In this document: piece by piece, positions 1-49,823 of the stretch
Layout: each line of letters begins with the position of its first letter
Numbering within the stretch: position 1 is the first letter of the stretch
Assembly: GCA_015232395.1 (NCBI GenBank)
Contig: JADFZT010000032.1
Coordinates: 1-49,823 of the forward strand
DNA: 49,823 nucleotides
From: Magnetococcales bacterium
GTDB lineage: Bacteria; Pseudomonadota; Magnetococcia; Magnetococcales; JADFZT01
Reading direction: 5' to 3'
Translations under genes and position numbers: made by a program
Notes under the pieces: generated by a model
What the model was told of the DNA's origin: nothing
Database searches by the model: none
What the model saw: only the letters and a program-made list of their open reading frames with translations

Positions 1-726
1 GGGGCAGCATGTGCGCCGGGTGGCGGAAAGCTCCCGATTGCTGTCTCCTCGGAAAACTATCCTCACTTGAGGCCATGCCTTGCGGAGCCGTGAAACCAAC
101 CACTTCAGCATGGCACCAGCATGTTTGGCTGCGTCGATGTTGGCCGGGCGCAAGTAGGACACCAAAGGTTGGTCGCCACAAAAAACGTACAGAGGCAAAA
201 AGCAATAATGGTCGTAATAGCCGTGAAAAAACCGACGATCCTGTTTCCCGTGAACAGGGTCGTCGGTGGCATCAAAATCCAGAACCAACTCTTTGGGAGA
301 TTCTTTGAATGAGGAAATAAACTGATCCGCCATCACGTTGTGAAAGGCCCAAAATATCTCCCGGTCCGCTTTGTTTTCCCAGCGGCACAAGGTCGAACTG
401 CTGGCCAATCGTTCATCCCGGTCAACCCCAGTCTGAAATCCAGGATCATCACGAAGGGTCAGATGATCATTCAAATCCTCGTAACCCAAAGCAATTCCAA
501 AAACCCTTTGCCGAACCAAATCATGAACGGTGTGAATGACCTTGTCAGGATCCCGATAATCTTTCAAACAACTGGCTACGGCAGCCGTCAAACCCAAAAG
601 CCGATCCGTTTGCCTCAAAAGCAAAACCCCACCATCGCTGGTGACATCTCCTCCACTAAATTCACCCTCCACCTTGCGCCGTTTGCAGGCTGGAAATCCA
701 AACAATTGTCCGGTACGATCTGTCAT
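1..726 (-). pseudogene. IS1380-type transposase, 5' part, cut by window edge, probable frameshift
   Basis: The minus strand reads open from an ATG at 726 to the window edge. It begins MTDRTGQLFGFPACKRRKVE and contains a first DDE acidic block, LDFDATDDPVHGKQ, followed by FFHGYYDHYCFLPLYVFCGD. This block is typical of IS1380/IS4-superfamily transposases, which cut and paste their own element. An AGGGGAGG ribosome site lies just before the ATG. Near the edge the frame reads VFRGDS, which in this family is normally followed by GF plus basic residues. Here it continues NRELSATRRTCC, whereas another frame of the same bases gives SGAFRHPAHMLP. That suggests a small indel near position 45, so the copy is probably inactive. 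The rest of the gene lies outside the window, so the frameshift cannot be confirmed. Family assignment is fairly sure; pseudogene status is inference. Confidence 0.72.
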
Positions 727-791
727 GGTGAAACCTCCCCTTTGATATGGTGTAAGCAACTAAATTATAAGGGATTATACGAGGTTTCACC
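727..791. repeat. 11-bp perfect inverted repeat upstream of the transposase
   Basis: GGTGAAACCTC at 727-737 is the exact reverse complement of GAGGTTTCACC at 781-791, with a 43-bp spacer. The inner arm overlaps the transposase ribosome site. It could be a hairpin that dampens transposase expression, or a transposase or regulator binding site. The sequence TGCAATATCCGGGCTAG just outside (802-818) could mark the element terminus, but the other end is not in the window. Confidence 0.4.
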
Positions 792-1165
792 ACTTTTATA
801 ATGCAATATCCGGGCTAGTTCTTTCCGGGTGGGAGAGGGCGTTTTGTGGATTCTTTTTTTGGCAGGTACTATATGATTGAATGTTTTTTAGATAAAGCGG
901 AGCGATCCGGCAGGCAGTTCATCTGGTTGCGCTGATCCTCTCCCTGGTTGTTGGTTACAGCGACCCCTTGATTTGGCGGATGGGAACATCATCCTGACCA
1001 GATGTTACCAAACGTATGAGCTGTTTATTGTGGTCCAGAGGTGTCTCTTTTTGTTGGATCTTTTTTTCCCCCACACCTGTAAGAAGAGATGCCCCCACTC
1101 TTCCCGGGTCGGATCGACCAAGCCCTTTTTTGTGAGATGGCCATTTCCGCGTAGAGGTTGAACGG
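792..1165. other. Intergenic stretch between IS remnant and yfiR-like gene
   Basis: I see no convincing coding sequence. Short open frames on both strands lack start context and protein-like composition. The promoter of the downstream signalling operon is expected here, but I could not pick -35/-10 boxes with confidence. Confidence 0.5.
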
Positions 1166-1774
1166 TTGCCCTTCAAACCCCATCCATCAGCTGTTTCCAG
1201 GCGTAGAAAACCCGGGTACCGCCGCGCCTTCTGGCAGCTGTCGGTGGGGTTGCTCTGTCTGTTGGTGGCAGGAGAAGCTTTCCCCCGGGACGAGCGTCAG
1301 GTGGCTTATGCCGTCAAGGCAGCCCTCATCTTCAAGCTGGCCAAATTTATCGACTGGCCAAAAAACGTGGTTCAGAGTGAGACCCTCCATTTTTGCCTGG
1401 TCGGACCTGATCGTTTCGGCACCTCTCTTAAAACCTTGGTACGTAAGCCGGTTAAGGGGATGCAGGTGATCAATCTGGGGGGGCGGGGGGAGGAAACGGG
1501 TCTGGATGGTTGCCAGATTGTTTTTTTCAGTGACGATAATCCAGAGAAGCAGCAGACGTTGCTTTTACAATATGGTCGCCACCCCATGATGACCATCAGT
1601 GATCAGCCCGGTTTTTTGCAACGGGGGGGGATGCTCTATCTGGGCCGTAAAGGCAAAAAAATGGCCATCACCATTAATCGATCCGCCGTGCAAAGATCCG
1701 GCCTGCAAGTGAGTGCTCTGCTGTTTCAGTTGTCCCTGGTGGTGACGGATGATCTGCCGGGGAGAGACCGATGA
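1166..1774 (+). CDS. yfiR: YfiR family (DUF4154) periplasmic protein
   Basis: The 202-residue exported protein has a basic N-terminus and a hydrophobic segment (about residues 23-40), then the YfiR/DUF4154 pattern: [16 protein letters not shown], a LHFCLVGPD strand, GCQIVFFSD and the C-terminal block [17 protein letters not shown]. In Pseudomonas, YfiR is a periplasmic repressor of the CHASE8 diguanylate cyclase YfiN (TpbB). Here the next gene is a CHASE8-type histidine kinase, whose ATG overlaps this stop codon (ATGA). YfiR probably gates that kinase. The start is TTG at 1166 with AGAGG 9 bases upstream; no ATG fits the signal peptide better. The family call is strong. The partner is inferred from gene order. 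Confidence 0.85.
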
Positions 1775-4248
1775 GATGGGGGCGTAAGGGGATGTTTAAA
1801 AGCTATTCACAGCTCTCTTTGGCGGACAAACTGCGCGCTCTGGTGTTGATCACCACCACCAACGCATTGCTCTTTTCTTCCCTCATTCTGGTTTCAGTGG
1901 AAGTCTATTCTTTTGTGAAAGAGTCCCGGGAGCAAACGGCGGCACTCTCCCGGATTATCGGCCAGAATACCAGCGCCGCTTTGACCTTTGACGATGGGAC
2001 GTTGGCGATCTCGGTTTTGGATAGCCTGGATGCGGTCCCCGGCATTCTTTCAGCCCGACTCTTTAACGCCCAGGGGGAGATTTTTGCCGATTATCTGCGG
2101 CCCGGTTCCTCCAGAGCCCCACTCAACCAACCTTATCAAGGGTGGAAACCCCTGAAGGGAGAGAAGGGGCGGCAGGCCTACTATCGCTATCAACTGGACA
2201 GAATGTTTATCGAAAGTCCGGTGGTTTTTGATGGGGAGGTCATCGGCCATCTTTCCCTGAGTGCGGATTTGACCCCGCTCTTTAGCAATGTACTGATTTA
2301 TCTGGCCATCGTTTTTACCGTGGTGTTGATCACCCTGTGGCTGGCAGCTTTTCTTTCCCGCCGACAGCAAAATCGCATGATCGAACCCATCCTGGTTTTG
2401 TCCAAGGGGATGGCGGATGTCTCCACCCGAAAGGATTTTTCCATTCGGGTGGAGCACGATGCCCAGGATGAACTGGGGGGGTTGATTACCGGCTTTAACT
2501 TTATGCTGGAGACCATCAGCGAGCGTGATCAGGAACTGGAACGTTACCGCTCGGAGTTGGAACTCCAGGTGGACAAGCGCACCCGGGAGTTGACCAATCT
2601 CAACCTGGATCTCAAGGAGGCGGTCGCCCAGGCGCTACAGAGCAAGGAGCAGGCTGAAACGGCCAACCAGGCTAAAAGCGACTTTTTGGCCAAAGTGAGT
2701 CATGAGGTCCGCACCCCCATGAATGCCATCATCGGCATGGCTGAATTGATGATGACCCAACGGCAGGATTTGACGGAAAAGCATCAGCATTATGTGAAAA
2801 CCGTCCTGCGTTCCGGCCGGTTGCTGCTGATTATCATCAACGATATTTTGGACTTTTCCAAGATTGAAGCAGGCCGCTTGACCCTGGACCGGCAGGCCTT
2901 TGATCTCAAGCTGTTGCTGGCGGATCTGGCCGATCTGTTCCGGGAGCGCATCGAAAGTTTGGGGCTCCAGTTTGAATTGACCACCGACAACGCCCTTCCC
3001 AGCCACTATTGGGGCGATCCCAACCGTTTAAGCCAGATTTTGATCAATCTTTTGGGCAACGCCCTTAAATTTACCGAAGAGGGGTCCATTATTTTGCGGG
3101 TGGGGGTGATGCGTCCCAGCACCACCACCCCGATGATCCGTTTTGAGGTTCAGGATACCGGTATCGGCATCTCCGGGGAGGTCAAGGAGAGCATATTCGG
3201 CGCTTTCAGGCAGGCGGACGACTCCATCAATCGGCGCTTCGGCGGCACCGGGCTGGGCTTGGCCATCTGTAGCGGTCTGGTGGAGCAGATGCATGGTCGC
3301 ATCGGTGTTGAAAGCGAAGAGGGGGAAGGGGCGCGTTTTTGGTTTACCGTGCCCCTGGAACGCTCTACCCGGGAGCAACTCCCCCAGGAACGCCGGACCA
3401 CCCCCACCGCTTCTGCCGATGATCTGGAAGCGTTTGCCCAATACAGCGCCAAAGTGCTCCTGGTCGAAGACAACATGGTCAATCAGGAGGTGGCCAAGGG
3501 GACTTTTACCCTTTATGGCTGCCAGGTGGTGACCGCCAACGATGGTCGCCAAGGGTTGGAGGCCTTTGGCAAGGAGTCCTTCGATCTGGTTTTTATGGAT
3601 TGCGGCATGCCGGTGATGGATGGTTTTGAGGCAACGCGACAGATGCGCGCCTTGGAAGAGAAGAGCGGGCGCACGCGCACTCCCATCATCGCCCTCACCG
3701 CCCATGCGGTGCAGGGTACCCGGGAATCCTGCACCCGGGCGGGTATGGATGATTTTGTCACCAAGCCTTTCCATCTGGGTCAAATTCGTGCGGTATTGGA
3801 TCACTGGCTGCCCGACTCCACCCACAGGCCTCCCCTGCCTCCGGCATCCCTGGCCACCTCTGACCAAACCGGCCTCCCGGCGGCCTCTTCCCAAGAGAGC
3901 CCGGCCCCTGAGCTGGATTTGGAAATCATTCAGCGTTTGCGCGCCATGGGAGAGCGGACCGGCAGCGATATTCTCGGCAAGATGATCCAGCTGTTTATCG
4001 ATCAAGTGCCCAGCCAGATGGAAAAGATCCAGCTGGCCTCAGCGGAAAAAAATTGGGAAGTGGTTTGGACCACGGCCCACAGCTTGAAATCAGCCAGTGG
4101 GAATTTGGGGGCGGGGGGGCTGTCGGACCTTTTCCGCCAGTTGGAGCACGATGCCAAGGGGGAAAAAGAGGTGGAAAATCTCCTGCAACGCATCACCGAG
4201 CAGATCCCGGGGGTGGTGGCGGCGTTGAAAACGCAACGTGAGACCTGA
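1771..4248 (+). CDS. Hybrid histidine kinase: CHASE8-like, HAMP, HisKA, HATPase, REC, HPt
   Basis: This 825-residue inner-membrane kinase has TM1 (about 22-48), a periplasmic CHASE8-like sensor (50-165), TM2 (170-195), HAMP (196-250) and a coiled coil. HisKA follows with phospho-acceptor His311 in [11 protein letters not shown]. The ATPase has N and G boxes ([29 protein letters not shown]). The receiver contains [13 protein letters not shown] and Asp610 in [13 protein letters not shown]-terminal HPt carries His770 in [13 protein letters not shown]. All phosphorelay residues are present, so it should move phosphate from His to Asp to His and on to a separate receiver. The next two genes both start with receivers and are the natural partners. 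It is translationally coupled to the YfiR gene upstream. CHASE8 normally sits on YfiN-type cyclases; here it drives a kinase. Confidence 0.92.
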
Positions 4249-4268
4249 TTCATTCAGGCCGTTTTTTT
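4244..4268 (+). terminator. Short stem and T-run after the hybrid kinase
   Basis: CCTGA (4244-4248) pairs with TCAGG (4254-4258), and a run of eight T starts at 4262. The stem is only 5 bp, so at best it is a weak or partial terminator between the kinase and the c-di-GMP gene. Confidence 0.3.
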
Positions 4269-4322
4269 TAATATATGGATGTTTTTCCGACAGAACGAAT
4301 GGAATACCCAAAGGTTGGTCCC

Positions 4323-6800
4323 ATGACAAACAGACCCAAGCCCCTTTCAGGCTCCCGCATTTTGATTGTGGATGACGAGTTTGCCGAGCGACTCCCCATG
4401 CGCGCCACCCTGGAAGGGGAAGGATTTGAGATCGAGGAGGTTGAAAACGGGCAGCAGGCCTTGGATATACTGGAAAAAGAACATTTCGATGGCATTGTGC
4501 TCGATGTGGTGATGCCCGGCATGAACGGTTTTGAGGTGTGCCAACGGATCCGCCGGTTAGCTACGTGTCGCCTGCTGCCGATCCTCATGGTGACCGGTCT
4601 GGATGATCACGGCTCCATCAATCAAGCCTATCAGGCGGGGGCGACCGATTTTTTGACCAAGCCGGTCAACTGGGATCTGGTAGGGCATCGGGTACGCTAC
4701 CTCCTGCGTTCCAGCCGCGCCGCCCGGGAGTTGGACGATAGCCGGCGGGATCTGGAGGAAAAACAGAAACTGATCGACTCCTTTGTTGAAAATTCACCCT
4801 CTGCCATCAGCATCAAGGGGTTGGACAGGGTCTACCAGATGGTTAACCCGGAGTTCGAGCGCTCCTGTGTCAAGTCGGTTGCAAGTGTCCCGGGAAGTGT
4901 GGATGGGGAACTGTTCCACGCTGAGTATGCTGAAATAATTCAGAAAAATGACCAGACAGTCCTGGAAAAAGAGAGCCCCATGCGTTTTGAGGAGTTCTGC
5001 CGCAAGGGGGGCTGCGACAAAATTCAACTCTCGGTGCGCTTTCCCATCGTCGGCTCCAATGGCCAACCCACCGGCATCGGTTGCATCTCCACCGACATTA
5101 CCGAACTCAAAAGAGCCCGGGAAAGTTTGCTTTTGGCCAGAAATGTGATCGAAAGCACCCATGAAGCCATTGTCATTACCGATGAAAATGCCAATGTTCT
5201 GGATGTTAACAGCGCCTTTGTAACCATGCACGGCTACTCCCGGGAAGAGGTGCTGGGCAAAAATCCGAAAATGTTGCAGTCCGGTCGCCACGACGAGACC
5301 TTTTTTCAGGAGATGTGGCAGGGGCTGGCCAAGGAGGGCCTCTGGTCGGGGGAGGTGTGGGACCGGCGGAAAAACGGCGAGATTTTTCCCAAACAGCTGA
5401 CCATCTCTTCCGTGGCCAATCGCCAGGGTCAAATCCAATATTATGTCGGCATCTCCAGGGATATTACCCGACAAAAGGCCACCGAGGAAAAACTCCATCA
5501 GTTGGCTTTTTACGATCCACTGACCAACCTGCCCAACCGCACGCTGTTTCGGGATCGATTGATGCACGAAATCGACCTGGCCGCCCGGCGGGGAGATGAG
5601 TTTGCGGTGCTCTTCATCGATCTGGATCGTTTCAAAAACGTCAACGATTCCCTGGGCCATGAGGTGGGGGATGAGCTGTTGGTTCAGGTGGCCCAGCGTA
5701 TCCAGAGCTGTCTGCGCAAGAGTGATACTGTCGCGCGTATAGGCGGGGATGAATTTACGGTGATTCTGGCCACGGAAATGGGCTCCCACGGCTATGGCCA
5801 GGTGGCGGACAAGATTATTCAAAAGCTGCGTGAGCCTTTCATGTTGCGGGATCGGCAGTTTTTTATCGGTGCCAGTATCGGCATCGTGCTCTTTCCGGGG
5901 GATGCCGATAGCTTTGAGCTGCTCACCCGCCATGCCGACACCGCCATGTATCGCGCCAAGGCCTCCGGTGGGGGCAATTATCGCTATTTTTCGCCGGAGA
6001 TGGATGCAGAAAACATGTTTCGGCTCTCCCTGGAGGAGGAGTTGCACCAGGCTTTGGAAAAAAACCAGTTGGCGCTTCACTATCAACCCAAGATCGATCT
6101 TGCCTCCAATCGGGTGGCGGGGGTAGAGGCGCTGGTGCGTTGGCAGCATCCCGAGCGGGGCATGATCTCCCCCGCTGATTTTATTCCCCTGGCTGAAGAG
6201 ACCGGTTTGATCGTGCCTATGGGAATTTGGGTTCTCAAGACCGCCTGCCAACAAGCCAAGGCCTGGATCGACCAGGGATTTGAAAATATTCGGGTGGCGG
6301 TTAATCTATCCGGTCGCCAATTTCAGGACCCGGAACTGTTGGCCAAAATCCGTAATCTCCTGGAAATTCATCAGCTGCCTCCCGGAGCCATTGAGCTGGA
6401 AGTGACCGAGAGTGTGGCCATGGATGATGTGGAAAAAACCGTGGCCATTCTGGATGATTTTCGTAAGCTGGGGCTGCACATTTCAGTGGATGATTTTGGC
6501 ACCGGCTACTCTTCGTTGAGCTATCTGAAGCGGCTGCCTCTGGACAGCCTCAAGGTGGACCAATCCTTTGTTCGGGATTTGACCCGCAACTCCGACGATG
6601 CCGCCATTGTCGACTCCATCATCTCCCTGGCTCGGGCCATGGATCTCAAGGTGGTGGCCGAAGGGGTGGAAACAGCCCTGCAATTGGAATTTTTACGGGA
6701 AAAACTGTGCAGTGAGATCCAGGGGTTTTATTTTTCCCGTCCCCTGCCGGCACAGGATGTGAGTCTATTGTTTGATCAATTGTTCGATAGCGGGAGTTGA
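4323..6800 (+). CDS. Response regulator REC-PAS-PAS-GGDEF-EAL (c-di-GMP enzyme)
   Basis: A predicted soluble protein of 825 residues. It has a receiver (SRILIVDDE; phospho-Asp61 in LDVVMPGMNG), two PAS domains (about 140-255 and 265-385), GGDEF and EAL. GGDEF is canonical at 474-478 (ARIGGDEF), and RKSD five residues before it is an I-site for product inhibition. EAL is canonical (VEALVRWQHP, 602-604), with VNLSGRQF, EVTES, DDFGTGYSSL and EGVET also intact. Both c-di-GMP synthesis and hydrolysis are therefore chemically possible; phosphorylation and PAS ligands probably set the balance. The ATG at 4323 is preferred over an in-frame ATG at 4275, because AAGG lies upstream of 4323 and the extra 16 residues precede the receiver. 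It is a likely phosphorelay target of the preceding kinase. Confidence 0.93.
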   Translation: MTNRPKPLSGSRILIVDDEFAERLPMRATLEGEGFEIEEVENGQQALDILEKEHFDGIVLDVVMPGMNGFEVCQRIRRLATCRLLPILMVTGLDDHGSINQAYQAGATDFLTKPVNWDLVGHRVRYLLRSSRAARELDDSRRDLEEKQKLIDSFVENSPSAISIKGLDRVYQMVNPEFERSCVKSVASVPGSVDGELFHAEYAEIIQKNDQTVLEKESPMRFEEFCRKGGCDKIQLSVRFPIVGSNGQPTGIGCISTDITELKRARESLLLARNVIESTHEAIVITDENANVLDVNSAFVTMHGYSREEVLGKNPKMLQSGRHDETFFQEMWQGLAKEGLWSGEVWDRRKNGEIFPKQLTISSVANRQGQIQYYVGISRDITRQKATEEKLHQLAFYDPLTNLPNRTLFRDRLMHEIDLAARRGDEFAVLFIDLDRFKNVNDSLGHEVGDELLVQVAQRIQSCLRKSDTVARIGGDEFTVILATEMGSHGYGQVADKIIQKLREPFMLRDRQFFIGASIGIVLFPGDADSFELLTRHADTAMYRAKASGGGNYRYFSPEMDAENMFRLSLEEELHQALEKNQLALHYQPKIDLASNRVAGVEALVRWQHPERGMISPADFIPLAEETGLIVPMGIWVLKTACQQAKAWIDQGFENIRVAVNLSGRQFQDPELLAKIRNLLEIHQLPPGAIELEVTESVAMDDVEKTVAILDDFRKLGLHISVDDFGTGYSSLSYLKRLPLDSLKVDQSFVRDLTRNSDDAAIVDSIISLARAMDLKVVAEGVETALQLEFLREKLCSEIQGFYFSRPLPAQDVSLLFDQLFDSGS

Positions 6801-6873
6801 TCTGATCTTGGGCATGAAGCGGCTGAAACAGATTTGGCCATAAAGTCTGTTCAACGGGTAGGGTGATCCAAAA

Positions 6874-6891
6874 GCCGGTAACCTTACCGGC
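6874..6891. promoter_or_regulatory. Perfect palindrome upstream of the sigma54 activator gene
   Basis: GCCGGTAACCTTACCGGC has an 8-bp perfect inverted repeat around a CC centre. It sits 26 bp upstream of the ATG at 6918, in the 117-bp gap after the GGDEF-EAL gene. No T-run follows, so an operator or RNA hairpin fits better than a terminator. Autoregulation by the downstream regulator is possible but unproven. Confidence 0.4.
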
Positions 6892-6917
6892 GTTGGAGAG
6901 CGAGGGGAAAGTAGACC

Positions 6918-8405
6918 ATGGCGCAAGCCGAAAAGCCGCGTATTTTGATTGTCGATGACATGGTCATCAACATCAAAGTGCTGTCGGACCATTTGAAACC
7001 CCACTATCAGGTTCAGGTAGCCACCAACGGCCCCAAAGCCCTGGAGATTGCGGCGGAGGAGCCCCGGCCCGACATGATCCTCCTGGATATCATGATGCCT
7101 CAGATGGATGGCTATACTGTTTTGACCCGTTTGCAGGCCGATCCCGGTACTCGAGACATTCCAGTGATTTTTTTGACCGCCAAGGATGCCGAGGAGGATG
7201 AAACCCGGGGGTTGGCCATGGGGGCGGTGGATTATATCACCAAGCCCTTCTCTCCCCCCATCGTCAAAGCCCGAATCAAAACCCACCTCTCTTTGCAGCA
7301 GAGCATCCGGGAGATGATGCGGGCCCAGCTGAAAGCCCAATCCCTGCAAAAGCAGGTGGGGGCGCTCAACAGCAACCTGGTGAAGGAAGCGCTGAAAAAC
7401 CCGGAGGCTTTTGCTGAAATCGTCACCATCAGTCCCCAGATGCGGACCATTTTTCACTACATGGAGGCGATTTGCGATTCCGGGGAGCCGGTGTTGGTGA
7501 CGGGGGAGACCGGAGCAGGCAAGGAGTTGATCGCCCGGGGGTTGCACCGTCTGGGAGGAAGAGCTGGCAAGCTGGTCTCGGTGAATCTGGCTGGCCTTGA
7601 TGACGAAACCTTTTCCGATACCCTGTTCGGCCACACCAAGGGGGCCTTTACCGGGGCCAATCAGGATCGCAAGGGGTTTATCAGCCAGGCCGAGGGGGGA
7701 ACGCTTTTTCTGGATGAAATCGGCGATCTGCTACCCGCCTCCCAAATCAAGCTGTTGCGACTTTTGCAGGAAAAACTCTACTACCCGTTGGGGGCGGATA
7801 CCCCCAGCCGAATGGACGTGCAGATCATTGCCGCCACCCACCGGGATCTTCAGGCCCGGATGAATGAAGGCCATTTTCGTCAGGATCTCTTTTTTCGACT
7901 TTCAGCGCATCATATTCGCATACCGGCTCTGCGGGATCGTCGGGAGGATATTCCACCTCTCACCTTTCATTTTTTGGAGGAGGCGGGCAAAGCCATGGAT
8001 CGTCCCCCTCTGGACCCCCCACCGGAGCTGCTCCAGCTGTTGGAGACCTACCATTTTCCCGGCAATGTGCGGGAGTTGCGCGCCATCGTTTTTGATGCCG
8101 TGGCCCAGCATCGAACGGGGGCGATCCTCTCCATGAAAAGCATCCAAAAAACCATCGAGGAGCGCCGCTCTGGTCACCATGGCGCCACTCGGTCGATCTT
8201 GAGCAGCACGCCCGATCACTCCTCTTTCCAGATTGAAGGCTCTCTACCCACCCTGGAGGAGGCTGAAAATGTGTTGGTGAGCGAAGCGATGCGCCAAGCC
8301 AAAAACAATCAGGGGATTGCCGCCTCCCTCCTGGGGATCTCCCGTTCCGCTTTGAACCGCCGTTTGAATCGTCGTCTGAGGCATCTGCTCGATACCCAAG
8401 AGTGA
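6918..8405 (+). CDS. NtrC-family sigma54-dependent response regulator
   Basis: The protein has 495 residues: receiver (7-120, phospho-Asp57 in ILLDIMMPQMDG), AAA+ domain (about 170-395) and a C-terminal Fis-type helix-turn-helix (IAASLLGISRSALNRRL). Walker A is GETGAGKE at 196-203. The sigma54-contact loop GAFTGA at 242-247 is intact, as are FLDEIGDL (Walker B) and the FPGNVRELR block. It should activate RNA polymerase-sigma54 when phosphorylated. AGGGGAAAG lies before the ATG. It closes the signalling block and directly precedes the surface-protein cluster, so that cluster is a plausible target. The upstream hybrid kinase with its HPt domain is the likely phosphodonor. Confidence 0.93.
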   Translation: MAQAEKPRILIVDDMVINIKVLSDHLKPHYQVQVATNGPKALEIAAEEPRPDMILLDIMMPQMDGYTVLTRLQADPGTRDIPVIFLTAKDAEEDETRGLAMGAVDYITKPFSPPIVKARIKTHLSLQQSIREMMRAQLKAQSLQKQVGALNSNLVKEALKNPEAFAEIVTISPQMRTIFHYMEAICDSGEPVLVTGETGAGKELIARGLHRLGGRAGKLVSVNLAGLDDETFSDTLFGHTKGAFTGANQDRKGFISQAEGGTLFLDEIGDLLPASQIKLLRLLQEKLYYPLGADTPSRMDVQIIAATHRDLQARMNEGHFRQDLFFRLSAHHIRIPALRDRREDIPPLTFHFLEEAGKAMDRPPLDPPPELLQLLETYHFPGNVRELRAIVFDAVAQHRTGAILSMKSIQKTIEERRSGHHGATRSILSSTPDHSSFQIEGSLPTLEEAENVLVSEAMRQAKNNQGIAASLLGISRSALNRRLNRRLRHLLDTQE

Positions 8406-9124
8406 CCCGAATCCTCTCTTCCCCCACCCGCCCCTTGAGGCTTCTGTTCGACACCCACAATCCAATCCAGTCCCTTCGGGAGCGCTCCCTTTCAGGGGGG
8501 TGCACCAAAGTGAACCTGTGCACACGCTGTGGTTGACCTGAATGATTGTCGTAACTTGATGAAAATCAAATCTATTTGATCATCTGTCCCTATTTCTGGC
8601 AGGCCCCCCCTGTGCAAAATGGTCTACCCATTTCCGGGGTCGGAATCACTTCTTTGGTGAAGGATATCTGGCTGTTTTGTAAGGTTATCTTCAGGTTTGT
8701 GTGGGTTTGGTCCGGTTCTTGTTCTGTAAGGGGCAGGGGAAGAGAGCCCATCCGGGGTGTTCCAAGCCTGGATCCGGGTAACCTCTGGCACTTGGAAAGT
8801 GGGTCTATCTCGATGGTGGGTAAGGAGACGATGCTCAGGCAGGCCTGTTTTTACATTTTAAGAGTGTTTTTGTTGCATGGATAAAATATGGCAGAGAAAA
8901 CAAAAAACGTGATACCGTGGAGAATTAGGCGTTAAATGCCACATTTCGCTCATAGGTTCCTTCCAGGTCAATTTGCCAAGCCGGTTTGAGTGCGGTTTGA
9001 GAGGCTTGCTTCACTTCTGCTGAAGGGCAATCGATCTGATCTTTTCAGTTTCAGGTTTGCCCAAGCAGGGGTTCCACTGGATGGTACAGCTGGATACAAA
9101 AATAACGGTACGAAGGGGAGGATC
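8406..9124. other. 719-bp non-coding region before the surface-protein cluster
   Basis: No convincing gene is present. A 12-bp perfect palindrome GGGAGCGCTCCC lies at 8478-8489, shortly after the sigma54-activator stop. I searched by eye for -24/-12 (GG-N10-GC) sites. Near matches such as TGGCAGG...TGTGC (8597 onward) have wrong spacing, so no sigma54 promoter is called. The promoter for the gene at 9125 should lie here. Confidence 0.45.
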
Positions 9125-12100
9125 ATGAATCAAGTTGGCAGGAAGAGTAGCAAAGGTTGGATCCCGAAGGGCGTTTTGGGGCTGTTGGCGGGCTTTTCCC
9201 TGATCGCCAGCGCCCAGGCCGAAACCTTCGACGATGTGTCGAGTGATCGCTGGGGGTATGAATATATTGAAACCCTGGCTGAAAATGCCATCACCAGCGG
9301 CTGTGACAGCTCCAACTATTGCCCGGACAGTGATCTGCAACGGGCGGAGATGGCGATTTTTCTGCTGCGGGCGCAATATGGCTCGGACTATTCTCCTGAT
9401 ACTGCCACCGGCAGTGAATTTGACGATGTCTCTTCAAGTTTTTGGGCGGCCAGCTATGTGGAGCGGCTGGCGGAACTGGGTATCACCGCTGGTTGTGACG
9501 ACAGCAACTTTTGCCCCAGCCGGGACATCACCCGCTCGGAGATGGCGATCTTTCTGCTGCGCACCAAATATGGCTCGGATTATTCCCCCCCCACAGCCAC
9601 CGGGACTGTTTTTGGGGATATCTCTTCGGACTATTGGGCGGCTTCATTTATCGAGCAGCTGGAGACCGAAGGGTGGGCGGACGACACCCTGGATACCACC
9701 CGGGAGTGCGACGACGGTGATTTTTGCCCCAGCCTCACCATCAACCGCGCTGAAATGGCGGTTTTTTTGGTTCGGGTCTTTGAGCTGACCGGCAGCAGTG
9801 ATACCGGCTCCGGCTCCGATGTTGAATTCAGCGCCTCCCCCACTTCCGCCGCCATGGCTGCGGATGGCACCTCCCAGCAGGCGTTTGTCCTCTCCGGTGG
9901 TGACGAGGACCGCACCTACACCTTCACAGTTGCCAATTCCGGCGGTGGTTTTGCTTCCACCGACAACAGCACCGACACCATCACCTATACCGCCGGTTCC
10001 AGCAGCCAGACCAGCGACATTCTCACCGTCACCTGGATCGATGATCAGAATGCCACCGGCACCGTTTCCATTCCCATCTATCTGGGTGAGGAGGCGGGAG
10101 CGGGCAGTGGCAACTCCGTGATCTATGTCGATGACTCCGCCACCGGCAACAACAGCGGTGTCGCCTGGGCCCACGCTTTTACCGACCTCTCCGATGCCTT
10201 GGACAGCGCCTCATCCGGTGATCAAATCTGGGTGGCAGCGGGTACTTATACCCCGTCCAGCATTCCTTCCACCGTTCCGGATGAGGGGACGGGCAGTCGT
10301 TACTACGCCTTTGAGATGAAGGAGGGGGTTTCCATTTATGGTGGTTTTGCTGGCAGCGAAATTTCCCGGGAGGCCCGGGATTGGGAGGCCAATGAGACCA
10401 TTTTGAGTGGGGATCTGGGTACCCTGGATGACACCAGCGACAATGCCCATCATGTGGTTTACGGTGCCACGGATGCCCTGCTTGATGGCTTCATCATTGA
10501 GGATGGCTACGCGATCCTGGAGGATGGCGAAGTGAGTGTGGGCGGCCCGGAAGAGATTTTCGGGCTCAGTTCCGATGAGTATACCCTGCTGCGCATCCTG
10601 AATGGGGTCTGGAGCGTCGCCGGTGGCGGCATGCTCAACATCCAGGTGGATCCCACGGTCCGCAACGCCACCTTCCGCAACAACACCGCTCAGAAGGGCG
10701 GGGCAGCCTACAACATGGTGCGGGATGTCTATCCCGACACACCTGGTGATGACCTTCAAGCACCGCGTTTTGAAAACGTCCTCTGGGAGGATAACTATGG
10801 CACAACCCGGGGTGGCGCCATCAACAACGACTTCAACACCGACAGCGTTCATGTCAACAACATTTTCCGTGGCAACGAATGTCCGGCCAAGGGTGGGGCG
10901 ATCTACTCGGATGCAGGCAACCAACCCGAGATCGTCAACTCCCTCTTCTACGACAACGACTCTGAGCGGGGGGGCGGGATTGTCAACGACGGCACCACCT
11001 CCAGCAAGATGATCTACGTCACCATCGCCGAAAACAATTCCGACGATATCGGTGCCGCTCTCTATCAGGGAACCTATTCCGCCGGGGGATCCACCAACGA
11101 TCCCCAAGCGGTGGAGAGCTTGATTCTCGGCAACACCACCGGCTCCTCGCCATCCTCCATCAGCAACTGGCACGATGATGCGGTGATCAACACCGACTCC
11201 ATCATCGAAGAGACCGATGGCACCTACACCCTGACCGAGGTGTTTAACGATCCGGACAACGACGATTATGAGCCCATCGGCGACTATGCCGACAAGGGAT
11301 GGAGCTTTACCCGGGTGGTGGATGGGGCTTTCGATACGCTGGATAACTTGACCAGCCGCGAATCCTCTGTCGATGCCGGTAACGATGCTTTTGACTCCTT
11401 ATATCCCACCTTTGCGCCGGAGGCTGGGCCGAATGATTCAGCGGTGCTCCATGTAGACGCGGGTGTCTCTGCCAGTGGCGATGGCTCCAGTTGGGATTCT
11501 GCCTACCAGGGGCTGGATGAAGCGTTGGAAAATGCCCGGGAAGGTCAGGAGATCTGGGTGGCTGAGGGAACCTATAAACCCACCAGCGACAGCGACCGTT
11601 CCGCCGCATTTGTGATGTTGGAGGATATCAACGTCTATGGTGGTTTCTGCGGCACCGAGAGCAGCACCGATGAGCGGGGCGACAGCTGTCCGTCCGTGCT
11701 CTCCGGTGATATCGGCACCGAGGATGACAGCAGCGACAACTCCTACCATGTGGTGGTGGCTGCTCCTTCGGGTACATTGGATGGTTTCACCATTGAGGAG
11801 GGTAAAGCTGACGGTGACTATTGGCACGCCAGAGGGGCCGGGATGTTGGTCTATTTTGGCAGCTCGCCCACCTTGAACGACATCACCTTCCAGAACAACG
11901 AAGCCATCGAAGGGGCCGGGCTCGCCGCTTATGACGATGCCATGCCGACTTTGACCGACGTTGTTTTTATCGACAACACCGCTGAACGGGCGGGTGGGGC
12001 GCTCCTTCGGGATGGTTCAAATGCGACGCTTACCAACGTTACCTTCACCGATAACACCGCCACCGACCGGGGTGGGGCGCTCTATATCGACTATGGCGCA

Positions 12101-12535
12101 AGTCCCACGGTGACCTCCTCCACCTTCACCGGCAATGTCAGTACGGGCAATGGCGGCGCAGTCTATATCGACGACAACGCCTCCCAGGTGGGGAGCACTT
12201 CCCCTTCCTTTGATAGTTGCACCTTCAGCAACAACGTCACCTCCATCCGGGGCGGAGCCATGGCGGTTTATAACGAAGTGACCGAAGTGACCCTTGTCGA
12301 CTCCACCTTCACCGGCAACCAAGCGGTCTCCGGCGGTGGCGCGATCTCCATGGACTATTCCGCGACGCTCTACTACGAAAACAACACCTTCACCTCCAAC
12401 ACCTCTACGACAGGTGAGGCGGATGTGGATGTGAGTGATGATTCCACCTACGCCGAATCCGGTTCTGAAGGGACCGGTGATGGGCCTCCGGATGGCGAAG
12501 GGCCTCCGGATGGTGAGCCGCCCACCAAATCATAA
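9125..12535 (+). CDS. Exported SLH plus tandem Pmp-like beta-helix surface protein
   Basis: The protein has 1136 residues. A signal peptide ends near ASAQA/ET (residue 32). Three S-layer-homology repeats follow (about 33-215), each with a Cys pair (TSGCDSSNYCP, TAGCDDSNFCP, RECDDGDFCP). Next come a beta-rich, Ig-like linker (225-325) and two parallel beta-helix modules starting near 331 (VIYVDDSATG) and 773 (VLHVDAGVSA). The helix modules contain recurring short motifs of the polymorphic outer-membrane protein type (TFRNNTA, GGAIY, FTDNTATDRGGAL). The C-terminal tail is acidic and Gly/Pro rich. The ATG at 9125 has GGGGAGG just upstream; an open extension back to 8990 lacks such a signal and would bury the signal peptide. 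It is probably surface-anchored and adhesive or structural. No catalytic residues are recognised. The closest relatives are the genes that follow. Confidence 0.85.
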   Translation: MNQVGRKSSKGWIPKGVLGLLAGFSLIASAQAETFDDVSSDRWGYEYIETLAENAITSGCDSSNYCPDSDLQRAEMAIFLLRAQYGSDYSPDTATGSEFDDVSSSFWAASYVERLAELGITAGCDDSNFCPSRDITRSEMAIFLLRTKYGSDYSPPTATGTVFGDISSDYWAASFIEQLETEGWADDTLDTTRECDDGDFCPSLTINRAEMAVFLVRVFELTGSSDTGSGSDVEFSASPTSAAMAADGTSQQAFVLSGGDEDRTYTFTVANSGGGFASTDNSTDTITYTAGSSSQTSDILTVTWIDDQNATGTVSIPIYLGEEAGAGSGNSVIYVDDSATGNNSGVAWAHAFTDLSDALDSASSGDQIWVAAGTYTPSSIPSTVPDEGTGSRYYAFEMKEGVSIYGGFAGSEISREARDWEANETILSGDLGTLDDTSDNAHHVVYGATDALLDGFIIEDGYAILEDGEVSVGGPEEIFGLSSDEYTLLRILNGVWSVAGGGMLNIQVDPTVRNATFRNNTAQKGGAAYNMVRDVYPDTPGDDLQAPRFENVLWEDNYGTTRGGAINNDFNTDSVHVNNIFRGNECPAKGGAIYSDAGNQPEIVNSLFYDNDSERGGGIVNDGTTSSKMIYVTIAENNSDDIGAALYQGTYSAGGSTNDPQAVESLILGNTTGSSPSSISNWHDDAVINTDSIIEETDGTYTLTEVFNDPDNDDYEPIGDYADKGWSFTRVVDGAFDTLDNLTSRESSVDAGNDAFDSLYPTFAPEAGPNDSAVLHVDAGVSASGDGSSWDSAYQGLDEALENAREGQEIWVAEGTYKPTSDSDRSAAFVMLEDINVYGGFCGTESSTDERGDSCPSVLSGDIGTEDDSSDNSYHVVVAAPSGTLDGFTIEEGKADGDYWHARGAGMLVYFGSSPTLNDITFQNNEAIEGAGLAAYDDAMPTLTDVVFIDNTAERAGGALLRDGSNATLTNVTFTDNTATDRGGALYIDYGASPTVTSSTFTGNVSTGNGGAVYIDDNASQVGSTSPSFDSCTFSNNVTSIRGGAMAVYNEVTEVTLVDSTFTGNQAVSGGGAISMDYSATLYYENNTFTSNTSTTGEADVDVSDDSTYAESGSEGTGDGPPDGEGPPDGEPPTKS

Positions 12536-12544
12536 ACCCCTCCT

Positions 12545-12587
12545 GGTTGGCTGCGTTGGTTGGATCGGCGCAGCCAGCCAGTTTTTT
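12545..12587 (+). terminator. Rho-independent terminator after the first SLH/beta-helix gene
   Basis: GGTTGGCTGCG (12545-12555) pairs with CGCAGCCAGCC (12569-12579), with 10 of 11 canonical pairs and one G-U. AG and six T follow. It sits just after the stop at 12535, so the next gene probably has its own promoter. Confidence 0.8.
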
Positions 12588-12738
12588 CCCTTGATCGTGA
12601 GTTCCTGGTCATACCGGCCTTTCTGCTAAGCTGAAGAGTATGATCAAAGGCTTTTCAACGATCATCTTGCACACCTGAAATTTTAATTCACTTCAAAATC
12701 AAGGTTTTCCAGAAAAATTGGGTATAGGAGACATGGCG

Positions 12739-14508
12739 ATGAAGATCAGGATCAACAACACCTTTACAGCGTTTCTTCTGGCGGGTGCACTGGTCAGCCT
12801 GGCCAGCGCCAGTGAAACCCACGCGGCACAATATGTCGCTGTCGATACCGGCCAAACCGACTGCTACAGCATGCAGGGGGAAGTGATCACCTGTCGTGCT
12901 GAAGGTGAAATGCTTTATGGTCAAGATGCCCAATACGATACCAATGCCCCCAGCTTTACGCTGACGGATGATGAACTCGTCACCGACAACAATACCGGGC
13001 TCATGTGGCAGAAGGCCCACAACGAAACCAGACTCAACTATGACGCTGCTACCACCGCCTGTAGCGAGTTGGTGTTGGGGGGCTACAGCGATTGGCGGCT
13101 GCCCAACATCAAGGAGTTGATGACCATCGTCGATTTTTCCGGTACGGTTTCTGATAATGATGCGACTGAGCCGGATGATCCCTATGTTTTTGAGGACTAT
13201 TTCGACATCGGTTATGACGAAACCCTGGCGCTGGATGGTACCCACGTCACCCAGATGATGGGGCAAACCTGGTCTTCTACAGCCAGGCCGGACCTCTCCA
13301 CCTATAACTATTTTTACAATTTTCTGGATGGCCACCTGAAGAGCGACTCCAATTCCGATGAACTCGCCACCATGTTCTACCGCTGCGTGCGGGGGGATGA
13401 GATCGGCACGACTGGAGATTATACCGATAACGGCGACGCCACCATCACCGACAACAACACCGGAATGATGTGGCAGGAGTCCAATGGTGAGGAGTCGGAT
13501 GGGGATTATCAGTTTACCTGGGCCAATGCCCTGGATTATTGCGAGAATCTGGAGCTGGCCGGGCACACCGATTGGCGACTGCCCAACGTCAAAACCCTGC
13601 ACACCATCGTCGATTATACCAACGCTGATGAAGCCATCGACACCGACACTTTTATCCATAATGTGGATACCCAGAACACCGGTCCCTTTTTCTGGTCCAG
13701 CACCAACGATGAATATTTTGTCGACTATGCCAACTATATCTGCTTCGGGCCGTGTTGGAACTACACCTTTACCATGGATGTCCACGGTCCCGGGGCGCAA
13801 CGTTCCGAATATCGGCGGGATAACGGCAATCTGCCTGAATCCATGGGCGATCAGGAAGATTTGATCCAGGCCGACAACTATGTCCGCTGTGTCCGGGACG
13901 CCTCAGGGGATGATGCTGGCACCAGCAGTGGGGAAGAGACCTTCGCCGACGTATCAAGTGATCGTTGGGGGTATGAATATATCGAGATACTCGCCGCCAA
14001 CAGCATCACCAGCGGTTGTGACGCGGAAAACTATTGCCCGGAGAATGAACTCCAACGCTCGGAAATGGCTATTTTCCTGCTGCGCTCCAAAAATGGCTCC
14101 AGCTATGTGCCGTCATCGGCTACGGGGACGGTGTTTGACGATGTCTCCGCTGATTATTGGGCTGGAAATTTTGTCGAGGATCTGGCCGATCAGGGGATCA
14201 CCAGCGGCTGTGACGACAGCAACTTTTGTCCAAGCCGGGAGATCACCCGCTCGGAAATGGCGATCTTTCTTCTCCGGACCAAATATGGCTCCGACTATAC
14301 ACCCTCCACGGCGACAGGGACGGTTTATGGCGATATCTCCTCCGACTATTGGGCGGCTTCGTTCATCGAGCAGCTCTATAATGAAGGTTTCGCCACCGAC
14401 ACGCTGGATACCACCCGGGAGTGCGACGAAGGCAACTTTTGCCCCAGCCTCGCCATCAACCGGGCGGAGATGGCCGTCTTTTTGGTAAAGACCTTCGGGC
14501 TTGAATAA
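12739..14508 (+). CDS. Exported protein with two DUF1566 (Lcl C-terminal) domains and C-terminal SLH repeats
   Basis: The protein has 590 residues and a signal peptide (FLLAGALVSLASASETHAA). Two DUF1566-type domains follow, recognised by the paired signatures VTDNNTGLMWQK...GYSDWRLPNIKEL and ITDNNTGMMWQE...GHTDWRLPNVKTL. Three SLH repeats with Cys pairs (about 400-588) close the protein. They match the SLH block of the neighbours, but at the opposite end of the polypeptide. DUF1566 occurs in secreted, often adhesin-associated proteins; its activity is not established. AGGAG at 12726-12730 lies 8 bases before the ATG at 12739. An ATG at 12733 is too close, so 12739 is preferred. The domain swap suggests that the SLH cassette is a mobile surface-anchoring module within this cluster. 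Confidence 0.85.
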   Translation: MKIRINNTFTAFLLAGALVSLASASETHAAQYVAVDTGQTDCYSMQGEVITCRAEGEMLYGQDAQYDTNAPSFTLTDDELVTDNNTGLMWQKAHNETRLNYDAATTACSELVLGGYSDWRLPNIKELMTIVDFSGTVSDNDATEPDDPYVFEDYFDIGYDETLALDGTHVTQMMGQTWSSTARPDLSTYNYFYNFLDGHLKSDSNSDELATMFYRCVRGDEIGTTGDYTDNGDATITDNNTGMMWQESNGEESDGDYQFTWANALDYCENLELAGHTDWRLPNVKTLHTIVDYTNADEAIDTDTFIHNVDTQNTGPFFWSSTNDEYFVDYANYICFGPCWNYTFTMDVHGPGAQRSEYRRDNGNLPESMGDQEDLIQADNYVRCVRDASGDDAGTSSGEETFADVSSDRWGYEYIEILAANSITSGCDAENYCPENELQRSEMAIFLLRSKNGSSYVPSSATGTVFDDVSADYWAGNFVEDLADQGITSGCDDSNFCPSREITRSEMAIFLLRTKYGSDYTPSTATGTVYGDISSDYWAASFIEQLYNEGFATDTLDTTRECDEGNFCPSLAINRAEMAVFLVKTFGLE

Positions 14509-14640
14509 AGGGATTTTAGGGGAAAGAGGGGCTGGGGCAGCCATGACAAAACCGTTTGGTCGAAATGAGATGGATCGTCATTCAAATTTACTTCTTATGA
14601 TCTGGATGTCAGAGATCAAAATAAGAAAAGGGGAAATATC

Positions 14641-16452
14641 ATGAATCGAAAGAGTCATCGGCGCCTCACCGGGGGGATTGCCAAGGGTATTTTAGGGTTG
14701 GCCGCTGGTTTTTCCTTGATGGCCAGCGCCCAGGCGCAAACTTTCACGGATGTCGCCACCGACCGCTGGGGCTATGAATATATCGAGGTTTTGGCTGAAG
14801 CCGCGGTGACCAGCGGTTGCGGTACGGATCTTTATTGTCCGGACAGCGATCTGCAACGGGCGGAGATGGCGATCTTTCTTCTGCGCTCCCTCTATGGTTC
14901 CGACCACGCCCCGGATACCGCCTCCGGTACTGAATTTGACGATGTGTCCAGCAGCTTTTGGGCAGCCAGCTTTGTGGAGGAGTTGAGCGAACTGGGGATT
15001 ACCAGCGGTTGCGACGCCAGCAACTTTTGCCCCAGCCGGGATATCACCCGCTCGGAGATGGCGATCTTTCTGTTGCGCACCAAATATGGCTCGGACTATT
15101 CCCCTCCCAGCGCAACTGGAACGGTGTTTGGCGATATCTCCTCCGACTATTGGGCGGGGGCTTTTATCGAACAGCTGGATACCGAAGGGTGGGCGGATGA
15201 CACTCTGGACACCACCCGGGAGTGTGACGACGGCAATTTTTGTCCCAGCCTGTCGGTCAACCGGGCGGAGATGGCGGTTTTTCTGGTGCGGGTCTTTGAG
15301 TTGGGAGAGGTCTCCGGCGATACCAGCGGCTCTTCCGATCCTCTGGCTGACGGCATCATCGCCGTGGATGAAGATGCTTCGGGATCTGGTGACGGCTCTT
15401 CCTGGGCCGACGCTTACACCTCTCTCTCTGATGCCATCGATGCTGCCAGCAGCGGGGATGAAATCTGGATTGCAGATGGCACCTACTATCCCACCGATGG
15501 CAGCGACCGCAGCGTTTCGTTCAACATGAAGGAGGGGGTCGATATCTACGGGGGGTTCGACGGGGCCGAGTCGAGTCGGGATGAGCAGGACGCTGCCACC
15601 AACATCACCATCCTGAGTGGGGATATCGGTACTTCGGGGGATAGCAGCGACAACAGCTATCACGTGCTGGTGGCTGCGGATGATGCGATCCTGGATGGCG
15701 TTACCGTCTCCGGTGGCAACGCCGATGCTTCGGTCACCGAAGGGGATAGCGACACCAACAGCTGGGAGCCCCTCAACGGCATGGGCGGCGGGATGTACAT
15801 GGAGGATTCCATCTCACCCACCCTGAACAACGTCATCTTCACCGACAATACCGCTCTCGAAGGGGGCGCGATCTACGCCTATGACTATGCCCAGCCCCTG
15901 ATCAGCAACTGCACCTTCAGCGACAACACCGCCGAGCGGGGTGGGGCGATCTTAAGCCGCAAGGGCTCCAATATTTATGTGGAGAACTCGGCCTTCAGTG
16001 GCAACGCCGCTGAATATCGCGGCGGGGCGATCCACCTGGACTACGGTACTGCCACCGATGAGGATGACTATTATCAGTGGGATCTCACCATCACCGGCTC
16101 CAGCTTTAGCGGCAACACCACCAACGGCAACGGCGGGGCGATCTATGCGGACAACACCTCCACCCAGCTGAATGAAACCATGGTCAACATTTCCAGTTCG
16201 ACCTTCACCAGCAACACCGCACAATATTTGGGTGGGGCCATTTCCATCTTCAACAGTGCCCGGATCTCCGCCTCTGACAATACCTTCACCACCAATACGG
16301 CGGAACTGGGGGGTGGGGCGGTTTCTCTGGATTACAATGTGACCAATGCCACTCTGAGCAGCAACACCTACACGAGCAACACCGCCACTTCGGGAGAGGG
16401 CAGCATCGATACCCGCAACGACTCCTCTTATTCCGGGAGCGATGGGATTTGA
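14641..16452 (+). CDS. Exported SLH plus Pmp-like beta-helix surface protein
   Basis: The protein has 603 residues: signal peptide (ILGLAAGFSLMASAQA/QT), three Cys-paired SLH repeats (about 36-220), then a single beta-helix module from about residue 238. The module keeps the marker strings GDEIWIADGTYYP, EGVDIYGGFDGAESS and ILSGDIGTSGDSSDNSYHVL, followed by repeating FTDNTA/GGAIY turns. The SLH part is close to that of the gene at 9125 in both protein and DNA, for example the shared segment encoding EMAIFLLRTKYGSDYSPP. That points to recent duplication or gene conversion. AAAAGGGG precedes the ATG. It is likely exported and surface-anchored. I see no enzymatic motif. Confidence 0.86.
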   Translation: MNRKSHRRLTGGIAKGILGLAAGFSLMASAQAQTFTDVATDRWGYEYIEVLAEAAVTSGCGTDLYCPDSDLQRAEMAIFLLRSLYGSDHAPDTASGTEFDDVSSSFWAASFVEELSELGITSGCDASNFCPSRDITRSEMAIFLLRTKYGSDYSPPSATGTVFGDISSDYWAGAFIEQLDTEGWADDTLDTTRECDDGNFCPSLSVNRAEMAVFLVRVFELGEVSGDTSGSSDPLADGIIAVDEDASGSGDGSSWADAYTSLSDAIDAASSGDEIWIADGTYYPTDGSDRSVSFNMKEGVDIYGGFDGAESSRDEQDAATNITILSGDIGTSGDSSDNSYHVLVAADDAILDGVTVSGGNADASVTEGDSDTNSWEPLNGMGGGMYMEDSISPTLNNVIFTDNTALEGGAIYAYDYAQPLISNCTFSDNTAERGGAILSRKGSNIYVENSAFSGNAAEYRGGAIHLDYGTATDEDDYYQWDLTITGSSFSGNTTNGNGGAIYADNTSTQLNETMVNISSSTFTSNTAQYLGGAISIFNSARISASDNTFTTNTAELGGGAVSLDYNVTNATLSSNTYTSNTATSGEGSIDTRNDSSYSGSDGI

Positions 16453-16570
16453 GGCGATCCAGCTAACGGCAAGGGGGGGCGCAATCAGGTTTTACCCCTC
16501 TTTGGCAATCCAAGGATCGAACCCGGCATTGGCCCTGTACGACAAGATCTATTCAGAGGAGATAGCTCCG

Positions 16571-17911
16571 ATGATCAAGGCAAAATCAAACCACCTTGGG
16601 TGGTTTAAATGTAGTGTGTGGTTGGGGGTGGCGCTTTTTTCCGGCGCAGCCCAGGCCAGCGTGATTTATGTGGATACGGATAACAACTCCGGCACCGAGA
16701 CCGGCACCTCCTGGTCCACCGCCTATACCGAGCTTTCCACGGCTCTCGCCAGCGCTGTCAATGGCGATGAGATTTGGGTGGCCCAGGGAACCTACTATCC
16801 TTCCCAGGATGACGACCGTTCCGATACCTTCCAGATGATCGAGGGGGTCGATATTTATGGCGGCTTCCAGGGCAGCGAAGCGTCGGTGGATGAGCGGGAT
16901 TGGGAAACCTACGAGACCATTCTTTCCGGTGCGATTGGGGAAAGCCGTCAGGCTGACAACTCCTATCACATCTTGAAAGGCGCCAACGACGCCACCATCG
17001 ATGGCTTTTTCGTCGAGTATGCCAACGCCCGGGGCGAGAGTTCTTCCAAAACCACCACCAGCACCACCCAGGCGACCACCGCCAGCACCGTGCTTGAAAG
17101 CGAGGGGCTGACCTATGGCGGGGGCATGCTCAACTTTCAGACTGCGCCCACCGTTAAAAACATGGTGTTCCGCTACAACTGGTCCATGAAGGGGGGGGCT
17201 GTCTATAACATGGCGGCGACCTCCATCCAGTCGGGGGACTATACCGCTCCCAGTTTTTATAACGTCACTTTCCAGGAAAACTATGCCGTCAGCCGGGGGG
17301 GAGGGGTGGCCAACGATCTCTACACCCACCCCTATATGGAGCGGGTCACCTTTATCGACAACTATACCGACGCCAAGGGCGGGGGCATGTATAACGACTG
17401 GGCCTGCTCTCCCACCCTGGTCAACTGCCTCTTTTCCGGTAACGATGCTTTTCGAGCCGGAGCCATGGGCAATGATGGCACCTCGTCACCGGTGATGATC
17501 AACTGCACCATCGCCGACAATACCGCCTATGAGATGGGAGCCGGGCTCTACCAGGGCTCCTTCAACCAGAACGTCAACGCGCCGGTCCTCATCAACTCCA
17601 TTATCTGGAACAACACCCTGGATATCGCCGGTTACGGCAACATCAGCAACTGGCACACCAATGAACCCTTGCTGGTCAACTCCATCGTTGAAAATGGCTA
17701 TTGGGGCGTGGATATGGTGGCCAGTGATGATTCCGGATTCAGCGACTCGGACAACGACGACTATTCCCTGTCGAGCGCCACCTCTCCGGCAGTGGATGGG
17801 GGGGTCTCCAGCTACACCTATGATGGCACCACCTATACCGCCCCCACCGAAGACAGGGATGGCAATCCCCGGGACAGTGTCATTGATATTGGCGCTTACG
17901 AATATCAATAG
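16571..17911 (+). CDS. Exported Pmp-like beta-helix protein without SLH
   Basis: The protein has 446 residues with a signal peptide (CSVWLGVALFSGAAQA/S). The helix module starts directly after cleavage (VIYVDTDNNSG) and keeps GDEIWVAQGTYYP, EGVDIYGGFQGSEAS and ETILSGAIG. It ends RDSVIDIGAYEYQ, the usual end of the right-handed beta-helix, choice-of-anchor type family. Unlike its neighbours it has no SLH block, so it is released or held by another partner. The ATG at 16571 with AGAGGAG upstream is preferred over an in-frame extension to 16442 that overlaps the previous gene and lacks signal-peptide character. It lies 20 bases before the next gene and probably shares its transcript. Confidence 0.83.
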   Translation: MIKAKSNHLGWFKCSVWLGVALFSGAAQASVIYVDTDNNSGTETGTSWSTAYTELSTALASAVNGDEIWVAQGTYYPSQDDDRSDTFQMIEGVDIYGGFQGSEASVDERDWETYETILSGAIGESRQADNSYHILKGANDATIDGFFVEYANARGESSSKTTTSTTQATTASTVLESEGLTYGGGMLNFQTAPTVKNMVFRYNWSMKGGAVYNMAATSIQSGDYTAPSFYNVTFQENYAVSRGGGVANDLYTHPYMERVTFIDNYTDAKGGGMYNDWACSPTLVNCLFSGNDAFRAGAMGNDGTSSPVMINCTIADNTAYEMGAGLYQGSFNQNVNAPVLINSIIWNNTLDIAGYGNISNWHTNEPLLVNSIVENGYWGVDMVASDDSGFSDSDNDDYSLSSATSPAVDGGVSSYTYDGTTYTAPTEDRDGNPRDSVIDIGAYEYQ

Positions 17912-17931
17912 GATCTTTCGGGAGAAACAAC

Positions 17932-20751
17932 GTGAAAAAATCAAATAATCTCCGGAAGCCTGGTCAGCCGCCGACCCAACTGGCGCGGGTGGCCACACCT
18001 GATGCAGACGGGATGGGTCTGTTCTGGGGAGCCTCCCTGGCCGCATTGGCCATGGCACTCACCCTGGGTACTAGCGGCACCGCCTGGGGGGAAAACACCG
18101 TCGGGGTGATCACCGATACCGGTTCTGCATCGGAAGGGGTGACCCTCATTGCCCCCATGGCTTCCGGTTCCACTTTCCTGATCGATAGCGCAGGCCAGGT
18201 GGTCAACTCCTGGACCAGCGACTACACCCCGGCTTTTTCCGCCTATATTCTGCCGGATGGGGATCTGCTGCGTACCGGTGAATGGGATGGGGGAACCACC
18301 GATATCAGCGCCAACGGTGCAGGGGGGATCATCGAGCGGATGGACTGGGATGGCGACGTGGTTTGGAGCTATACCCTGGCAGGCACCCTGAATGGGGCTG
18401 AATACCGTCCTCACCATGACATTGAATATATCGACTGCAATGGCTGCGAGAGTGACGGCAACGTGCTGCTCATCGCCTGGGAAAAAAAGAGCAGCGACGA
18501 AGCTGAGACCGCCGGACGCAATCCCAACCGGATGAGTGATACCGAAATCTGGTCGGAAGCGGTGCTTGAGATCGATCCGGATACCGACACGGTGGTGTGG
18601 GAGTGGCACGCCTGGGATCACCTGGTGCAGCAGTACAGCTCCAGCCAGGACAACTATGTCACCTCCACTTCCGACTATCCCCACAAGATCAATATCAACT
18701 TTGTCGGCAACTCCAACACCTACACCGGCGACGACTGGCTCCACTTTAACGCCATCGACTATAACGCCGACCTGGATCAGATCATTCTTTCCAGCCGCAA
18801 CTTCAGCGAAGTGTGGATCATCGACCACTCCACCACCACCGCCCAGGCGGCTACGGGCAGTGGCGGAAATTCAGGCGCGGGTGGGGATCTCCTCTACCGC
18901 TGGGGCAATCCCAAGGCTTACGGTCAGGGGACCGACGACGATCGGGTTCTCTACGGCCAGCATGATTCCCAGTGGATTGGCTCCGGGCTCTCCGGGGAAG
19001 GGGATATCATCATGTACAATAACGGCGAGGGCCGGGATGGGGACTATAGCGACATCATACAGGTCACCACCCCCTGGAACGACGCCACCGGGGAATACAC
19101 CCTCTCAAACGGTGCCTGGGAAGAGAATTCCACCATCAGCTGGAGCTACAACAGCGATGCGTCGGACGCTGACTTTTTTTCCGATTCCATCTCCGGAACC
19201 CAGCGTCTTGAGAACGGCAACACCCTGATCTGCGAGGGAGAGGATGGCCATATTTTTGAAGTGGATTCAAGCGGCAACACCGTCTGGTCCTATATCAATC
19301 CGGTATCCAACTCCGGCATTGCCGCTCAGGGTGAGACTGCAAGTGTCAACATTGTCTTTCGCGCCACCCGATACAGCTCTGATTATGAAGGCTTTGACGG
19401 CCGTGTGCTGACCGGGGACACCACCATCGAGGGTGGTCAGCCCGATAGCGGCGATATCGTCTATGTGGATGCCGACGCCAGTGGCAGCAACAACGGCAAC
19501 AGCTGGACCAACGCCTACAGCAGTTTGGGGCTGGCCCTCAATAACGTGACCAGCGGTGATGAGATCTGGGTCGCAGAGGGAACCTACTATCCCGCACCAA
19601 ACGGCTCCCGGACCCGTTCCTTCACGATGGTGGAGGGGGTTGGGGTTTATGGTGGTTTCGATGGTCGGGAGAGCAGCCGGGCGGAACAAAAATGGACCGC
19701 CAACGAGACCATCCTTTCCGGGGATGTGGATTTTGACGGCGTGCTCAACTCCGGCAACAGCTATCACGTGGTCAAGGGAGCCAATAACGCGATCCTGAGG
19801 GGCTTTTTTGTGGAGCAGGGATACGCTTCGGGTGAAACCGCCAGCGGCTCGTGTAGCTCCGATGGCTCCATCACCGACATTCTCTGTCAGGAAGGGGTGA
19901 ATCGTGGCGGCGGCCTGCTCAACTTCCAGGTGGCACCCACCATCAACAAGGTCAACTTCCGCAATAACTACGCTGAAGTGGGCGGCGGGGTTTATAACAT
20001 GGTGGCGACTTCCACCGGGGATGCCCCGGAAGGGGGGTATGACGCTCCCAGCTTTACCGATGTCACCTTCGAAGAGAATGAATCCCGGGGCGAGGGCGGG
20101 GCTGTGGTGAATGAGGTCCATACCCATTCCACTTTCACCAACGCCACATTCAGCAATAATACCGCTGCCAGCAAGGGGGGGGCGATCTTCAACGATTGGT
20201 CCAGCTCACCAGTTCTCACCAACTGTCTCATGAGCGGCAACCAAGCAGACCTGCGGGGGGGAGCCATGGCCAATGAGAGCGCTTCTCACCCGGTGCTGAC
20301 CAACTGCACTATCATCGCCAACAACGCCTATGACGCAGGCGGCGGAATCTACCAGGGAGGCTACACCGACACTCCCAACCAGCCGATCCTGATCAACACC
20401 ATCCTCTGGAACAACACCACGAGCCTGAATGGGGATGCCAACCAGTCCAACTGGCACGCCAGTGAGCCGTTGCTGGTCAACTCCATCGTTGGGGGGGGGG
20501 CGTTCGGGGTGGATATGGTCACCACCAGCGATATCCAGTTTGTCAGCACCACGGAGGGGAGTGAGGATTATTCTCCGGACAGCGGCTCTCTGGCTATCGA
20601 TGCGGGTGTGGAGAGCTATACCGCCTATAGTGTTGAGGATCCTCTGGACGATACCGTGCAGGTCACCTACAGCGCCCCGGAGGGGGATGTGGATGGCAAC
20701 AGCCGGGATGATGGCGCGGTGGATATCGGTGCGTACGAGTTTCAGGAGTGA
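17932..20751 (+). CDS. Arylsulfotransferase-like propeller fused to a Pmp-like beta-helix
   Basis: The protein has 939 residues and an N-terminal export segment (ASLAALAMALTLGTSGTAWG). The first half (about 50-480) resembles the aryl-sulfate sulfotransferase beta-propeller. It contains GQVVNSWTSDYTP, the His motifs RPHHDIEYI, WLHFNAIDYNADLDQIILSS and YGQHDSQWI, and RLENGNTLICEGEDGHIFEVD. From about 508 (IVYVDADASGS) it carries the same beta-helix module as its neighbours, ending VDIGAYEFQ. ASST enzymes move sulfate between phenolic esters in the periplasm. Here the enzyme-like head is joined to a surface-type repeat. The start is GTG at 17932 with GGGAG upstream. A 10-G run at 20491-20500 lies inside the coding region. 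Whether the head is catalytic cannot be settled by reading alone. Confidence 0.82.
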   Translation: MKKSNNLRKPGQPPTQLARVATPDADGMGLFWGASLAALAMALTLGTSGTAWGENTVGVITDTGSASEGVTLIAPMASGSTFLIDSAGQVVNSWTSDYTPAFSAYILPDGDLLRTGEWDGGTTDISANGAGGIIERMDWDGDVVWSYTLAGTLNGAEYRPHHDIEYIDCNGCESDGNVLLIAWEKKSSDEAETAGRNPNRMSDTEIWSEAVLEIDPDTDTVVWEWHAWDHLVQQYSSSQDNYVTSTSDYPHKININFVGNSNTYTGDDWLHFNAIDYNADLDQIILSSRNFSEVWIIDHSTTTAQAATGSGGNSGAGGDLLYRWGNPKAYGQGTDDDRVLYGQHDSQWIGSGLSGEGDIIMYNNGEGRDGDYSDIIQVTTPWNDATGEYTLSNGAWEENSTISWSYNSDASDADFFSDSISGTQRLENGNTLICEGEDGHIFEVDSSGNTVWSYINPVSNSGIAAQGETASVNIVFRATRYSSDYEGFDGRVLTGDTTIEGGQPDSGDIVYVDADASGSNNGNSWTNAYSSLGLALNNVTSGDEIWVAEGTYYPAPNGSRTRSFTMVEGVGVYGGFDGRESSRAEQKWTANETILSGDVDFDGVLNSGNSYHVVKGANNAILRGFFVEQGYASGETASGSCSSDGSITDILCQEGVNRGGGLLNFQVAPTINKVNFRNNYAEVGGGVYNMVATSTGDAPEGGYDAPSFTDVTFEENESRGEGGAVVNEVHTHSTFTNATFSNNTAASKGGAIFNDWSSSPVLTNCLMSGNQADLRGGAMANESASHPVLTNCTIIANNAYDAGGGIYQGGYTDTPNQPILINTILWNNTTSLNGDANQSNWHASEPLLVNSIVGGGAFGVDMVTTSDIQFVSTTEGSEDYSPDSGSLAIDAGVESYTAYSVEDPLDDTVQVTYSAPEGDVDGNSRDDGAVDIGAYEFQE
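20491..20500. repeat. Ten-G homopolymer inside the sulfotransferase/beta-helix gene
   Basis: Ten consecutive G encode the Gly-Gly-Gly stretch of IVGGGAF about 84 residues before the end of the protein. The homologous position in the gene at 16571 has no such run (IVENGYW). Gain or loss of one G would truncate or alter the C-terminus. Runs of 8-9 G occur elsewhere in the window, so the tract is only modestly exceptional. Confidence 0.6.
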
Positions 20752-20813
20752 GTGCAAAGAGAAGGTAGCTCTCGATCCATCATTTCTGAACAGAGGCCAT
20801 AGGCCAACCATCA

Positions 20814-20852
20814 ATGAGGGGCTCTGCAACAGCTGTAGAGCCCCTCATTTAT
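20814..20852. terminator. Strong hairpin between the surface cluster and the cmr operon
   Basis: ATGAGGGGCTCT (20814-20825) and AGAGCCCCTCAT (20837-20848) form a perfect 12-bp stem with an 11-nt loop, followed by TTATAAA. It lies between converging genes, so it probably ends transcription from both sides. Confidence 0.8.
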
Positions 20853-20884
20853 AAACGCCATCCAGTACATTTTTTGCATCAGAG

Positions 20885-21766
20885 TTATGATTGATCGAGC
20901 ATGATCTCCTCGTAGCGAAACCGACTCCACATCGCCCCATAGCCCACAGCGGTTTTGGCACCAATGCCCAGGAGATCCAGGCCGCTTTCCAAAAGTTCTT
21001 CCACCCGCTCCAGCCGCGCTTCATCCCCATCCCGACAGGCAAATCGAAACACAAATTCGCTCTTTTCCGCTACAGCGAGGAAAAAGATCGGGACCGGATT
21101 TTCATTTTCCAGGGGGTTGGGGAGAGCGTGTTTTTGATCACCCTCACTCTGGCCATAATAGTCGGGATGGTGGCAGTTCATCACCTCCACCCGTAGCCCA
21201 GGCCAGCGGGCGGGAAAGGCGTCGTAAAATATCAGCGCGCCACGACCCGTGGTAGATTCATCGGCTTTGACGGTTTCAGGGCCGAAGAGCTGTTCGATCT
21301 CCCCGGGATCCACCCCCTCCAATTTAGCCGCCTGGCGACAAACTCCCTTGATCGCGGATCCGGTGAGGTAGGGCACACCCATAACGGCATCAAAGGAAAA
21401 ACCATTTTCTGTGGGGTGGGCAGCCCCCAATCCGCTCACCAGCCGCCACTGAACCACAAAGCTGGCAAGCTTGAGTCCCAACGGTTGGGTCAAGCGATCC
21501 CAGCGTTGGTGATAGTGACTCAATAGATCCTGATGGCGCTTATCTTTTTGGCGTTTGTTGAAGGCATCGGCAAACTCTTTCAGGCGGGGTTGCAGCTCCT
21601 CGACCCGTTTGGGCTTGGGTTGGGGAGGGTGGCCCCACGCCTCCCCTTCCCAGATGGGCAGGTAGCGGTCAAACACCAGCCCGGCGTGGGCCAGAGTGGG
21701 CAGGGGATGTTTAAAGAGGGGGGTGACCTGGGAGAGGCTGGGGGAAAAAACAAGTCCGTCACCCAT
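20885..21766 (-). CDS. cmr6: Type III-B CRISPR RAMP protein Cmr6
   Basis: The protein has 293 residues, with the Cmr6/RAMP signature TENGFSFDAVMGVPYLTGSA and IKGVCRQAA, FGPET, TGRGALIFYDAFPARW and a Gly-rich C-terminus (LLGIGAKTAVGYGAM). Cmr6 caps the Cmr effector filament near Cmr1. The ATG at 21766 overlaps the cmr5 stop by 8 bases (ATGGGTGA), so translation is probably coupled. It is the last gene of the cmr1-6 series and is followed by the hairpin at 20814-20848. Confidence 0.93.
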   Translation of the reverse strand: MGDGLVFSPSLSQVTPLFKHPLPTLAHAGLVFDRYLPIWEGEAWGHPPQPKPKRVEELQPRLKEFADAFNKRQKDKRHQDLLSHYHQRWDRLTQPLGLKLASFVVQWRLVSGLGAAHPTENGFSFDAVMGVPYLTGSAIKGVCRQAAKLEGVDPGEIEQLFGPETVKADESTTGRGALIFYDAFPARWPGLRVEVMNCHHPDYYGQSEGDQKHALPNPLENENPVPIFFLAVAEKSEFVFRFACRDGDEARLERVEELLESGLDLLGIGAKTAVGYGAMWSRFRYEEIMLDQS

Positions 21767-22202
21767 GGTCTTTTTCCTGCTTGGGTTCTTCCGGGTTGCT
21801 GTAGAGGGCATCGGCCAAAAGCTTGACCTGGGAGGCCATGGCGATGGCTTCCCGCTGGACCACCAGATAGTCGGGCCGCTTGGCTTGAATGATGGCCTTC
21901 AGGACGGTTAATCCCTCCTCACCGTTTTTAATCTGGGTGACATAGGGTTTGAGTGGCTGCCCCGGCATCTCCTGCAACAGCCAGTTGGAGAAAAAAACCA
22001 GCAGTTTTTTATGGTGTTGCTGGCCCTGGTTGAGAAGGGTCGCCCACTGCACTGAAAGCCCCAGCCTACGCAGATTGACCGGTAGCTCCCGGGAGAGAGA
22101 GAGGGCTTCCTTTTGCCAGGGACGCTTGTTCCAGCTGAGCACTTCATCCAAGGCGGCCCGGGCTCTCAAGCGGATTAGATTGTTTTCTCCATCAGGCATC
22201 AT
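21759..22202 (-). CDS. cmr5: Type III-B CRISPR small subunit Cmr5
   Basis: The protein has 147 residues and is helical and basic, with the Cmr5-like strings LPVNLRRLGLSVQWATLL and PYVTQIKNGEEGL. Cmr5 forms the minor filament of the Cmr complex along the target RNA. The ATG at 22202 overlaps the cmr4 stop as ATGA. A longer reading from 22238 would run back into cmr4 coding sequence and is not needed. Identification rests on length, composition and its fixed place between cmr4 and cmr6. Confidence 0.88.
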   Translation of the reverse strand: MMPDGENNLIRLRARAALDEVLSWNKRPWQKEALSLSRELPVNLRRLGLSVQWATLLNQGQQHHKKLLVFFSNWLLQEMPGQPLKPYVTQIKNGEEGLTVLKAIIQAKRPDYLVVQREAIAMASQVKLLADALYSNPEEPKQEKDHG

Positions 22203-23218
22203 TTGGATATCCCCCATGGATTGCCATGGAGGTTCCAAAAGCAGACCCCTTGCCCCACGGTTTCGTTGCCACCAATCTGGATTACCCGGATGAGATCACT
22301 CTCTTGCCGGAAGAGATCGAGCCCGAGAACCCTTGCCGGAGGGGACTCCCCTTGATTCCCTTCAGCCGATTTTTTTTGATTGGCGCCACACACCTGGCGG
22401 CGCTCACCAATAAAGGAGACAAAAAGCGTCTCAGCAGGCAGATGCTCCTCATACCAGAGATTGCCCGACTCGTCGGTATCACCGGTGACGGGATCTTTAT
22501 AGGGGGTAGTGGTTTTGCCTTGGGTGAGTTTGATGCGGGCTGCCACCGGAACGGCCCGCTGGATCAAATCATGAAAGTCCTGGTCCGGAATCACCACCAG
22601 TCCCTTTTGTAGCCGCTCTTGGGTGGCCTTTTCGCTCCTGGGAAGCAGTGCCGCCAACCCTTGGGCCAGCTGGGTGAGTTCAGGTGAGGTGTTCACTTCT
22701 TCCTTGGCATACACCAGATCCTCCACCACCAGGCTCTCCCCGAGGAGATCCTTATCCGCCACCAGCACTTTATGACTGGAGTGGCTTATGGATGGATGGG
22801 GAAAGGGGAATCCTTTAAAACCGAGAGCCCTCATGTCCCGCTCCAGTCGCTCCAGAATCAGGGGGCAGGTGACGTGGAGAAAGGGGCGGTTGATGGCGCG
22901 GGCGGGATAGGCCACCAGACGCCCTTCGGTGAAAGCCAGTCGCCCGGCCTTCAGCCCCACTTCTGTTTCATCCTTGGATGGGTCCGGGCCGAAGAGTTCG
23001 GTCACCGGCTCCTCTTTGGGGTGGGTGGATTGAACATTTCCCTTCTCCCAGGCCTCCCTGGCGACCCCTTTCAGAGAGGTGGCCGGGAGCACCGGAAAAC
23101 CGCTCCCCGCTTCTCTGGCGATGGGTAGATCGATGGCGCCCGAGGTGGAGCCGGTGCCGCAATGGGTGGGGGTGAGGGTGTAGATGGCCGAGAGGGCCAC
23201 ATCTTGCCAGACAGTCAT
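22199..23218 (-). CDS. cmr4: Type III-B CRISPR backbone RNase Cmr4
   Basis: The 339-residue RAMP protein opens with YTLTPTHCGTGSTSGAIDLP followed by IAREAGSGFPVLPATSLKG. Asp30 in GAID matches the catalytic Asp26 of Pyrococcus furiosus Cmr4, which cuts target RNA at 6-nt intervals, so target cleavage should be intact. Several copies build the major filament around the crRNA. The ATG at 23218 is 8 bases after the cmr3 stop and has GGAAGG upstream. The 3' end overlaps cmr5. Confidence 0.94.
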   Translation of the reverse strand: MTVWQDVALSAIYTLTPTHCGTGSTSGAIDLPIAREAGSGFPVLPATSLKGVAREAWEKGNVQSTHPKEEPVTELFGPDPSKDETEVGLKAGRLAFTEGRLVAYPARAINRPFLHVTCPLILERLERDMRALGFKGFPFPHPSISHSSHKVLVADKDLLGESLVVEDLVYAKEEVNTSPELTQLAQGLAALLPRSEKATQERLQKGLVVIPDQDFHDLIQRAVPVAARIKLTQGKTTTPYKDPVTGDTDESGNLWYEEHLPAETLFVSFIGERRQVCGANQKKSAEGNQGESPPARVLGLDLFRQESDLIRVIQIGGNETVGQGVCFWNLHGNPWGISK

Positions 23219-23225
23219 AATGGCC

Positions 23226-24446
23226 TCATTCCTTCCAAGATGTTGGGCCGATGCCGACCACGGTGTGACCAAATCCAAAAGCCTGCTCTTGGGGGTCGCC
23301 GATCAGGTGGGCGTCGTTGAGCTGCTGCAAAACCTCCCTCCGCTCCCGATCTTCTCCCCCTTCCAGGCGAAAGAGCCAGGCGCTGCCAGCAGGGACAAAC
23401 TGCCGGTTGGCGTGGCTTTGGGCTTTACTCATGTAAAATCCGCCCAACACCTGGAGTTTTCCCAGCATCGCCCCTAAAAAACGAATTCGCACCTGGGGGG
23501 AGAGGGCATCTTCGGTGAGGGGATGATTGAGATCCTGCAACCGCACGGGATTGAGCGTGAGCAGCCAAAAGGTGTGGTTTTTTTCCACCTGCCTGGGCAG
23601 ATGTTGGCCGGAAAAAATCCGCTGCCAGCTGGGATGAAAGGGGGCTGGTTTTTCAAATTGTACCACCCGGTTGCGATTCCCCATCCCCCCCACCCCTTGG
23701 ATCAGGGGGTGGGGTTTGATCCGGTGGTGATCCAACAGGCCGGAAAAGCTCCCCACAAAGCCGCTTTTGGAATCAAACCGCAGGGTGTTCAGGGTGTAGA
23801 GCATGCCAGGAGAAACGGTGCCGGTTTGAGAATCGATTTGGATGCCGGGGCGCACCTCCTCGTGGACAAAAGGGGGTCTTTGGGCACGCTGTTGATCGGG
23901 ATCCCAGCGGTGATTGCCCTTTGGGTCCAAAGCCAAGGCCAGATTGTCAGGACCGATCCAGCCGTGGAGGGGTTTGGCATCCGGTCTGTCGGGTCTTCCC
24001 AGAGAGAGCGGTTTATCTTCCCCCCGATCATCCAGTCCAGGATGGCTGGAGGAGATGATCCGGGCTGGTTCAGGTCTGTTTTCCTGGCTACTTTGCAGCA
24101 TAAACCGGGGAGCGGGCACCCACGGGGCGAGCCATTCCCGGCTTTCTCCGGAAATGTGGACTTTCTGGGCGGGATAGGGGCCTTGCAGCTGCCAGGTCTC
24201 GGGCAATTTTCCGGGAGGGCCGATCAACTTTTCCCGTTCCGCTTTGGCTGTTTTGGACCAATCATCCAGATTGAGCACCGGGTTGGTTACCGAGCGCAGC
24301 AGGTGGCTTCGTACCAGGCCCTGAAAGGTAAAGGGGGTGGGGGGAAATTGGGAGCGGCCACTGTGAGACTCACCCGCACTGAAGGAGCGGGCTTGGCCAA
24401 AATAGAGAGGCTCGATGGGTTGAATGAAAAAAGGATCCCCTTGCAT
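23226..24446 (-). CDS. cmr3: Type III-B CRISPR protein Cmr3
   Basis: The 406-residue protein starts with the Cmr3 motif FFIQPIEPLYFGQARSFSAG followed by PPTPFTFQGLVRSHLL. In the family, Cmr3 pairs with Cas10 (Cmr2) at the foot of the complex and grips the 5' tag of the crRNA. The ATG at 24446 shares one base with the cmr2 stop (TGATG), which fits reinitiation. Late Gly-rich strings (LGGFYMSKAQ, GFGHTVVGIGP) fit RAMP loops. Confidence 0.92.
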   Translation of the reverse strand: MQGDPFFIQPIEPLYFGQARSFSAGESHSGRSQFPPTPFTFQGLVRSHLLRSVTNPVLNLDDWSKTAKAEREKLIGPPGKLPETWQLQGPYPAQKVHISGESREWLAPWVPAPRFMLQSSQENRPEPARIISSSHPGLDDRGEDKPLSLGRPDRPDAKPLHGWIGPDNLALALDPKGNHRWDPDQQRAQRPPFVHEEVRPGIQIDSQTGTVSPGMLYTLNTLRFDSKSGFVGSFSGLLDHHRIKPHPLIQGVGGMGNRNRVVQFEKPAPFHPSWQRIFSGQHLPRQVEKNHTFWLLTLNPVRLQDLNHPLTEDALSPQVRIRFLGAMLGKLQVLGGFYMSKAQSHANRQFVPAGSAWLFRLEGGEDRERREVLQQLNDAHLIGDPQEQAFGFGHTVVGIGPTSWKE

Positions 24447-27400
24447 CACGTCTCCTCCCTTTCCCGGGAGAGCAATCGGCAAAGGAGCAAGCCATCCACC
24501 CCCTTGTCCACTTTCTCATCATGGAGTGCCAGCCCCCTCTCCCAAAGGGTCAAAATCTGATCCAGAGCTTGCGGTTTTTTGCCATCCAGGGCCAGCTTCA
24601 ACAATCCCAGCAGCAGGGGCCGACAATGATTTTGCCACTCTTTCTCCCCCACCTTGGGCATTTCCCCTCTGTTTTCATCCCGGACACGCTGGAAAAGCGC
24701 ATCGATCTGGCTGGAATATCCCCGGAGCTTGTAAGGCAGCCGGTTGGGGATTTGACCATCGCCAAACCCTTTGCTGACATCCCCCATAATGTGATGGGCG
24801 TTGGGGCGCTCTTCTCCTTCACGATGCCATTTGAGGGCAAACTCGGTCTTGACGCCATTGCGGGAGTTGTGGCCCAGGGCGATGGATTTGCGTCCGGACT
24901 TATCTTTGGCCAGATCGTTGAGGAGCGATTTCGATTGTACCAGCAGGGTGGAGAGGGGGGTTTTATAGTGACCGATGGCGATTCCGGCGGAGAGGCTTTG
25001 GTGCCTGCCCAGCATCGGAATGAGCAGCCCATCCACCGGCATGTCGGGATTTAGGACCGATTCCCTGCCGACCACATGCTCTTCCAGCAGATCCACCTCT
25101 GTCACCGGCAGGCGAATGGCTGGGATGTTTTCCTCATCAGAACAGTTCTGCGGCATCTTGGGGATCTGGAACCGCTGGCGATTTTTCTTGGGATCATGGG
25201 GTTCTTTCGATCCCTGTTTGCGCCACTCCCAAAGTTCGATGTCGGGATCCGTATCGATCACCCAGGGGGCGGAAAAGAGCTGCTGCAAGCGGGCGGTCAG
25301 GGGCAGGGCATCGGCGACGGGTGCGAGGCAGAGCAGATCATCCCCACCGGCATAGATCAAACGACCGGAAAACTCCCGCTCCACCACCCAGGGAACGATG
25401 CGGTTGGCAAATTCCGCCAACGCCCGGCTGATGAAAGCGTGGAGGGAAGGCCCCATCAAACGTTGCTCCCCCAACAACTCCTTCCAGCCCGCTTTTTCCA
25501 TCTGCGGATGGCCATGCACCTTTTTAACTGCTTCAGGGTGGATGATATCCTGCCAACACGCCCCGATCTTGCCCTCTTCCCCCAAAAGCAGCTTGCCCAT
25601 GGAATCCCCATCCATCCGGATCACCGCAAAGCGGGTGGCAGGAGGGCGAATGTTCTGTTTGGCGGCTGCGTTTTGCAGCTTTCGGACGGCTTGTTCAAGT
25701 TTATCCAGAGAGGTCAGGGAAGGCTGATTTTTTCGGGTCTCTTCGTCAACTTTGCGCCGCGCCAATGAATCCCTCAATCCCCGCAGCGCATCGGGAAAGA
25801 CCACGAGCTGGGTATCCATTTTCAGATAGTGCCGGCCATTGTCGGTGGCATTTTCCAAGGCCATGGCCAATCGGGGGAGGGCGCGGGGGAAGGTGGTGAG
25901 AGGTAGCCTGGTATCCAAATAAGCCTGACAGACCCCTGCCAGCAGGATTTCCAGATTGGGCTCCCCAACAATTTTTTCCATATACACTTGTGCAGCCACT
26001 GCCGGGGCGGGGGGAAACGGGACTCGGGGTTTGCTGCTCTCTCCCAGATCACCCAAGGTTACCTTAGAGCCTGCCCAGAGGGGGTTGAGCCCGATGAGTT
26101 TGTTTTCATGAGTCACCCCAGCTTCTACGATAAACCGCTTGACGGAACACACCCCGCAGAGCCGTTCGGAACCCGACTGATCCGGGTCGAGCAGTGGGTG
26201 GGTCCAAAATTTTCGGGTCAAAGCCCGCTGGCCATCCATGGTGCCTTCGGTTTCGTTGCGCAGCGCCTCTCGCTTGCCACAGAGCGTACACTTTTCCCCC
26301 GGCTCAGCCTCTCCCAGGGTGTAGGGGGGCGATTGATTGCGGAGTTGATGGCGCATTCGCAGTTGATGATGGGTCAGGGCATAGTCGAATCCCCGCTCAC
26401 TGTGGAGCAAGGTCGAGTTGGTCTGATCAAAGACCTCGCGGTTTTTTTCATACTGGTTCCAGACCTCATCAGCCAGCCAGGGTTTGAGCCGCTCTTCCCG
26501 GGTTTGATCCAGTGGTAGCCAAGGCACCGCAACCCAGGTGGTGTGCAGGGGCATGGTTTTGAGTTGGCGCTTCCAGATCTGCTGCCAATTGCCTTCACCC
26601 TTCACCGATAGCAGCCAGTTTTCGACCAGGTTTGCCAACGCCTGCCATCGGGCCTCTACCTGTTCCCGGGATTTTTCCGCCAGCTTTTCGAGTCTCTCCA
26701 AATGTTCGCTTTCCTGATCACCCCTTGGAACCAAGACCACGAAGGCGTTGGGCAGCAGGGAGGCGAAGCTGGCGGTTTGGGCGCCTTCCGGTAAAGTTTC
26801 GGGGATTATTTCCTGCAAGCCGAAGTCCGCCCGGGGGTTGCCGTTGAGATCGGGATAGACGATGGCGTCCGGGCCATATTTTTCCACAAAGGGCTTCATG
26901 GCGTGCCAGGCGAGATCGGAGATCAAAAAGGAACCCACCCACAAATCCCGGCTGGAGCGGGCTTCTTCCAGATATTCCCCCACCGGGCCGATGGCAAACC
27001 GCAACATCCAGGGGGTGCGGGCCTCGGATGAATCCTTGCGCTTCATGAAGGAGAGCGCGGAAGTCACCTTCAAATGATCCCAGATGGTGTGATCCGGATC
27101 CCTGGAATCCGCAGGCATGTGCCGCCACATGGAGGCGTGGATTTTATCCCTGTCGCTCTGGGCGACAATATTGTTCCGATTATCGCTGTCGCTGCGGGAG
27201 ACGATTTTATCCCGATAGTTTCTCCATACCTGAAAAAAAGCTGTTTTGGCTGAGATCGATTGATCCCACTCCGGGGTGGGGGAGGCGATACATTTGGCTG
27301 CTTCGTCAGCATCTTTCCACAGGGCTTCCCGGGTCGCCTTTCTCTCCTTGGCCGCTTGATTCTTGCTCTGGATTTTTTGGGAGCCAAAATCGATGGGGGC

Positions 27401-27703
27401 GTTATCCAGAGGGTGGGTCAGGATGGGGGAGGAGGGCCAGTGGAGATCAAAGGGTTTGGCGCCTTTTTGTTTCCAGGTATAGATGGTCAGCATGGGCCGA
27501 TCAGCGCCGGTGGCGGCGACATCGGCAGCGGTATCATTCAGCTTTTTTGGCGGCTTGGCACCCTCTTTCAGACCTAAAAAGGCGGCAAAATGTTCAGCCG
27601 CCACCTTGCCGTGGCCCCCCTTGGTCTTGAGAAAAAACAGCTTGTCCGGGGAGTCGTGGAAATATTGCTGGAGCTTGCGTTGCCAAAATTCAGCTTCGGT
27701 CAT
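24446..27703 (-). CDS. cmr2: Type III-B CRISPR Cas10 (Cmr2), HD and cyclase motifs present
   Basis: The 1085-residue large subunit has an N-terminal HD-like motif (His16-Asp17 in YFHDSPDKL) and a zinc-binding pair CTLCGK...CGVCSVKRF. The palm motif FAVIRMDGDSMGKLL follows, then cyclase GGDD at 786-789 (IYAGGDDLLCLA). An intact GGDD predicts synthesis of cyclic oligoadenylate from ATP upon target RNA binding. HD could give DNase activity, although many Cmr2 HD domains are weak. The ATG at 27703 overlaps the cmr1 stop (ATGA); a TTG at 27709 is the alternative. No CARF-domain effector that would read cyclic oligoadenylate is seen in this window. Confidence 0.95.
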   Translation of the reverse strand: MTEAEFWQRKLQQYFHDSPDKLFFLKTKGGHGKVAAEHFAAFLGLKEGAKPPKKLNDTAADVAATGADRPMLTIYTWKQKGAKPFDLHWPSSPILTHPLDNAPIDFGSQKIQSKNQAAKERKATREALWKDADEAAKCIASPTPEWDQSISAKTAFFQVWRNYRDKIVSRSDSDNRNNIVAQSDRDKIHASMWRHMPADSRDPDHTIWDHLKVTSALSFMKRKDSSEARTPWMLRFAIGPVGEYLEEARSSRDLWVGSFLISDLAWHAMKPFVEKYGPDAIVYPDLNGNPRADFGLQEIIPETLPEGAQTASFASLLPNAFVVLVPRGDQESEHLERLEKLAEKSREQVEARWQALANLVENWLLSVKGEGNWQQIWKRQLKTMPLHTTWVAVPWLPLDQTREERLKPWLADEVWNQYEKNREVFDQTNSTLLHSERGFDYALTHHQLRMRHQLRNQSPPYTLGEAEPGEKCTLCGKREALRNETEGTMDGQRALTRKFWTHPLLDPDQSGSERLCGVCSVKRFIVEAGVTHENKLIGLNPLWAGSKVTLGDLGESSKPRVPFPPAPAVAAQVYMEKIVGEPNLEILLAGVCQAYLDTRLPLTTFPRALPRLAMALENATDNGRHYLKMDTQLVVFPDALRGLRDSLARRKVDEETRKNQPSLTSLDKLEQAVRKLQNAAAKQNIRPPATRFAVIRMDGDSMGKLLLGEEGKIGACWQDIIHPEAVKKVHGHPQMEKAGWKELLGEQRLMGPSLHAFISRALAEFANRIVPWVVEREFSGRLIYAGGDDLLCLAPVADALPLTARLQQLFSAPWVIDTDPDIELWEWRKQGSKEPHDPKKNRQRFQIPKMPQNCSDEENIPAIRLPVTEVDLLEEHVVGRESVLNPDMPVDGLLIPMLGRHQSLSAGIAIGHYKTPLSTLLVQSKSLLNDLAKDKSGRKSIALGHNSRNGVKTEFALKWHREGEERPNAHHIMGDVSKGFGDGQIPNRLPYKLRGYSSQIDALFQRVRDENRGEMPKVGEKEWQNHCRPLLLGLLKLALDGKKPQALDQILTLWERGLALHDEKVDKGVDGLLLCRLLSREREET

Positions 27704-28938
27704 TTCCAACCCCCTTTGGCAAAGGTCATGAATTGATCCAGGAGGTTATCGGAGATGGGCAGAAGGGGGGTGCCCGGTCGATCCATGGTGACCGCCACCC
27801 CCGCATCCCCCGGAACCGCCCCTCCCATGCGCAGGTAGAGAGGGTAGAGGTTGCCATTGAGCAAAATCAGCCGCAGGTGTAGCAGGGAGGCGTGCCTGCC
27901 GGATTTTTGTGGACCTGATTTTTGGCGAGTGCTCCCCGGGGATTTTTGTTCCGGGGGGAAAAATTGCAGGCGCCTGCGGTCCTTGGGAAGAGAGCTGTAT
28001 TGAAAAGCCAGAGGCAAGCCAAATGCCACCCGTTCAGGAGGATGGCGCAGATTTTTGTCCCCCTCGATATGATCTTTGACATTTTGGTAATCGGGCTGGT
28101 GACGTACGCGATAATCCTGAAGCCTGCGCCCCATTTCATTTAATCCATGGGGCCAATCCTTTTGATCGAAAAATCGCTGTTTATCATTACGAAACTTCAG
28201 AGAGAGAGTGGACGTGAATTTTTCACCGATATGAGGGTGCATAGGCGTGCTGGAGTCCCATTTTTTGGGGAACCAGTTTCTAATCATCTCTCTTGTATCT
28301 TTGGAGGTTTTCCCCCACTCCCGAGGCGTTATTGCCTTGTGAAGAAGTGGCAACTCCTCAAGTTCCGGCCATTCCCCTCTGACGCCTTTCCATTCCAGGA
28401 GGGCAATGCTGCCAAAACCTCTGCGGGAACGGCTTCCCAGCCCCCCATAATGACCCAGCAGCCAAAAGGAAGCGGCAATGGCCTTCCGATATTTTTCCTG
28501 ATCCCCAAACCGGGGCAAAATACAGCGCACCTTGAAACGGGTGCCGACATCAATAGCTTGGGGGGGAGGGGAGACCACCCCCTTTTTTTTGCGCATCTGA
28601 AAGGGATAGCCCAGATAGATCAAACCATTTTTCCGGTGGGTGCCGTGGCCTGCGTGAAAGCTGTTGGCGAGTCGATCATCCCAGGTAAAAAAGCGGAGGG
28701 GTTTCAGGGGTTCGATACGCAGATTAAACAGGCTCTGCCCTGAGCCCTGGTCGGCGTTGCTGGCCGTGCCAAAGAGGATCGGTTCGTTGCGGCGAAAATC
28801 GGGATCCACCGCCCGATACCAAAAACGCAAGGCCCCTTTGAGGGAGGGGGGCCTCAGGTCGGGGCTATATCGGGGTTCGCTGCCGTGGAGAAACATCGGC
28901 GTCAAAACCTGAAACGTCAGCTCCAACTCCCCGATCAT
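27700..28938 (-). CDS. cmr1: Type III-B CRISPR RAMP protein Cmr1
   Basis: The 412-residue protein opens with the Cmr1 pattern LELTFQVLTPMFLHG, then RPPSLKGALRFWYRAVDP, LFGTAS and a Gly-rich RAMP loop (GHYGGLGSRSRRGFGS). Cmr1 sits at the head of the complex and contacts the 3' end of crRNA and target. It is the first gene of cmr1-cmr2-cmr3-cmr4-cmr5-cmr6; genes overlap or abut throughout, so one transcript starting upstream of 28938 is expected. Confidence 0.93.
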   Translation of the reverse strand: MIGELELTFQVLTPMFLHGSEPRYSPDLRPPSLKGALRFWYRAVDPDFRRNEPILFGTASNADQGSGQSLFNLRIEPLKPLRFFTWDDRLANSFHAGHGTHRKNGLIYLGYPFQMRKKKGVVSPPPQAIDVGTRFKVRCILPRFGDQEKYRKAIAASFWLLGHYGGLGSRSRRGFGSIALLEWKGVRGEWPELEELPLLHKAITPREWGKTSKDTREMIRNWFPKKWDSSTPMHPHIGEKFTSTLSLKFRNDKQRFFDQKDWPHGLNEMGRRLQDYRVRHQPDYQNVKDHIEGDKNLRHPPERVAFGLPLAFQYSSLPKDRRRLQFFPPEQKSPGSTRQKSGPQKSGRHASLLHLRLILLNGNLYPLYLRMGGAVPGDAGVAVTMDRPGTPLLPISDNLLDQFMTFAKGGWK

Positions 28939-29363
28939 CGGTTTTCACCCGGATGGTTGAGGGGGCTTGGTTGGGCTGTTATTGCTTTTTCAAGGAGGCC
29001 GGAGCTGGCGGCAGGGATGAGGAAGCCAGGAAAAAAGCTTCTCCTCTTCGATTGCAATAAATCAGGGCTGGCAAAATCAGGCATGGAGCGGATCCGATCT
29101 GAAAATGGGCGTGGGTTCCGGCCTGCGGACAAAATAAAATCTTAACTCATTCAGATCCTAGCGCATCCCCCTTTCCAACACAACCAGTTATTTCCCCCAT
29201 CACCACACGTCCCCAGCAACTGTTTTTCCTGGTAGGGGCGGATGATAAATGATAGTTCTTTTTGGCTTTGATGAAAAGAAAATGGGCAAAAGGGTGGTGA
29301 GCGTTTGGGAAGGGGAGAAGATGGACGTTGATTTGACAGGGTGTCGGGGTCGATTCAGCCTGG
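28939..29363. other. Divergent intergenic region between cmr1 and cas6-like gene
   Basis: Promoters for the leftward cmr operon and the rightward cas6-like gene should lie here. I looked for direct repeats with regular spacing and found none, so there is no CRISPR array, not even a short one. No protein-like open frame stands out. Confidence 0.6.
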
Positions 29364-30350
29364 GTGTGCACCTTGACTGAAACGTGGATTCCCCATCAGC
29401 GTTTGCAGCTGCATTTTCAAGCCCCGGAACCCATCCCCCTGTTCGGCTACAAAGGGTCGGCCTTTCGGGGGCTTTTTGGCAGGGCTTTGCGGGATCTGGT
29501 CTGCCCGGATAAATCCACCCCCTGCTCCAAATGTCTGCTTCAGCAACAGTGCCTCTATCTGACGATTTATGAATCCCCCACCCAGCCCCACACTGAAACC
29601 TATCGCAAAGGCCCCAACCACACCCCCCATCCCTTTATCCTCACCCCGCCGTTGAGCCTGGAAAAAGAGCTGCCCCCCCACGAAACTTTCAGCGCCGAGC
29701 TGATCCTCATGGGGTCAGCCCTCAAAGCTCTGCCCCATCTGGTGCTTGCTTGCGCCAAAATGGGGCAGCTGGGGCTGGGCTATCATCGGGTTCGGTTTCA
29801 ACTCCATCAAGTCACGCTCCTGGTTGGGGAATCGAGTCACACCCTCTATGAGTTACAGGAAAATCGCTTGCAGCCGGTGAATAAAATCAGCGACTTTCCT
29901 AAGCCTTCCTGTGCTCCCCAACCCCTGCCAAGCCCCGTTATTCTGGAGGCCCTCACCCCTCTGCGCTTTAAGTCCCGGGGAAAGTATGTCACCACATTTT
30001 CCTTTGAAAGCTTTTTCCGCTCCCTGCTCTTTCGCCTGGACGACCTCTCCCGCCTCTACGGCCACGGCCCCCTGCCAGCAGAAATCCCCCAGCTGATCCA
30101 GCAGGCCAAGCAGATCCAGAGCTGTCACGAGGGGATGCGCTGGGTGGAATATCGCCGCTACTCCTCCCGGCAAAAAAAATATTTGATTCTGGGTGGGCTC
30201 TTCGGCACGGCTTCCTTTGACGGTGATCTGACCCCTTTTACCCCCTGGTTGCGCCTGGGAGAAATCCTCCACACAGGCAAAGCGACCGGTTTCGGCTTTG
30301 GCAAATATCGTCTTCTTTCCACGCCAACCCCACCATCTTCCGGCTCTTGA
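29364..30350 (+). CDS. cas6: Cas6-type CRISPR RNA processing endoribonuclease
   Basis: The 328-residue RAMP protein resembles the Cas6 C-terminal-domain family. It has a Cys cluster CPDKSTPCSKCLLQQQC, and GLGYHRV. The C-terminal Gly-rich RNA-binding loop is LHTGKATGFGFGKYRL. Middle strings such as LTPLRFKSRGKYVT fit too. Cas6 cuts pre-crRNA within the repeats to give crRNAs with the 5' tag used by Cmr. The catalytic residue is not assigned, because it varies in Cas6. The start is GTG at 29364, with TTG at 29373 as the alternative; neither has a strong ribosome site. It is transcribed away from cmr1-6, so its expression may be independent. A CRISPR array for it to act on must lie elsewhere. 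Confidence 0.85.
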   Translation: MCTLTETWIPHQRLQLHFQAPEPIPLFGYKGSAFRGLFGRALRDLVCPDKSTPCSKCLLQQQCLYLTIYESPTQPHTETYRKGPNHTPHPFILTPPLSLEKELPPHETFSAELILMGSALKALPHLVLACAKMGQLGLGYHRVRFQLHQVTLLVGESSHTLYELQENRLQPVNKISDFPKPSCAPQPLPSPVILEALTPLRFKSRGKYVTTFSFESFFRSLLFRLDDLSRLYGHGPLPAEIPQLIQQAKQIQSCHEGMRWVEYRRYSSRQKKYLILGGLFGTASFDGDLTPFTPWLRLGEILHTGKATGFGFGKYRLLSTPTPPSSGS

Positions 30351-30367
30351 TGGGGGGGGTGCTGGAT

Positions 30368-30544
30368 TCAGGGGGAGGTGGGGGAGATCATATCGGTGTG
30401 TCGGCAGAGAATATTCCCCTTGCCATCAGCCACCAGGAGATAGTGCCCATCAAATTTCCAGGAAAAAGACCCGTGGGAGAGGGGCGAAAGAAACCCGGCT
30501 GTTTTGGCTGGGGAGGGCTGGGGGCTTCGGGGTTTACGGTTCAT
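30368..30544 (-). CDS. Candidate 58-residue small protein coupled to the membrane gene
   Basis: On the minus strand an ATG at 30544 overlaps the end of the upstream membrane-protein gene within ATGAACCGTAA. The frame stays open to TGA at 30368-30370, just short of the cas6 stop. The N-terminus is basic and Pro-rich (MNRKPRSPQPSPAK). The C-terminal half, SWKFDGHYLLVADGKGNILC, reads like a folded beta-hairpin rather than random translation. Start-stop overlap and exact fit into the gap favour a real gene. I do not recognise the family. No ribosome site stands out, as expected if it is translated by coupling. It could also be the remnant of a longer gene. Confidence 0.45.
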   Translation of the reverse strand: MNRKPRSPQPSPAKTAGFLSPLSHGSFSWKFDGHYLLVADGKGNILCRHTDMISPTSP

Positions 30545-32177
30545 CACCGAGATTTCGGGGGAAGGCCCACGATTGCAGTCGGTCCAGGCGGCTGGTATCG
30601 ATGACGTGGTAGTTTTTGTACTGAAACTGGGAGAGGCGTTTGAGATGGTGGGGGAGGAAAAAGCGGTGGCGGTTATCCTCTATGCGCTTTCGAATAAAAT
30701 CGTTGAAGGGATTGAAATAAAAGCGCTTGCGGTCCAAAAGCTTGAAATCCTCACTATCCACCACCAGATAGTCCACCTGATATTTATCCCGAAAGGCGAT
30801 GATATCGGTGAGACGGCTGGCATAGTAGGCGGCATAAAAATCTTCGGTTCGTTCTTTCACCGTGGCCCAATGGTTGACGAACCAGGGGCTCGCCAGCTCA
30901 AAATTGATCAACACCTTGCGGGCGGCAAAGAGGGGGAAATCATCCGCCAGATAAGGTTTGGCGGCAATCAGGGCATCCTTGGGCAGGGTGTGGAGATAGT
31001 CATAGAGGGGCACTTTTTCCCGATAGTCGTCATAATTCCCCCCACGCTTCAGTTGATCGCCATAATAGTGGTAGCCAAAAAAGGCAATCACCACCAACCC
31101 CGCCAAGCGGGCCGGGTGGTTGGGAAGGGCGTTCAACAGTCGCCCAAACCCCAGACTGATGATGAAAAACATAATGAAAACAAATGAATATCGGAAATAT
31201 TTATAAGGAAAATAGAGGGTCAGCAGCATCTGATAGGCGAGCTCATAAAGCAGCCAGCCCGAAGCGATGGTGAGCCAAAATTCCAGGGGCACTGAGAGGG
31301 GTTTTCGGTCCAAAAAAAAGAAAATCACCAAAAAAGAGAGAATGATAAAAGGCTCATCCAGCGCATCCAGAATTTTTTCGTCATAGGGCTCCTTGGGGAG
31401 AATTTTGTTGCGGCCATTTTTGTAACTCCCCGGATGGTTGACGGTCTCCTCATAATTCATCAGCCGCCCAAAGCGGTCGTCCGGGGTGAGATATTTGGGA
31501 ATCACACAGGGGGCGGAGAGGAGCATCCCGGCGATGAATACAGTGATCAAGCGTTTGGGTGCGATGCCGACGGGTCGCCACTTGAGGCGAATCACCACCC
31601 AGAAAAACCAAGTGGTGGAGTTGATCAAAAAAACGATGGGATAGAAAAGCGCCATCAGGGGGGAGAGCCACATCATGTGAACGATGCGGCGGGTGGTGAG
31701 AAAATAGACCCCGAGTATCACGCCGGGATAGGCAAATGTACGGGAATAACCGGCGTTAAAAAGCTCCAGATGGCTGGGAAAACAGACAAAGGTAAAGGTG
31801 AAGAGAAATCCGCTCCAGGGGCCTGCCAGATGGTGGCCCAGGCGATAGAGAATCCAGCCGGTCAAGGTGTGGAGAAAAATAGGCACCAGCTTTTCCAAGA
31901 GGAACGGATCCATCAAATAGCTGGCCCAGGTGTAAAAATATTTGGGGCCCAGGGCTTCTAAAAAAATGGCATAATCGGTCAGCAGGTCATTCTGAAACAG
32001 CTCCGGATCCAGGAGCCGGTGAAACCAAAAAATATTGGCCCGGGCGTCGTCGGTTTTGAGATAGTCGTTGATGAAGGCGGGATAGTTGCCCCAAACAGCG
32101 ATGCCGAAGCTCAAAAGCACAGCACTCCACTGGAGCAAAAAGTCGGGGGTACGATATTTGGCGGAGGTTTTGATCAT
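30534..32177 (-). CDS. Polytopic membrane protein, possibly GT-C-like, function unknown
   Basis: The protein has 547 residues and about ten hydrophobic segments, e.g. LLQWSAVLLSFGIAVWG, WSGFLFTFTFVCF, FIILSFLVIFFFLD and FIMFFIISLGFG. An acidic loop follows the first segment (INDYLKTDDARANIFW), as in many GT-C-fold glycosyltransferases and related membrane proteins. The C-terminal soluble part holds YQVDYLVVDSEDFKLL. The ATG at 32177 with AAGGGAG upstream is preferred to an open frame back to 32225. It is divergent from the membrane gene at 32300 and next to an SGNH hydrolase and a GT39-like gene, so a role in surface glycan or lipid assembly is plausible. The specific activity is unknown. Confidence 0.7.
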   Translation of the reverse strand: MIKTSAKYRTPDFLLQWSAVLLSFGIAVWGNYPAFINDYLKTDDARANIFWFHRLLDPELFQNDLLTDYAIFLEALGPKYFYTWASYLMDPFLLEKLVPIFLHTLTGWILYRLGHHLAGPWSGFLFTFTFVCFPSHLELFNAGYSRTFAYPGVILGVYFLTTRRIVHMMWLSPLMALFYPIVFLINSTTWFFWVVIRLKWRPVGIAPKRLITVFIAGMLLSAPCVIPKYLTPDDRFGRLMNYEETVNHPGSYKNGRNKILPKEPYDEKILDALDEPFIILSFLVIFFFLDRKPLSVPLEFWLTIASGWLLYELAYQMLLTLYFPYKYFRYSFVFIMFFIISLGFGRLLNALPNHPARLAGLVVIAFFGYHYYGDQLKRGGNYDDYREKVPLYDYLHTLPKDALIAAKPYLADDFPLFAARKVLINFELASPWFVNHWATVKERTEDFYAAYYASRLTDIIAFRDKYQVDYLVVDSEDFKLLDRKRFYFNPFNDFIRKRIEDNRHRFFLPHHLKRLSQFQYKNYHVIDTSRLDRLQSWAFPRNLGDEP

Positions 32178-32299
32178 CTCCCTTGATCTTGTATCATGGA
32201 TGCTCCATCCACGCCTCTTTTTCACTTTGACGAAAGGGCCTTTTCTTGGCTTGTGAATGCCCCCCCCACGCCGACCTGAAAGTTCAGGAAACCCTGTCC

Positions 32300-33388
32300 A
32301 TGGGCTTGATGATTCGGGAATCTCTCACCTATGGCAGCGTTTATTTTTTTTTGGCCCTGATCAATCTGCGGCTCAAGCTTATTCTGACCGACGATTATTT
32401 TAACGGCAGCCTGGAGAGCAATCATGAGCTGTTGATGAAATTCCAATATATCAATAACGAGCAATCCCGACTGTTTCAATTTTTGATTCCGGAATCTTTT
32501 CATAATCTCTTGGGGTTTACCATCCGGGAGGCTTACATTTTACAGAGAGGGCTGTTTATCTTTTTGGTTTTTCTGGCCTTTCATCTCTATCTCCGGCATT
32601 GGTTCCGGGCGGGGGGGGCGTTTTCGGGAGTGCTGTTTTTGGCGGCCATCATGCCTCTGAGCTATTTTAACGACCTCCAGGAGTCCACTCCCCTGCTGTT
32701 GCTGACTTTTTTGTTGGGGCTTTGGGCCATTCGGGAGGAGGAAACTATTGGATTCATGGTGGCCCTGGCCTTGGGAAGCCTGAACAACGAGACCATGCTT
32801 TTTTTGCCGGGGGTCTATTTTTTGTTTCATTTTCGCGGCTTTGCCCGGAGTGCTCTCCTGGGACTGGTCAGCCGCACGGCGATGGTGGCTTTGCCTGGAT
32901 TTTTGGTGGTGGGATTGATTCGCTACCACAACCGCCACCTGCCGGTGGTGGCCGCCTTCGAGGAGCTGGAGGTCTCCCCCTGGGTTGAAAATACCACCCA
33001 ACTGATGAGCCAGCTTTCCCTGCCATTTATTTACTACTGGTGGGGAGGGTTTCTCAGTTTTTTGTTTCTTTTCGGGGCGTTCTGGATATTTTCCTTTCGC
33101 AAAATGGCCGATAAACCCCGATTTGTGCGCCGAAGCATGTGGATCGTGCCCATTTTTGTCTGGCTGCACTTTATGATGGCGGAAGTCGACGAAGTTCGCC
33201 TCTTCCTGCCCTTGGCCTTCGTGATCATTCCCAGTGCCCTCTTTTTTCTGATGCCCATGGATGGCGTCATTCAGGATGGGGAGAATCACGATGGGGATGA
33301 TTCTTCACCAGCCAAGCCTGAAACCATCTCTGGGACCGCGTCGGGTAGCTCTGGGGTGGGTTCATCCTCCCTTTCGGATTCAGGTTGA
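32300..33388 (+). CDS. Polytopic membrane protein of unknown function
   Basis: The 362-residue integral membrane protein has repeated hydrophobic spans (VYFFLALINLRLKLIL, GLFIFLVFLAFHLYL, LLLLTFLLGLWAI, FLSFLFLFGAFWIFSF, LAFVIIPSALFFLMP) and a soluble, Ser- and acid-rich tail. The external-looking loop NNEQSRLFQFLIPESFHNLL follows the first span. The ATG at 32300 is chosen; MIRESL at 32309 is also possible, and a TTG at 32246 would add a Cys/Pro-rich leader that does not look natural. It shares a divergent promoter region with the gene ending at 30534, and it precedes the SGNH and GT39-like genes by 36 bases, probably as one operon. Confidence 0.7.
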   Translation: MGLMIRESLTYGSVYFFLALINLRLKLILTDDYFNGSLESNHELLMKFQYINNEQSRLFQFLIPESFHNLLGFTIREAYILQRGLFIFLVFLAFHLYLRHWFRAGGAFSGVLFLAAIMPLSYFNDLQESTPLLLLTFLLGLWAIREEETIGFMVALALGSLNNETMLFLPGVYFLFHFRGFARSALLGLVSRTAMVALPGFLVVGLIRYHNRHLPVVAAFEELEVSPWVENTTQLMSQLSLPFIYYWWGGFLSFLFLFGAFWIFSFRKMADKPRFVRRSMWIVPIFVWLHFMMAEVDEVRLFLPLAFVIIPSALFFLMPMDGVIQDGENHDGDDSSPAKPETISGTASGSSGVGSSSLSDSG

Positions 33389-33424
33389 ACCCGTGGCGTT
33401 TGGTGGTCTGACAAAGGGGGAGAG

Positions 33425-34630
33425 ATGGCGAAAAACTCAGCCCTGCTGTTGATCTCACTTCTCTTTGGTCTGGTGGTGCTTGAGGTAGGTCTGAGGCTGT
33501 TTACCCCTTTTCCCATCCATGGGGAGATGGCCAATCGGGCGCGCCACACGGTGTTGGGCTACACCTTGAATCCAGAGCTGCCAGGGGTGGATCGGCAAGG
33601 ATTTCGCAATCCCCGGGTGCCCTCCAGCTATGAGATCGCCGCCATTGGGGATTCCCACACCTATGGGGTGAATGTCGCCTCCCGGGAGAGTTGGCCGGCT
33701 CTTCTTTCCCGGTTATCAGGCCAAAGCGTCTATAACCTGGGGGTAAGCGGCTACAATGTGCTGCAATATCACTATCTGGTGCAGAAGGCTTTAAGCGACG
33801 GCGCCAAGACCATCCTCATCGGGCTCTATCCGGCCAACGATCTGATCGATACCTGCCATCTTCTGGCCAAGCCCCACTATCAAAAGCTTTCCCAGCGGTT
33901 GAGGCTGCTGGGGCCGGACCATTGCCAAAGCTCTTCTCCGGATTCCAAAAGCCAAAAAAAACCAGCTGACTCAGCGGCGAAGAGCCCGACAGCCAAAAGC
34001 GGGTGGTCAAAATCAATCGAAGCTTTTGCGCCGGGGCGGATGGTGAAGGTTATCACCGGGAGTGCCACGGTGAGTGCCCTGGACTATTGGATCTGGACGC
34101 CGCTCCAGGAGCGATTTTCAGGCATGGATGATGAACAACGCCCCCGGGTGTATGCCTTTCCATCCGCTGCTGGCAGCATCGACGTGGCGGAAAAAAGGGT
34201 GCGTCGCCACTTTCAATATACTGATTTGACCCAGACCCGGATCTGGCACAACCATCTGGATAGCCTGGTTCTATTGCAGGATATCCAGGAGATGATTGCA
34301 CGTTGGGGAGGAAAGCTCCTGGTGATGATCATTCCCTCCCGGGAGCAGGTGGTCCATCATTGGGCTTTGGCTCAGGGGCTGGATATTCCCCCGGAGTATG
34401 CCCGCCACATCGCCAGCCAGGTGGATCTGGTGAGTCGCTATCTGACCTTTTTTGCTGAAAATAACATTCCCGCCAAAAGTGCCTTGCCCTCTGTGAGCAC
34501 CGCCCTGGATCGGGTGGTGGGGGAGGGGGGGCGGTTTTATCCGGCTGGCAACGACGGCCACCCGTTTCAGGCAGGGTATCGGGCTTATGCCGAGGTGGCC
34601 TGGGATCTGTTGCGGGAGGAAAGCCCATGA
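33425..34630 (+). CDS. SGNH/GDSL-type hydrolase, membrane-anchored or exported
   Basis: The 401-residue protein has an N-terminal hydrophobic anchor (LLLISLLFGLVVLEVGLRLF). SGNH block I is IAAIGDSHTYGVN with nucleophile Ser77. Block II Gly is in NLGVSGYNVLQYHY, the oxyanion Asn in LYPANDLID, and Asp377/His379 in NDGHPFQAGYRAYAEVAW. The complete triad predicts an esterase or O-acetyl transfer/removal activity, as in AlgX/AlgJ-like enzymes acting on exopolysaccharide in the periplasm. A low-complexity Ser/Lys insert lies near residues 178-200. GGGGGAG precedes the ATG. Its end overlaps the GT39-like gene (ATGA), which implies a shared job in surface glycan modification. The substrate is unknown. 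Confidence 0.82.
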   Translation: MAKNSALLLISLLFGLVVLEVGLRLFTPFPIHGEMANRARHTVLGYTLNPELPGVDRQGFRNPRVPSSYEIAAIGDSHTYGVNVASRESWPALLSRLSGQSVYNLGVSGYNVLQYHYLVQKALSDGAKTILIGLYPANDLIDTCHLLAKPHYQKLSQRLRLLGPDHCQSSSPDSKSQKKPADSAAKSPTAKSGWSKSIEAFAPGRMVKVITGSATVSALDYWIWTPLQERFSGMDDEQRPRVYAFPSAAGSIDVAEKRVRRHFQYTDLTQTRIWHNHLDSLVLLQDIQEMIARWGGKLLVMIIPSREQVVHHWALAQGLDIPPEYARHIASQVDLVSRYLTFFAENNIPAKSALPSVSTALDRVVGEGGRFYPAGNDGHPFQAGYRAYAEVAWDLLREESP

Positions 34631-36117
34631 AGCCCATCCCTCTTCAGAGCGGATTGGTTGTGATCTTTATTCTGTTCGGGGCGCTCTTTACCTGGCAGCA
34701 GCGAGAATTACCCCTCGTTCGCAACAGCCTGTTTTATGGGGATGTGGCCCACGCCATTCACACCGAGGGGGTTTTTTCCCGGGAGGCTGCCAGGCGTACC
34801 TTTAATAAACCCATGGGATTTTCGGTGCTGGCGGCGCCCTTGGTGGCCTGGCTGGGGGTGGATGGGGGGTTGAAAGCCGCTTCTGTGGTGGCGACCGCCT
34901 TCTGGTCTCTGATGGTGCTGCTTTTTTTGCGCCGCTATGCCAAGGATCCAGCCATCGTCGGGTTGGGGCTGCTCTTCACCTTTCTAAATCCCCTTGTCAT
35001 CTATCAATTTACCTCCGCCTATCCCGATACGCTGTTCGCTGGATTTTTTCTCCTGGGCATTCTGTTTTTGGATCGCGCCCTCTCCCGGGAGGCCAAAGCG
35101 TGGGACGGTTCTCTGGGGGCGTTGGCGGTGTTGGTGGGGATCTGGGTCAAGCATCACGGTTTTGTGCTGTTGCCGATCTGGGGGGTGCTTGGATTGATCC
35201 GGCGCAGTGATCTTCAGTGGCAGTGGCGGGAAAGCCGGGGGCGTTTATGGGGATGGCTCGGGCCACTGCTGGGGCTTTTGGGGATATTGCTCGCCGCCCA
35301 AAAGGGGTGGGTGCCTACCTTCAATCTTTCCCACAATCAGGATAATTTTTTGGGGGGGCAGGAGCGTTCGGCCATCGTTTGGGAAAACCTCCAGTGTCTG
35401 GGGGTTTATCTGTGGATTTTATGGGGGGGCTTGCTGCCGATTTTTTTTCTGGGGCGGCCACCCTGGCGGGGACGATCCGGATGGCTTTGGGGGGGGCAGC
35501 TGGGCATATTTATCTCGACGGTGCTCTTCTACCAGGGGGCAGCCTACAACATCCGCTATTTTCTCCCCATCACCCCTCTTTTGGCTTGGTGGGGGGCGGT
35601 CCGTTTATCTCGACTGGGACCAGGGGGGCGGCAGGGGCTTTTGGGGCTGTTTTTGTTGTGGAACGGCTTCACCATCCTTTACTACAACGTGCCGGTTTTT
35701 CAGCGCTGGGTTCACCCCCACATTTCCTTGCCCCAGGTGGATAATCTGCGACTGGTGAGTGAGCAGCAGCGGGCCCGGGAAAATCTCGCCTGGATGGACC
35801 ATTTTACGCCAAGTCACGACCAAACGGTGATATTCCTCAGCCGCTACTACGATGGCAACACCCCCAGGGGATGGGAGCGGGCGGGTTATTTTGCCGATGG
35901 CACCATCCTCCACTATGCCCCCTACTGGGAGCATGAGTTGATTGAGAGATGGCACCTGCGGCGGGCGGTGATTTATGAATATGTCGGCGTGGGGCCTGAG
36001 CGAAATCGCCTGCAGCGGGATCCCGACATTCAAGACGCCCTGCAAAAGGTCAACGACCGGCTCTATCTATTGAACCTGGACAGGCCACCCCCTGGTGTGG
36101 AATGGAGGGGGCCTTGA
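34627..36117 (+). CDS. GT39/ArnT-like membrane glycosyltransferase
   Basis: The 496-residue protein has around ten transmembrane spans, an early acidic residue after TM1 (NSLFYGDVAHAIHTEGVF) and the layout FNKPMGFSVLAAPLVAWLG, YQFTSAYPDTLFAGFFLLG. This layout is usual for ArnT/PMT-type (GT39, GT-C fold) enzymes, which use polyprenyl-phosphate sugars outside the inner membrane. The C-terminal 130 residues are soluble (DQTVIFLSRYYDGNTPRG). It starts within the stop of the SGNH gene. The acceptor is unknown; surface glycan or lipid A are possible. Confidence 0.75.
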   Translation: MKPIPLQSGLVVIFILFGALFTWQQRELPLVRNSLFYGDVAHAIHTEGVFSREAARRTFNKPMGFSVLAAPLVAWLGVDGGLKAASVVATAFWSLMVLLFLRRYAKDPAIVGLGLLFTFLNPLVIYQFTSAYPDTLFAGFFLLGILFLDRALSREAKAWDGSLGALAVLVGIWVKHHGFVLLPIWGVLGLIRRSDLQWQWRESRGRLWGWLGPLLGLLGILLAAQKGWVPTFNLSHNQDNFLGGQERSAIVWENLQCLGVYLWILWGGLLPIFFLGRPPWRGRSGWLWGGQLGIFISTVLFYQGAAYNIRYFLPITPLLAWWGAVRLSRLGPGGRQGLLGLFLLWNGFTILYYNVPVFQRWVHPHISLPQVDNLRLVSEQQRARENLAWMDHFTPSHDQTVIFLSRYYDGNTPRGWERAGYFADGTILHYAPYWEHELIERWHLRRAVIYEYVGVGPERNRLQRDPDIQDALQKVNDRLYLLNLDRPPPGVEWRGP

Positions 36118-36125
36118 CCGTTGGC

Positions 36126-36159
36126 TGACAGAGCCTTGATGGATCAATGGGTTCTGTCA
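36126..36159. terminator. Hairpin between converging genes
   Basis: TGACAGAGCC (36126-36135) pairs with GGTTCTGTCA (36150-36159), 9 canonical pairs and one wobble. The loop can extend the stem further (TTGAT/ATCAA). No T-run is present. The position between converging stops at 36117 and 36192 suits a bidirectional end signal. Confidence 0.5.
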
Positions 36160-36191
36160 CCCTGCTTGCCAGGATTGAGCCGATGGGGGGG

Positions 36192-36983
36192 TTACTCTTT
36201 TTTGGCGACCATCTGAAACCAGATCGGCACGGTCAGAAGCATCAGCACGATCATCATCATGCCGATGGCCAAGAGATCCCGCTGTACCTTGCGAATGGCC
36301 TCCTGCATGGGTTTCAGGTCGGAGATGATTTCAAAAGCGCCATGCTGCTCGCCCCGCTCCCATCCTTCCATCTTGATGCCCAGGGGATCCAGACCCTGGC
36401 CTTCAGGATAGTCTTTGACGCTGCCGTGGCACAGCATACACTCTTTTTTCATGACGATGGGTCGCATATAGCGTAAGGCGTTGATCTCTTCATCGATCTG
36501 CCAATATTCATCCACCCCGTCCCGGTCGATCTTGTCGAGCATCTGCCGCTCGATGGGGGTGGCCTCATGTTTGGAGCTACGGGCATTGACCCGAACCACC
36601 CGGAAGGTGTAGAGGGCGTCATGGGCGATTCCCTGACCAACGGTCCAGCTGGCCACAATGGGAATGGTGCGATAGTAGCGTGTCAGCCGGGCCACCTTAA
36701 GGATTTCCTCTTTGGAGGTGGCTCCTTTACGGCCAATATATTTTTGCGCCTCGGCCAGCAGTGATGGATCGAACACCTCGTCGGCGACCATCTCCGAAAC
36801 ATAGCGGCGGGTGGCTTCGGCCTGGACGGTGATGGCCCGGGCCTGTTGAATCATATGATTCTTGGCCTCCTGCTCAATCACCCCCTTGACCAGGGAAAAG
36901 ATCAACACATAACTTCCCAGCAGAATCAGCAGACTGACTGCGATGATTCTGGCCACAAGGCGTTTGCTGGATGCGTCTTCCAC
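36192..36983 (-). CDS. Membrane haem sensor-like protein (Tll0287/DUF3365 domain, CXXCH)
   Basis: The 263-residue protein has TM1 (IIAVSLLILLGSYVLIF), a periplasmic domain with RRYVSEMVADEVFDP, RVVRVNARSSKHEATPIERQ and the c-haem motif CMLCHG, then TM2 (LLAIGMMMIVLMLLTVPIW) close to the C-terminus. This is the Tll0287/DUF3365 layout, normally the sensor part of kinases, cyclases or chemoreceptors. Here no output domain follows TM2, so it may act with a partner or only bind haem, gas or redox signals. The start is GTG at 36983 with GGGAA upstream. A longer TTG-initiated reading to 37145 would add 54 residues with no clear role. Confidence 0.75.
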   Translation of the reverse strand: MEDASSKRLVARIIAVSLLILLGSYVLIFSLVKGVIEQEAKNHMIQQARAITVQAEATRRYVSEMVADEVFDPSLLAEAQKYIGRKGATSKEEILKVARLTRYYRTIPIVASWTVGQGIAHDALYTFRVVRVNARSSKHEATPIERQMLDKIDRDGVDEYWQIDEEINALRYMRPIVMKKECMLCHGSVKDYPEGQGLDPLGIKMEGWERGEQHGAFEIISDLKPMQEAIRKVQRDLLAIGMMMIVLMLLTVPIWFQMVAKKE

Positions 36984-37270
36984 GGCGGATTTCCCAAAGA
37001 TTTGAGAGTTGATGATACAATTCAAGCCGACACTATGCCCCGAATTGAGCTTGGGGGGAAGGTGTGGCACGCTGGATGATATCAGGCACAATCCATAGAT
37101 GCGGTTTTGGTGGAAGAGGTTCAATGTGACGATTTTTTTTGCCAAGGGGGGGCTGAATGTGAAAAATGACCTCTGTTCCCTGAGGAGAGAATGGTTGCCA
37201 GAATGTTTGTGTGGCAGGGTTTCTTTCGGCAGGGTCTCTATTGGCTGCGGATAGGAAAGGGTGGACCGAA

Positions 37271-38401
37271 GTGAACGTAACCATCATCGGTAGTGGCTTT
37301 GCGGCTTTGGCAGCGATTCATCGGCTGCGCAATTTGGACTCGGGACGCCGTATCGGCATCACCGTCATCGCTCCCCAGGCCTCATTCACCTATCTTCCCA
37401 GCCTGATCTGGATACCTTCCGGATTGCGTCAAAAAGAGGATATCACCTTCTCTCTCAAGCCTTTTTTTGAGTGGATGGGGGTCGATTGGCATGCTGGCAG
37501 CGCCGTGGGGGTGAAGGATAACGGTCGCACAGTTATAACCACCTCCGGTGAGGTCCAAAACGACGCCCTGCTCATCGCTTCCGGTGGCCAATATATCCGT
37601 AAGCTGCCCGGGATTGATCACACCCTGAATCCCTGCTCGGGGGTTTCGGATGTGGCGGAATTTCGGGACCGGATTGAGACCATGCCGGGGGGGAAGGTGG
37701 TGATGGGGTTTGCCGGAAACCCCAAGGAGCCCACAGCGGTGCGGGGGGGGCCGATGTTTGAATTTTTGTTCGGTCTGCACACCCAACTCAGACGCCAGGG
37801 GCGGCTGAAAAATTTTGATCTCGCCTTTTTTTCCCCCATGGCCGAACCGGGCAAGCGTTTGGGGCCGAAAGCGGTCAAGGGGTTGCTCCACACCATGAAA
37901 AAACGTCAGATCACGACCCATCTGGGCCACAAGATGGTGGGTTTTGGAGCCGATTATGTGGAGACCGAAGGGGGCAGGATTGCCTCTGATCTGACCCTCT
38001 TTATCCCCGGCATGACCGGCCAGGGGTGGTTTAAAAACACCGGTTTGGCTCTCTCTGACGGGGGTTTTTTCAAGGCGGATGTTCATGGTCGGGTCGAGGG
38101 GGGGGAGCGGGTCTATGTGGCTGGGGATGCGGGGAGTTTTCCGGGGCCGGAGTGGCGCGCCAAGCAGGCTCATATGGCGGAACTTCAAGCGGTCGCAGCC
38201 ATCAATAACATCTATCGGGAGCTGAAAGGCTTGCCCCCCCGGGCCACCTTCCGTACCGAGCTGATCTGCATTGTCGATACGTTGGATTCAGGGATTTGGG
38301 TCTCCCGCTTCAAAAAAATGGGCCTCATCCTCCCCCCCCTGTTGCCGATGCACTGGGTGAAGATCCTGCTGGAGTGGAAGAGCGTCCACCCCTATCGGTA
38401 A
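37271..38401 (+). CDS. FAD/NAD(P)-dependent oxidoreductase, sulfide:quinone reductase-like
   Basis: The 376-residue protein has an N-terminal Rossmann motif (VTIIGSGFAALAAIHRLR), the FTYLPSLIWIPSG and LLIASGGQYI strings, a second nucleotide-binding part, and YVAGDAGSFPGPEWRAKQAH near the end. The C-terminal amphipathic stretch (LILPPLLPMHWVKILLEW) could touch the membrane. The layout recalls SQR/NDH-2-type flavoproteins that pass electrons to quinone. A Cys sits in NPCSGVSD near residue 120, but I cannot show the full set of SQR cysteines, so the substrate is open. The GTG at 37271 has AGGAAAGGG upstream and places the FAD motif at the N-terminus as usual. It is divergent from the haem protein. 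Confidence 0.8.
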   Translation: MNVTIIGSGFAALAAIHRLRNLDSGRRIGITVIAPQASFTYLPSLIWIPSGLRQKEDITFSLKPFFEWMGVDWHAGSAVGVKDNGRTVITTSGEVQNDALLIASGGQYIRKLPGIDHTLNPCSGVSDVAEFRDRIETMPGGKVVMGFAGNPKEPTAVRGGPMFEFLFGLHTQLRRQGRLKNFDLAFFSPMAEPGKRLGPKAVKGLLHTMKKRQITTHLGHKMVGFGADYVETEGGRIASDLTLFIPGMTGQGWFKNTGLALSDGGFFKADVHGRVEGGERVYVAGDAGSFPGPEWRAKQAHMAELQAVAAINNIYRELKGLPPRATFRTELICIVDTLDSGIWVSRFKKMGLILPPLLPMHWVKILLEWKSVHPYR

Positions 38402-38417
38402 GTGGGAATGGAAAAAT

Positions 38418-38766
38418 GTAGGATGTGGTGAGCGAAGCGAACCGCATCACTCAAGGGTGATGCGCCTTCTATAGCCATTCGATTCAAGATTTGGACATAT
38501 GCCGTTGCACTATTTTTGTCATTCCCGCGAATGCGGGAATCCAGGGCATCTGGCACGAAACTTTCCAAATCTTGCTTCACTTTCAGCAAAACACCAGCTT
38601 TGCTGAAGATTTGGTTTTTTCTTGAGGGGCATGATTCTCTCTTGGTCCCCGCCTTTGCGGGGATAACGAGTCAGAGAAGAGTGTCCAATTCTGAGGTAGG
38701 CCTACTATAGCCTGGAACGATTATATCCCTCGAACGATGCGGTTCGCGCGGCTCACCACATCCTAC
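38418..38766. repeat. REP/MITE-like repeat block with 31-bp terminal inverted repeats
   Basis: A 31-base unit at 38418-38448 (starts GTAGGATGTGGTGAGC, ends GCGAACCGCATC) reappears inverted at 38736-38766 with 28 of 31 bases matching. Each copy is itself an imperfect hairpin (GATGTGGT/ACCGCATC). Between them lie two more palindromes: ATTCCCGCGAATGCGGGAAT (38521-38540), and TCCCCGC/GCGGGGA (38646-38663). All resemble dispersed repeat families common in proteobacterial intergenic DNA. No transposase is present, so any movement would need one in trans. Short open frames here (DALDSRIRGNDK type) are artefacts of the repeat. Confidence 0.75.
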
Positions 38767-38790
38767 CCGTATATCTAAATGTTTAGGTGT

Positions 38791-39987
38791 TCAAGCCTCC
38801 CCCTGACTCTCTTGAGGTAGGGAGGGCAGCGGTTGCAGCTCATCAGAGCGGGCCATTTTTTCCAGGATCATGCTGGCCTCCTGATCGCTGTTGCTGACCC
38901 AATAGCCGGGGGTTTTTTTGGAGGCGGCTTTGGCTTGATACATCCGTTCATCCGCCGATTTAACCATATCATCCACCGAGAGAAACTGTTCCGGCCCGGT
39001 TTGAATCAAGCCAACGCTGAAGGAGACCCCATACTCCCCCGCTTTGGCATCGAATCGATCCACCAGCCTGCGACACACTTCCTGGGCCTCCTGGTCGGTG
39101 GAGCCGGGTAGAATAATGCAAAACTCATCCCCGCCATAGCGGCAGCTGGTATCCACATCCCGCACCGTTGCCAGCAGACACTCTCCCACATGGGCCAAAA
39201 CCAGGTCTCCCACCTGATGTCCCTGTTGATCGTTCAGTTTTTTAAAGCCGTTGAGATCAAAATAGGCCAGGGTCAAAGGCTCCTTGCGACGCTTGACATG
39301 GGCCAGGTCGCTGCGCAGATGCTCATAGAAGGCGCGCTGGTTGAGAAGTCCCGTCAAGCCATCCTGGCGGGAGAGATCTTTCAGCTCCTGGGTGCGCAGG
39401 GCAACGGTCTGCTCCAGATCTTGGGCATAGCTCTCCAGCTCCTGCTGAGCCACGGTTACTTCCGCCACCAGTGCCCCGGTATAGGTCTCAAAAATCAAGT
39501 GGACATCAAACATCAATACTTTGGAGAGGCTCTGTTTGCGGGCTTCCGCCTCAATCCGTGAACAGGCGCCGTCTTTGCACTGATCTTCCAAAACTTGCTG
39601 CAACACCTCCAACAAATAACATACGGCAGACATGTAGAGGGAGGGTGGAACCCCAATGCGCTTATGTACCTTGCCTACCCGAAGACGGCTGTTGACGTAG
39701 AGGTCGTCGTAGGAGCCGGAAAAAAGCTCTTGGATGTAGTTGCGCAGGGTGTTTTGCAGTCGGAGCAGGGTATCTGCATCTCCGATGACCAGCTGGATGT
39801 CAGAAAAAGAGAGCAGTCTGTCGTAAAAAGTAGTGATGATTTGATCCATGCTTTCGGCCACAAAAGCTTTGGCGCTCAGTAGATTGCGCTTGTCTTCCTC
39901 CGTAATGTTAAAAAGCTTTCTGCGCTCAGCAATGCGCCGATCAGTCAGTTTTAGTTGTTCTGCAAGGGTTTGATCGGTGAGTTGCAT
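38791..39987 (-). CDS. Globin-coupled diguanylate cyclase
   Basis: A predicted soluble protein of 398 residues. An N-terminal protoglobin-like sensor (about 25-185) has the proximal-His region LRVGKVHKRIGVPPSLYMSA. A short coiled coil follows, then a GGDEF domain with CRYGGDEFCIILPGS and RDVD five residues before it (I-site). The active motif is canonical, so it should make c-di-GMP from GTP, gated by oxygen or another haem ligand, as in DosC/HemDGC-type proteins. It stands alone behind the repeat block and adds a gas-responsive input to the c-di-GMP network seen at 4323-6800. The ATG at 39987 is taken. Confidence 0.92.
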   Translation of the reverse strand: MQLTDQTLAEQLKLTDRRIAERRKLFNITEEDKRNLLSAKAFVAESMDQIITTFYDRLLSFSDIQLVIGDADTLLRLQNTLRNYIQELFSGSYDDLYVNSRLRVGKVHKRIGVPPSLYMSAVCYLLEVLQQVLEDQCKDGACSRIEAEARKQSLSKVLMFDVHLIFETYTGALVAEVTVAQQELESYAQDLEQTVALRTQELKDLSRQDGLTGLLNQRAFYEHLRSDLAHVKRRKEPLTLAYFDLNGFKKLNDQQGHQVGDLVLAHVGECLLATVRDVDTSCRYGGDEFCIILPGSTDQEAQEVCRRLVDRFDAKAGEYGVSFSVGLIQTGPEQFLSVDDMVKSADERMYQAKAASKKTPGYWVSNSDQEASMILEKMARSDELQPLPSLPQESQGEA

Positions 39988-40231
39988 ATGGAGCCTCTGT
40001 ATCCAGGTAATTGGCAGTAAGGTGGTATGAGATGGTGTCGCAGTAGCAAGCAGATAAGGGATCGCTGGGAATTATTGCGTTTCAGGGTTTTTTTAACAAC
40101 AGAATAATTTGCATCCAGTCAGTCATTCCATAAGATTCCGGGTTCAGGGAGGTGGGTTTGTAGCGTGTGCGGTAGGAGAGGGGAAGGAGGTGGATATGGA
40201 TTTTTTCAGCCACCAACTTCACCCTTGATCC

Positions 40232-40263
40232 AAAAAAAAAGGCCTGACCAATTTGGCCAAGCC
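40232..40263 (-). terminator. Rho-independent terminator of the tRNA-Leu gene
   Basis: In the minus-strand transcript GGCTTGGCC pairs with GGTCAGGCC using two G-U pairs, which work only in this orientation. Nine T follow (A-run at 40232-40240). It sits 14 bases after the tRNA 3' end. Confidence 0.85.
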
Positions 40264-40276
40264 TTTGATTTTTGAA

Positions 40277-40363
40277 TGGTGCCCAGGAGAAGACTCGAAC
40301 TTCCACGACCTTGCGATCACTAGAACCTGAATCTAGCGCGTCTACCAATTCCGCCACCTGGGC
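40277..40363 (-). tRNA. tRNA-Leu, anticodon CAG, CCA encoded
   Basis: The 87-base tRNA reads on the minus strand from GCCCAGGTGGCGG to CCTGGGCACCA. The 7-bp acceptor stem (GCCCAGG/CCTGGGC), the D-arm with GGTAGAC, the anticodon loop TTCAGGT on a CTAGA/TCTAG-type stem, a long class II variable arm and GTTCGAGTC are all visible. Anticodon CAG reads CUG. The encoded CCA completes the 3' end. Confidence 0.96.
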
Positions 40364-40508
40364 GATCAAACGAGGCGCAGTATACCCGGAACCGATCCTG
40401 GCATCAAGCCGTCTTTCGTATCCAGCCAAAGATCTTTGTCAGGGGGTGAAAAAATGGCTGGAAAATACGGGTTGGAAAAGCCACAAAAGGGGCTCTGCCA
40501 GGGTGGGG

Positions 40509-41075
40509 TCAGTTGATGAAGCCGCCGCCGGTATCCACGAGTTTGGCCAGATCAATGCCCAAAAGATCTATCGCCGCCTGCCAACGTTCGCTGGGGGGGA
40601 GGTCGAAAAGAATGCGACGATCCAGATCACACACCAGCCAGGAGTTTTCCTTCAGCTCCATCTCCAGCTGCCCCGCTCCCCAACCTGCATAACCCAGTGC
40701 AAACAAAAAGGATTCTGACGTTTCCGATTCTGCCAGATGTTTCAGGATATCCGGGTTGGTGCCCATGAAAAGCTCCGGGGTTACTTCCAGGGAGCCGGGA
40801 AAATCGAGGCCTTTTTCGTAGAGGATGAAGCCTCGCTCCAGGGAAACCGGCCCCCCCTGATAGACCACCGGTTTTTGCAGGCGCATCCAATCGAGATCCA
40901 GCTGGTCGATCACATCGTCCATGGTGGCCGGGTGGGGTTGATTGACGATAATTCCCAAAGCGCCGTCATCAGAGTGGGCGCAAAGAATCACCACCGTACG
41001 GGCAAAATTGGGATCGTTGAGGTTCGGCATGGCGATGAGTAGTTTGCCCGTGAGAGTGCTGCCCTCAGCCGTCAT
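40509..41075 (-). CDS. yqgE: YqgE/AlgH family protein
   Basis: The 188-residue protein has the family marks LTGKLLIAMPNLNDPNFART, VVILCAHSDDGALGIIVNQP, VVYQGGPVSLERGFILY and ALGYAGWGAGQLEMELKENS. YqgE/AlgH (UPF0301) proteins are widespread; the biochemical role is unsettled. The ATG at 41075 overlaps the mpl stop (ATGA). It is the last gene of a nifU-like/ampD/mpl/yqgE run. Confidence 0.95.
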   Translation of the reverse strand: MTAEGSTLTGKLLIAMPNLNDPNFARTVVILCAHSDDGALGIIVNQPHPATMDDVIDQLDLDWMRLQKPVVYQGGPVSLERGFILYEKGLDFPGSLEVTPELFMGTNPDILKHLAESETSESFLFALGYAGWGAGQLEMELKENSWLVCDLDRRILFDLPPSERWQAAIDLLGIDLAKLVDTGGGFIN

Positions 41076-42490
41076 GACCCACCATCCCCGTTGTTTGCTT
41101 GGGAGAGGGTGTCGTGGAGCTTGCCCAATATATCGTCAAAGCCGCCATTACTCATCACCACCACCTGATCTCCGGGTTCCAGCTGTTTTTGCAGGATTTC
41201 AATCGCCTCTCCGGCATCCTCCACCACCACCGCCGACTGGGTGCCGCCGCTGTTGATGCGATCCGCAACCTCTTCCACATCCAGCAGTTCTTCGTCCGGC
41301 AATCCCCGGGCCTTGGGTCTGGCAAGCAACACCCGATCCGCTTGGGCCAGAGCCGGGGCCAGGCGTCCTTGATGCACCCGGCGGCGCATGGTGTTGGAGC
41401 GGGGTTCCAATACCGCCCAGATCCGTCCTCGACCCGCAGCACCGATGGCGGCCAGGGTGGTGGCGACCGCTGTGGGATGGTGGGCAAAATCGTCGTAGAC
41501 CGAGATGCCGTTGATTTCGTAGCGCAATTGAAAACGCCGAGCGACACCCTCAAACAGCTCCAGAGCTGATTTGATTTTTTCCGGAGAAAGACCGTGGGAG
41601 AGGGCCGCAGCAGAAGCCGCCAGGGCGTTGATCACATTGTGGCGGCCCAATAATTTCCATTGGACGCTAAAAAGAGGCTCTCCATCCCGAATCAATGTCC
41701 AGTGGCTGCCGTCTTCTTTGTCCAAACGGGCGGTAAAGGGGAAATCCCCATCCAGACCATAGCGAACGATGGGGGTGAACGATTCCCGAACCACGCACTC
41801 CACTTCGGAATCATCGCCGTTGGCCAGGATCAATCCCGATGGCGGTACGGTGCGCAGCAAAAAACGAAACTGGGTGCAGATCGCCTCCAGATCCGGATAG
41901 ATGTCGGCGTGGTCAAATTCCAGATTGTGAAAGACCAATGTGCGGGGGCGATAATGGAGAAATTTGGGCCGTTTGTCCCAAAAGGCGGTATCGTATTCAT
42001 CTCCCTCTACCACCACCCAATCCCGTTTGGGATAGCGCACCCCCTGACCAAAATTGAGGGGAATGCCACCGATAAAAAATCCCGGCTCCTCCCCCGCATG
42101 CTCCCACAGCCAGGCGATGATGCTGGTGGTGGTGGTTTTGCCGTGGGTGCCAGCGACCACGATGGGGTGGCGTCCCTCCAGCAGATGCTGAAACAGCCAC
42201 TCGGCTCCAGAGCGGTAGGGAATGTCCAGGTCCATCAGGGCTTCCAGCTCCGGGTTGCCCCGGGAGATGGCGTTGCCTACCAGAACCAGATCGGGCACGG
42301 GGTTGAGGTTTTCCGGTCGAAAGCCTTCGTAGGTGGTGATGCCCCGCTCTTGGAGGAAGGTGCTCATGGGGGGGTAGACCCCGGCATCGGAACCGGTCAC
42401 CTGCCAGCCGCCGTCCCGGGCCAGAGAGGCCAGGCCCGCCATGGCTGTGCCACAGATACCGATGATGTGCAGATGTCTGGATTCGGTCAT
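41072..42490 (-). CDS. mpl: UDP-MurNAc:L-Ala-gamma-D-Glu-mDAP tripeptide ligase
   Basis: The 472-residue Mur-ligase family protein has HIIGICGTAMAGLASLARD, the ATP loop VAGTHGKTTTTSI, VVEGDEYDTAFWDKRPKFLH, NLEFDHADIY and ARRFQLRYEINGISVYDDFAHHPTAV in pieces. The long central motif with DTAFWDKR separates Mpl from MurC. Mpl re-attaches recycled murein tripeptide to UDP-MurNAc in the cytoplasm. Its neighbour AmpD releases that peptide, so the two genes form a recycling pair. The ATG at 42490 overlaps the ampD stop (ATGA); a longer reading from 42514 is unnecessary. Confidence 0.95.
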   Translation of the reverse strand: MTESRHLHIIGICGTAMAGLASLARDGGWQVTGSDAGVYPPMSTFLQERGITTYEGFRPENLNPVPDLVLVGNAISRGNPELEALMDLDIPYRSGAEWLFQHLLEGRHPIVVAGTHGKTTTTSIIAWLWEHAGEEPGFFIGGIPLNFGQGVRYPKRDWVVVEGDEYDTAFWDKRPKFLHYRPRTLVFHNLEFDHADIYPDLEAICTQFRFLLRTVPPSGLILANGDDSEVECVVRESFTPIVRYGLDGDFPFTARLDKEDGSHWTLIRDGEPLFSVQWKLLGRHNVINALAASAAALSHGLSPEKIKSALELFEGVARRFQLRYEINGISVYDDFAHHPTAVATTLAAIGAAGRGRIWAVLEPRSNTMRRRVHQGRLAPALAQADRVLLARPKARGLPDEELLDVEEVADRINSGGTQSAVVVEDAGEAIEILQKQLEPGDQVVVMSNGGFDDILGKLHDTLSQANNGDGGS

Positions 42491-42996
42491 CTCCAAACCA
42501 GTTCCCCCTCCCACCCTGGTTGGGCAGTTTTATAAATGTGCTTGAAGTGATCCCAGTCAAAACCGGGGCCCGGATCCCATTTGCGTTCCGGCGCAATGTG
42601 CTGATGACCGGTGATATGGTCTTCCTTGAGTTCGGGCAGACCCTTTTGCAAGCTGCGGGTGAGTGCCCCAAGCCCTTGATATTGGGCCTCTTCAAAGGGG
42701 GTGTGTTCATCCCCCATCAGCTCTACCCCCACCGAAAAATCATTGCAGCGGTTTTGGTTTTGCCAGGAACTGACCCCGGCATGCCAAGCGCGTTTTTCGA
42801 TGGGGACATATTGGGTAAGCCCCCCGTTGCGGTCCAGTAGAAAATGGGCCGAGACCTTCAGATGGGCGATTTCCTGAAAAAAAGGATCCTCTTGGGGGTT
42901 GATTCGCCCGAGAAAAAGATCGTCCACATGTCGGGTGCTGTCAAAATCACCTGGGGGCAGGCTGATAGCATGCACCACCAGGAGTTTAACAGCCAT
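42487..42996 (-). CDS. ampD: 1,6-anhydro-MurNAc-L-alanine amidase AmpD
   Basis: The 169-residue amidase-2 enzyme has zinc ligands in LLVVHAISLP (His near residue 9), RAWHAGVSSW and the HITGHQHIAPERKWDPGPGF block. It also has FSVGVELMGD. It cleaves the peptide from anhydro-muropeptides in the cytoplasm. Length matches the family, and the protein has no signal peptide. It is coupled to mpl downstream by ATGA and follows the NifU-like gene by 68 bases. Confidence 0.95.
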   Translation of the reverse strand: MAVKLLVVHAISLPPGDFDSTRHVDDLFLGRINPQEDPFFQEIAHLKVSAHFLLDRNGGLTQYVPIEKRAWHAGVSSWQNQNRCNDFSVGVELMGDEHTPFEEAQYQGLGALTRSLQKGLPELKEDHITGHQHIAPERKWDPGPGFDWDHFKHIYKTAQPGWEGELVWR

Positions 42997-43064
42997 CCCC
43001 GCCGGACGCCCGTCGGCGTGGGGGGATGGCAGATAACGAAAGGCTTTCAGGGGGGAAAGGCCAC

Positions 43065-43289
43065 TCAGGGCACGCTCTCCACGGAAACCACCTCGGGAAT
43101 CCGCTCCTTCATCAGCCGCTCAATACCACCCTTGAGGGTCTGGATGGCGCCGGGGCAGGTGCCGCAAGCGCCCCGCAGTCGTACATTGACGACATTTTCA
43201 GGGGTGATTTCGACAAACTCCACATCCCCTCCATCCCGTTGCAGGAAGGGGCGGACCTCTTCCAAAACTTTCAGCACTTTATCTTGCAT
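43065..43289 (-). CDS. NifU C-terminal-like Fe-S scaffold
   Basis: The 74-residue protein is a single NifU-C domain: VRPFLQRDGGDVEFVEI, then VRLRGACGTCPGAIQTLKGG with the CxxC that binds an Fe-S cluster. Such small proteins deliver or hold clusters in the cytoplasm. The ATG at 43289 with GGAGA upstream is preferred to an in-frame start at 43346, which would add a non-conserved leader. Confidence 0.93.
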   Translation of the reverse strand: MQDKVLKVLEEVRPFLQRDGGDVEFVEITPENVVNVRLRGACGTCPGAIQTLKGGIERLMKERIPEVVSVESVP

Positions 43290-43618
43290 CGGTCGATCTC
43301 CAGTTTGATCAAGTCGGTCTGAATGGGGGGCCTTTTCCACACGCATTTACAGCCCCACTCTTTTTAAGCCCGTCCCCCTTACCCGGACTGATACCACAAA
43401 TCCTTTCGAATGTCATTTAGTTCCGTGCAGTTGCCTGATAGATGGCTCTTTCCCGGAGCGGTCTTGGAGAGGTTTTTCTGTTCTTTTTTCAGGCAGCTGA
43501 AGGAGGGGGCTGGGCGCTACCTTTGCAACCGGCAGCTCCAGATAATCCTCTCTGCCAACCTCTCATTTGACCCCAATCCGCTGCTGGAAAAGTTTTGAAG
43601 CCAAATGATTCTCACTTA
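43290..43618. other. Intergenic stretch between nifU-like gene and tolC-like gene
   Basis: It should hold the promoter of the nifU-like/ampD/mpl/yqgE run. A 62-codon frame on the plus strand (43410-43598) lacks a ribosome site and family resemblance, so it is not called. I saw no repeat or RNA gene. Confidence 0.45.
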
Positions 43619-45160
43619 CTAAGAGAGAGTCCCTATTTCAATCCCAAGTTCCCCCGCATCCAGGCGTCCGATGGATTGTAGCAGGCGATATTGGGAAAAA
43701 AGATAGGCATAGCGGCTTTTGGCGAGATCGGTTTCAGCGGAAAAAAGTTCGTTCTGGGCATCGAGCAGGTCCAATGCGGTGCGTGCGCCTACTTGAAACT
43801 CCTGCTCCATACCCAACGCCGCATCCCGGGCCGCTTCCACCACCGCTGCGAAGGCGGCCATGGAGGCTTCAGCGGTGCGATAATCGAGAAAGGCCTCTTC
43901 CACCTCCCGGGCGGCCTGGCGTAGCAGCCGGTCTTTTTGGGCCTGGGCGGCGTCCCGCTCCGAGCGGGCTTGGGAGATGAAGGATTCGGTCATGCCTCCG
44001 GAATAGATGGGCAGTTCCACCCCGACGCCGATGGCAAAGGTATCCACCGGATCACTGCGCCCGCTCACCCGTTGGTTCCAGGAGCGGCTGGCGCTGGTGG
44101 AGAAGGAGACCACCGGATGATGACCGGCTTTTTCCATATCGATTTCAAGCTCTGCCACCTGTAAGCGCTTTTGGATGGCGACAATATCGGGGCGTTGGTG
44201 GACTTTGGTGAGAAGTTCCGACAAGGGCTGGCCGAGTACGGATTCCGGAACAGGCGGCAGCAGCAATCCATCCTGGGGGGGGGCTCCGACCACCTCTTCA
44301 AAGCGGGCGATGCTGACGGCGATATCATTTTTGGCGCTGATCTGATCCGCCACCGCCAGGGCCAGCCGCGCTTTGGCCTGGCTCACATCGGTGCGGGTGA
44401 TCTCCCCCACCCGAAACCGCGCCTGGGTAGCTGCGAGATGGCGCTTGGTTACCCCATGATTGTTTTCCGCCAGCCGGGCGACCTCTCTGGCCTGCAATAG
44501 ATCCACTGACACCTGGGCCAGCTCCAGCAAAATCCCCTGATGTACCGCCGCCAGATCGGATTCAAAGGCATCCACATAGGGTTGGACCTGCTTCATCGCC
44601 ACCCACAGCCCGCCATCGTAGAGGGACTGGCCGAGGCTCAAGCCAATGGTGGCCGGGTCGCTGGTGGAGCGTCCCTCTTCATAGTCGCTGCTGTTGTGGG
44701 TTTTGGAGGCGGAAAAGTTGAGATTGGGATAGAGAGCCGCCTTGCTCTGAACAATCCGCTCCCGGGCAGCGCTCAGGTTGGCCTGGGCTTCCTGGGCTTT
44801 GGGGTTTTTGGTCAGAGCCGCCTCGGCGGCCGCAGCAAAGGGGGTCAGTTCCTGGGGGGTGGTGGCCAGATCAGAGTGGTCACCAGCACCCCGCATCTCG
44901 CCATTTTCATCAGCAAGGCTTGGGGCTTGGGCCAGCACCATCGATTCGTGGGGAGAGTGGTTTGGATCATCCCCATGGTCGACACTCTGTGCTTGGGCTT
45001 TGCGTGCGTTGATGGCGTTGCCTTGGGCAGCCATGGTGGTGGAGCCCGTCAGACTGGGGGTAACCTGGACACGGGAAAAATCCTGATTGGCTTCACTCCA
45101 ACCGGAAGTTGGCAGAAAGCCCCAGGCACACAGGGAAAGGATCGGAAGCAATCGTTTCAT
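43619..45160 (-). CDS. TolC-family outer-membrane efflux/secretion protein
   Basis: The 513-residue protein has a signal peptide (LLPILSLCAWGFLPTSGWS). The OEP repeats follow: ARERIVQSKAALYPNLNF, GLSLGQSLYDGG and FRVGEITRTDVSQAKARLA in the first half, then VEEAFLDYRTAEASM and FQVGARTALDLLDAQNELF in the second. These trimeric barrels link to type I secretion or RND pumps. About 85 residues between the signal peptide and the first helix (Asp/His/Gln rich) exceed the usual TolC N-terminus. A 9-G run (44275-44283) lies in the gene. The ATG overlaps the stop of the oxoamine synthase gene. No pump or fusion protein is adjacent. Confidence 0.9.
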   Translation of the reverse strand: MKRLLPILSLCAWGFLPTSGWSEANQDFSRVQVTPSLTGSTTMAAQGNAINARKAQAQSVDHGDDPNHSPHESMVLAQAPSLADENGEMRGAGDHSDLATTPQELTPFAAAAEAALTKNPKAQEAQANLSAARERIVQSKAALYPNLNFSASKTHNSSDYEEGRSTSDPATIGLSLGQSLYDGGLWVAMKQVQPYVDAFESDLAAVHQGILLELAQVSVDLLQAREVARLAENNHGVTKRHLAATQARFRVGEITRTDVSQAKARLALAVADQISAKNDIAVSIARFEEVVGAPPQDGLLLPPVPESVLGQPLSELLTKVHQRPDIVAIQKRLQVAELEIDMEKAGHHPVVSFSTSASRSWNQRVSGRSDPVDTFAIGVGVELPIYSGGMTESFISQARSERDAAQAQKDRLLRQAAREVEEAFLDYRTAEASMAAFAAVVEAARDAALGMEQEFQVGARTALDLLDAQNELFSAETDLAKSRYAYLFSQYRLLQSIGRLDAGELGIEIGTLS

Positions 45161-46479
45161 GGCTTTTCCTCAATCATGTGGCGGATATAGGCGGGGGTGG
45201 ACTGGATGAAATCTAGCCATGCTCCCTCTCGCCAAGCCTTGGGAGGCAGTTTTAACCGGTCGGCCATCTCTTGCAACCCCATAAGAAGTTTTTCGATATG
45301 TTGGGGGGTGTGGGAGGCGTTGATGGTGACCCGGAGTCGGGACTCCCCCTGGGGTACCAGTGGGGGGGTGGCCGCCACACACAGAAGTCCTTTTTGATAG
45401 AGAATGTCCGCAGCCATGGTGGCTTTTTCCTCTGAACCCAAGAGGATGGGGATGATGGGGGAGGGGCGCAAGGGGATGTCGAGTCCCAGGGCCAGCATCC
45501 CTTTGAGGGTGGCGAAGGTGTTTTTCCAGAGCTGTTGGCGCAAAGAGGGCTCCTGCTCCATGATGTCAAAGGCGGTGATGATGCCAGCGGCCTGTTCGGC
45601 GGGCAGGCTGGAGGTAAAGCGATAGCCGGAAGCGGAGAGCTTGAGAAAGGCGATGATCTCGGGCTCTGCCACGACAAATCCCCCCAGTGCCCCGGCTGCC
45701 TTGCTGAGGGTGCCCATATGGATCTGAATGTGATCCTCCACCCCGAAATGTTCCGCCACCCCCCGTCCGTTCGGGCCGAAGAGTCCGGTACCGTGGGCGT
45801 CGTCGATCATCACCGTGGCCTGGTAGCGTCCGGCCAGTCGGGTGATCTGGTCGAGTGGCGCCAGATCCCCATCCATGCTGAAAACCGCATCGGTGACGAT
45901 GAGTATTTTTTGGCCCTGGTTTTCCTCCAGCAGGGCCGCCAAATGATCCATATCCCCATGGCGATAGCGGTGGCAGGGGGTTTTGGCCAGGGTGATGCCC
46001 ATCTGGATGGAGCGGTGGTTCAGGGCGTCGGAGAGGATGAGCCCGGGTGGGGTTTCATCCGGGGGCTTGTTAAAAAAATGGTGGCTGAAATGTTGGGCCC
46101 GCATCAATCCGGGAATGGTGGCGACGTTGGCTAACAGCCCGGTGGCAAACACCATGGCGGCCTTGCCCCCCTTGAAGCGGGCGATGCGCTCTTCCAGCTC
46201 CTCCAGCAGCCGGAGATTTCCCCCCAGGCGGCGGGATTCACAGGTGCCCATGGTGTGTCGTCCAATCGCCTCCCGTCCCGATTCAATCACCTCGGGCCGG
46301 GTGGAGAGCCCCAGATAGTTGTTGGAGGAGAAGGAGAGAAAGGGGCGGCCCGCAATGGTAAATTCCGGGTTTGGCAGGCGGTCGATGGCTATTTCGGGGG
46401 GGGCTTGGCCATGGCTTTTGAGCCAGCTGTGACAGCGCCGGATTTCATCGGTCAGGGGGGTTGAACGATGGCTGGGCAT
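45157..46479 (-). CDS. Alpha-oxoamine synthase (BioF/Kbl/SPT-like PLP enzyme)
   Basis: The 440-residue fold-type I PLP enzyme has FSSNNYLGLSTRPEV, SRRLGGNLRLLEELEERIA, SDALNHRSIQMG, VMIDDAHGTGLFGPNGRG and the PLP-lysine motif MGTLSKAAGALGG. The family condenses an acyl-CoA with an amino acid (BioF with alanine, Kbl with glycine, SPT with serine). I cannot tell the substrate. No biotin gene is near, and coupling to a TolC-like gene is unusual for BioF, so a lipid-type or secondary role is possible. The C-terminus is about 40 residues longer than typical BioF. No clear ribosome site precedes the ATG at 46479. Confidence 0.88.
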   Translation of the reverse strand: MPSHRSTPLTDEIRRCHSWLKSHGQAPPEIAIDRLPNPEFTIAGRPFLSFSSNNYLGLSTRPEVIESGREAIGRHTMGTCESRRLGGNLRLLEELEERIARFKGGKAAMVFATGLLANVATIPGLMRAQHFSHHFFNKPPDETPPGLILSDALNHRSIQMGITLAKTPCHRYRHGDMDHLAALLEENQGQKILIVTDAVFSMDGDLAPLDQITRLAGRYQATVMIDDAHGTGLFGPNGRGVAEHFGVEDHIQIHMGTLSKAAGALGGFVVAEPEIIAFLKLSASGYRFTSSLPAEQAAGIITAFDIMEQEPSLRQQLWKNTFATLKGMLALGLDIPLRPSPIIPILLGSEEKATMAADILYQKGLLCVAATPPLVPQGESRLRVTINASHTPQHIEKLLMGLQEMADRLKLPPKAWREGAWLDFIQSTPAYIRHMIEEKP

Positions 46480-46582
46480 GAAGAGAGGCTCAAATGGCTG
46501 GAGCTGGGCGGCTGGTTATTAGACTACCAGGAGGCCCGGATGGGGGCAGCCCAATGGGGAATCGGCTGGCTGAACGACCGGC

Positions 46583-48499
46583 TCAGATATCCAGATTGCC
46601 CTGGGCAAAGGGGGCCTTTTCCTGAATAAACTTAAACCGCTCCGCCGGGCGCTTGCCCATCAGCCGGTCAAAGGTGCCGTCGGTCTCGGCGCTGTCATCG
46701 ACAAACACCCTGAGCAGTCGCCGGGTTTCGATATTCATGGTGGTCTCCCGCAGCTGCCCCGGGTCCATCTCCCCCAGCCCCTTGAAGCGGGAAATCTGGA
46801 TTTTTTCCCGGGCCATTTTTCGCTCCATGAGCTTCACCACCCGCTCTTTTTCCGCATCATCCAGGGCATAGGAGCTTTGGGCGCCCGCCTTGATGCGATA
46901 GAGGGGGGGTTGGGCCAGAAAAAGATGGCCTTGGGTGACCAGGGGGGGCATGAAGCGATAAAAAAAGGTCAGAAGCAGGCTGGCAATGTGAGCGCCATCC
47001 ACATCGGCGTCGGTCATGATGATGATCCGATTGTAGCGGATGGCCGAAACGTCGAATTGCTTGCCCGAGCCCGCACCGATAGCGGTGATGAGGGATTGCA
47101 CCTCGGTGTTTTTCTGGAATTTTTCCAGGTTGGCCTGTTCCACGTTGAGAATTTTTCCCCGCAGGGGCAGCACCGCTTGGGTGTGGCGGTCCCGGGCCTG
47201 CTTGGCGGAGCCCCCGGCGCTATCTCCCTCAACGATAAACAGCTCGGATTTGGCCGGATCCGTATGGATACAGTCCGTGAGCTTCCCCGGCAGGGTGAGG
47301 CGGGCCGTGGCGGATTTGCGCTTGACCTGGGTGGAGGCTTTTTTCCGACGCAGGCGCTCCTGCCCCCGCTCCACCACTGCTTCCGCCAGTCGGGTGGCCT
47401 GCTCCGGGCTGCCGTGAAGCCAGTGATCCAGATGATCCTTGACCACCGCTTCCACTTGCCTGGCAAGCCCGGTATTGGTGAGGCGTTCTTTGGTTTGACC
47501 GGCAAACTGGGGGTTGGAGATGAAGACGGAAAAGAGGGCGTAGAGCCCCCCAAAGACATCTTCAGCGGTGATGGTGAGCCCTTTGGGGAGGAGATTGCGG
47601 GACTCCATATATTCCCGAAAGCCCTTCACCAGCGCCGAGCGCAGGCCCGCTTCGTGGGTGCCGCCACCGGTGGTGGGGACCGAGTTGCAGTGGGAGAGGA
47701 GTTCCCCTTCCTCTTTCAGGGTCCAGGACATGGCCCATTCCAGCTTGCCTTTGCGCCCCTGACCAAACTGCTCCACGCTGCCTGCAAAGGGTTCGGTGGT
47801 GAGGGTCTCCTGGCCGGTCAACGCCTCCCTGAGATAGTCCACCAGGCCGTTGGGGAAGAAAAAAACATGTTCCTCTCCCTTCTCCTCCAGATTGACCCGG
47901 ATGGAGACCCCTTTGTTGAGGTAGGCCTTGGAGCGGCACATCTCCAAAATCCGCTCCGGGCGAAAAATCGTGTCGGTGAATATTTCGGGATCGGGCATAA
48001 AGGCGATCTGGGTGCCTTTGCGCCGGGAGTTGTCGAGCCGCTCCAGGGTGCCTTTGGGCAGGCCCTGTTCGAAGCGATGTTTAAATTTTCCCCCGTCCCG
48101 CTCCACAACCACTTCGGTCCAGGAGGAGAGGGCGTTGACCACGGAGATGCCGACGCCGTTCAATCCCCCGGAGGTGGCGTAGGCTTTGTTGTCAAATTTG
48201 CCCCCGGCGTGGAGGGTGGTGAGGATCACCTCCAGGGCGGAGCGATCCGGATAGCGGGGCATGGGATCCACGGGGATGCCCCGGCCATTGTCCCGCACGG
48301 TGATGGAGCCGTCCCGACCCATGGTGACCCAGATGCGGTCGGCGTGTCCGGCGGAGGCTTCGTCGGTGGCGTTGTCGAGGATTTCGGTGACCAGATGGTG
48401 CAGGGCACGGCTATCCACCCCCCCGATATACATGCCCGGGCGGCGGCGGACCCCTTCCAGTCCTTCCAATACCTCAATCTGTGAAGCGTCGTAGGTCAT
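46583..48499 (-). CDS. parE: DNA topoisomerase IV subunit B
   Basis: The 638-residue GHKL ATPase subunit has RRRPGMYIGGVDSRALHHLV, EILDNATDEASAGHA, RDNGRGIPVDPMPRYPDRSA and SGGLNGVGISVVNALSSW. The TOPRIM part has LFIVEGDSAGGSAKQARDR and MTDADVDGAHIASLLLTFFY. The IGGVDSRALHHL form and the length match alphaproteobacterial ParE rather than long GyrB. With ParC it separates linked chromosomes. The ATG at 48499 fits the N-terminal MTYDASQIEVLEGLEGV of the family. Confidence 0.95.
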   Translation of the reverse strand: MTYDASQIEVLEGLEGVRRRPGMYIGGVDSRALHHLVTEILDNATDEASAGHADRIWVTMGRDGSITVRDNGRGIPVDPMPRYPDRSALEVILTTLHAGGKFDNKAYATSGGLNGVGISVVNALSSWTEVVVERDGGKFKHRFEQGLPKGTLERLDNSRRKGTQIAFMPDPEIFTDTIFRPERILEMCRSKAYLNKGVSIRVNLEEKGEEHVFFFPNGLVDYLREALTGQETLTTEPFAGSVEQFGQGRKGKLEWAMSWTLKEEGELLSHCNSVPTTGGGTHEAGLRSALVKGFREYMESRNLLPKGLTITAEDVFGGLYALFSVFISNPQFAGQTKERLTNTGLARQVEAVVKDHLDHWLHGSPEQATRLAEAVVERGQERLRRKKASTQVKRKSATARLTLPGKLTDCIHTDPAKSELFIVEGDSAGGSAKQARDRHTQAVLPLRGKILNVEQANLEKFQKNTEVQSLITAIGAGSGKQFDVSAIRYNRIIIMTDADVDGAHIASLLLTFFYRFMPPLVTQGHLFLAQPPLYRIKAGAQSSYALDDAEKERVVKLMERKMAREKIQISRFKGLGEMDPGQLRETTMNIETRRLLRVFVDDSAETDGTFDRLMGKRPAERFKFIQEKAPFAQGNLDI

Positions 48500-48659
48500 G
48501 GCGGATTAAGTGGCAGCGGCTGTTTTCCCCGGGTTACTCAACAGGCCATGGCGGCGCGAGCCCCATCGGAGAGGGTCGCCGGGGAAGTGGGTTGTGCTGG
48601 ATGACCATGTGGGGAACGGCCCGGATGAAGCAAGGGGCGGTGGGCCGGGGGAGACGGGA

Positions 48660-48878
48660 TTATTTGTGACGGTAGGAAATACGGCCCTTGGTGAGGTCGT
48701 AGGGGGTCAGTTGTACCGTCACTTTGTCTCCCGGCAAAATCCGGATGTAGTGCTTACGCATCCGTCCGGAAATGTGGCACAGGAGTTTATGCTCGTTTTC
48801 CAGCTCCACCCGGAACATGGCGTTGGGCAGGTTTTCGAGAACCGTCCCTTCCATTTCCAAAACATCTTCTTTACTCAA
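48660..48878 (-). CDS. infA: Translation initiation factor IF-1
   Basis: The 72-residue OB-fold protein matches IF-1 over its full length: [39 protein letters not shown] and [15 protein letters not shown]. It binds the 30S A site during initiation. It lies 160 bases upstream of parE on the same strand. Confidence 0.98.
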
Positions 48879-49221
48879 AGCCTCATCCTCTTGGCTTTTG
48901 GGAAGGATCGGTCAGCGTTTATCGCCAAGGCAGACCACTCCCAAGAAAAAAGGATACAGGGTAGCCGTTTTTTTGGCGAAGTCAATGTAAATGCACCCCT
49001 CACGCCGTTGCTTCCCTCCTGGAGAGGGGATTCCCATTCTTTATTCACGTCCCATTCCTGATCCAACCCAGTGGAGGGATCTGTTTCAGGGAGGGCGCTT
49101 TTTTTCGGGGGCAATCACAGGCAATCCCAACCGGCAATCGATTCTTTTGGTGGGTATTGAACCGATTGTTATTCCAGATAAAAATGGTGGGATACAACCG
49201 GCAATCCCCACCGGCAATGAT
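48879..49221. other. Intergenic stretch upstream of infA with short direct repeats
   Basis: No convincing gene is present. CCGGCAAT occurs three times, at 49131, 49198 and 49211, within near-identical flanks (ACCGGCAATC). That may be a small decayed repeat. The infA promoter is expected just above 48878; I could not define its boxes. Confidence 0.4.
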
Positions 49222-49823
49222 TCACAGCTGAATGTAGGGGCCGTAGAGATAGGTGAGGAAGGCAAGCCAGCTTGGCAGGGTCTCAGGATCGATGCGTTGC
49301 AGGGCGAGGACGGCATAGCCGAAGGCCATGATGGCAAATAATATGGTGCAGCCACTCCGCAGCCGGGTCAGGTGATAGAGCCATTGTGTCTGTGCTTTTG
49401 GGGGTGGGGCTTGTTCGTCCTGTTTTTTTCGATGGTTCCAGATAATCGTCGTTTTGTCGCTCAGGATGAAAACAGTTGCCGTTACCAAAGCACTTGCCAA
49501 GCTCAGCCACTGCCAGGGGGCCAGGTTGAAAAAATCGAAGGCCCATAGATAGAGCAGGGAGGGCGCATGTAAAAGCGTCCCACTCTCCTTGATCACAATG
49601 ATTTTTTCGGGAGACACGGTGAGATAGGCCGTAGCGGCCACCACGAAGAGAGCCACCCCCCTACGCAGCCATTCCGACCGCCCACCATGGAGTTCCGTCA
49701 CCAGACACGCCCCCCACTCATTTTCATCCATTTGACGCTTTTTGGGGTAGGTGAAGAGATAAACCAGCGGGAAATAGAGCCAGCAGGTGGATTTCAGGCT
49801 CCAGCGGTAGAGGAGAGCGGGGA
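49222..49823 (-). CDS. Hypothetical membrane protein, 5' end beyond window
   Basis: The frame is open from the right edge to the stop at 49222. An ATG at 49731 exists, but the 30 upstream codons to the edge have no stop and read like a membrane protein (RWSLKSTCWLYFPLVYLFTY), so the true gene is probably longer. Further hydrophobic spans are GVALFVVAATAYLTV, WLSLASALVTATVFIL and ILFAIMAFGYAVLAL. A basic, polar loop (NHRKKQDEQAPPPKAQ) separates the last two. I do not recognise the family. Confidence 0.6.
   Translation of the reverse strand, partial: PALLYRWSLKSTCWLYFPLVYLFTYPKKRQMDENEWGACLVTELHGGRSEWLRRGVALFVVAATAYLTVSPEKIIVIKESGTLLHAPSLLYLWAFDFFNLAPWQWLSLASALVTATVFILSDKTTIIWNHRKKQDEQAPPPKAQTQWLYHLTRLRSGCTILFAIMAFGYAVLALQRIDPETLPSWLAFLTYLYGPYIQL

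Follow-up and report, generated by a model that had tools for sequence, protein, structure and literature searches.

Proteins outside the membrane that restrain a PAS-type kinase sensor are known from Gram-positive bacteria, where YycH and YycI act on WalK; these two are membrane-anchored and unrelated to YfiR, making the likeness to the locus described here a functional analogy. For YfiR itself, the available portions of PMC3375315, PMC4655355 and PMC3838380 describe experiments on the repression of a cyclase, with kinase partners appearing in silico only. The pairing of YfiR with kinases was reported in this way by Malone et al. 2012 (PMC3375315), which, in its available part, also proposes the AAVVF motif as the YfiR-binding site of YfiN. 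The wiring of YfiR to kinases is already known, and NCBIfam carries a model named for such kinases. A full-text search of open-licence PMC articles found no title or opening abstract announcing a YfiR–kinase relay that ends on a c-di-GMP regulator, and what appears to be new at the present locus is that the predicted relay leads back to c-di-GMP, the direct product of the classic system.

The window, i.e. the whole stretch of 49,823 nucleotides of Magnetococcales DNA analysed, was read in an initial annotation as containing, between 1166 and 6800, yfiR, an ATGA-coupled CHASE8 kinase with an HPt domain and a REC-bearing c-di-GMP enzyme. Pfam and the gene coordinates confirmed this content (Table 1), with the ATGA overlap at 1771–1774 and the CHASE8-HAMP kinase directly adjoining yfiR as in YfiR-associated sensor kinases. 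With YfiBNR of Pseudomonas aeruginosa the locus shares the YfiR homologue, the adjacent receptor composed of a periplasmic PAS-like CHASE8 domain and HAMP, the hydrophobic docking motif and c-di-GMP as the likely output. It differs from the YfiN type (PAS/CHASE8-HAMP-GGDEF beside yfiR) in that the receptor output is kinase-REC-HPt instead of GGDEF, the c-di-GMP enzyme stands apart as a response regulator that includes an EAL domain, and YfiR lacks its second pair of cysteines. The variants of Malone et al. 2012, represented by NF053591 and NF053592, are of the same kind, placing YfiR beside a CHASE8-HAMP (hybrid) histidine kinase, whereas in the window the gene after the kinase encodes a dedicated REC-GGDEF-EAL regulator and the NCBIfam scores stay below their cut-offs.

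Table 1. Positions of the features of the yfiR locus in the window.
Feature	Position	Strand	Evidence
yfiR-like gene (DUF4154)	1166–1774	+	PF13689 E 8e-34 (Pfam); TTG start
Hybrid histidine kinase, TM-CHASE8-TM-HAMP-HisKA-HATPase_c-REC-HPt	1771–4248	+	Pfam, motifs, hydrophobic segments
AALTF codons (kinase residues 69–73)	1975–1989	+	Counterpart of the YfiN AAVVF motif
Candidate weak terminator-like hairpin (4244–4258) and T-run, genes 2/3	4244–4271	+	
Response regulator REC-PAS-PAS-GGDEF-EAL (ORF3)	4275–6800	+	Pfam, intact motifs, 67% homologue in L052
NtrC-type REC-sigma54 activator-HTH_8 (ORF4)	6918–8405	+	Pfam; GAFTGA present

The YfiR assignment lies above the Pfam cut-off and was matched by profile to the YfiR chains in the PDB (E 5.9e-9), although the 73 bits scored against NF053591 fall below its curated cut-off of 125. 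A hydrophobic amino-terminal segment (residues 21–39 by hydropathy) fits, as expected, an exported protein. The only cysteines are found at positions 31, 77 and 116, where Cys77 and Cys116 align with the columns of the Cys71–Cys110 pair of P. aeruginosa YfiR; judged from the cysteine positions, the Cys145–Cys152 disulfide pair is absent, and the central Phe162 is replaced by isoleucine. A scan of the six larger proteins encoded from position 1 to 12535 found no OmpA-type domain as in YfiB, the left flank ending at the contig end.

The initial annotation had named a kinase sensor falling outside CHASE8 as one of the outcomes that would speak against its reading. The Pfam profile run instead assigned the sensor to CHASE8 with an E-value of 9.1e-15 and 55.2 bits against a cut-off of 27, while the NCBIfam model HK_near_YfiR_like (NF053592) gave 158 bits, below its curated cut-off of 194. 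The phosphorelay histidine of the H-box (SHEVRTP at 310), the receiver aspartate (FMDCG at 608) and the HPt histidine (AHSLKS at 769) are all present. An AlphaFold2 model of kinase residues 1–260 (mean pLDDT 90.4) retrieved periplasmic PAS/Cache sensor domains in a fold search, e.g. WalK and CitA, with the LapD relative 4u64 among them (Z 11.1). As these matches are generic and the YfiN periplasmic domain was not among the best 50 rows, the fold search supports the sensor fold and not the family; a PDB sequence search with the sensor gave no match.

The counterpart of the proposed docking motif in the kinase, AALTF, retains the phenylalanine, a column occupied by F in 99 of 100 CHASE8-kinases and 55 of 55 CHASE8-cyclases paired with YfiR. 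Within 79 thinned kinase pairs, YfiR distances correlated with those of CHASE8 (r 0.48) more than with those of the same protein's kinase core (r 0.22), the partial correlations being 0.45 and 0.10, respectively. The motif and this co-variation support the view that the kinase is most likely the target of YfiR.

Based on these features we consider it probable that the locus belongs to the modular YfiR/CHASE8 family and has a kinase as its output, forming a YfiR-controlled relay that ends on ORF3 and alters c-di-GMP. Exported YfiR would dock via AALTF on the membrane-distal part of CHASE8 and, as with YfiN, hold the kinase off, until an envelope cue removes or unfolds YfiR and thereby releases it. 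Phosphate would then pass from the kinase histidine through the receiver aspartate and the HPt histidine to the ORF3 receiver, the phosphorylation of which would alter the GGDEF-EAL activity and change c-di-GMP. The docking of YfiR, its inhibitory sign, the phosphate transfer and whether c-di-GMP rises or falls are what we infer here from sequence. For the last step, ORF3 carries the receiver motif VLDVVMP at 75, RxxD and GGDEF at 481–494, EALVRW at 618 and DDFGTG at 739, such that the receiver Asp, RxxD, GGDEF and EAL motifs are all intact. As neither enzymatic domain looks degraded and the NCBIfam models with the highest scores, all below their own cut-offs, are phosphodiesterases, we lean slightly towards net breakdown of c-di-GMP over its synthesis.

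In the survey proposed with the initial annotation, one genome besides that of the window, among 48 of Magnetococcales, showed the three genes in unchanged order when the best 20 candidates per genome were scored for each protein. This genome (G038), from another family, carries co-linear homologues of yfiR, the kinase gene and ORF3 at 41, 53 and 67% identity, indicating that the three-gene arrangement is more than chance. Its kinase and ORF3 homologues sit together behind yfiR, which is separated from the kinase gene by 3 bases without overlap. Among the matches listed for the 48 genomes, the window and G038 are also the only ones with near-full-length kinase identity above 50% and the only ones with ORF3 identity above 50% from REC to EAL. 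Furthermore, Sedimenticola sp. BM503 (L197) and a gammaproteobacterial MAG (L239) encode behind yfiR a single Pfam-confirmed chain, CHASE8-HK-REC-REC-HPt-REC-GGDEF-EAL, in which the input and the order of phosphorelay and c-di-GMP domains are the same as in the window; they differ by being one polypeptide with an extra REC and by a TonB-dependent receptor gene upstream (a label checked by Pfam on two proteins). Both lie beside the window in the YfiR tree and among the rows nearest to it in the CHASE8 tree, in each case on unstarred branches.

These conserved versions bear on the alternative that the kinase answers to YfiR, yet has its true partner encoded elsewhere, the GGDEF-EAL neighbour being there by chance or driven by another kinase. 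The candidate hairpin between genes 2 and 3 would fit such a separation; its fold z-scores are −1.3 and −1.6, and with 12 terminator-like hits found against a shuffle mean of 9.9 (sd 3.4) such hits are not clearly above chance. Across most of the order, YfiR-kinases with HPt precede something other than a c-di-GMP enzyme: of 19 cases, 6 have a REC-nucleotide cyclase as the next gene and 2 have one after a further kinase (Pfam was run on 5 of these 8). The order is also rich in kinases, with more than 300 first-look candidates for the kinase query in its own genome. Against this stand the cassette kept in the second family, the same domain chain in the one-chain versions and the likeness of the ORF3 receiver to receivers paired with similar kinases, and we regard the alternative as unlikely, ORF3 being most likely the phosphorelay target of the kinase.

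The receiver likeness was assessed on 65 kinase/next-regulator pairs, where likeness to the window kinase core followed likeness to the ORF3 receiver with a Spearman coefficient of 0.86, compared to 0.35 for the ORF4 receiver; for the 30 pairs with HPt kinases the values were 0.77 and −0.53. When only the 47 pairs from outside the control loci were taken, the two receivers were about equal (0.76 and 0.77, respectively), and since the controls had been picked by kinase likeness, the signal rests largely on these loci. One control pair (L296) is a misfit, its next gene being a REC-SpoIIE with a receiver nearer to ORF4. Both the kinase core and the ORF3 REC resemble neighbouring kinase/REC-HD pairs: among the matches listed, the pairs of HPt hybrid kinases and REC-HD (HD_5) proteins in Magnetococcales (L289, L285, L278) have the closest receivers and, apart from L052, the closest kinase cores. 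As in the window the two genes are adjacent, but these pairs carry an HD domain instead of GGDEF-EAL, and no YfiR or CHASE8 was found there. The HD_5 domain we take to be of the HD-GYP, c-di-GMP-type.

A c-di-GMP receiver enzyme was fused or at most two genes away in 10 of 41 HPt-bearing YfiR-kinases compared to 2 of 69 lacking HPt (Fisher p 0.0008, ignoring kinship and contig ends; the split kinase gene of L119 is counted twice, and with 68 kinases p is 0.0009). The excess over control HPt kinases was not significant (10/45 vs 2/34, p 0.06), the 45 including 4 duplicate rows and one of the two positive controls itself lying in a YfiR locus (L076). These controls comprise 20 places chosen among the hits of the genome search with the kinase and other kinases in the survey loci and are not a random sample; the loci of six duplicate rows were dropped before the pair correlations and the 41/69 counts and kept in the control comparison. 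Taken with the docking motif, the co-variation, the second-family cassette and the one-chain versions, the receiver likeness lets the proposal of the initial annotation that the signal reaches c-di-GMP through phosphotransfer stand as a prediction, and transfer from the kinase to the GGDEF-EAL enzyme is likely.

The different last genes suggest a wider reading, which we put forward tentatively and hold at slightly less than even: YfiR and CHASE8 may constitute a portable periplasmic head that, in its kinase versions, drives second-messenger regulators which can be exchanged, either for c-di-GMP or, through REC-class III cyclases, for cAMP/cGMP. If so, this head would control c-di-GMP enzymes in some lineages, fused to the kinase in Sedimenticola, and nucleotide cyclases in another family of Magnetococcales, and a swap of the last gene would turn one kind of envelope cue into different second messengers. 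A comparison of the one-chain, three-gene and nucleotide-cyclase versions offers a direct test of how a single periplasmic head becomes matched to different outputs, and equally of which messenger, c-di-GMP or another, conveys the signal from the envelope in magnetotactic bacteria.

The initial annotation further supposed that the signal can reach the sigma54 activator encoded by ORF4, adding a transcriptional arm to the relay. The gene is adjacent on the same strand with intact receiver motif and GAFTGA, another YfiR-kinase is followed by a REC-sigma54 gene in a Geobacteraceae MAG (L248), and in G038 another kinase gene is followed, about 5 kb downstream from the cassette, by a relative of 50–52% identity. 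However, a gap of 117 bases precedes ORF4, and among the matches listed its homologues of 67–69% identity occupy six loci in five other genomes, where no YfiR was found in the fetched stretches of 10–15 kb; two of these five genomes gave no YfiR match. The closest listed homologue in G038 lies on a different contig from the cassette, and the ORF4 receiver is of a different type, resembling other regulators and not those beside the nearest kinases. We thus rejected the gene as a cassette member; it is probably a separate unit and not a relay target, a transcriptional arm being very unlikely.

The idea that the Yfi input was split, i.e. that an ancestral YfiR–YfiN pair acquired a kinase between YfiR and the cyclase, did not hold up against the breadth of YfiR–kinase pairs, which are widespread and were reported in 2012. 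The partner type does change, 13 times on the YfiR tree and 11 times on the CHASE8 tree. Starred branches of the YfiR tree, with each label compared to the full remainder of the rows, 27 of them unlabelled, force at least 6 cyclase-label and at least 11 kinase-label changes, those of the CHASE8 tree only 2. Since neither tree is rooted and both are poorly resolved (in the YfiR tree 72 of 189 inner branches are open, with a long-branch warning), no direction of change can be read from them, and an order of YfiN first and kinase later was rejected as unproven. The YfiR tree was calculated after removal of the short rows L161 and L165 and of six duplicates, namely five named Magnetococcales loci with YfiR identical to loci of the order, and L216, identical to L209. 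The available part of PMC3375315 proposes that different outputs were attached to an ancient core, and we consider the insertion scenario highly improbable. Domain calls in the survey relied on HMMs built from few seeds except where Pfam is named, and the named scan, using one peptide pattern, kept 80 of 203 confirmed loci; L033 is filed as "CHASE8 only" in the partner count owing to a short overlapping frame, its kinase being present. Across the surveys kinases were at least as common as cyclases as the partner of YfiR, being the commoner one in each of the three samples, and within the order 28 of 29 YfiR proteins have a kinase partner.

The three cassette genes are present in the window with the domains named for them in the initial annotation, and its reading that YfiR is wired to a kinase was right, the ATGA overlap of yfiR and the kinase gene at 1771–1774 being real. 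The assignment of the sensor to CHASE8, chosen beforehand as the test on which this reading could fall, was borne out by a Pfam score of 55.2 bits against a cut-off of 27. Two hydrophobic segments flank the sensor, and its structure, predicted with high confidence (mean pLDDT 90.4), has long helices on either side of one periplasmic domain of PAS/Cache type, resembling WalK (Z 12.4) and CitA (Z 11.9) among known folds. The phosphorelay motifs are intact in the window genes, as are the GGDEF, RxxD and EAL motifs. With the NCBIfam model for YfiR-associated kinases the window kinase scored 158 bits, under the cut-off of 194.

Features of the window considered in this analysis
Feature	Position	Strand	Remarks
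DDE transposase (PF13701)	1–759	−	runs off the contig start; 406 bases ahead of yfiR
yfiR	1166–1774	+	
CHASE8 hybrid kinase gene	1771–4248	+	
ORF3	4275–6800	+	REC-PAS-PAS-GGDEF-EAL regulator
ORF4	6918–8405	+	REC-sigma54 activator
Large surface-type proteins	8990–17911	+	several in a row; SLH domains with Chlam_PMP repeats, and an Lcl_C protein
Cas10/Cmr2-like protein	24446–27709	−	Cmr2_N, palm2
Protoglobin-GGDEF protein	38791–39987	−	globin-coupled diguanylate cyclase

Wiring of YfiR to a kinase is a kind of system already known in outline. In Malone et al. 2012 (PMC3375315) the authors describe divergent operons in which the YfiN GGDEF domain is swapped for GGDEF-EAL pairs, HPT domains or sensor histidine kinases, name a Thauera hybrid kinase, and propose in their discussion YfiR-YfiN[PAS/HAMP] as an ancient modular core. 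Worth keeping from the present data is the probable return to c-di-GMP via a dedicated regulator; one-chain versions of this arrangement exist, and another family of Magnetococcales offers a nucleotide-cyclase alternative.

A kinase beside YfiR is the rule and no exception in this setting. The host genome carries three YfiR genes, each followed by a CHASE8 kinase. Across Magnetococcales, YfiR occurred in 19 of 48 genomes with 29 copies in total. A kinase comes after 28 of these copies: CHASE8 was called in 23 of the kinases and not in 4, and the last has the scripted label 'CHASE8 only', its kinase being visible on inspection. The remaining copy lies at a contig end, and in none of the 29 did a cyclase directly follow. 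In the phylum sample YfiR was found in 83 of 397 genomes, and the 91 listed copies outside the order comprised 35 with a CHASE8-kinase versus 33 with a CHASE8-GGDEF protein, 6 fused YfiR-coil-TM-kinases, 2 kinases without a CHASE8 call, 2 with CHASE8 only and 13 others. Named loci, a biased sample found by one peptide pattern (best 80 of 203), gave 47 kinases, 23 GGDEF proteins, 3 with CHASE8 only and 7 others; five Magnetococcales loci among the named ones have the same YfiR as loci of same-order genomes, which places the host genome in that order, and record titles of kinase-bearing ones include Terriglobia, Nitrospirae, Deltaproteobacteria, Myxococcota and Elusimicrobiota.

Six loci (L141, L155, L160, L162, L163, L164) encode a single chain of YfiR, a long coil-like stretch, a TM segment and a histidine kinase, with no CHASE8 match in any of the six; the YfiR tree groups them in a single supported clade, and L155 was checked by Pfam. 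At 54 of 120 survey loci (e.g. L004:6114-8105) yfiR is closely preceded by a gene for a TonB-dependent receptor, namely at 18/29 Magnetococcales copies and 36/91 others, which suggests an outer-membrane input to YfiR systems. None was seen in the window, where the contig end cuts the left flank of yfiR.

The proposed YfiR site on YfiN, AAVVF with the central Phe70 (PMC3375315), has its counterpart in AALTF at residues 69–73 of the window kinase, and the motif column holds Phe in 99/100 CHASE8-kinases and 55/55 CHASE8-cyclases. The hydrophobic positions 160, 162 and 183 of the window YfiR are M, I and L, Phe162 not being conserved. Over 79 thinned kinase pairs, distances of YfiR track those of CHASE8 (r 0.48) more closely than those of the kinase core on the same chain (0.22), so the two vary in step as the output half is swapped. 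Partner type has to change 13 times on the YfiR tree, which has 192 rows, and 11 times on the CHASE8 tree, which has 155; well-supported branches force fewer changes (only 2 on the CHASE8 tree). Neither tree gives a direction of change, and the claim that the Yfi input was 'split' was therefore not sustained. By analogy with YfiN, CHASE8-bound YfiR should keep the kinase off, and the relay should begin when such a cue, from the envelope or of redox type, causes YfiR to be lost; we infer both the sign of this control and that of the c-di-GMP change. The window YfiR retains counterparts of Cys71–Cys110, a pair reported to open under reducing conditions, and lacks the Cys145–Cys152 pair, reported to be required for folding (both PMC4655355).

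The proposed survey of gene order elsewhere recovered adjacent homologues of yfiR, the kinase gene and ORF3 in G038, a genome from another family of the order. In searches of 48 Magnetococcales genomes including the host, with the best 20 candidates scored per genome, the only matches above 50% among those listed were the window's own and G038, both for the near-full-length kinase (55%, residues 9–819) and for ORF3 from REC to EAL (67%, 26–832). In Sedimenticola sp. BM503 (L197) and a gammaproteobacterial MAG (L239), genes behind those for a TonB receptor and YfiR encode CHASE8-HAMP-HisKA-HATPase-REC-REC-HPt-REC-GGDEF-EAL in one protein, an arrangement split over two genes at L238; L197 and L239 lie near the window on the YfiR and CHASE8 trees, without strong support. 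A c-di-GMP receiver enzyme was fused or at most two genes away in 10/41 HPt-bearing YfiR-kinases versus 2/69 without HPt (110 YfiR-kinase genes, p 0.0008); the excess over control HPt kinases is suggestive only (10/45 versus 2/34, p 0.06, under a slightly different rule and with 4 duplicates among the 45).

Among 324 receivers in the loci analysed, that of ORF3 was closest, after its G038 homologue, to receivers beside kinases whose cores are nearest the window kinase, six of these regulators being REC-HD_5 by Pfam; the control pair L296 (REC-SpoIIE) is an exception to this pattern. Likeness to the window kinase core correlated with likeness to the receiver at 0.86 for ORF3 and 0.35 for ORF4 over 65 adjacent pairs, and at 0.77 versus −0.53 for HPt-kinase pairs only (n=30), an effect that depends on the control loci, themselves picked by kinase likeness, because both receivers gave 0.76–0.77 in the 47 pairs outside them.

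The further idea that the signal also reaches the sigma54 activator ORF4 fared poorly: its 67–69% homologues (six loci, five genomes) have other kinases or regulators in their vicinity, and the stretches retrieved around them contained no YfiR. Two genomes with such a homologue, G041 and G045, lack YfiR, and in G038 the closest one and the cassette are on different contigs. We keep the sigma54 gene as a relay target at low odds because G038 has a 50–52% relative that follows another kinase ~5 kb downstream of the cassette, and at locus L248 a YfiR-kinase is followed by a REC-sigma54 gene.

The GGDEF-EAL partner is a minority form within Magnetococcales. Eight of its 19 HPt-bearing YfiR-kinases have a REC-class III nucleotide cyclase directly next (L032, L035, L036, L038, L042, L045) or next but one (L039, L041), PF00211 being confirmed on five (L032, L036, L042, L039, L041). 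Since this cyclase follows the YfiR-CHASE8-kinase-HPt genes in one family of the order, cAMP or cGMP may be the output there in place of c-di-GMP. The eight cases suggest that the last gene is exchangeable and that c-di-GMP can give way to other second messengers.

The Cas10/Cmr2-like protein encoded at 24446–27709 points to a probable type III CRISPR locus nearby.

Follow-up and report, generated by a model that had tools for sequence, protein, structure and literature searches.

Cysteine-paired triple SLH cassettes in a genome-wide family of exported proteins of a Magnetococcales bacterium

Five tandem genes of a Magnetococcales bacterium, all encoding exported proteins, make up the densest cluster in a genome-wide family organised around a cysteine-paired triple SLH cassette; they are not a conserved system of their own. 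The genome (4.94 Mb, 170 contigs) contains at least 24 full copies of this cassette, plus four cut at contig ends. Our main reading, to which we give a probability of about 0.6, is that the cassette anchors the whole exported family on an envelope glycan, probably a pyruvylated one. The anchoring role itself is well supported, and the cassette is best read as a generic, non-covalent anchor that was expanded and shuffled in one magnetotactic lineage. SLH anchoring is already known in kind; the host and the scale are unusual.

Modules of the five tandem genes

The window, that is the whole stretch of 49,823 nucleotides that was analysed, carries the five open reading frames in tandem between positions 9125 and 20751 (Table 1). 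Their likely start codons are ATG for ORF1 to ORF4 and GTG for ORF5; each has a ribosome-binding-like site, and all five products begin with a hydrophobic leader of Sec type. Five right-handed beta-helix modules of Pmp-like type and three triple-SLH blocks were counted in all, besides two DUF1566 (Lcl_C) domains and one arylsulfotransferase (ASST) head. A preliminary description of this DNA had listed five consecutive exported proteins with shared modules, namely a triple SLH block at either end of three of them, a beta-helix in four, DUF1566 in one and a sulfotransferase-like head in one. The open frames, the leaders and the Pfam domains confirm this composition, with the refinement that ORF1 has two helices and ORF2 none.

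Table 1. Features of the five-gene cluster (positions in the window)
Feature	Position	Strand	Remarks
ORF1	9125-12535	+	1136 aa; signal peptide, triple SLH, beta-helix A, beta-helix B
Cys-paired triple SLH cassette, ORF1	9224-9787	+	
Beta-helix module subtype A, ORF1	10109-11272	+	
Beta-helix module subtype B, ORF1	11429-12403	+	
Terminator-like hairpin 3' of ORF1	12543-12581	+	18 pairs then T6; consensus match only
ORF2	12733-14508	+	signal peptide, two Lcl_C (DUF1566), C-terminal triple SLH
Lcl_C (DUF1566) domain 1, ORF2	12976-13392	+	
Lcl_C (DUF1566) domain 2, ORF2	13441-13779	+	
Cys-paired triple SLH cassette, C-terminus of ORF2	13939-14502	+	
ORF3	14641-16452	+	signal peptide, triple SLH, beta-helix B
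Cys-paired triple SLH cassette, ORF3	14740-15306	+	modelled; query in genome searches
Beta-helix module subtype B, ORF3	15352-16449	+	
ORF4	16571-17911	+	signal peptide, lone beta-helix A, choice-of-anchor Q C-terminus, no SLH
ORF5	17932-20751	+	signal peptide, ASST head, beta-helix A, no SLH
ASST propeller head, ORF5	18160-19251	+	PF05935
Beta-helix module subtype A, ORF5	19450-20748	+	

The SLH blocks of ORF1, ORF2 and ORF3 score 65.7, 64.3 and 58.1 bits against PF00395 (Pfam cut-off 20.8). The blocks of ORF1 and ORF2 share 85% and 71% protein identity with that of ORF3, and 300-nt SLH stretches of ORF2 and ORF3 are 75-82% identical to ORF1 at the DNA level. The beta-helix modules are 33-50% identical to one another. 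Judged from these alignments, the likeness among the SLH blocks and among the beta-helix modules cannot be due to chance.

Pmp repeats (PF02415) exceed the cut-off in ORF1, ORF3, ORF4 and ORF5. The modules fall into a subtype A (first module of ORF1, ORF4 and ORF5) and a subtype B (second module of ORF1, and ORF3). In a relative of the same order (G002, locus L105), one A gene adjoins one B gene, both devoid of SLH; the A/B split including these genes is supported 100/100, and the G002 branches are long. The simplest history is that an old A-B pair probably came first and that the SLH and ASST parts were added later, the alternative being that the pair is shared with G002 through transfer. The ORF4 model (pLDDT 70, moderate confidence) gave as best PDB matches right-handed beta-helix proteins, with Rhombotarget A and polysaccharide lyases including RbmB, and the model hints that the ORF4 beta-helix may contact polysaccharide. 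The cluster modules thus have the Pmp repeat motif and the right-handed beta-helix fold in common with chlamydial Pmp, Rhombotarget A and RbmB, but they are joined to SLH or ASST parts and share about 10-13% identity with solved helices. A reading as Pmp autotransporters was rejected: the repeats are present, but a C-terminal autotransporter barrel was absent from all five ORFs by domain scan. Elsewhere in the genome, a very long open frame of 3658 codons (G000:C68, L074) weakly matches the cluster's beta-helix module (34%).

The head of ORF5 matches PF05935 with 72.8 bits (cut-off 24.2, E 3e-20). Direct alignment to E. coli AssT places ORF5 H271, N273, R289 and H344 at H356, N358, R374 and H436, and a profile alignment places H162 at H252. 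These five AssT residues (H252, H356, N358, R374 and H436), which are named in PMC13426309 as belonging to the active site and its transient sulfo-histidine, thus each have an equivalent, including the sulfated H436 of this PAPS-independent enzyme. The earlier suggestion that the set has one enzyme-like member is borne out to this extent, and the residues suggest that the head is probably active. It differs from AssT in being fused to a beta-helix and in that no DsbL/DsbI neighbours and no clear counterpart of T501 were seen. The N-terminal part also gave PDB sequence hits to the coat protein of a plant virus, which we put down to chance.

The cassette and its genome-wide family

In 24/24 full cassettes all six cysteines are kept, as are the Gly, Arg and Glu of each of the three repeats; the Trp is likewise invariant save for one W-to-F change, and the third repeat is without the second Gly of the GxxxG motif. 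We infer from the sequences that one CX5C-type cysteine pair per repeat forms a disulfide. Modelling, which the preliminary description had suggested as a check, gave an AlphaFold2 structure of the ORF3 cassette with a pLDDT of 88.9, and the top 15 PDB matches in Foldseek are all SLH domains of Sap or SpaA (E 3e-8 to 8e-5), several of them solved with a pyruvylated glycan. In such domains the sugar is bound by the Trp and Gly, and the pyruvate ketal by the Arg of the TRAE motif (PMC10628300).

The cassette thus shares with the SLH domains of B. anthracis Sap and P. alvei SpaA a like three-repeat fold (Foldseek E 3e-8 and 4e-6, TM about 0.7-0.8) and the W/G/R-x-E ligand residues and, as with Gram-positive S-layer proteins, one anchor type serves a suite of proteins (PMC6801904). 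It differs in its diderm host, the cysteine pair in every repeat, an identity of 21-23% and the lack of a CsaB passing the cut-off.

The genome encodes two proteins of the pyruvyltransferase superfamily PF04230. One of the genes starts 24 bp after a gene for an SLH-cytochrome-FG-GAP protein and is followed by a glycosyltransferase gene. Both proteins fall far below the cut-off of the CsaB profile TIGR03609 (66.5 and 63.2 vs 213.1 bits). These are superfamily-level matches only, hence we do not claim a true SLH-type pyruvyltransferase as a CsaB partner, and a pyruvylated glycan is accordingly named here as the putative ligand, by analogy with the solved SLH domains.

With the ORF3 cassette as a query, the host genome gave 30 matches and the 60 related genomes searched gave none; PF00395 has 46 matches in the host genome. 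We extracted 27 ORFs with a whole or partial cassette, and a further fragment sits at the end of a contig. Since pieces at contig ends may join up, the gene number is about 25-28. The cassette is found on more than 20 contigs besides that of the window, and the full copies are 56-85% identical to the ORF3 cassette. According to Pfam, its partner heads include cytochrome c, FGE-like, Lcl_C, RCC1, M12B and thermolysin-like protease, peptidase C13, PEBP, lipase-like, Ig/cadherin and FG-GAP domains. The preliminary idea of an interchangeable anchoring cassette therefore extends far beyond the window, to at least 24 full copies on many unrelated heads with the binding residues and the SLH fold kept.

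Among these full copies, the cassette is N-terminal in 13, in the middle in 6 and C-terminal in 5. On a tree of the cassettes this position changes 7 times, the least possible being 2, and 200 shuffles never gave so low a number, indicating both inheritance and reshuffling of position; most inner branches are weakly supported and few strongly.

A Sec-like leader is present wherever the 5' end of a family ORF is intact. None of the SLH family ORFs was found to end in a clear hydrophobic anchor, and neither a lipobox nor an outer-membrane barrel was noticed among the 26 family ORFs scanned with Pfam, so that the SLH part would be the sole visible means of retention. The absence of a barrel domain from these 26 ORFs also led us to reject an OmpM-type tether. 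The family is like OmpM/SlpA of diderm Terrabacteria in having SLH in a diderm cell with presumed binding of a cell-wall polymer, but neither a coiled coil nor an outer-membrane barrel was seen in any member, and it carries the triple SLH in one chain. OmpM is reported to be absent from Gracilicutes (PMC10628300).

Several family loci show further features. At four of them (L064:85-2238, L070:3910-5406, L069:5211-6617 and L065:363-3239), an RCC1-SLH-Lcl_C gene is accompanied by a same-strand gene for a pectate-lyase-type beta-helix protein. These beta-helix proteins start without an obvious signal peptide and are 31-52% identical to one another; one of them matches a tail spike in PHROG (E 6e-12), and its N-terminus is tailspike-like. 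Four SLH proteins carry c-type cytochrome domains (L050:6846-8453, L051:7153-8670, L066:7357-8763 and L068:8412-11834), and their haem motifs are mostly CX4CH, for instance CSTGSCH, as against CX2CH.

Anchoring, location and other readings

In the mechanism that we propose, Sec would export the family proteins and the cassette would fold in an oxidising compartment, with its cysteines paired within each repeat. Its Trp, Gly and Arg-x-Glu residues would bind an acidic, probably pyruvylated envelope glycan non-covalently, and any fused domain would so be retained on the cell envelope. The cargo in the cluster would consist of glycan-binding-type beta-helices, C-type-lectin-like Lcl_C domains and the ASST head, for which transfer of sulfuryl groups from one phenolic compound to another is expected. 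In the rest of the genome the cargo would comprise cytochromes and proteases as well as FGE-like, RCC1 and Ig domains. Beta-helix contacts may hold ORF4 and ORF5, which have no SLH.

The side of the outer membrane on which the cassette would act is a matter of comparison with other bacteria. In diderms, SLH domains usually bind the cell wall and face the periplasm (PMC10628300, PMC9388160), and surface exposure can therefore not be taken for granted. It is quite possible, although we do not favour it, that the family consists of soluble periplasmic proteins which the cassette pins to peptidoglycan or a peptidoglycan-linked polymer in the manner of OmpM/SlpA, with nothing displayed on the surface. 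The orientation of the characterised diderm SLH proteins, the lack of any noticed barrel or lipobox, and the periplasmic location of studied ASSTs and many c-type cytochromes all speak for such an arrangement. However, the M12B and thermolysin-like protease, cadherin/Ig, RCC1 and FG-GAP heads are typical of extracellular proteins, the proteins reach 1678 aa, and the genome contains a type II secretin, which would allow export across the outer membrane. Surface display of the SLH-borne heads is a fair hypothesis. A more far-reaching version, in which a Gram-positive-like display platform was built independently and a disulfide-stapled cassette would attach about 25 different proteins (enzymes, cytochromes, adhesins) to a pyruvylated polymer beyond the outer membrane, is more tentative and we consider it rather doubtful.

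The preliminary description had taken the five genes for a surface-layer, matrix or adhesion system. We consider a dedicated and co-regulated system of this sort unlikely, although the tandem layout, the modules in common and the likeness of the beta-helix fold to matrix-polysaccharide lyases such as RbmB are in its favour. Upstream of the cluster lie genes for a histidine kinase, a GGDEF-EAL regulator and, directly upstream (6918-8405), a sigma-54 response regulator, which could be taken as a sign of common control. However, sigma-54 promoter matches in the window number 58 for 81 expected, so that a site before ORF1 is no more than chance, and the strong, terminator-like hairpin after ORF1 splits the set and suggests that ORF1 may be transcribed apart from ORF2-5 and thus perhaps lies outside one operon with them. 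Absence of the gene order from all relatives had been named in that description as a refutation, and this is largely what was found: the A-B helix pair does occur in G002, but the five-gene order is present in 0/47 other genomes of the order, none of them from the same family. Together with the spread of the cassette over the other contigs, this argues against the dedicated system and for the genome-wide family. Sigma-54 activators accompany SLH genes at three loci in all (the window, L052:2241-3689 and L051:8937-10394): they lie directly upstream at two of these and convergent at the other.

Distinctly less probable still is that the cassette is a recombination-prone repeat, spread by duplication and gene conversion, and that its many heads are a neutral by-product with little shared function. 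Window copies that are as much as 82% identical as DNA, the existence of close whole-protein relatives (L069/L070 and L057/L060) and the restriction to one lineage would fit such a process, but the six cysteines and the binding residues are invariant although the copies have diverged as far as they have, and the reading frames and leaders are intact. A further reading, which we rejected as very remote, is that SLH displays Lcl_C and FGE-like heads which a diversity-generating retroelement makes hypervariable. Both heads do sit on SLH proteins here, and the variable proteins of such retroelements often have a DUF1566 or FGE fold, but the only two reverse transcriptases found are of group II intron type and group-II-like with a Cas2-like N-terminus, and a DGR-type enzyme was found nowhere in the genome as assembled.

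The latter reverse transcriptase (L076:673-1620, contig C20; Cas2-like N-terminus YLVGYDISSPRRLRKIHRSLKKRG) is, from its sequence, a possible Cas2-RT fusion, and the genome also carries a type III-B CRISPR set. That set lies 3' of the cluster on the opposite strand (window 20885-30350, Cmr genes on the - strand, Cas6 on the + strand); a CRISPR array was looked for in 28900-33500 and none was found.

Distribution of the cassette

The magnetochrome domain PF18509 is present in 48/48 genomes of the order, host included, and in 0/14 controls, indicating that the order is almost certainly magnetotactic. The triple SLH block occurs in 0/47 other genomes of the order, the host being the sole genome of its family compared. 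A single SLH repeat is found in six other genomes of the order, where it belongs to another protein, about 410 aa long and without cysteine pairs. This protein is encoded by a single-copy gene (L079-L084, L110), is also seen in one more distant genome (G048), and mostly has a lipoprotein-like leader; several of the genes have a common neighbour of about 305 aa.

Of 398 genomes drawn evenly from the phylum, for which a limited number of candidates per genome was scored, 10 have any SLH match and none but the host exceeds two. A profile of the cassette found one other genome in the phylum sample (G342), with an ordinary cysteine-free SLH protein. SLH proteins of a Sedimenticola MAG (L009) have the same GC....FCP....TR.QMAVFL repeat, 47% identical in the best segment, but as one repeat, always C-terminal, in proteins of 277-313 aa, without triple cassette or varied heads. 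The cysteine-paired repeat type is therefore not unique; by the sequences compared, the triple cassette and its expansion are unique within what was searched. No sign of horizontal import of the cluster was seen: its GC equals that of the flanks, and no triple cassette of this type occurs in the phylum sample, plasmids or viral contigs. For Magnetococcales, or magnetotactic bacteria in general, the literature searched contained nothing relevant on S-layers or SLH domains.

SLH anchoring is a special feature of Terrabacteria, and one Pseudomonadota-like lineage with 46 SLH matches stands out against the 388 of 398 phylum genomes with none. If the cassette binds an envelope polymer, the family would provide a direct test of how many proteins can be displayed through one non-covalent tag in a diderm, and a disulfide-stapled SLH tag could serve protein display. 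The surface of magnetotactic cocci, about which little is known, would be opened to experiment. If the display-platform reading were true, the envelope of this bacterium would be an exchangeable work surface, including for electron transfer and sulfation.
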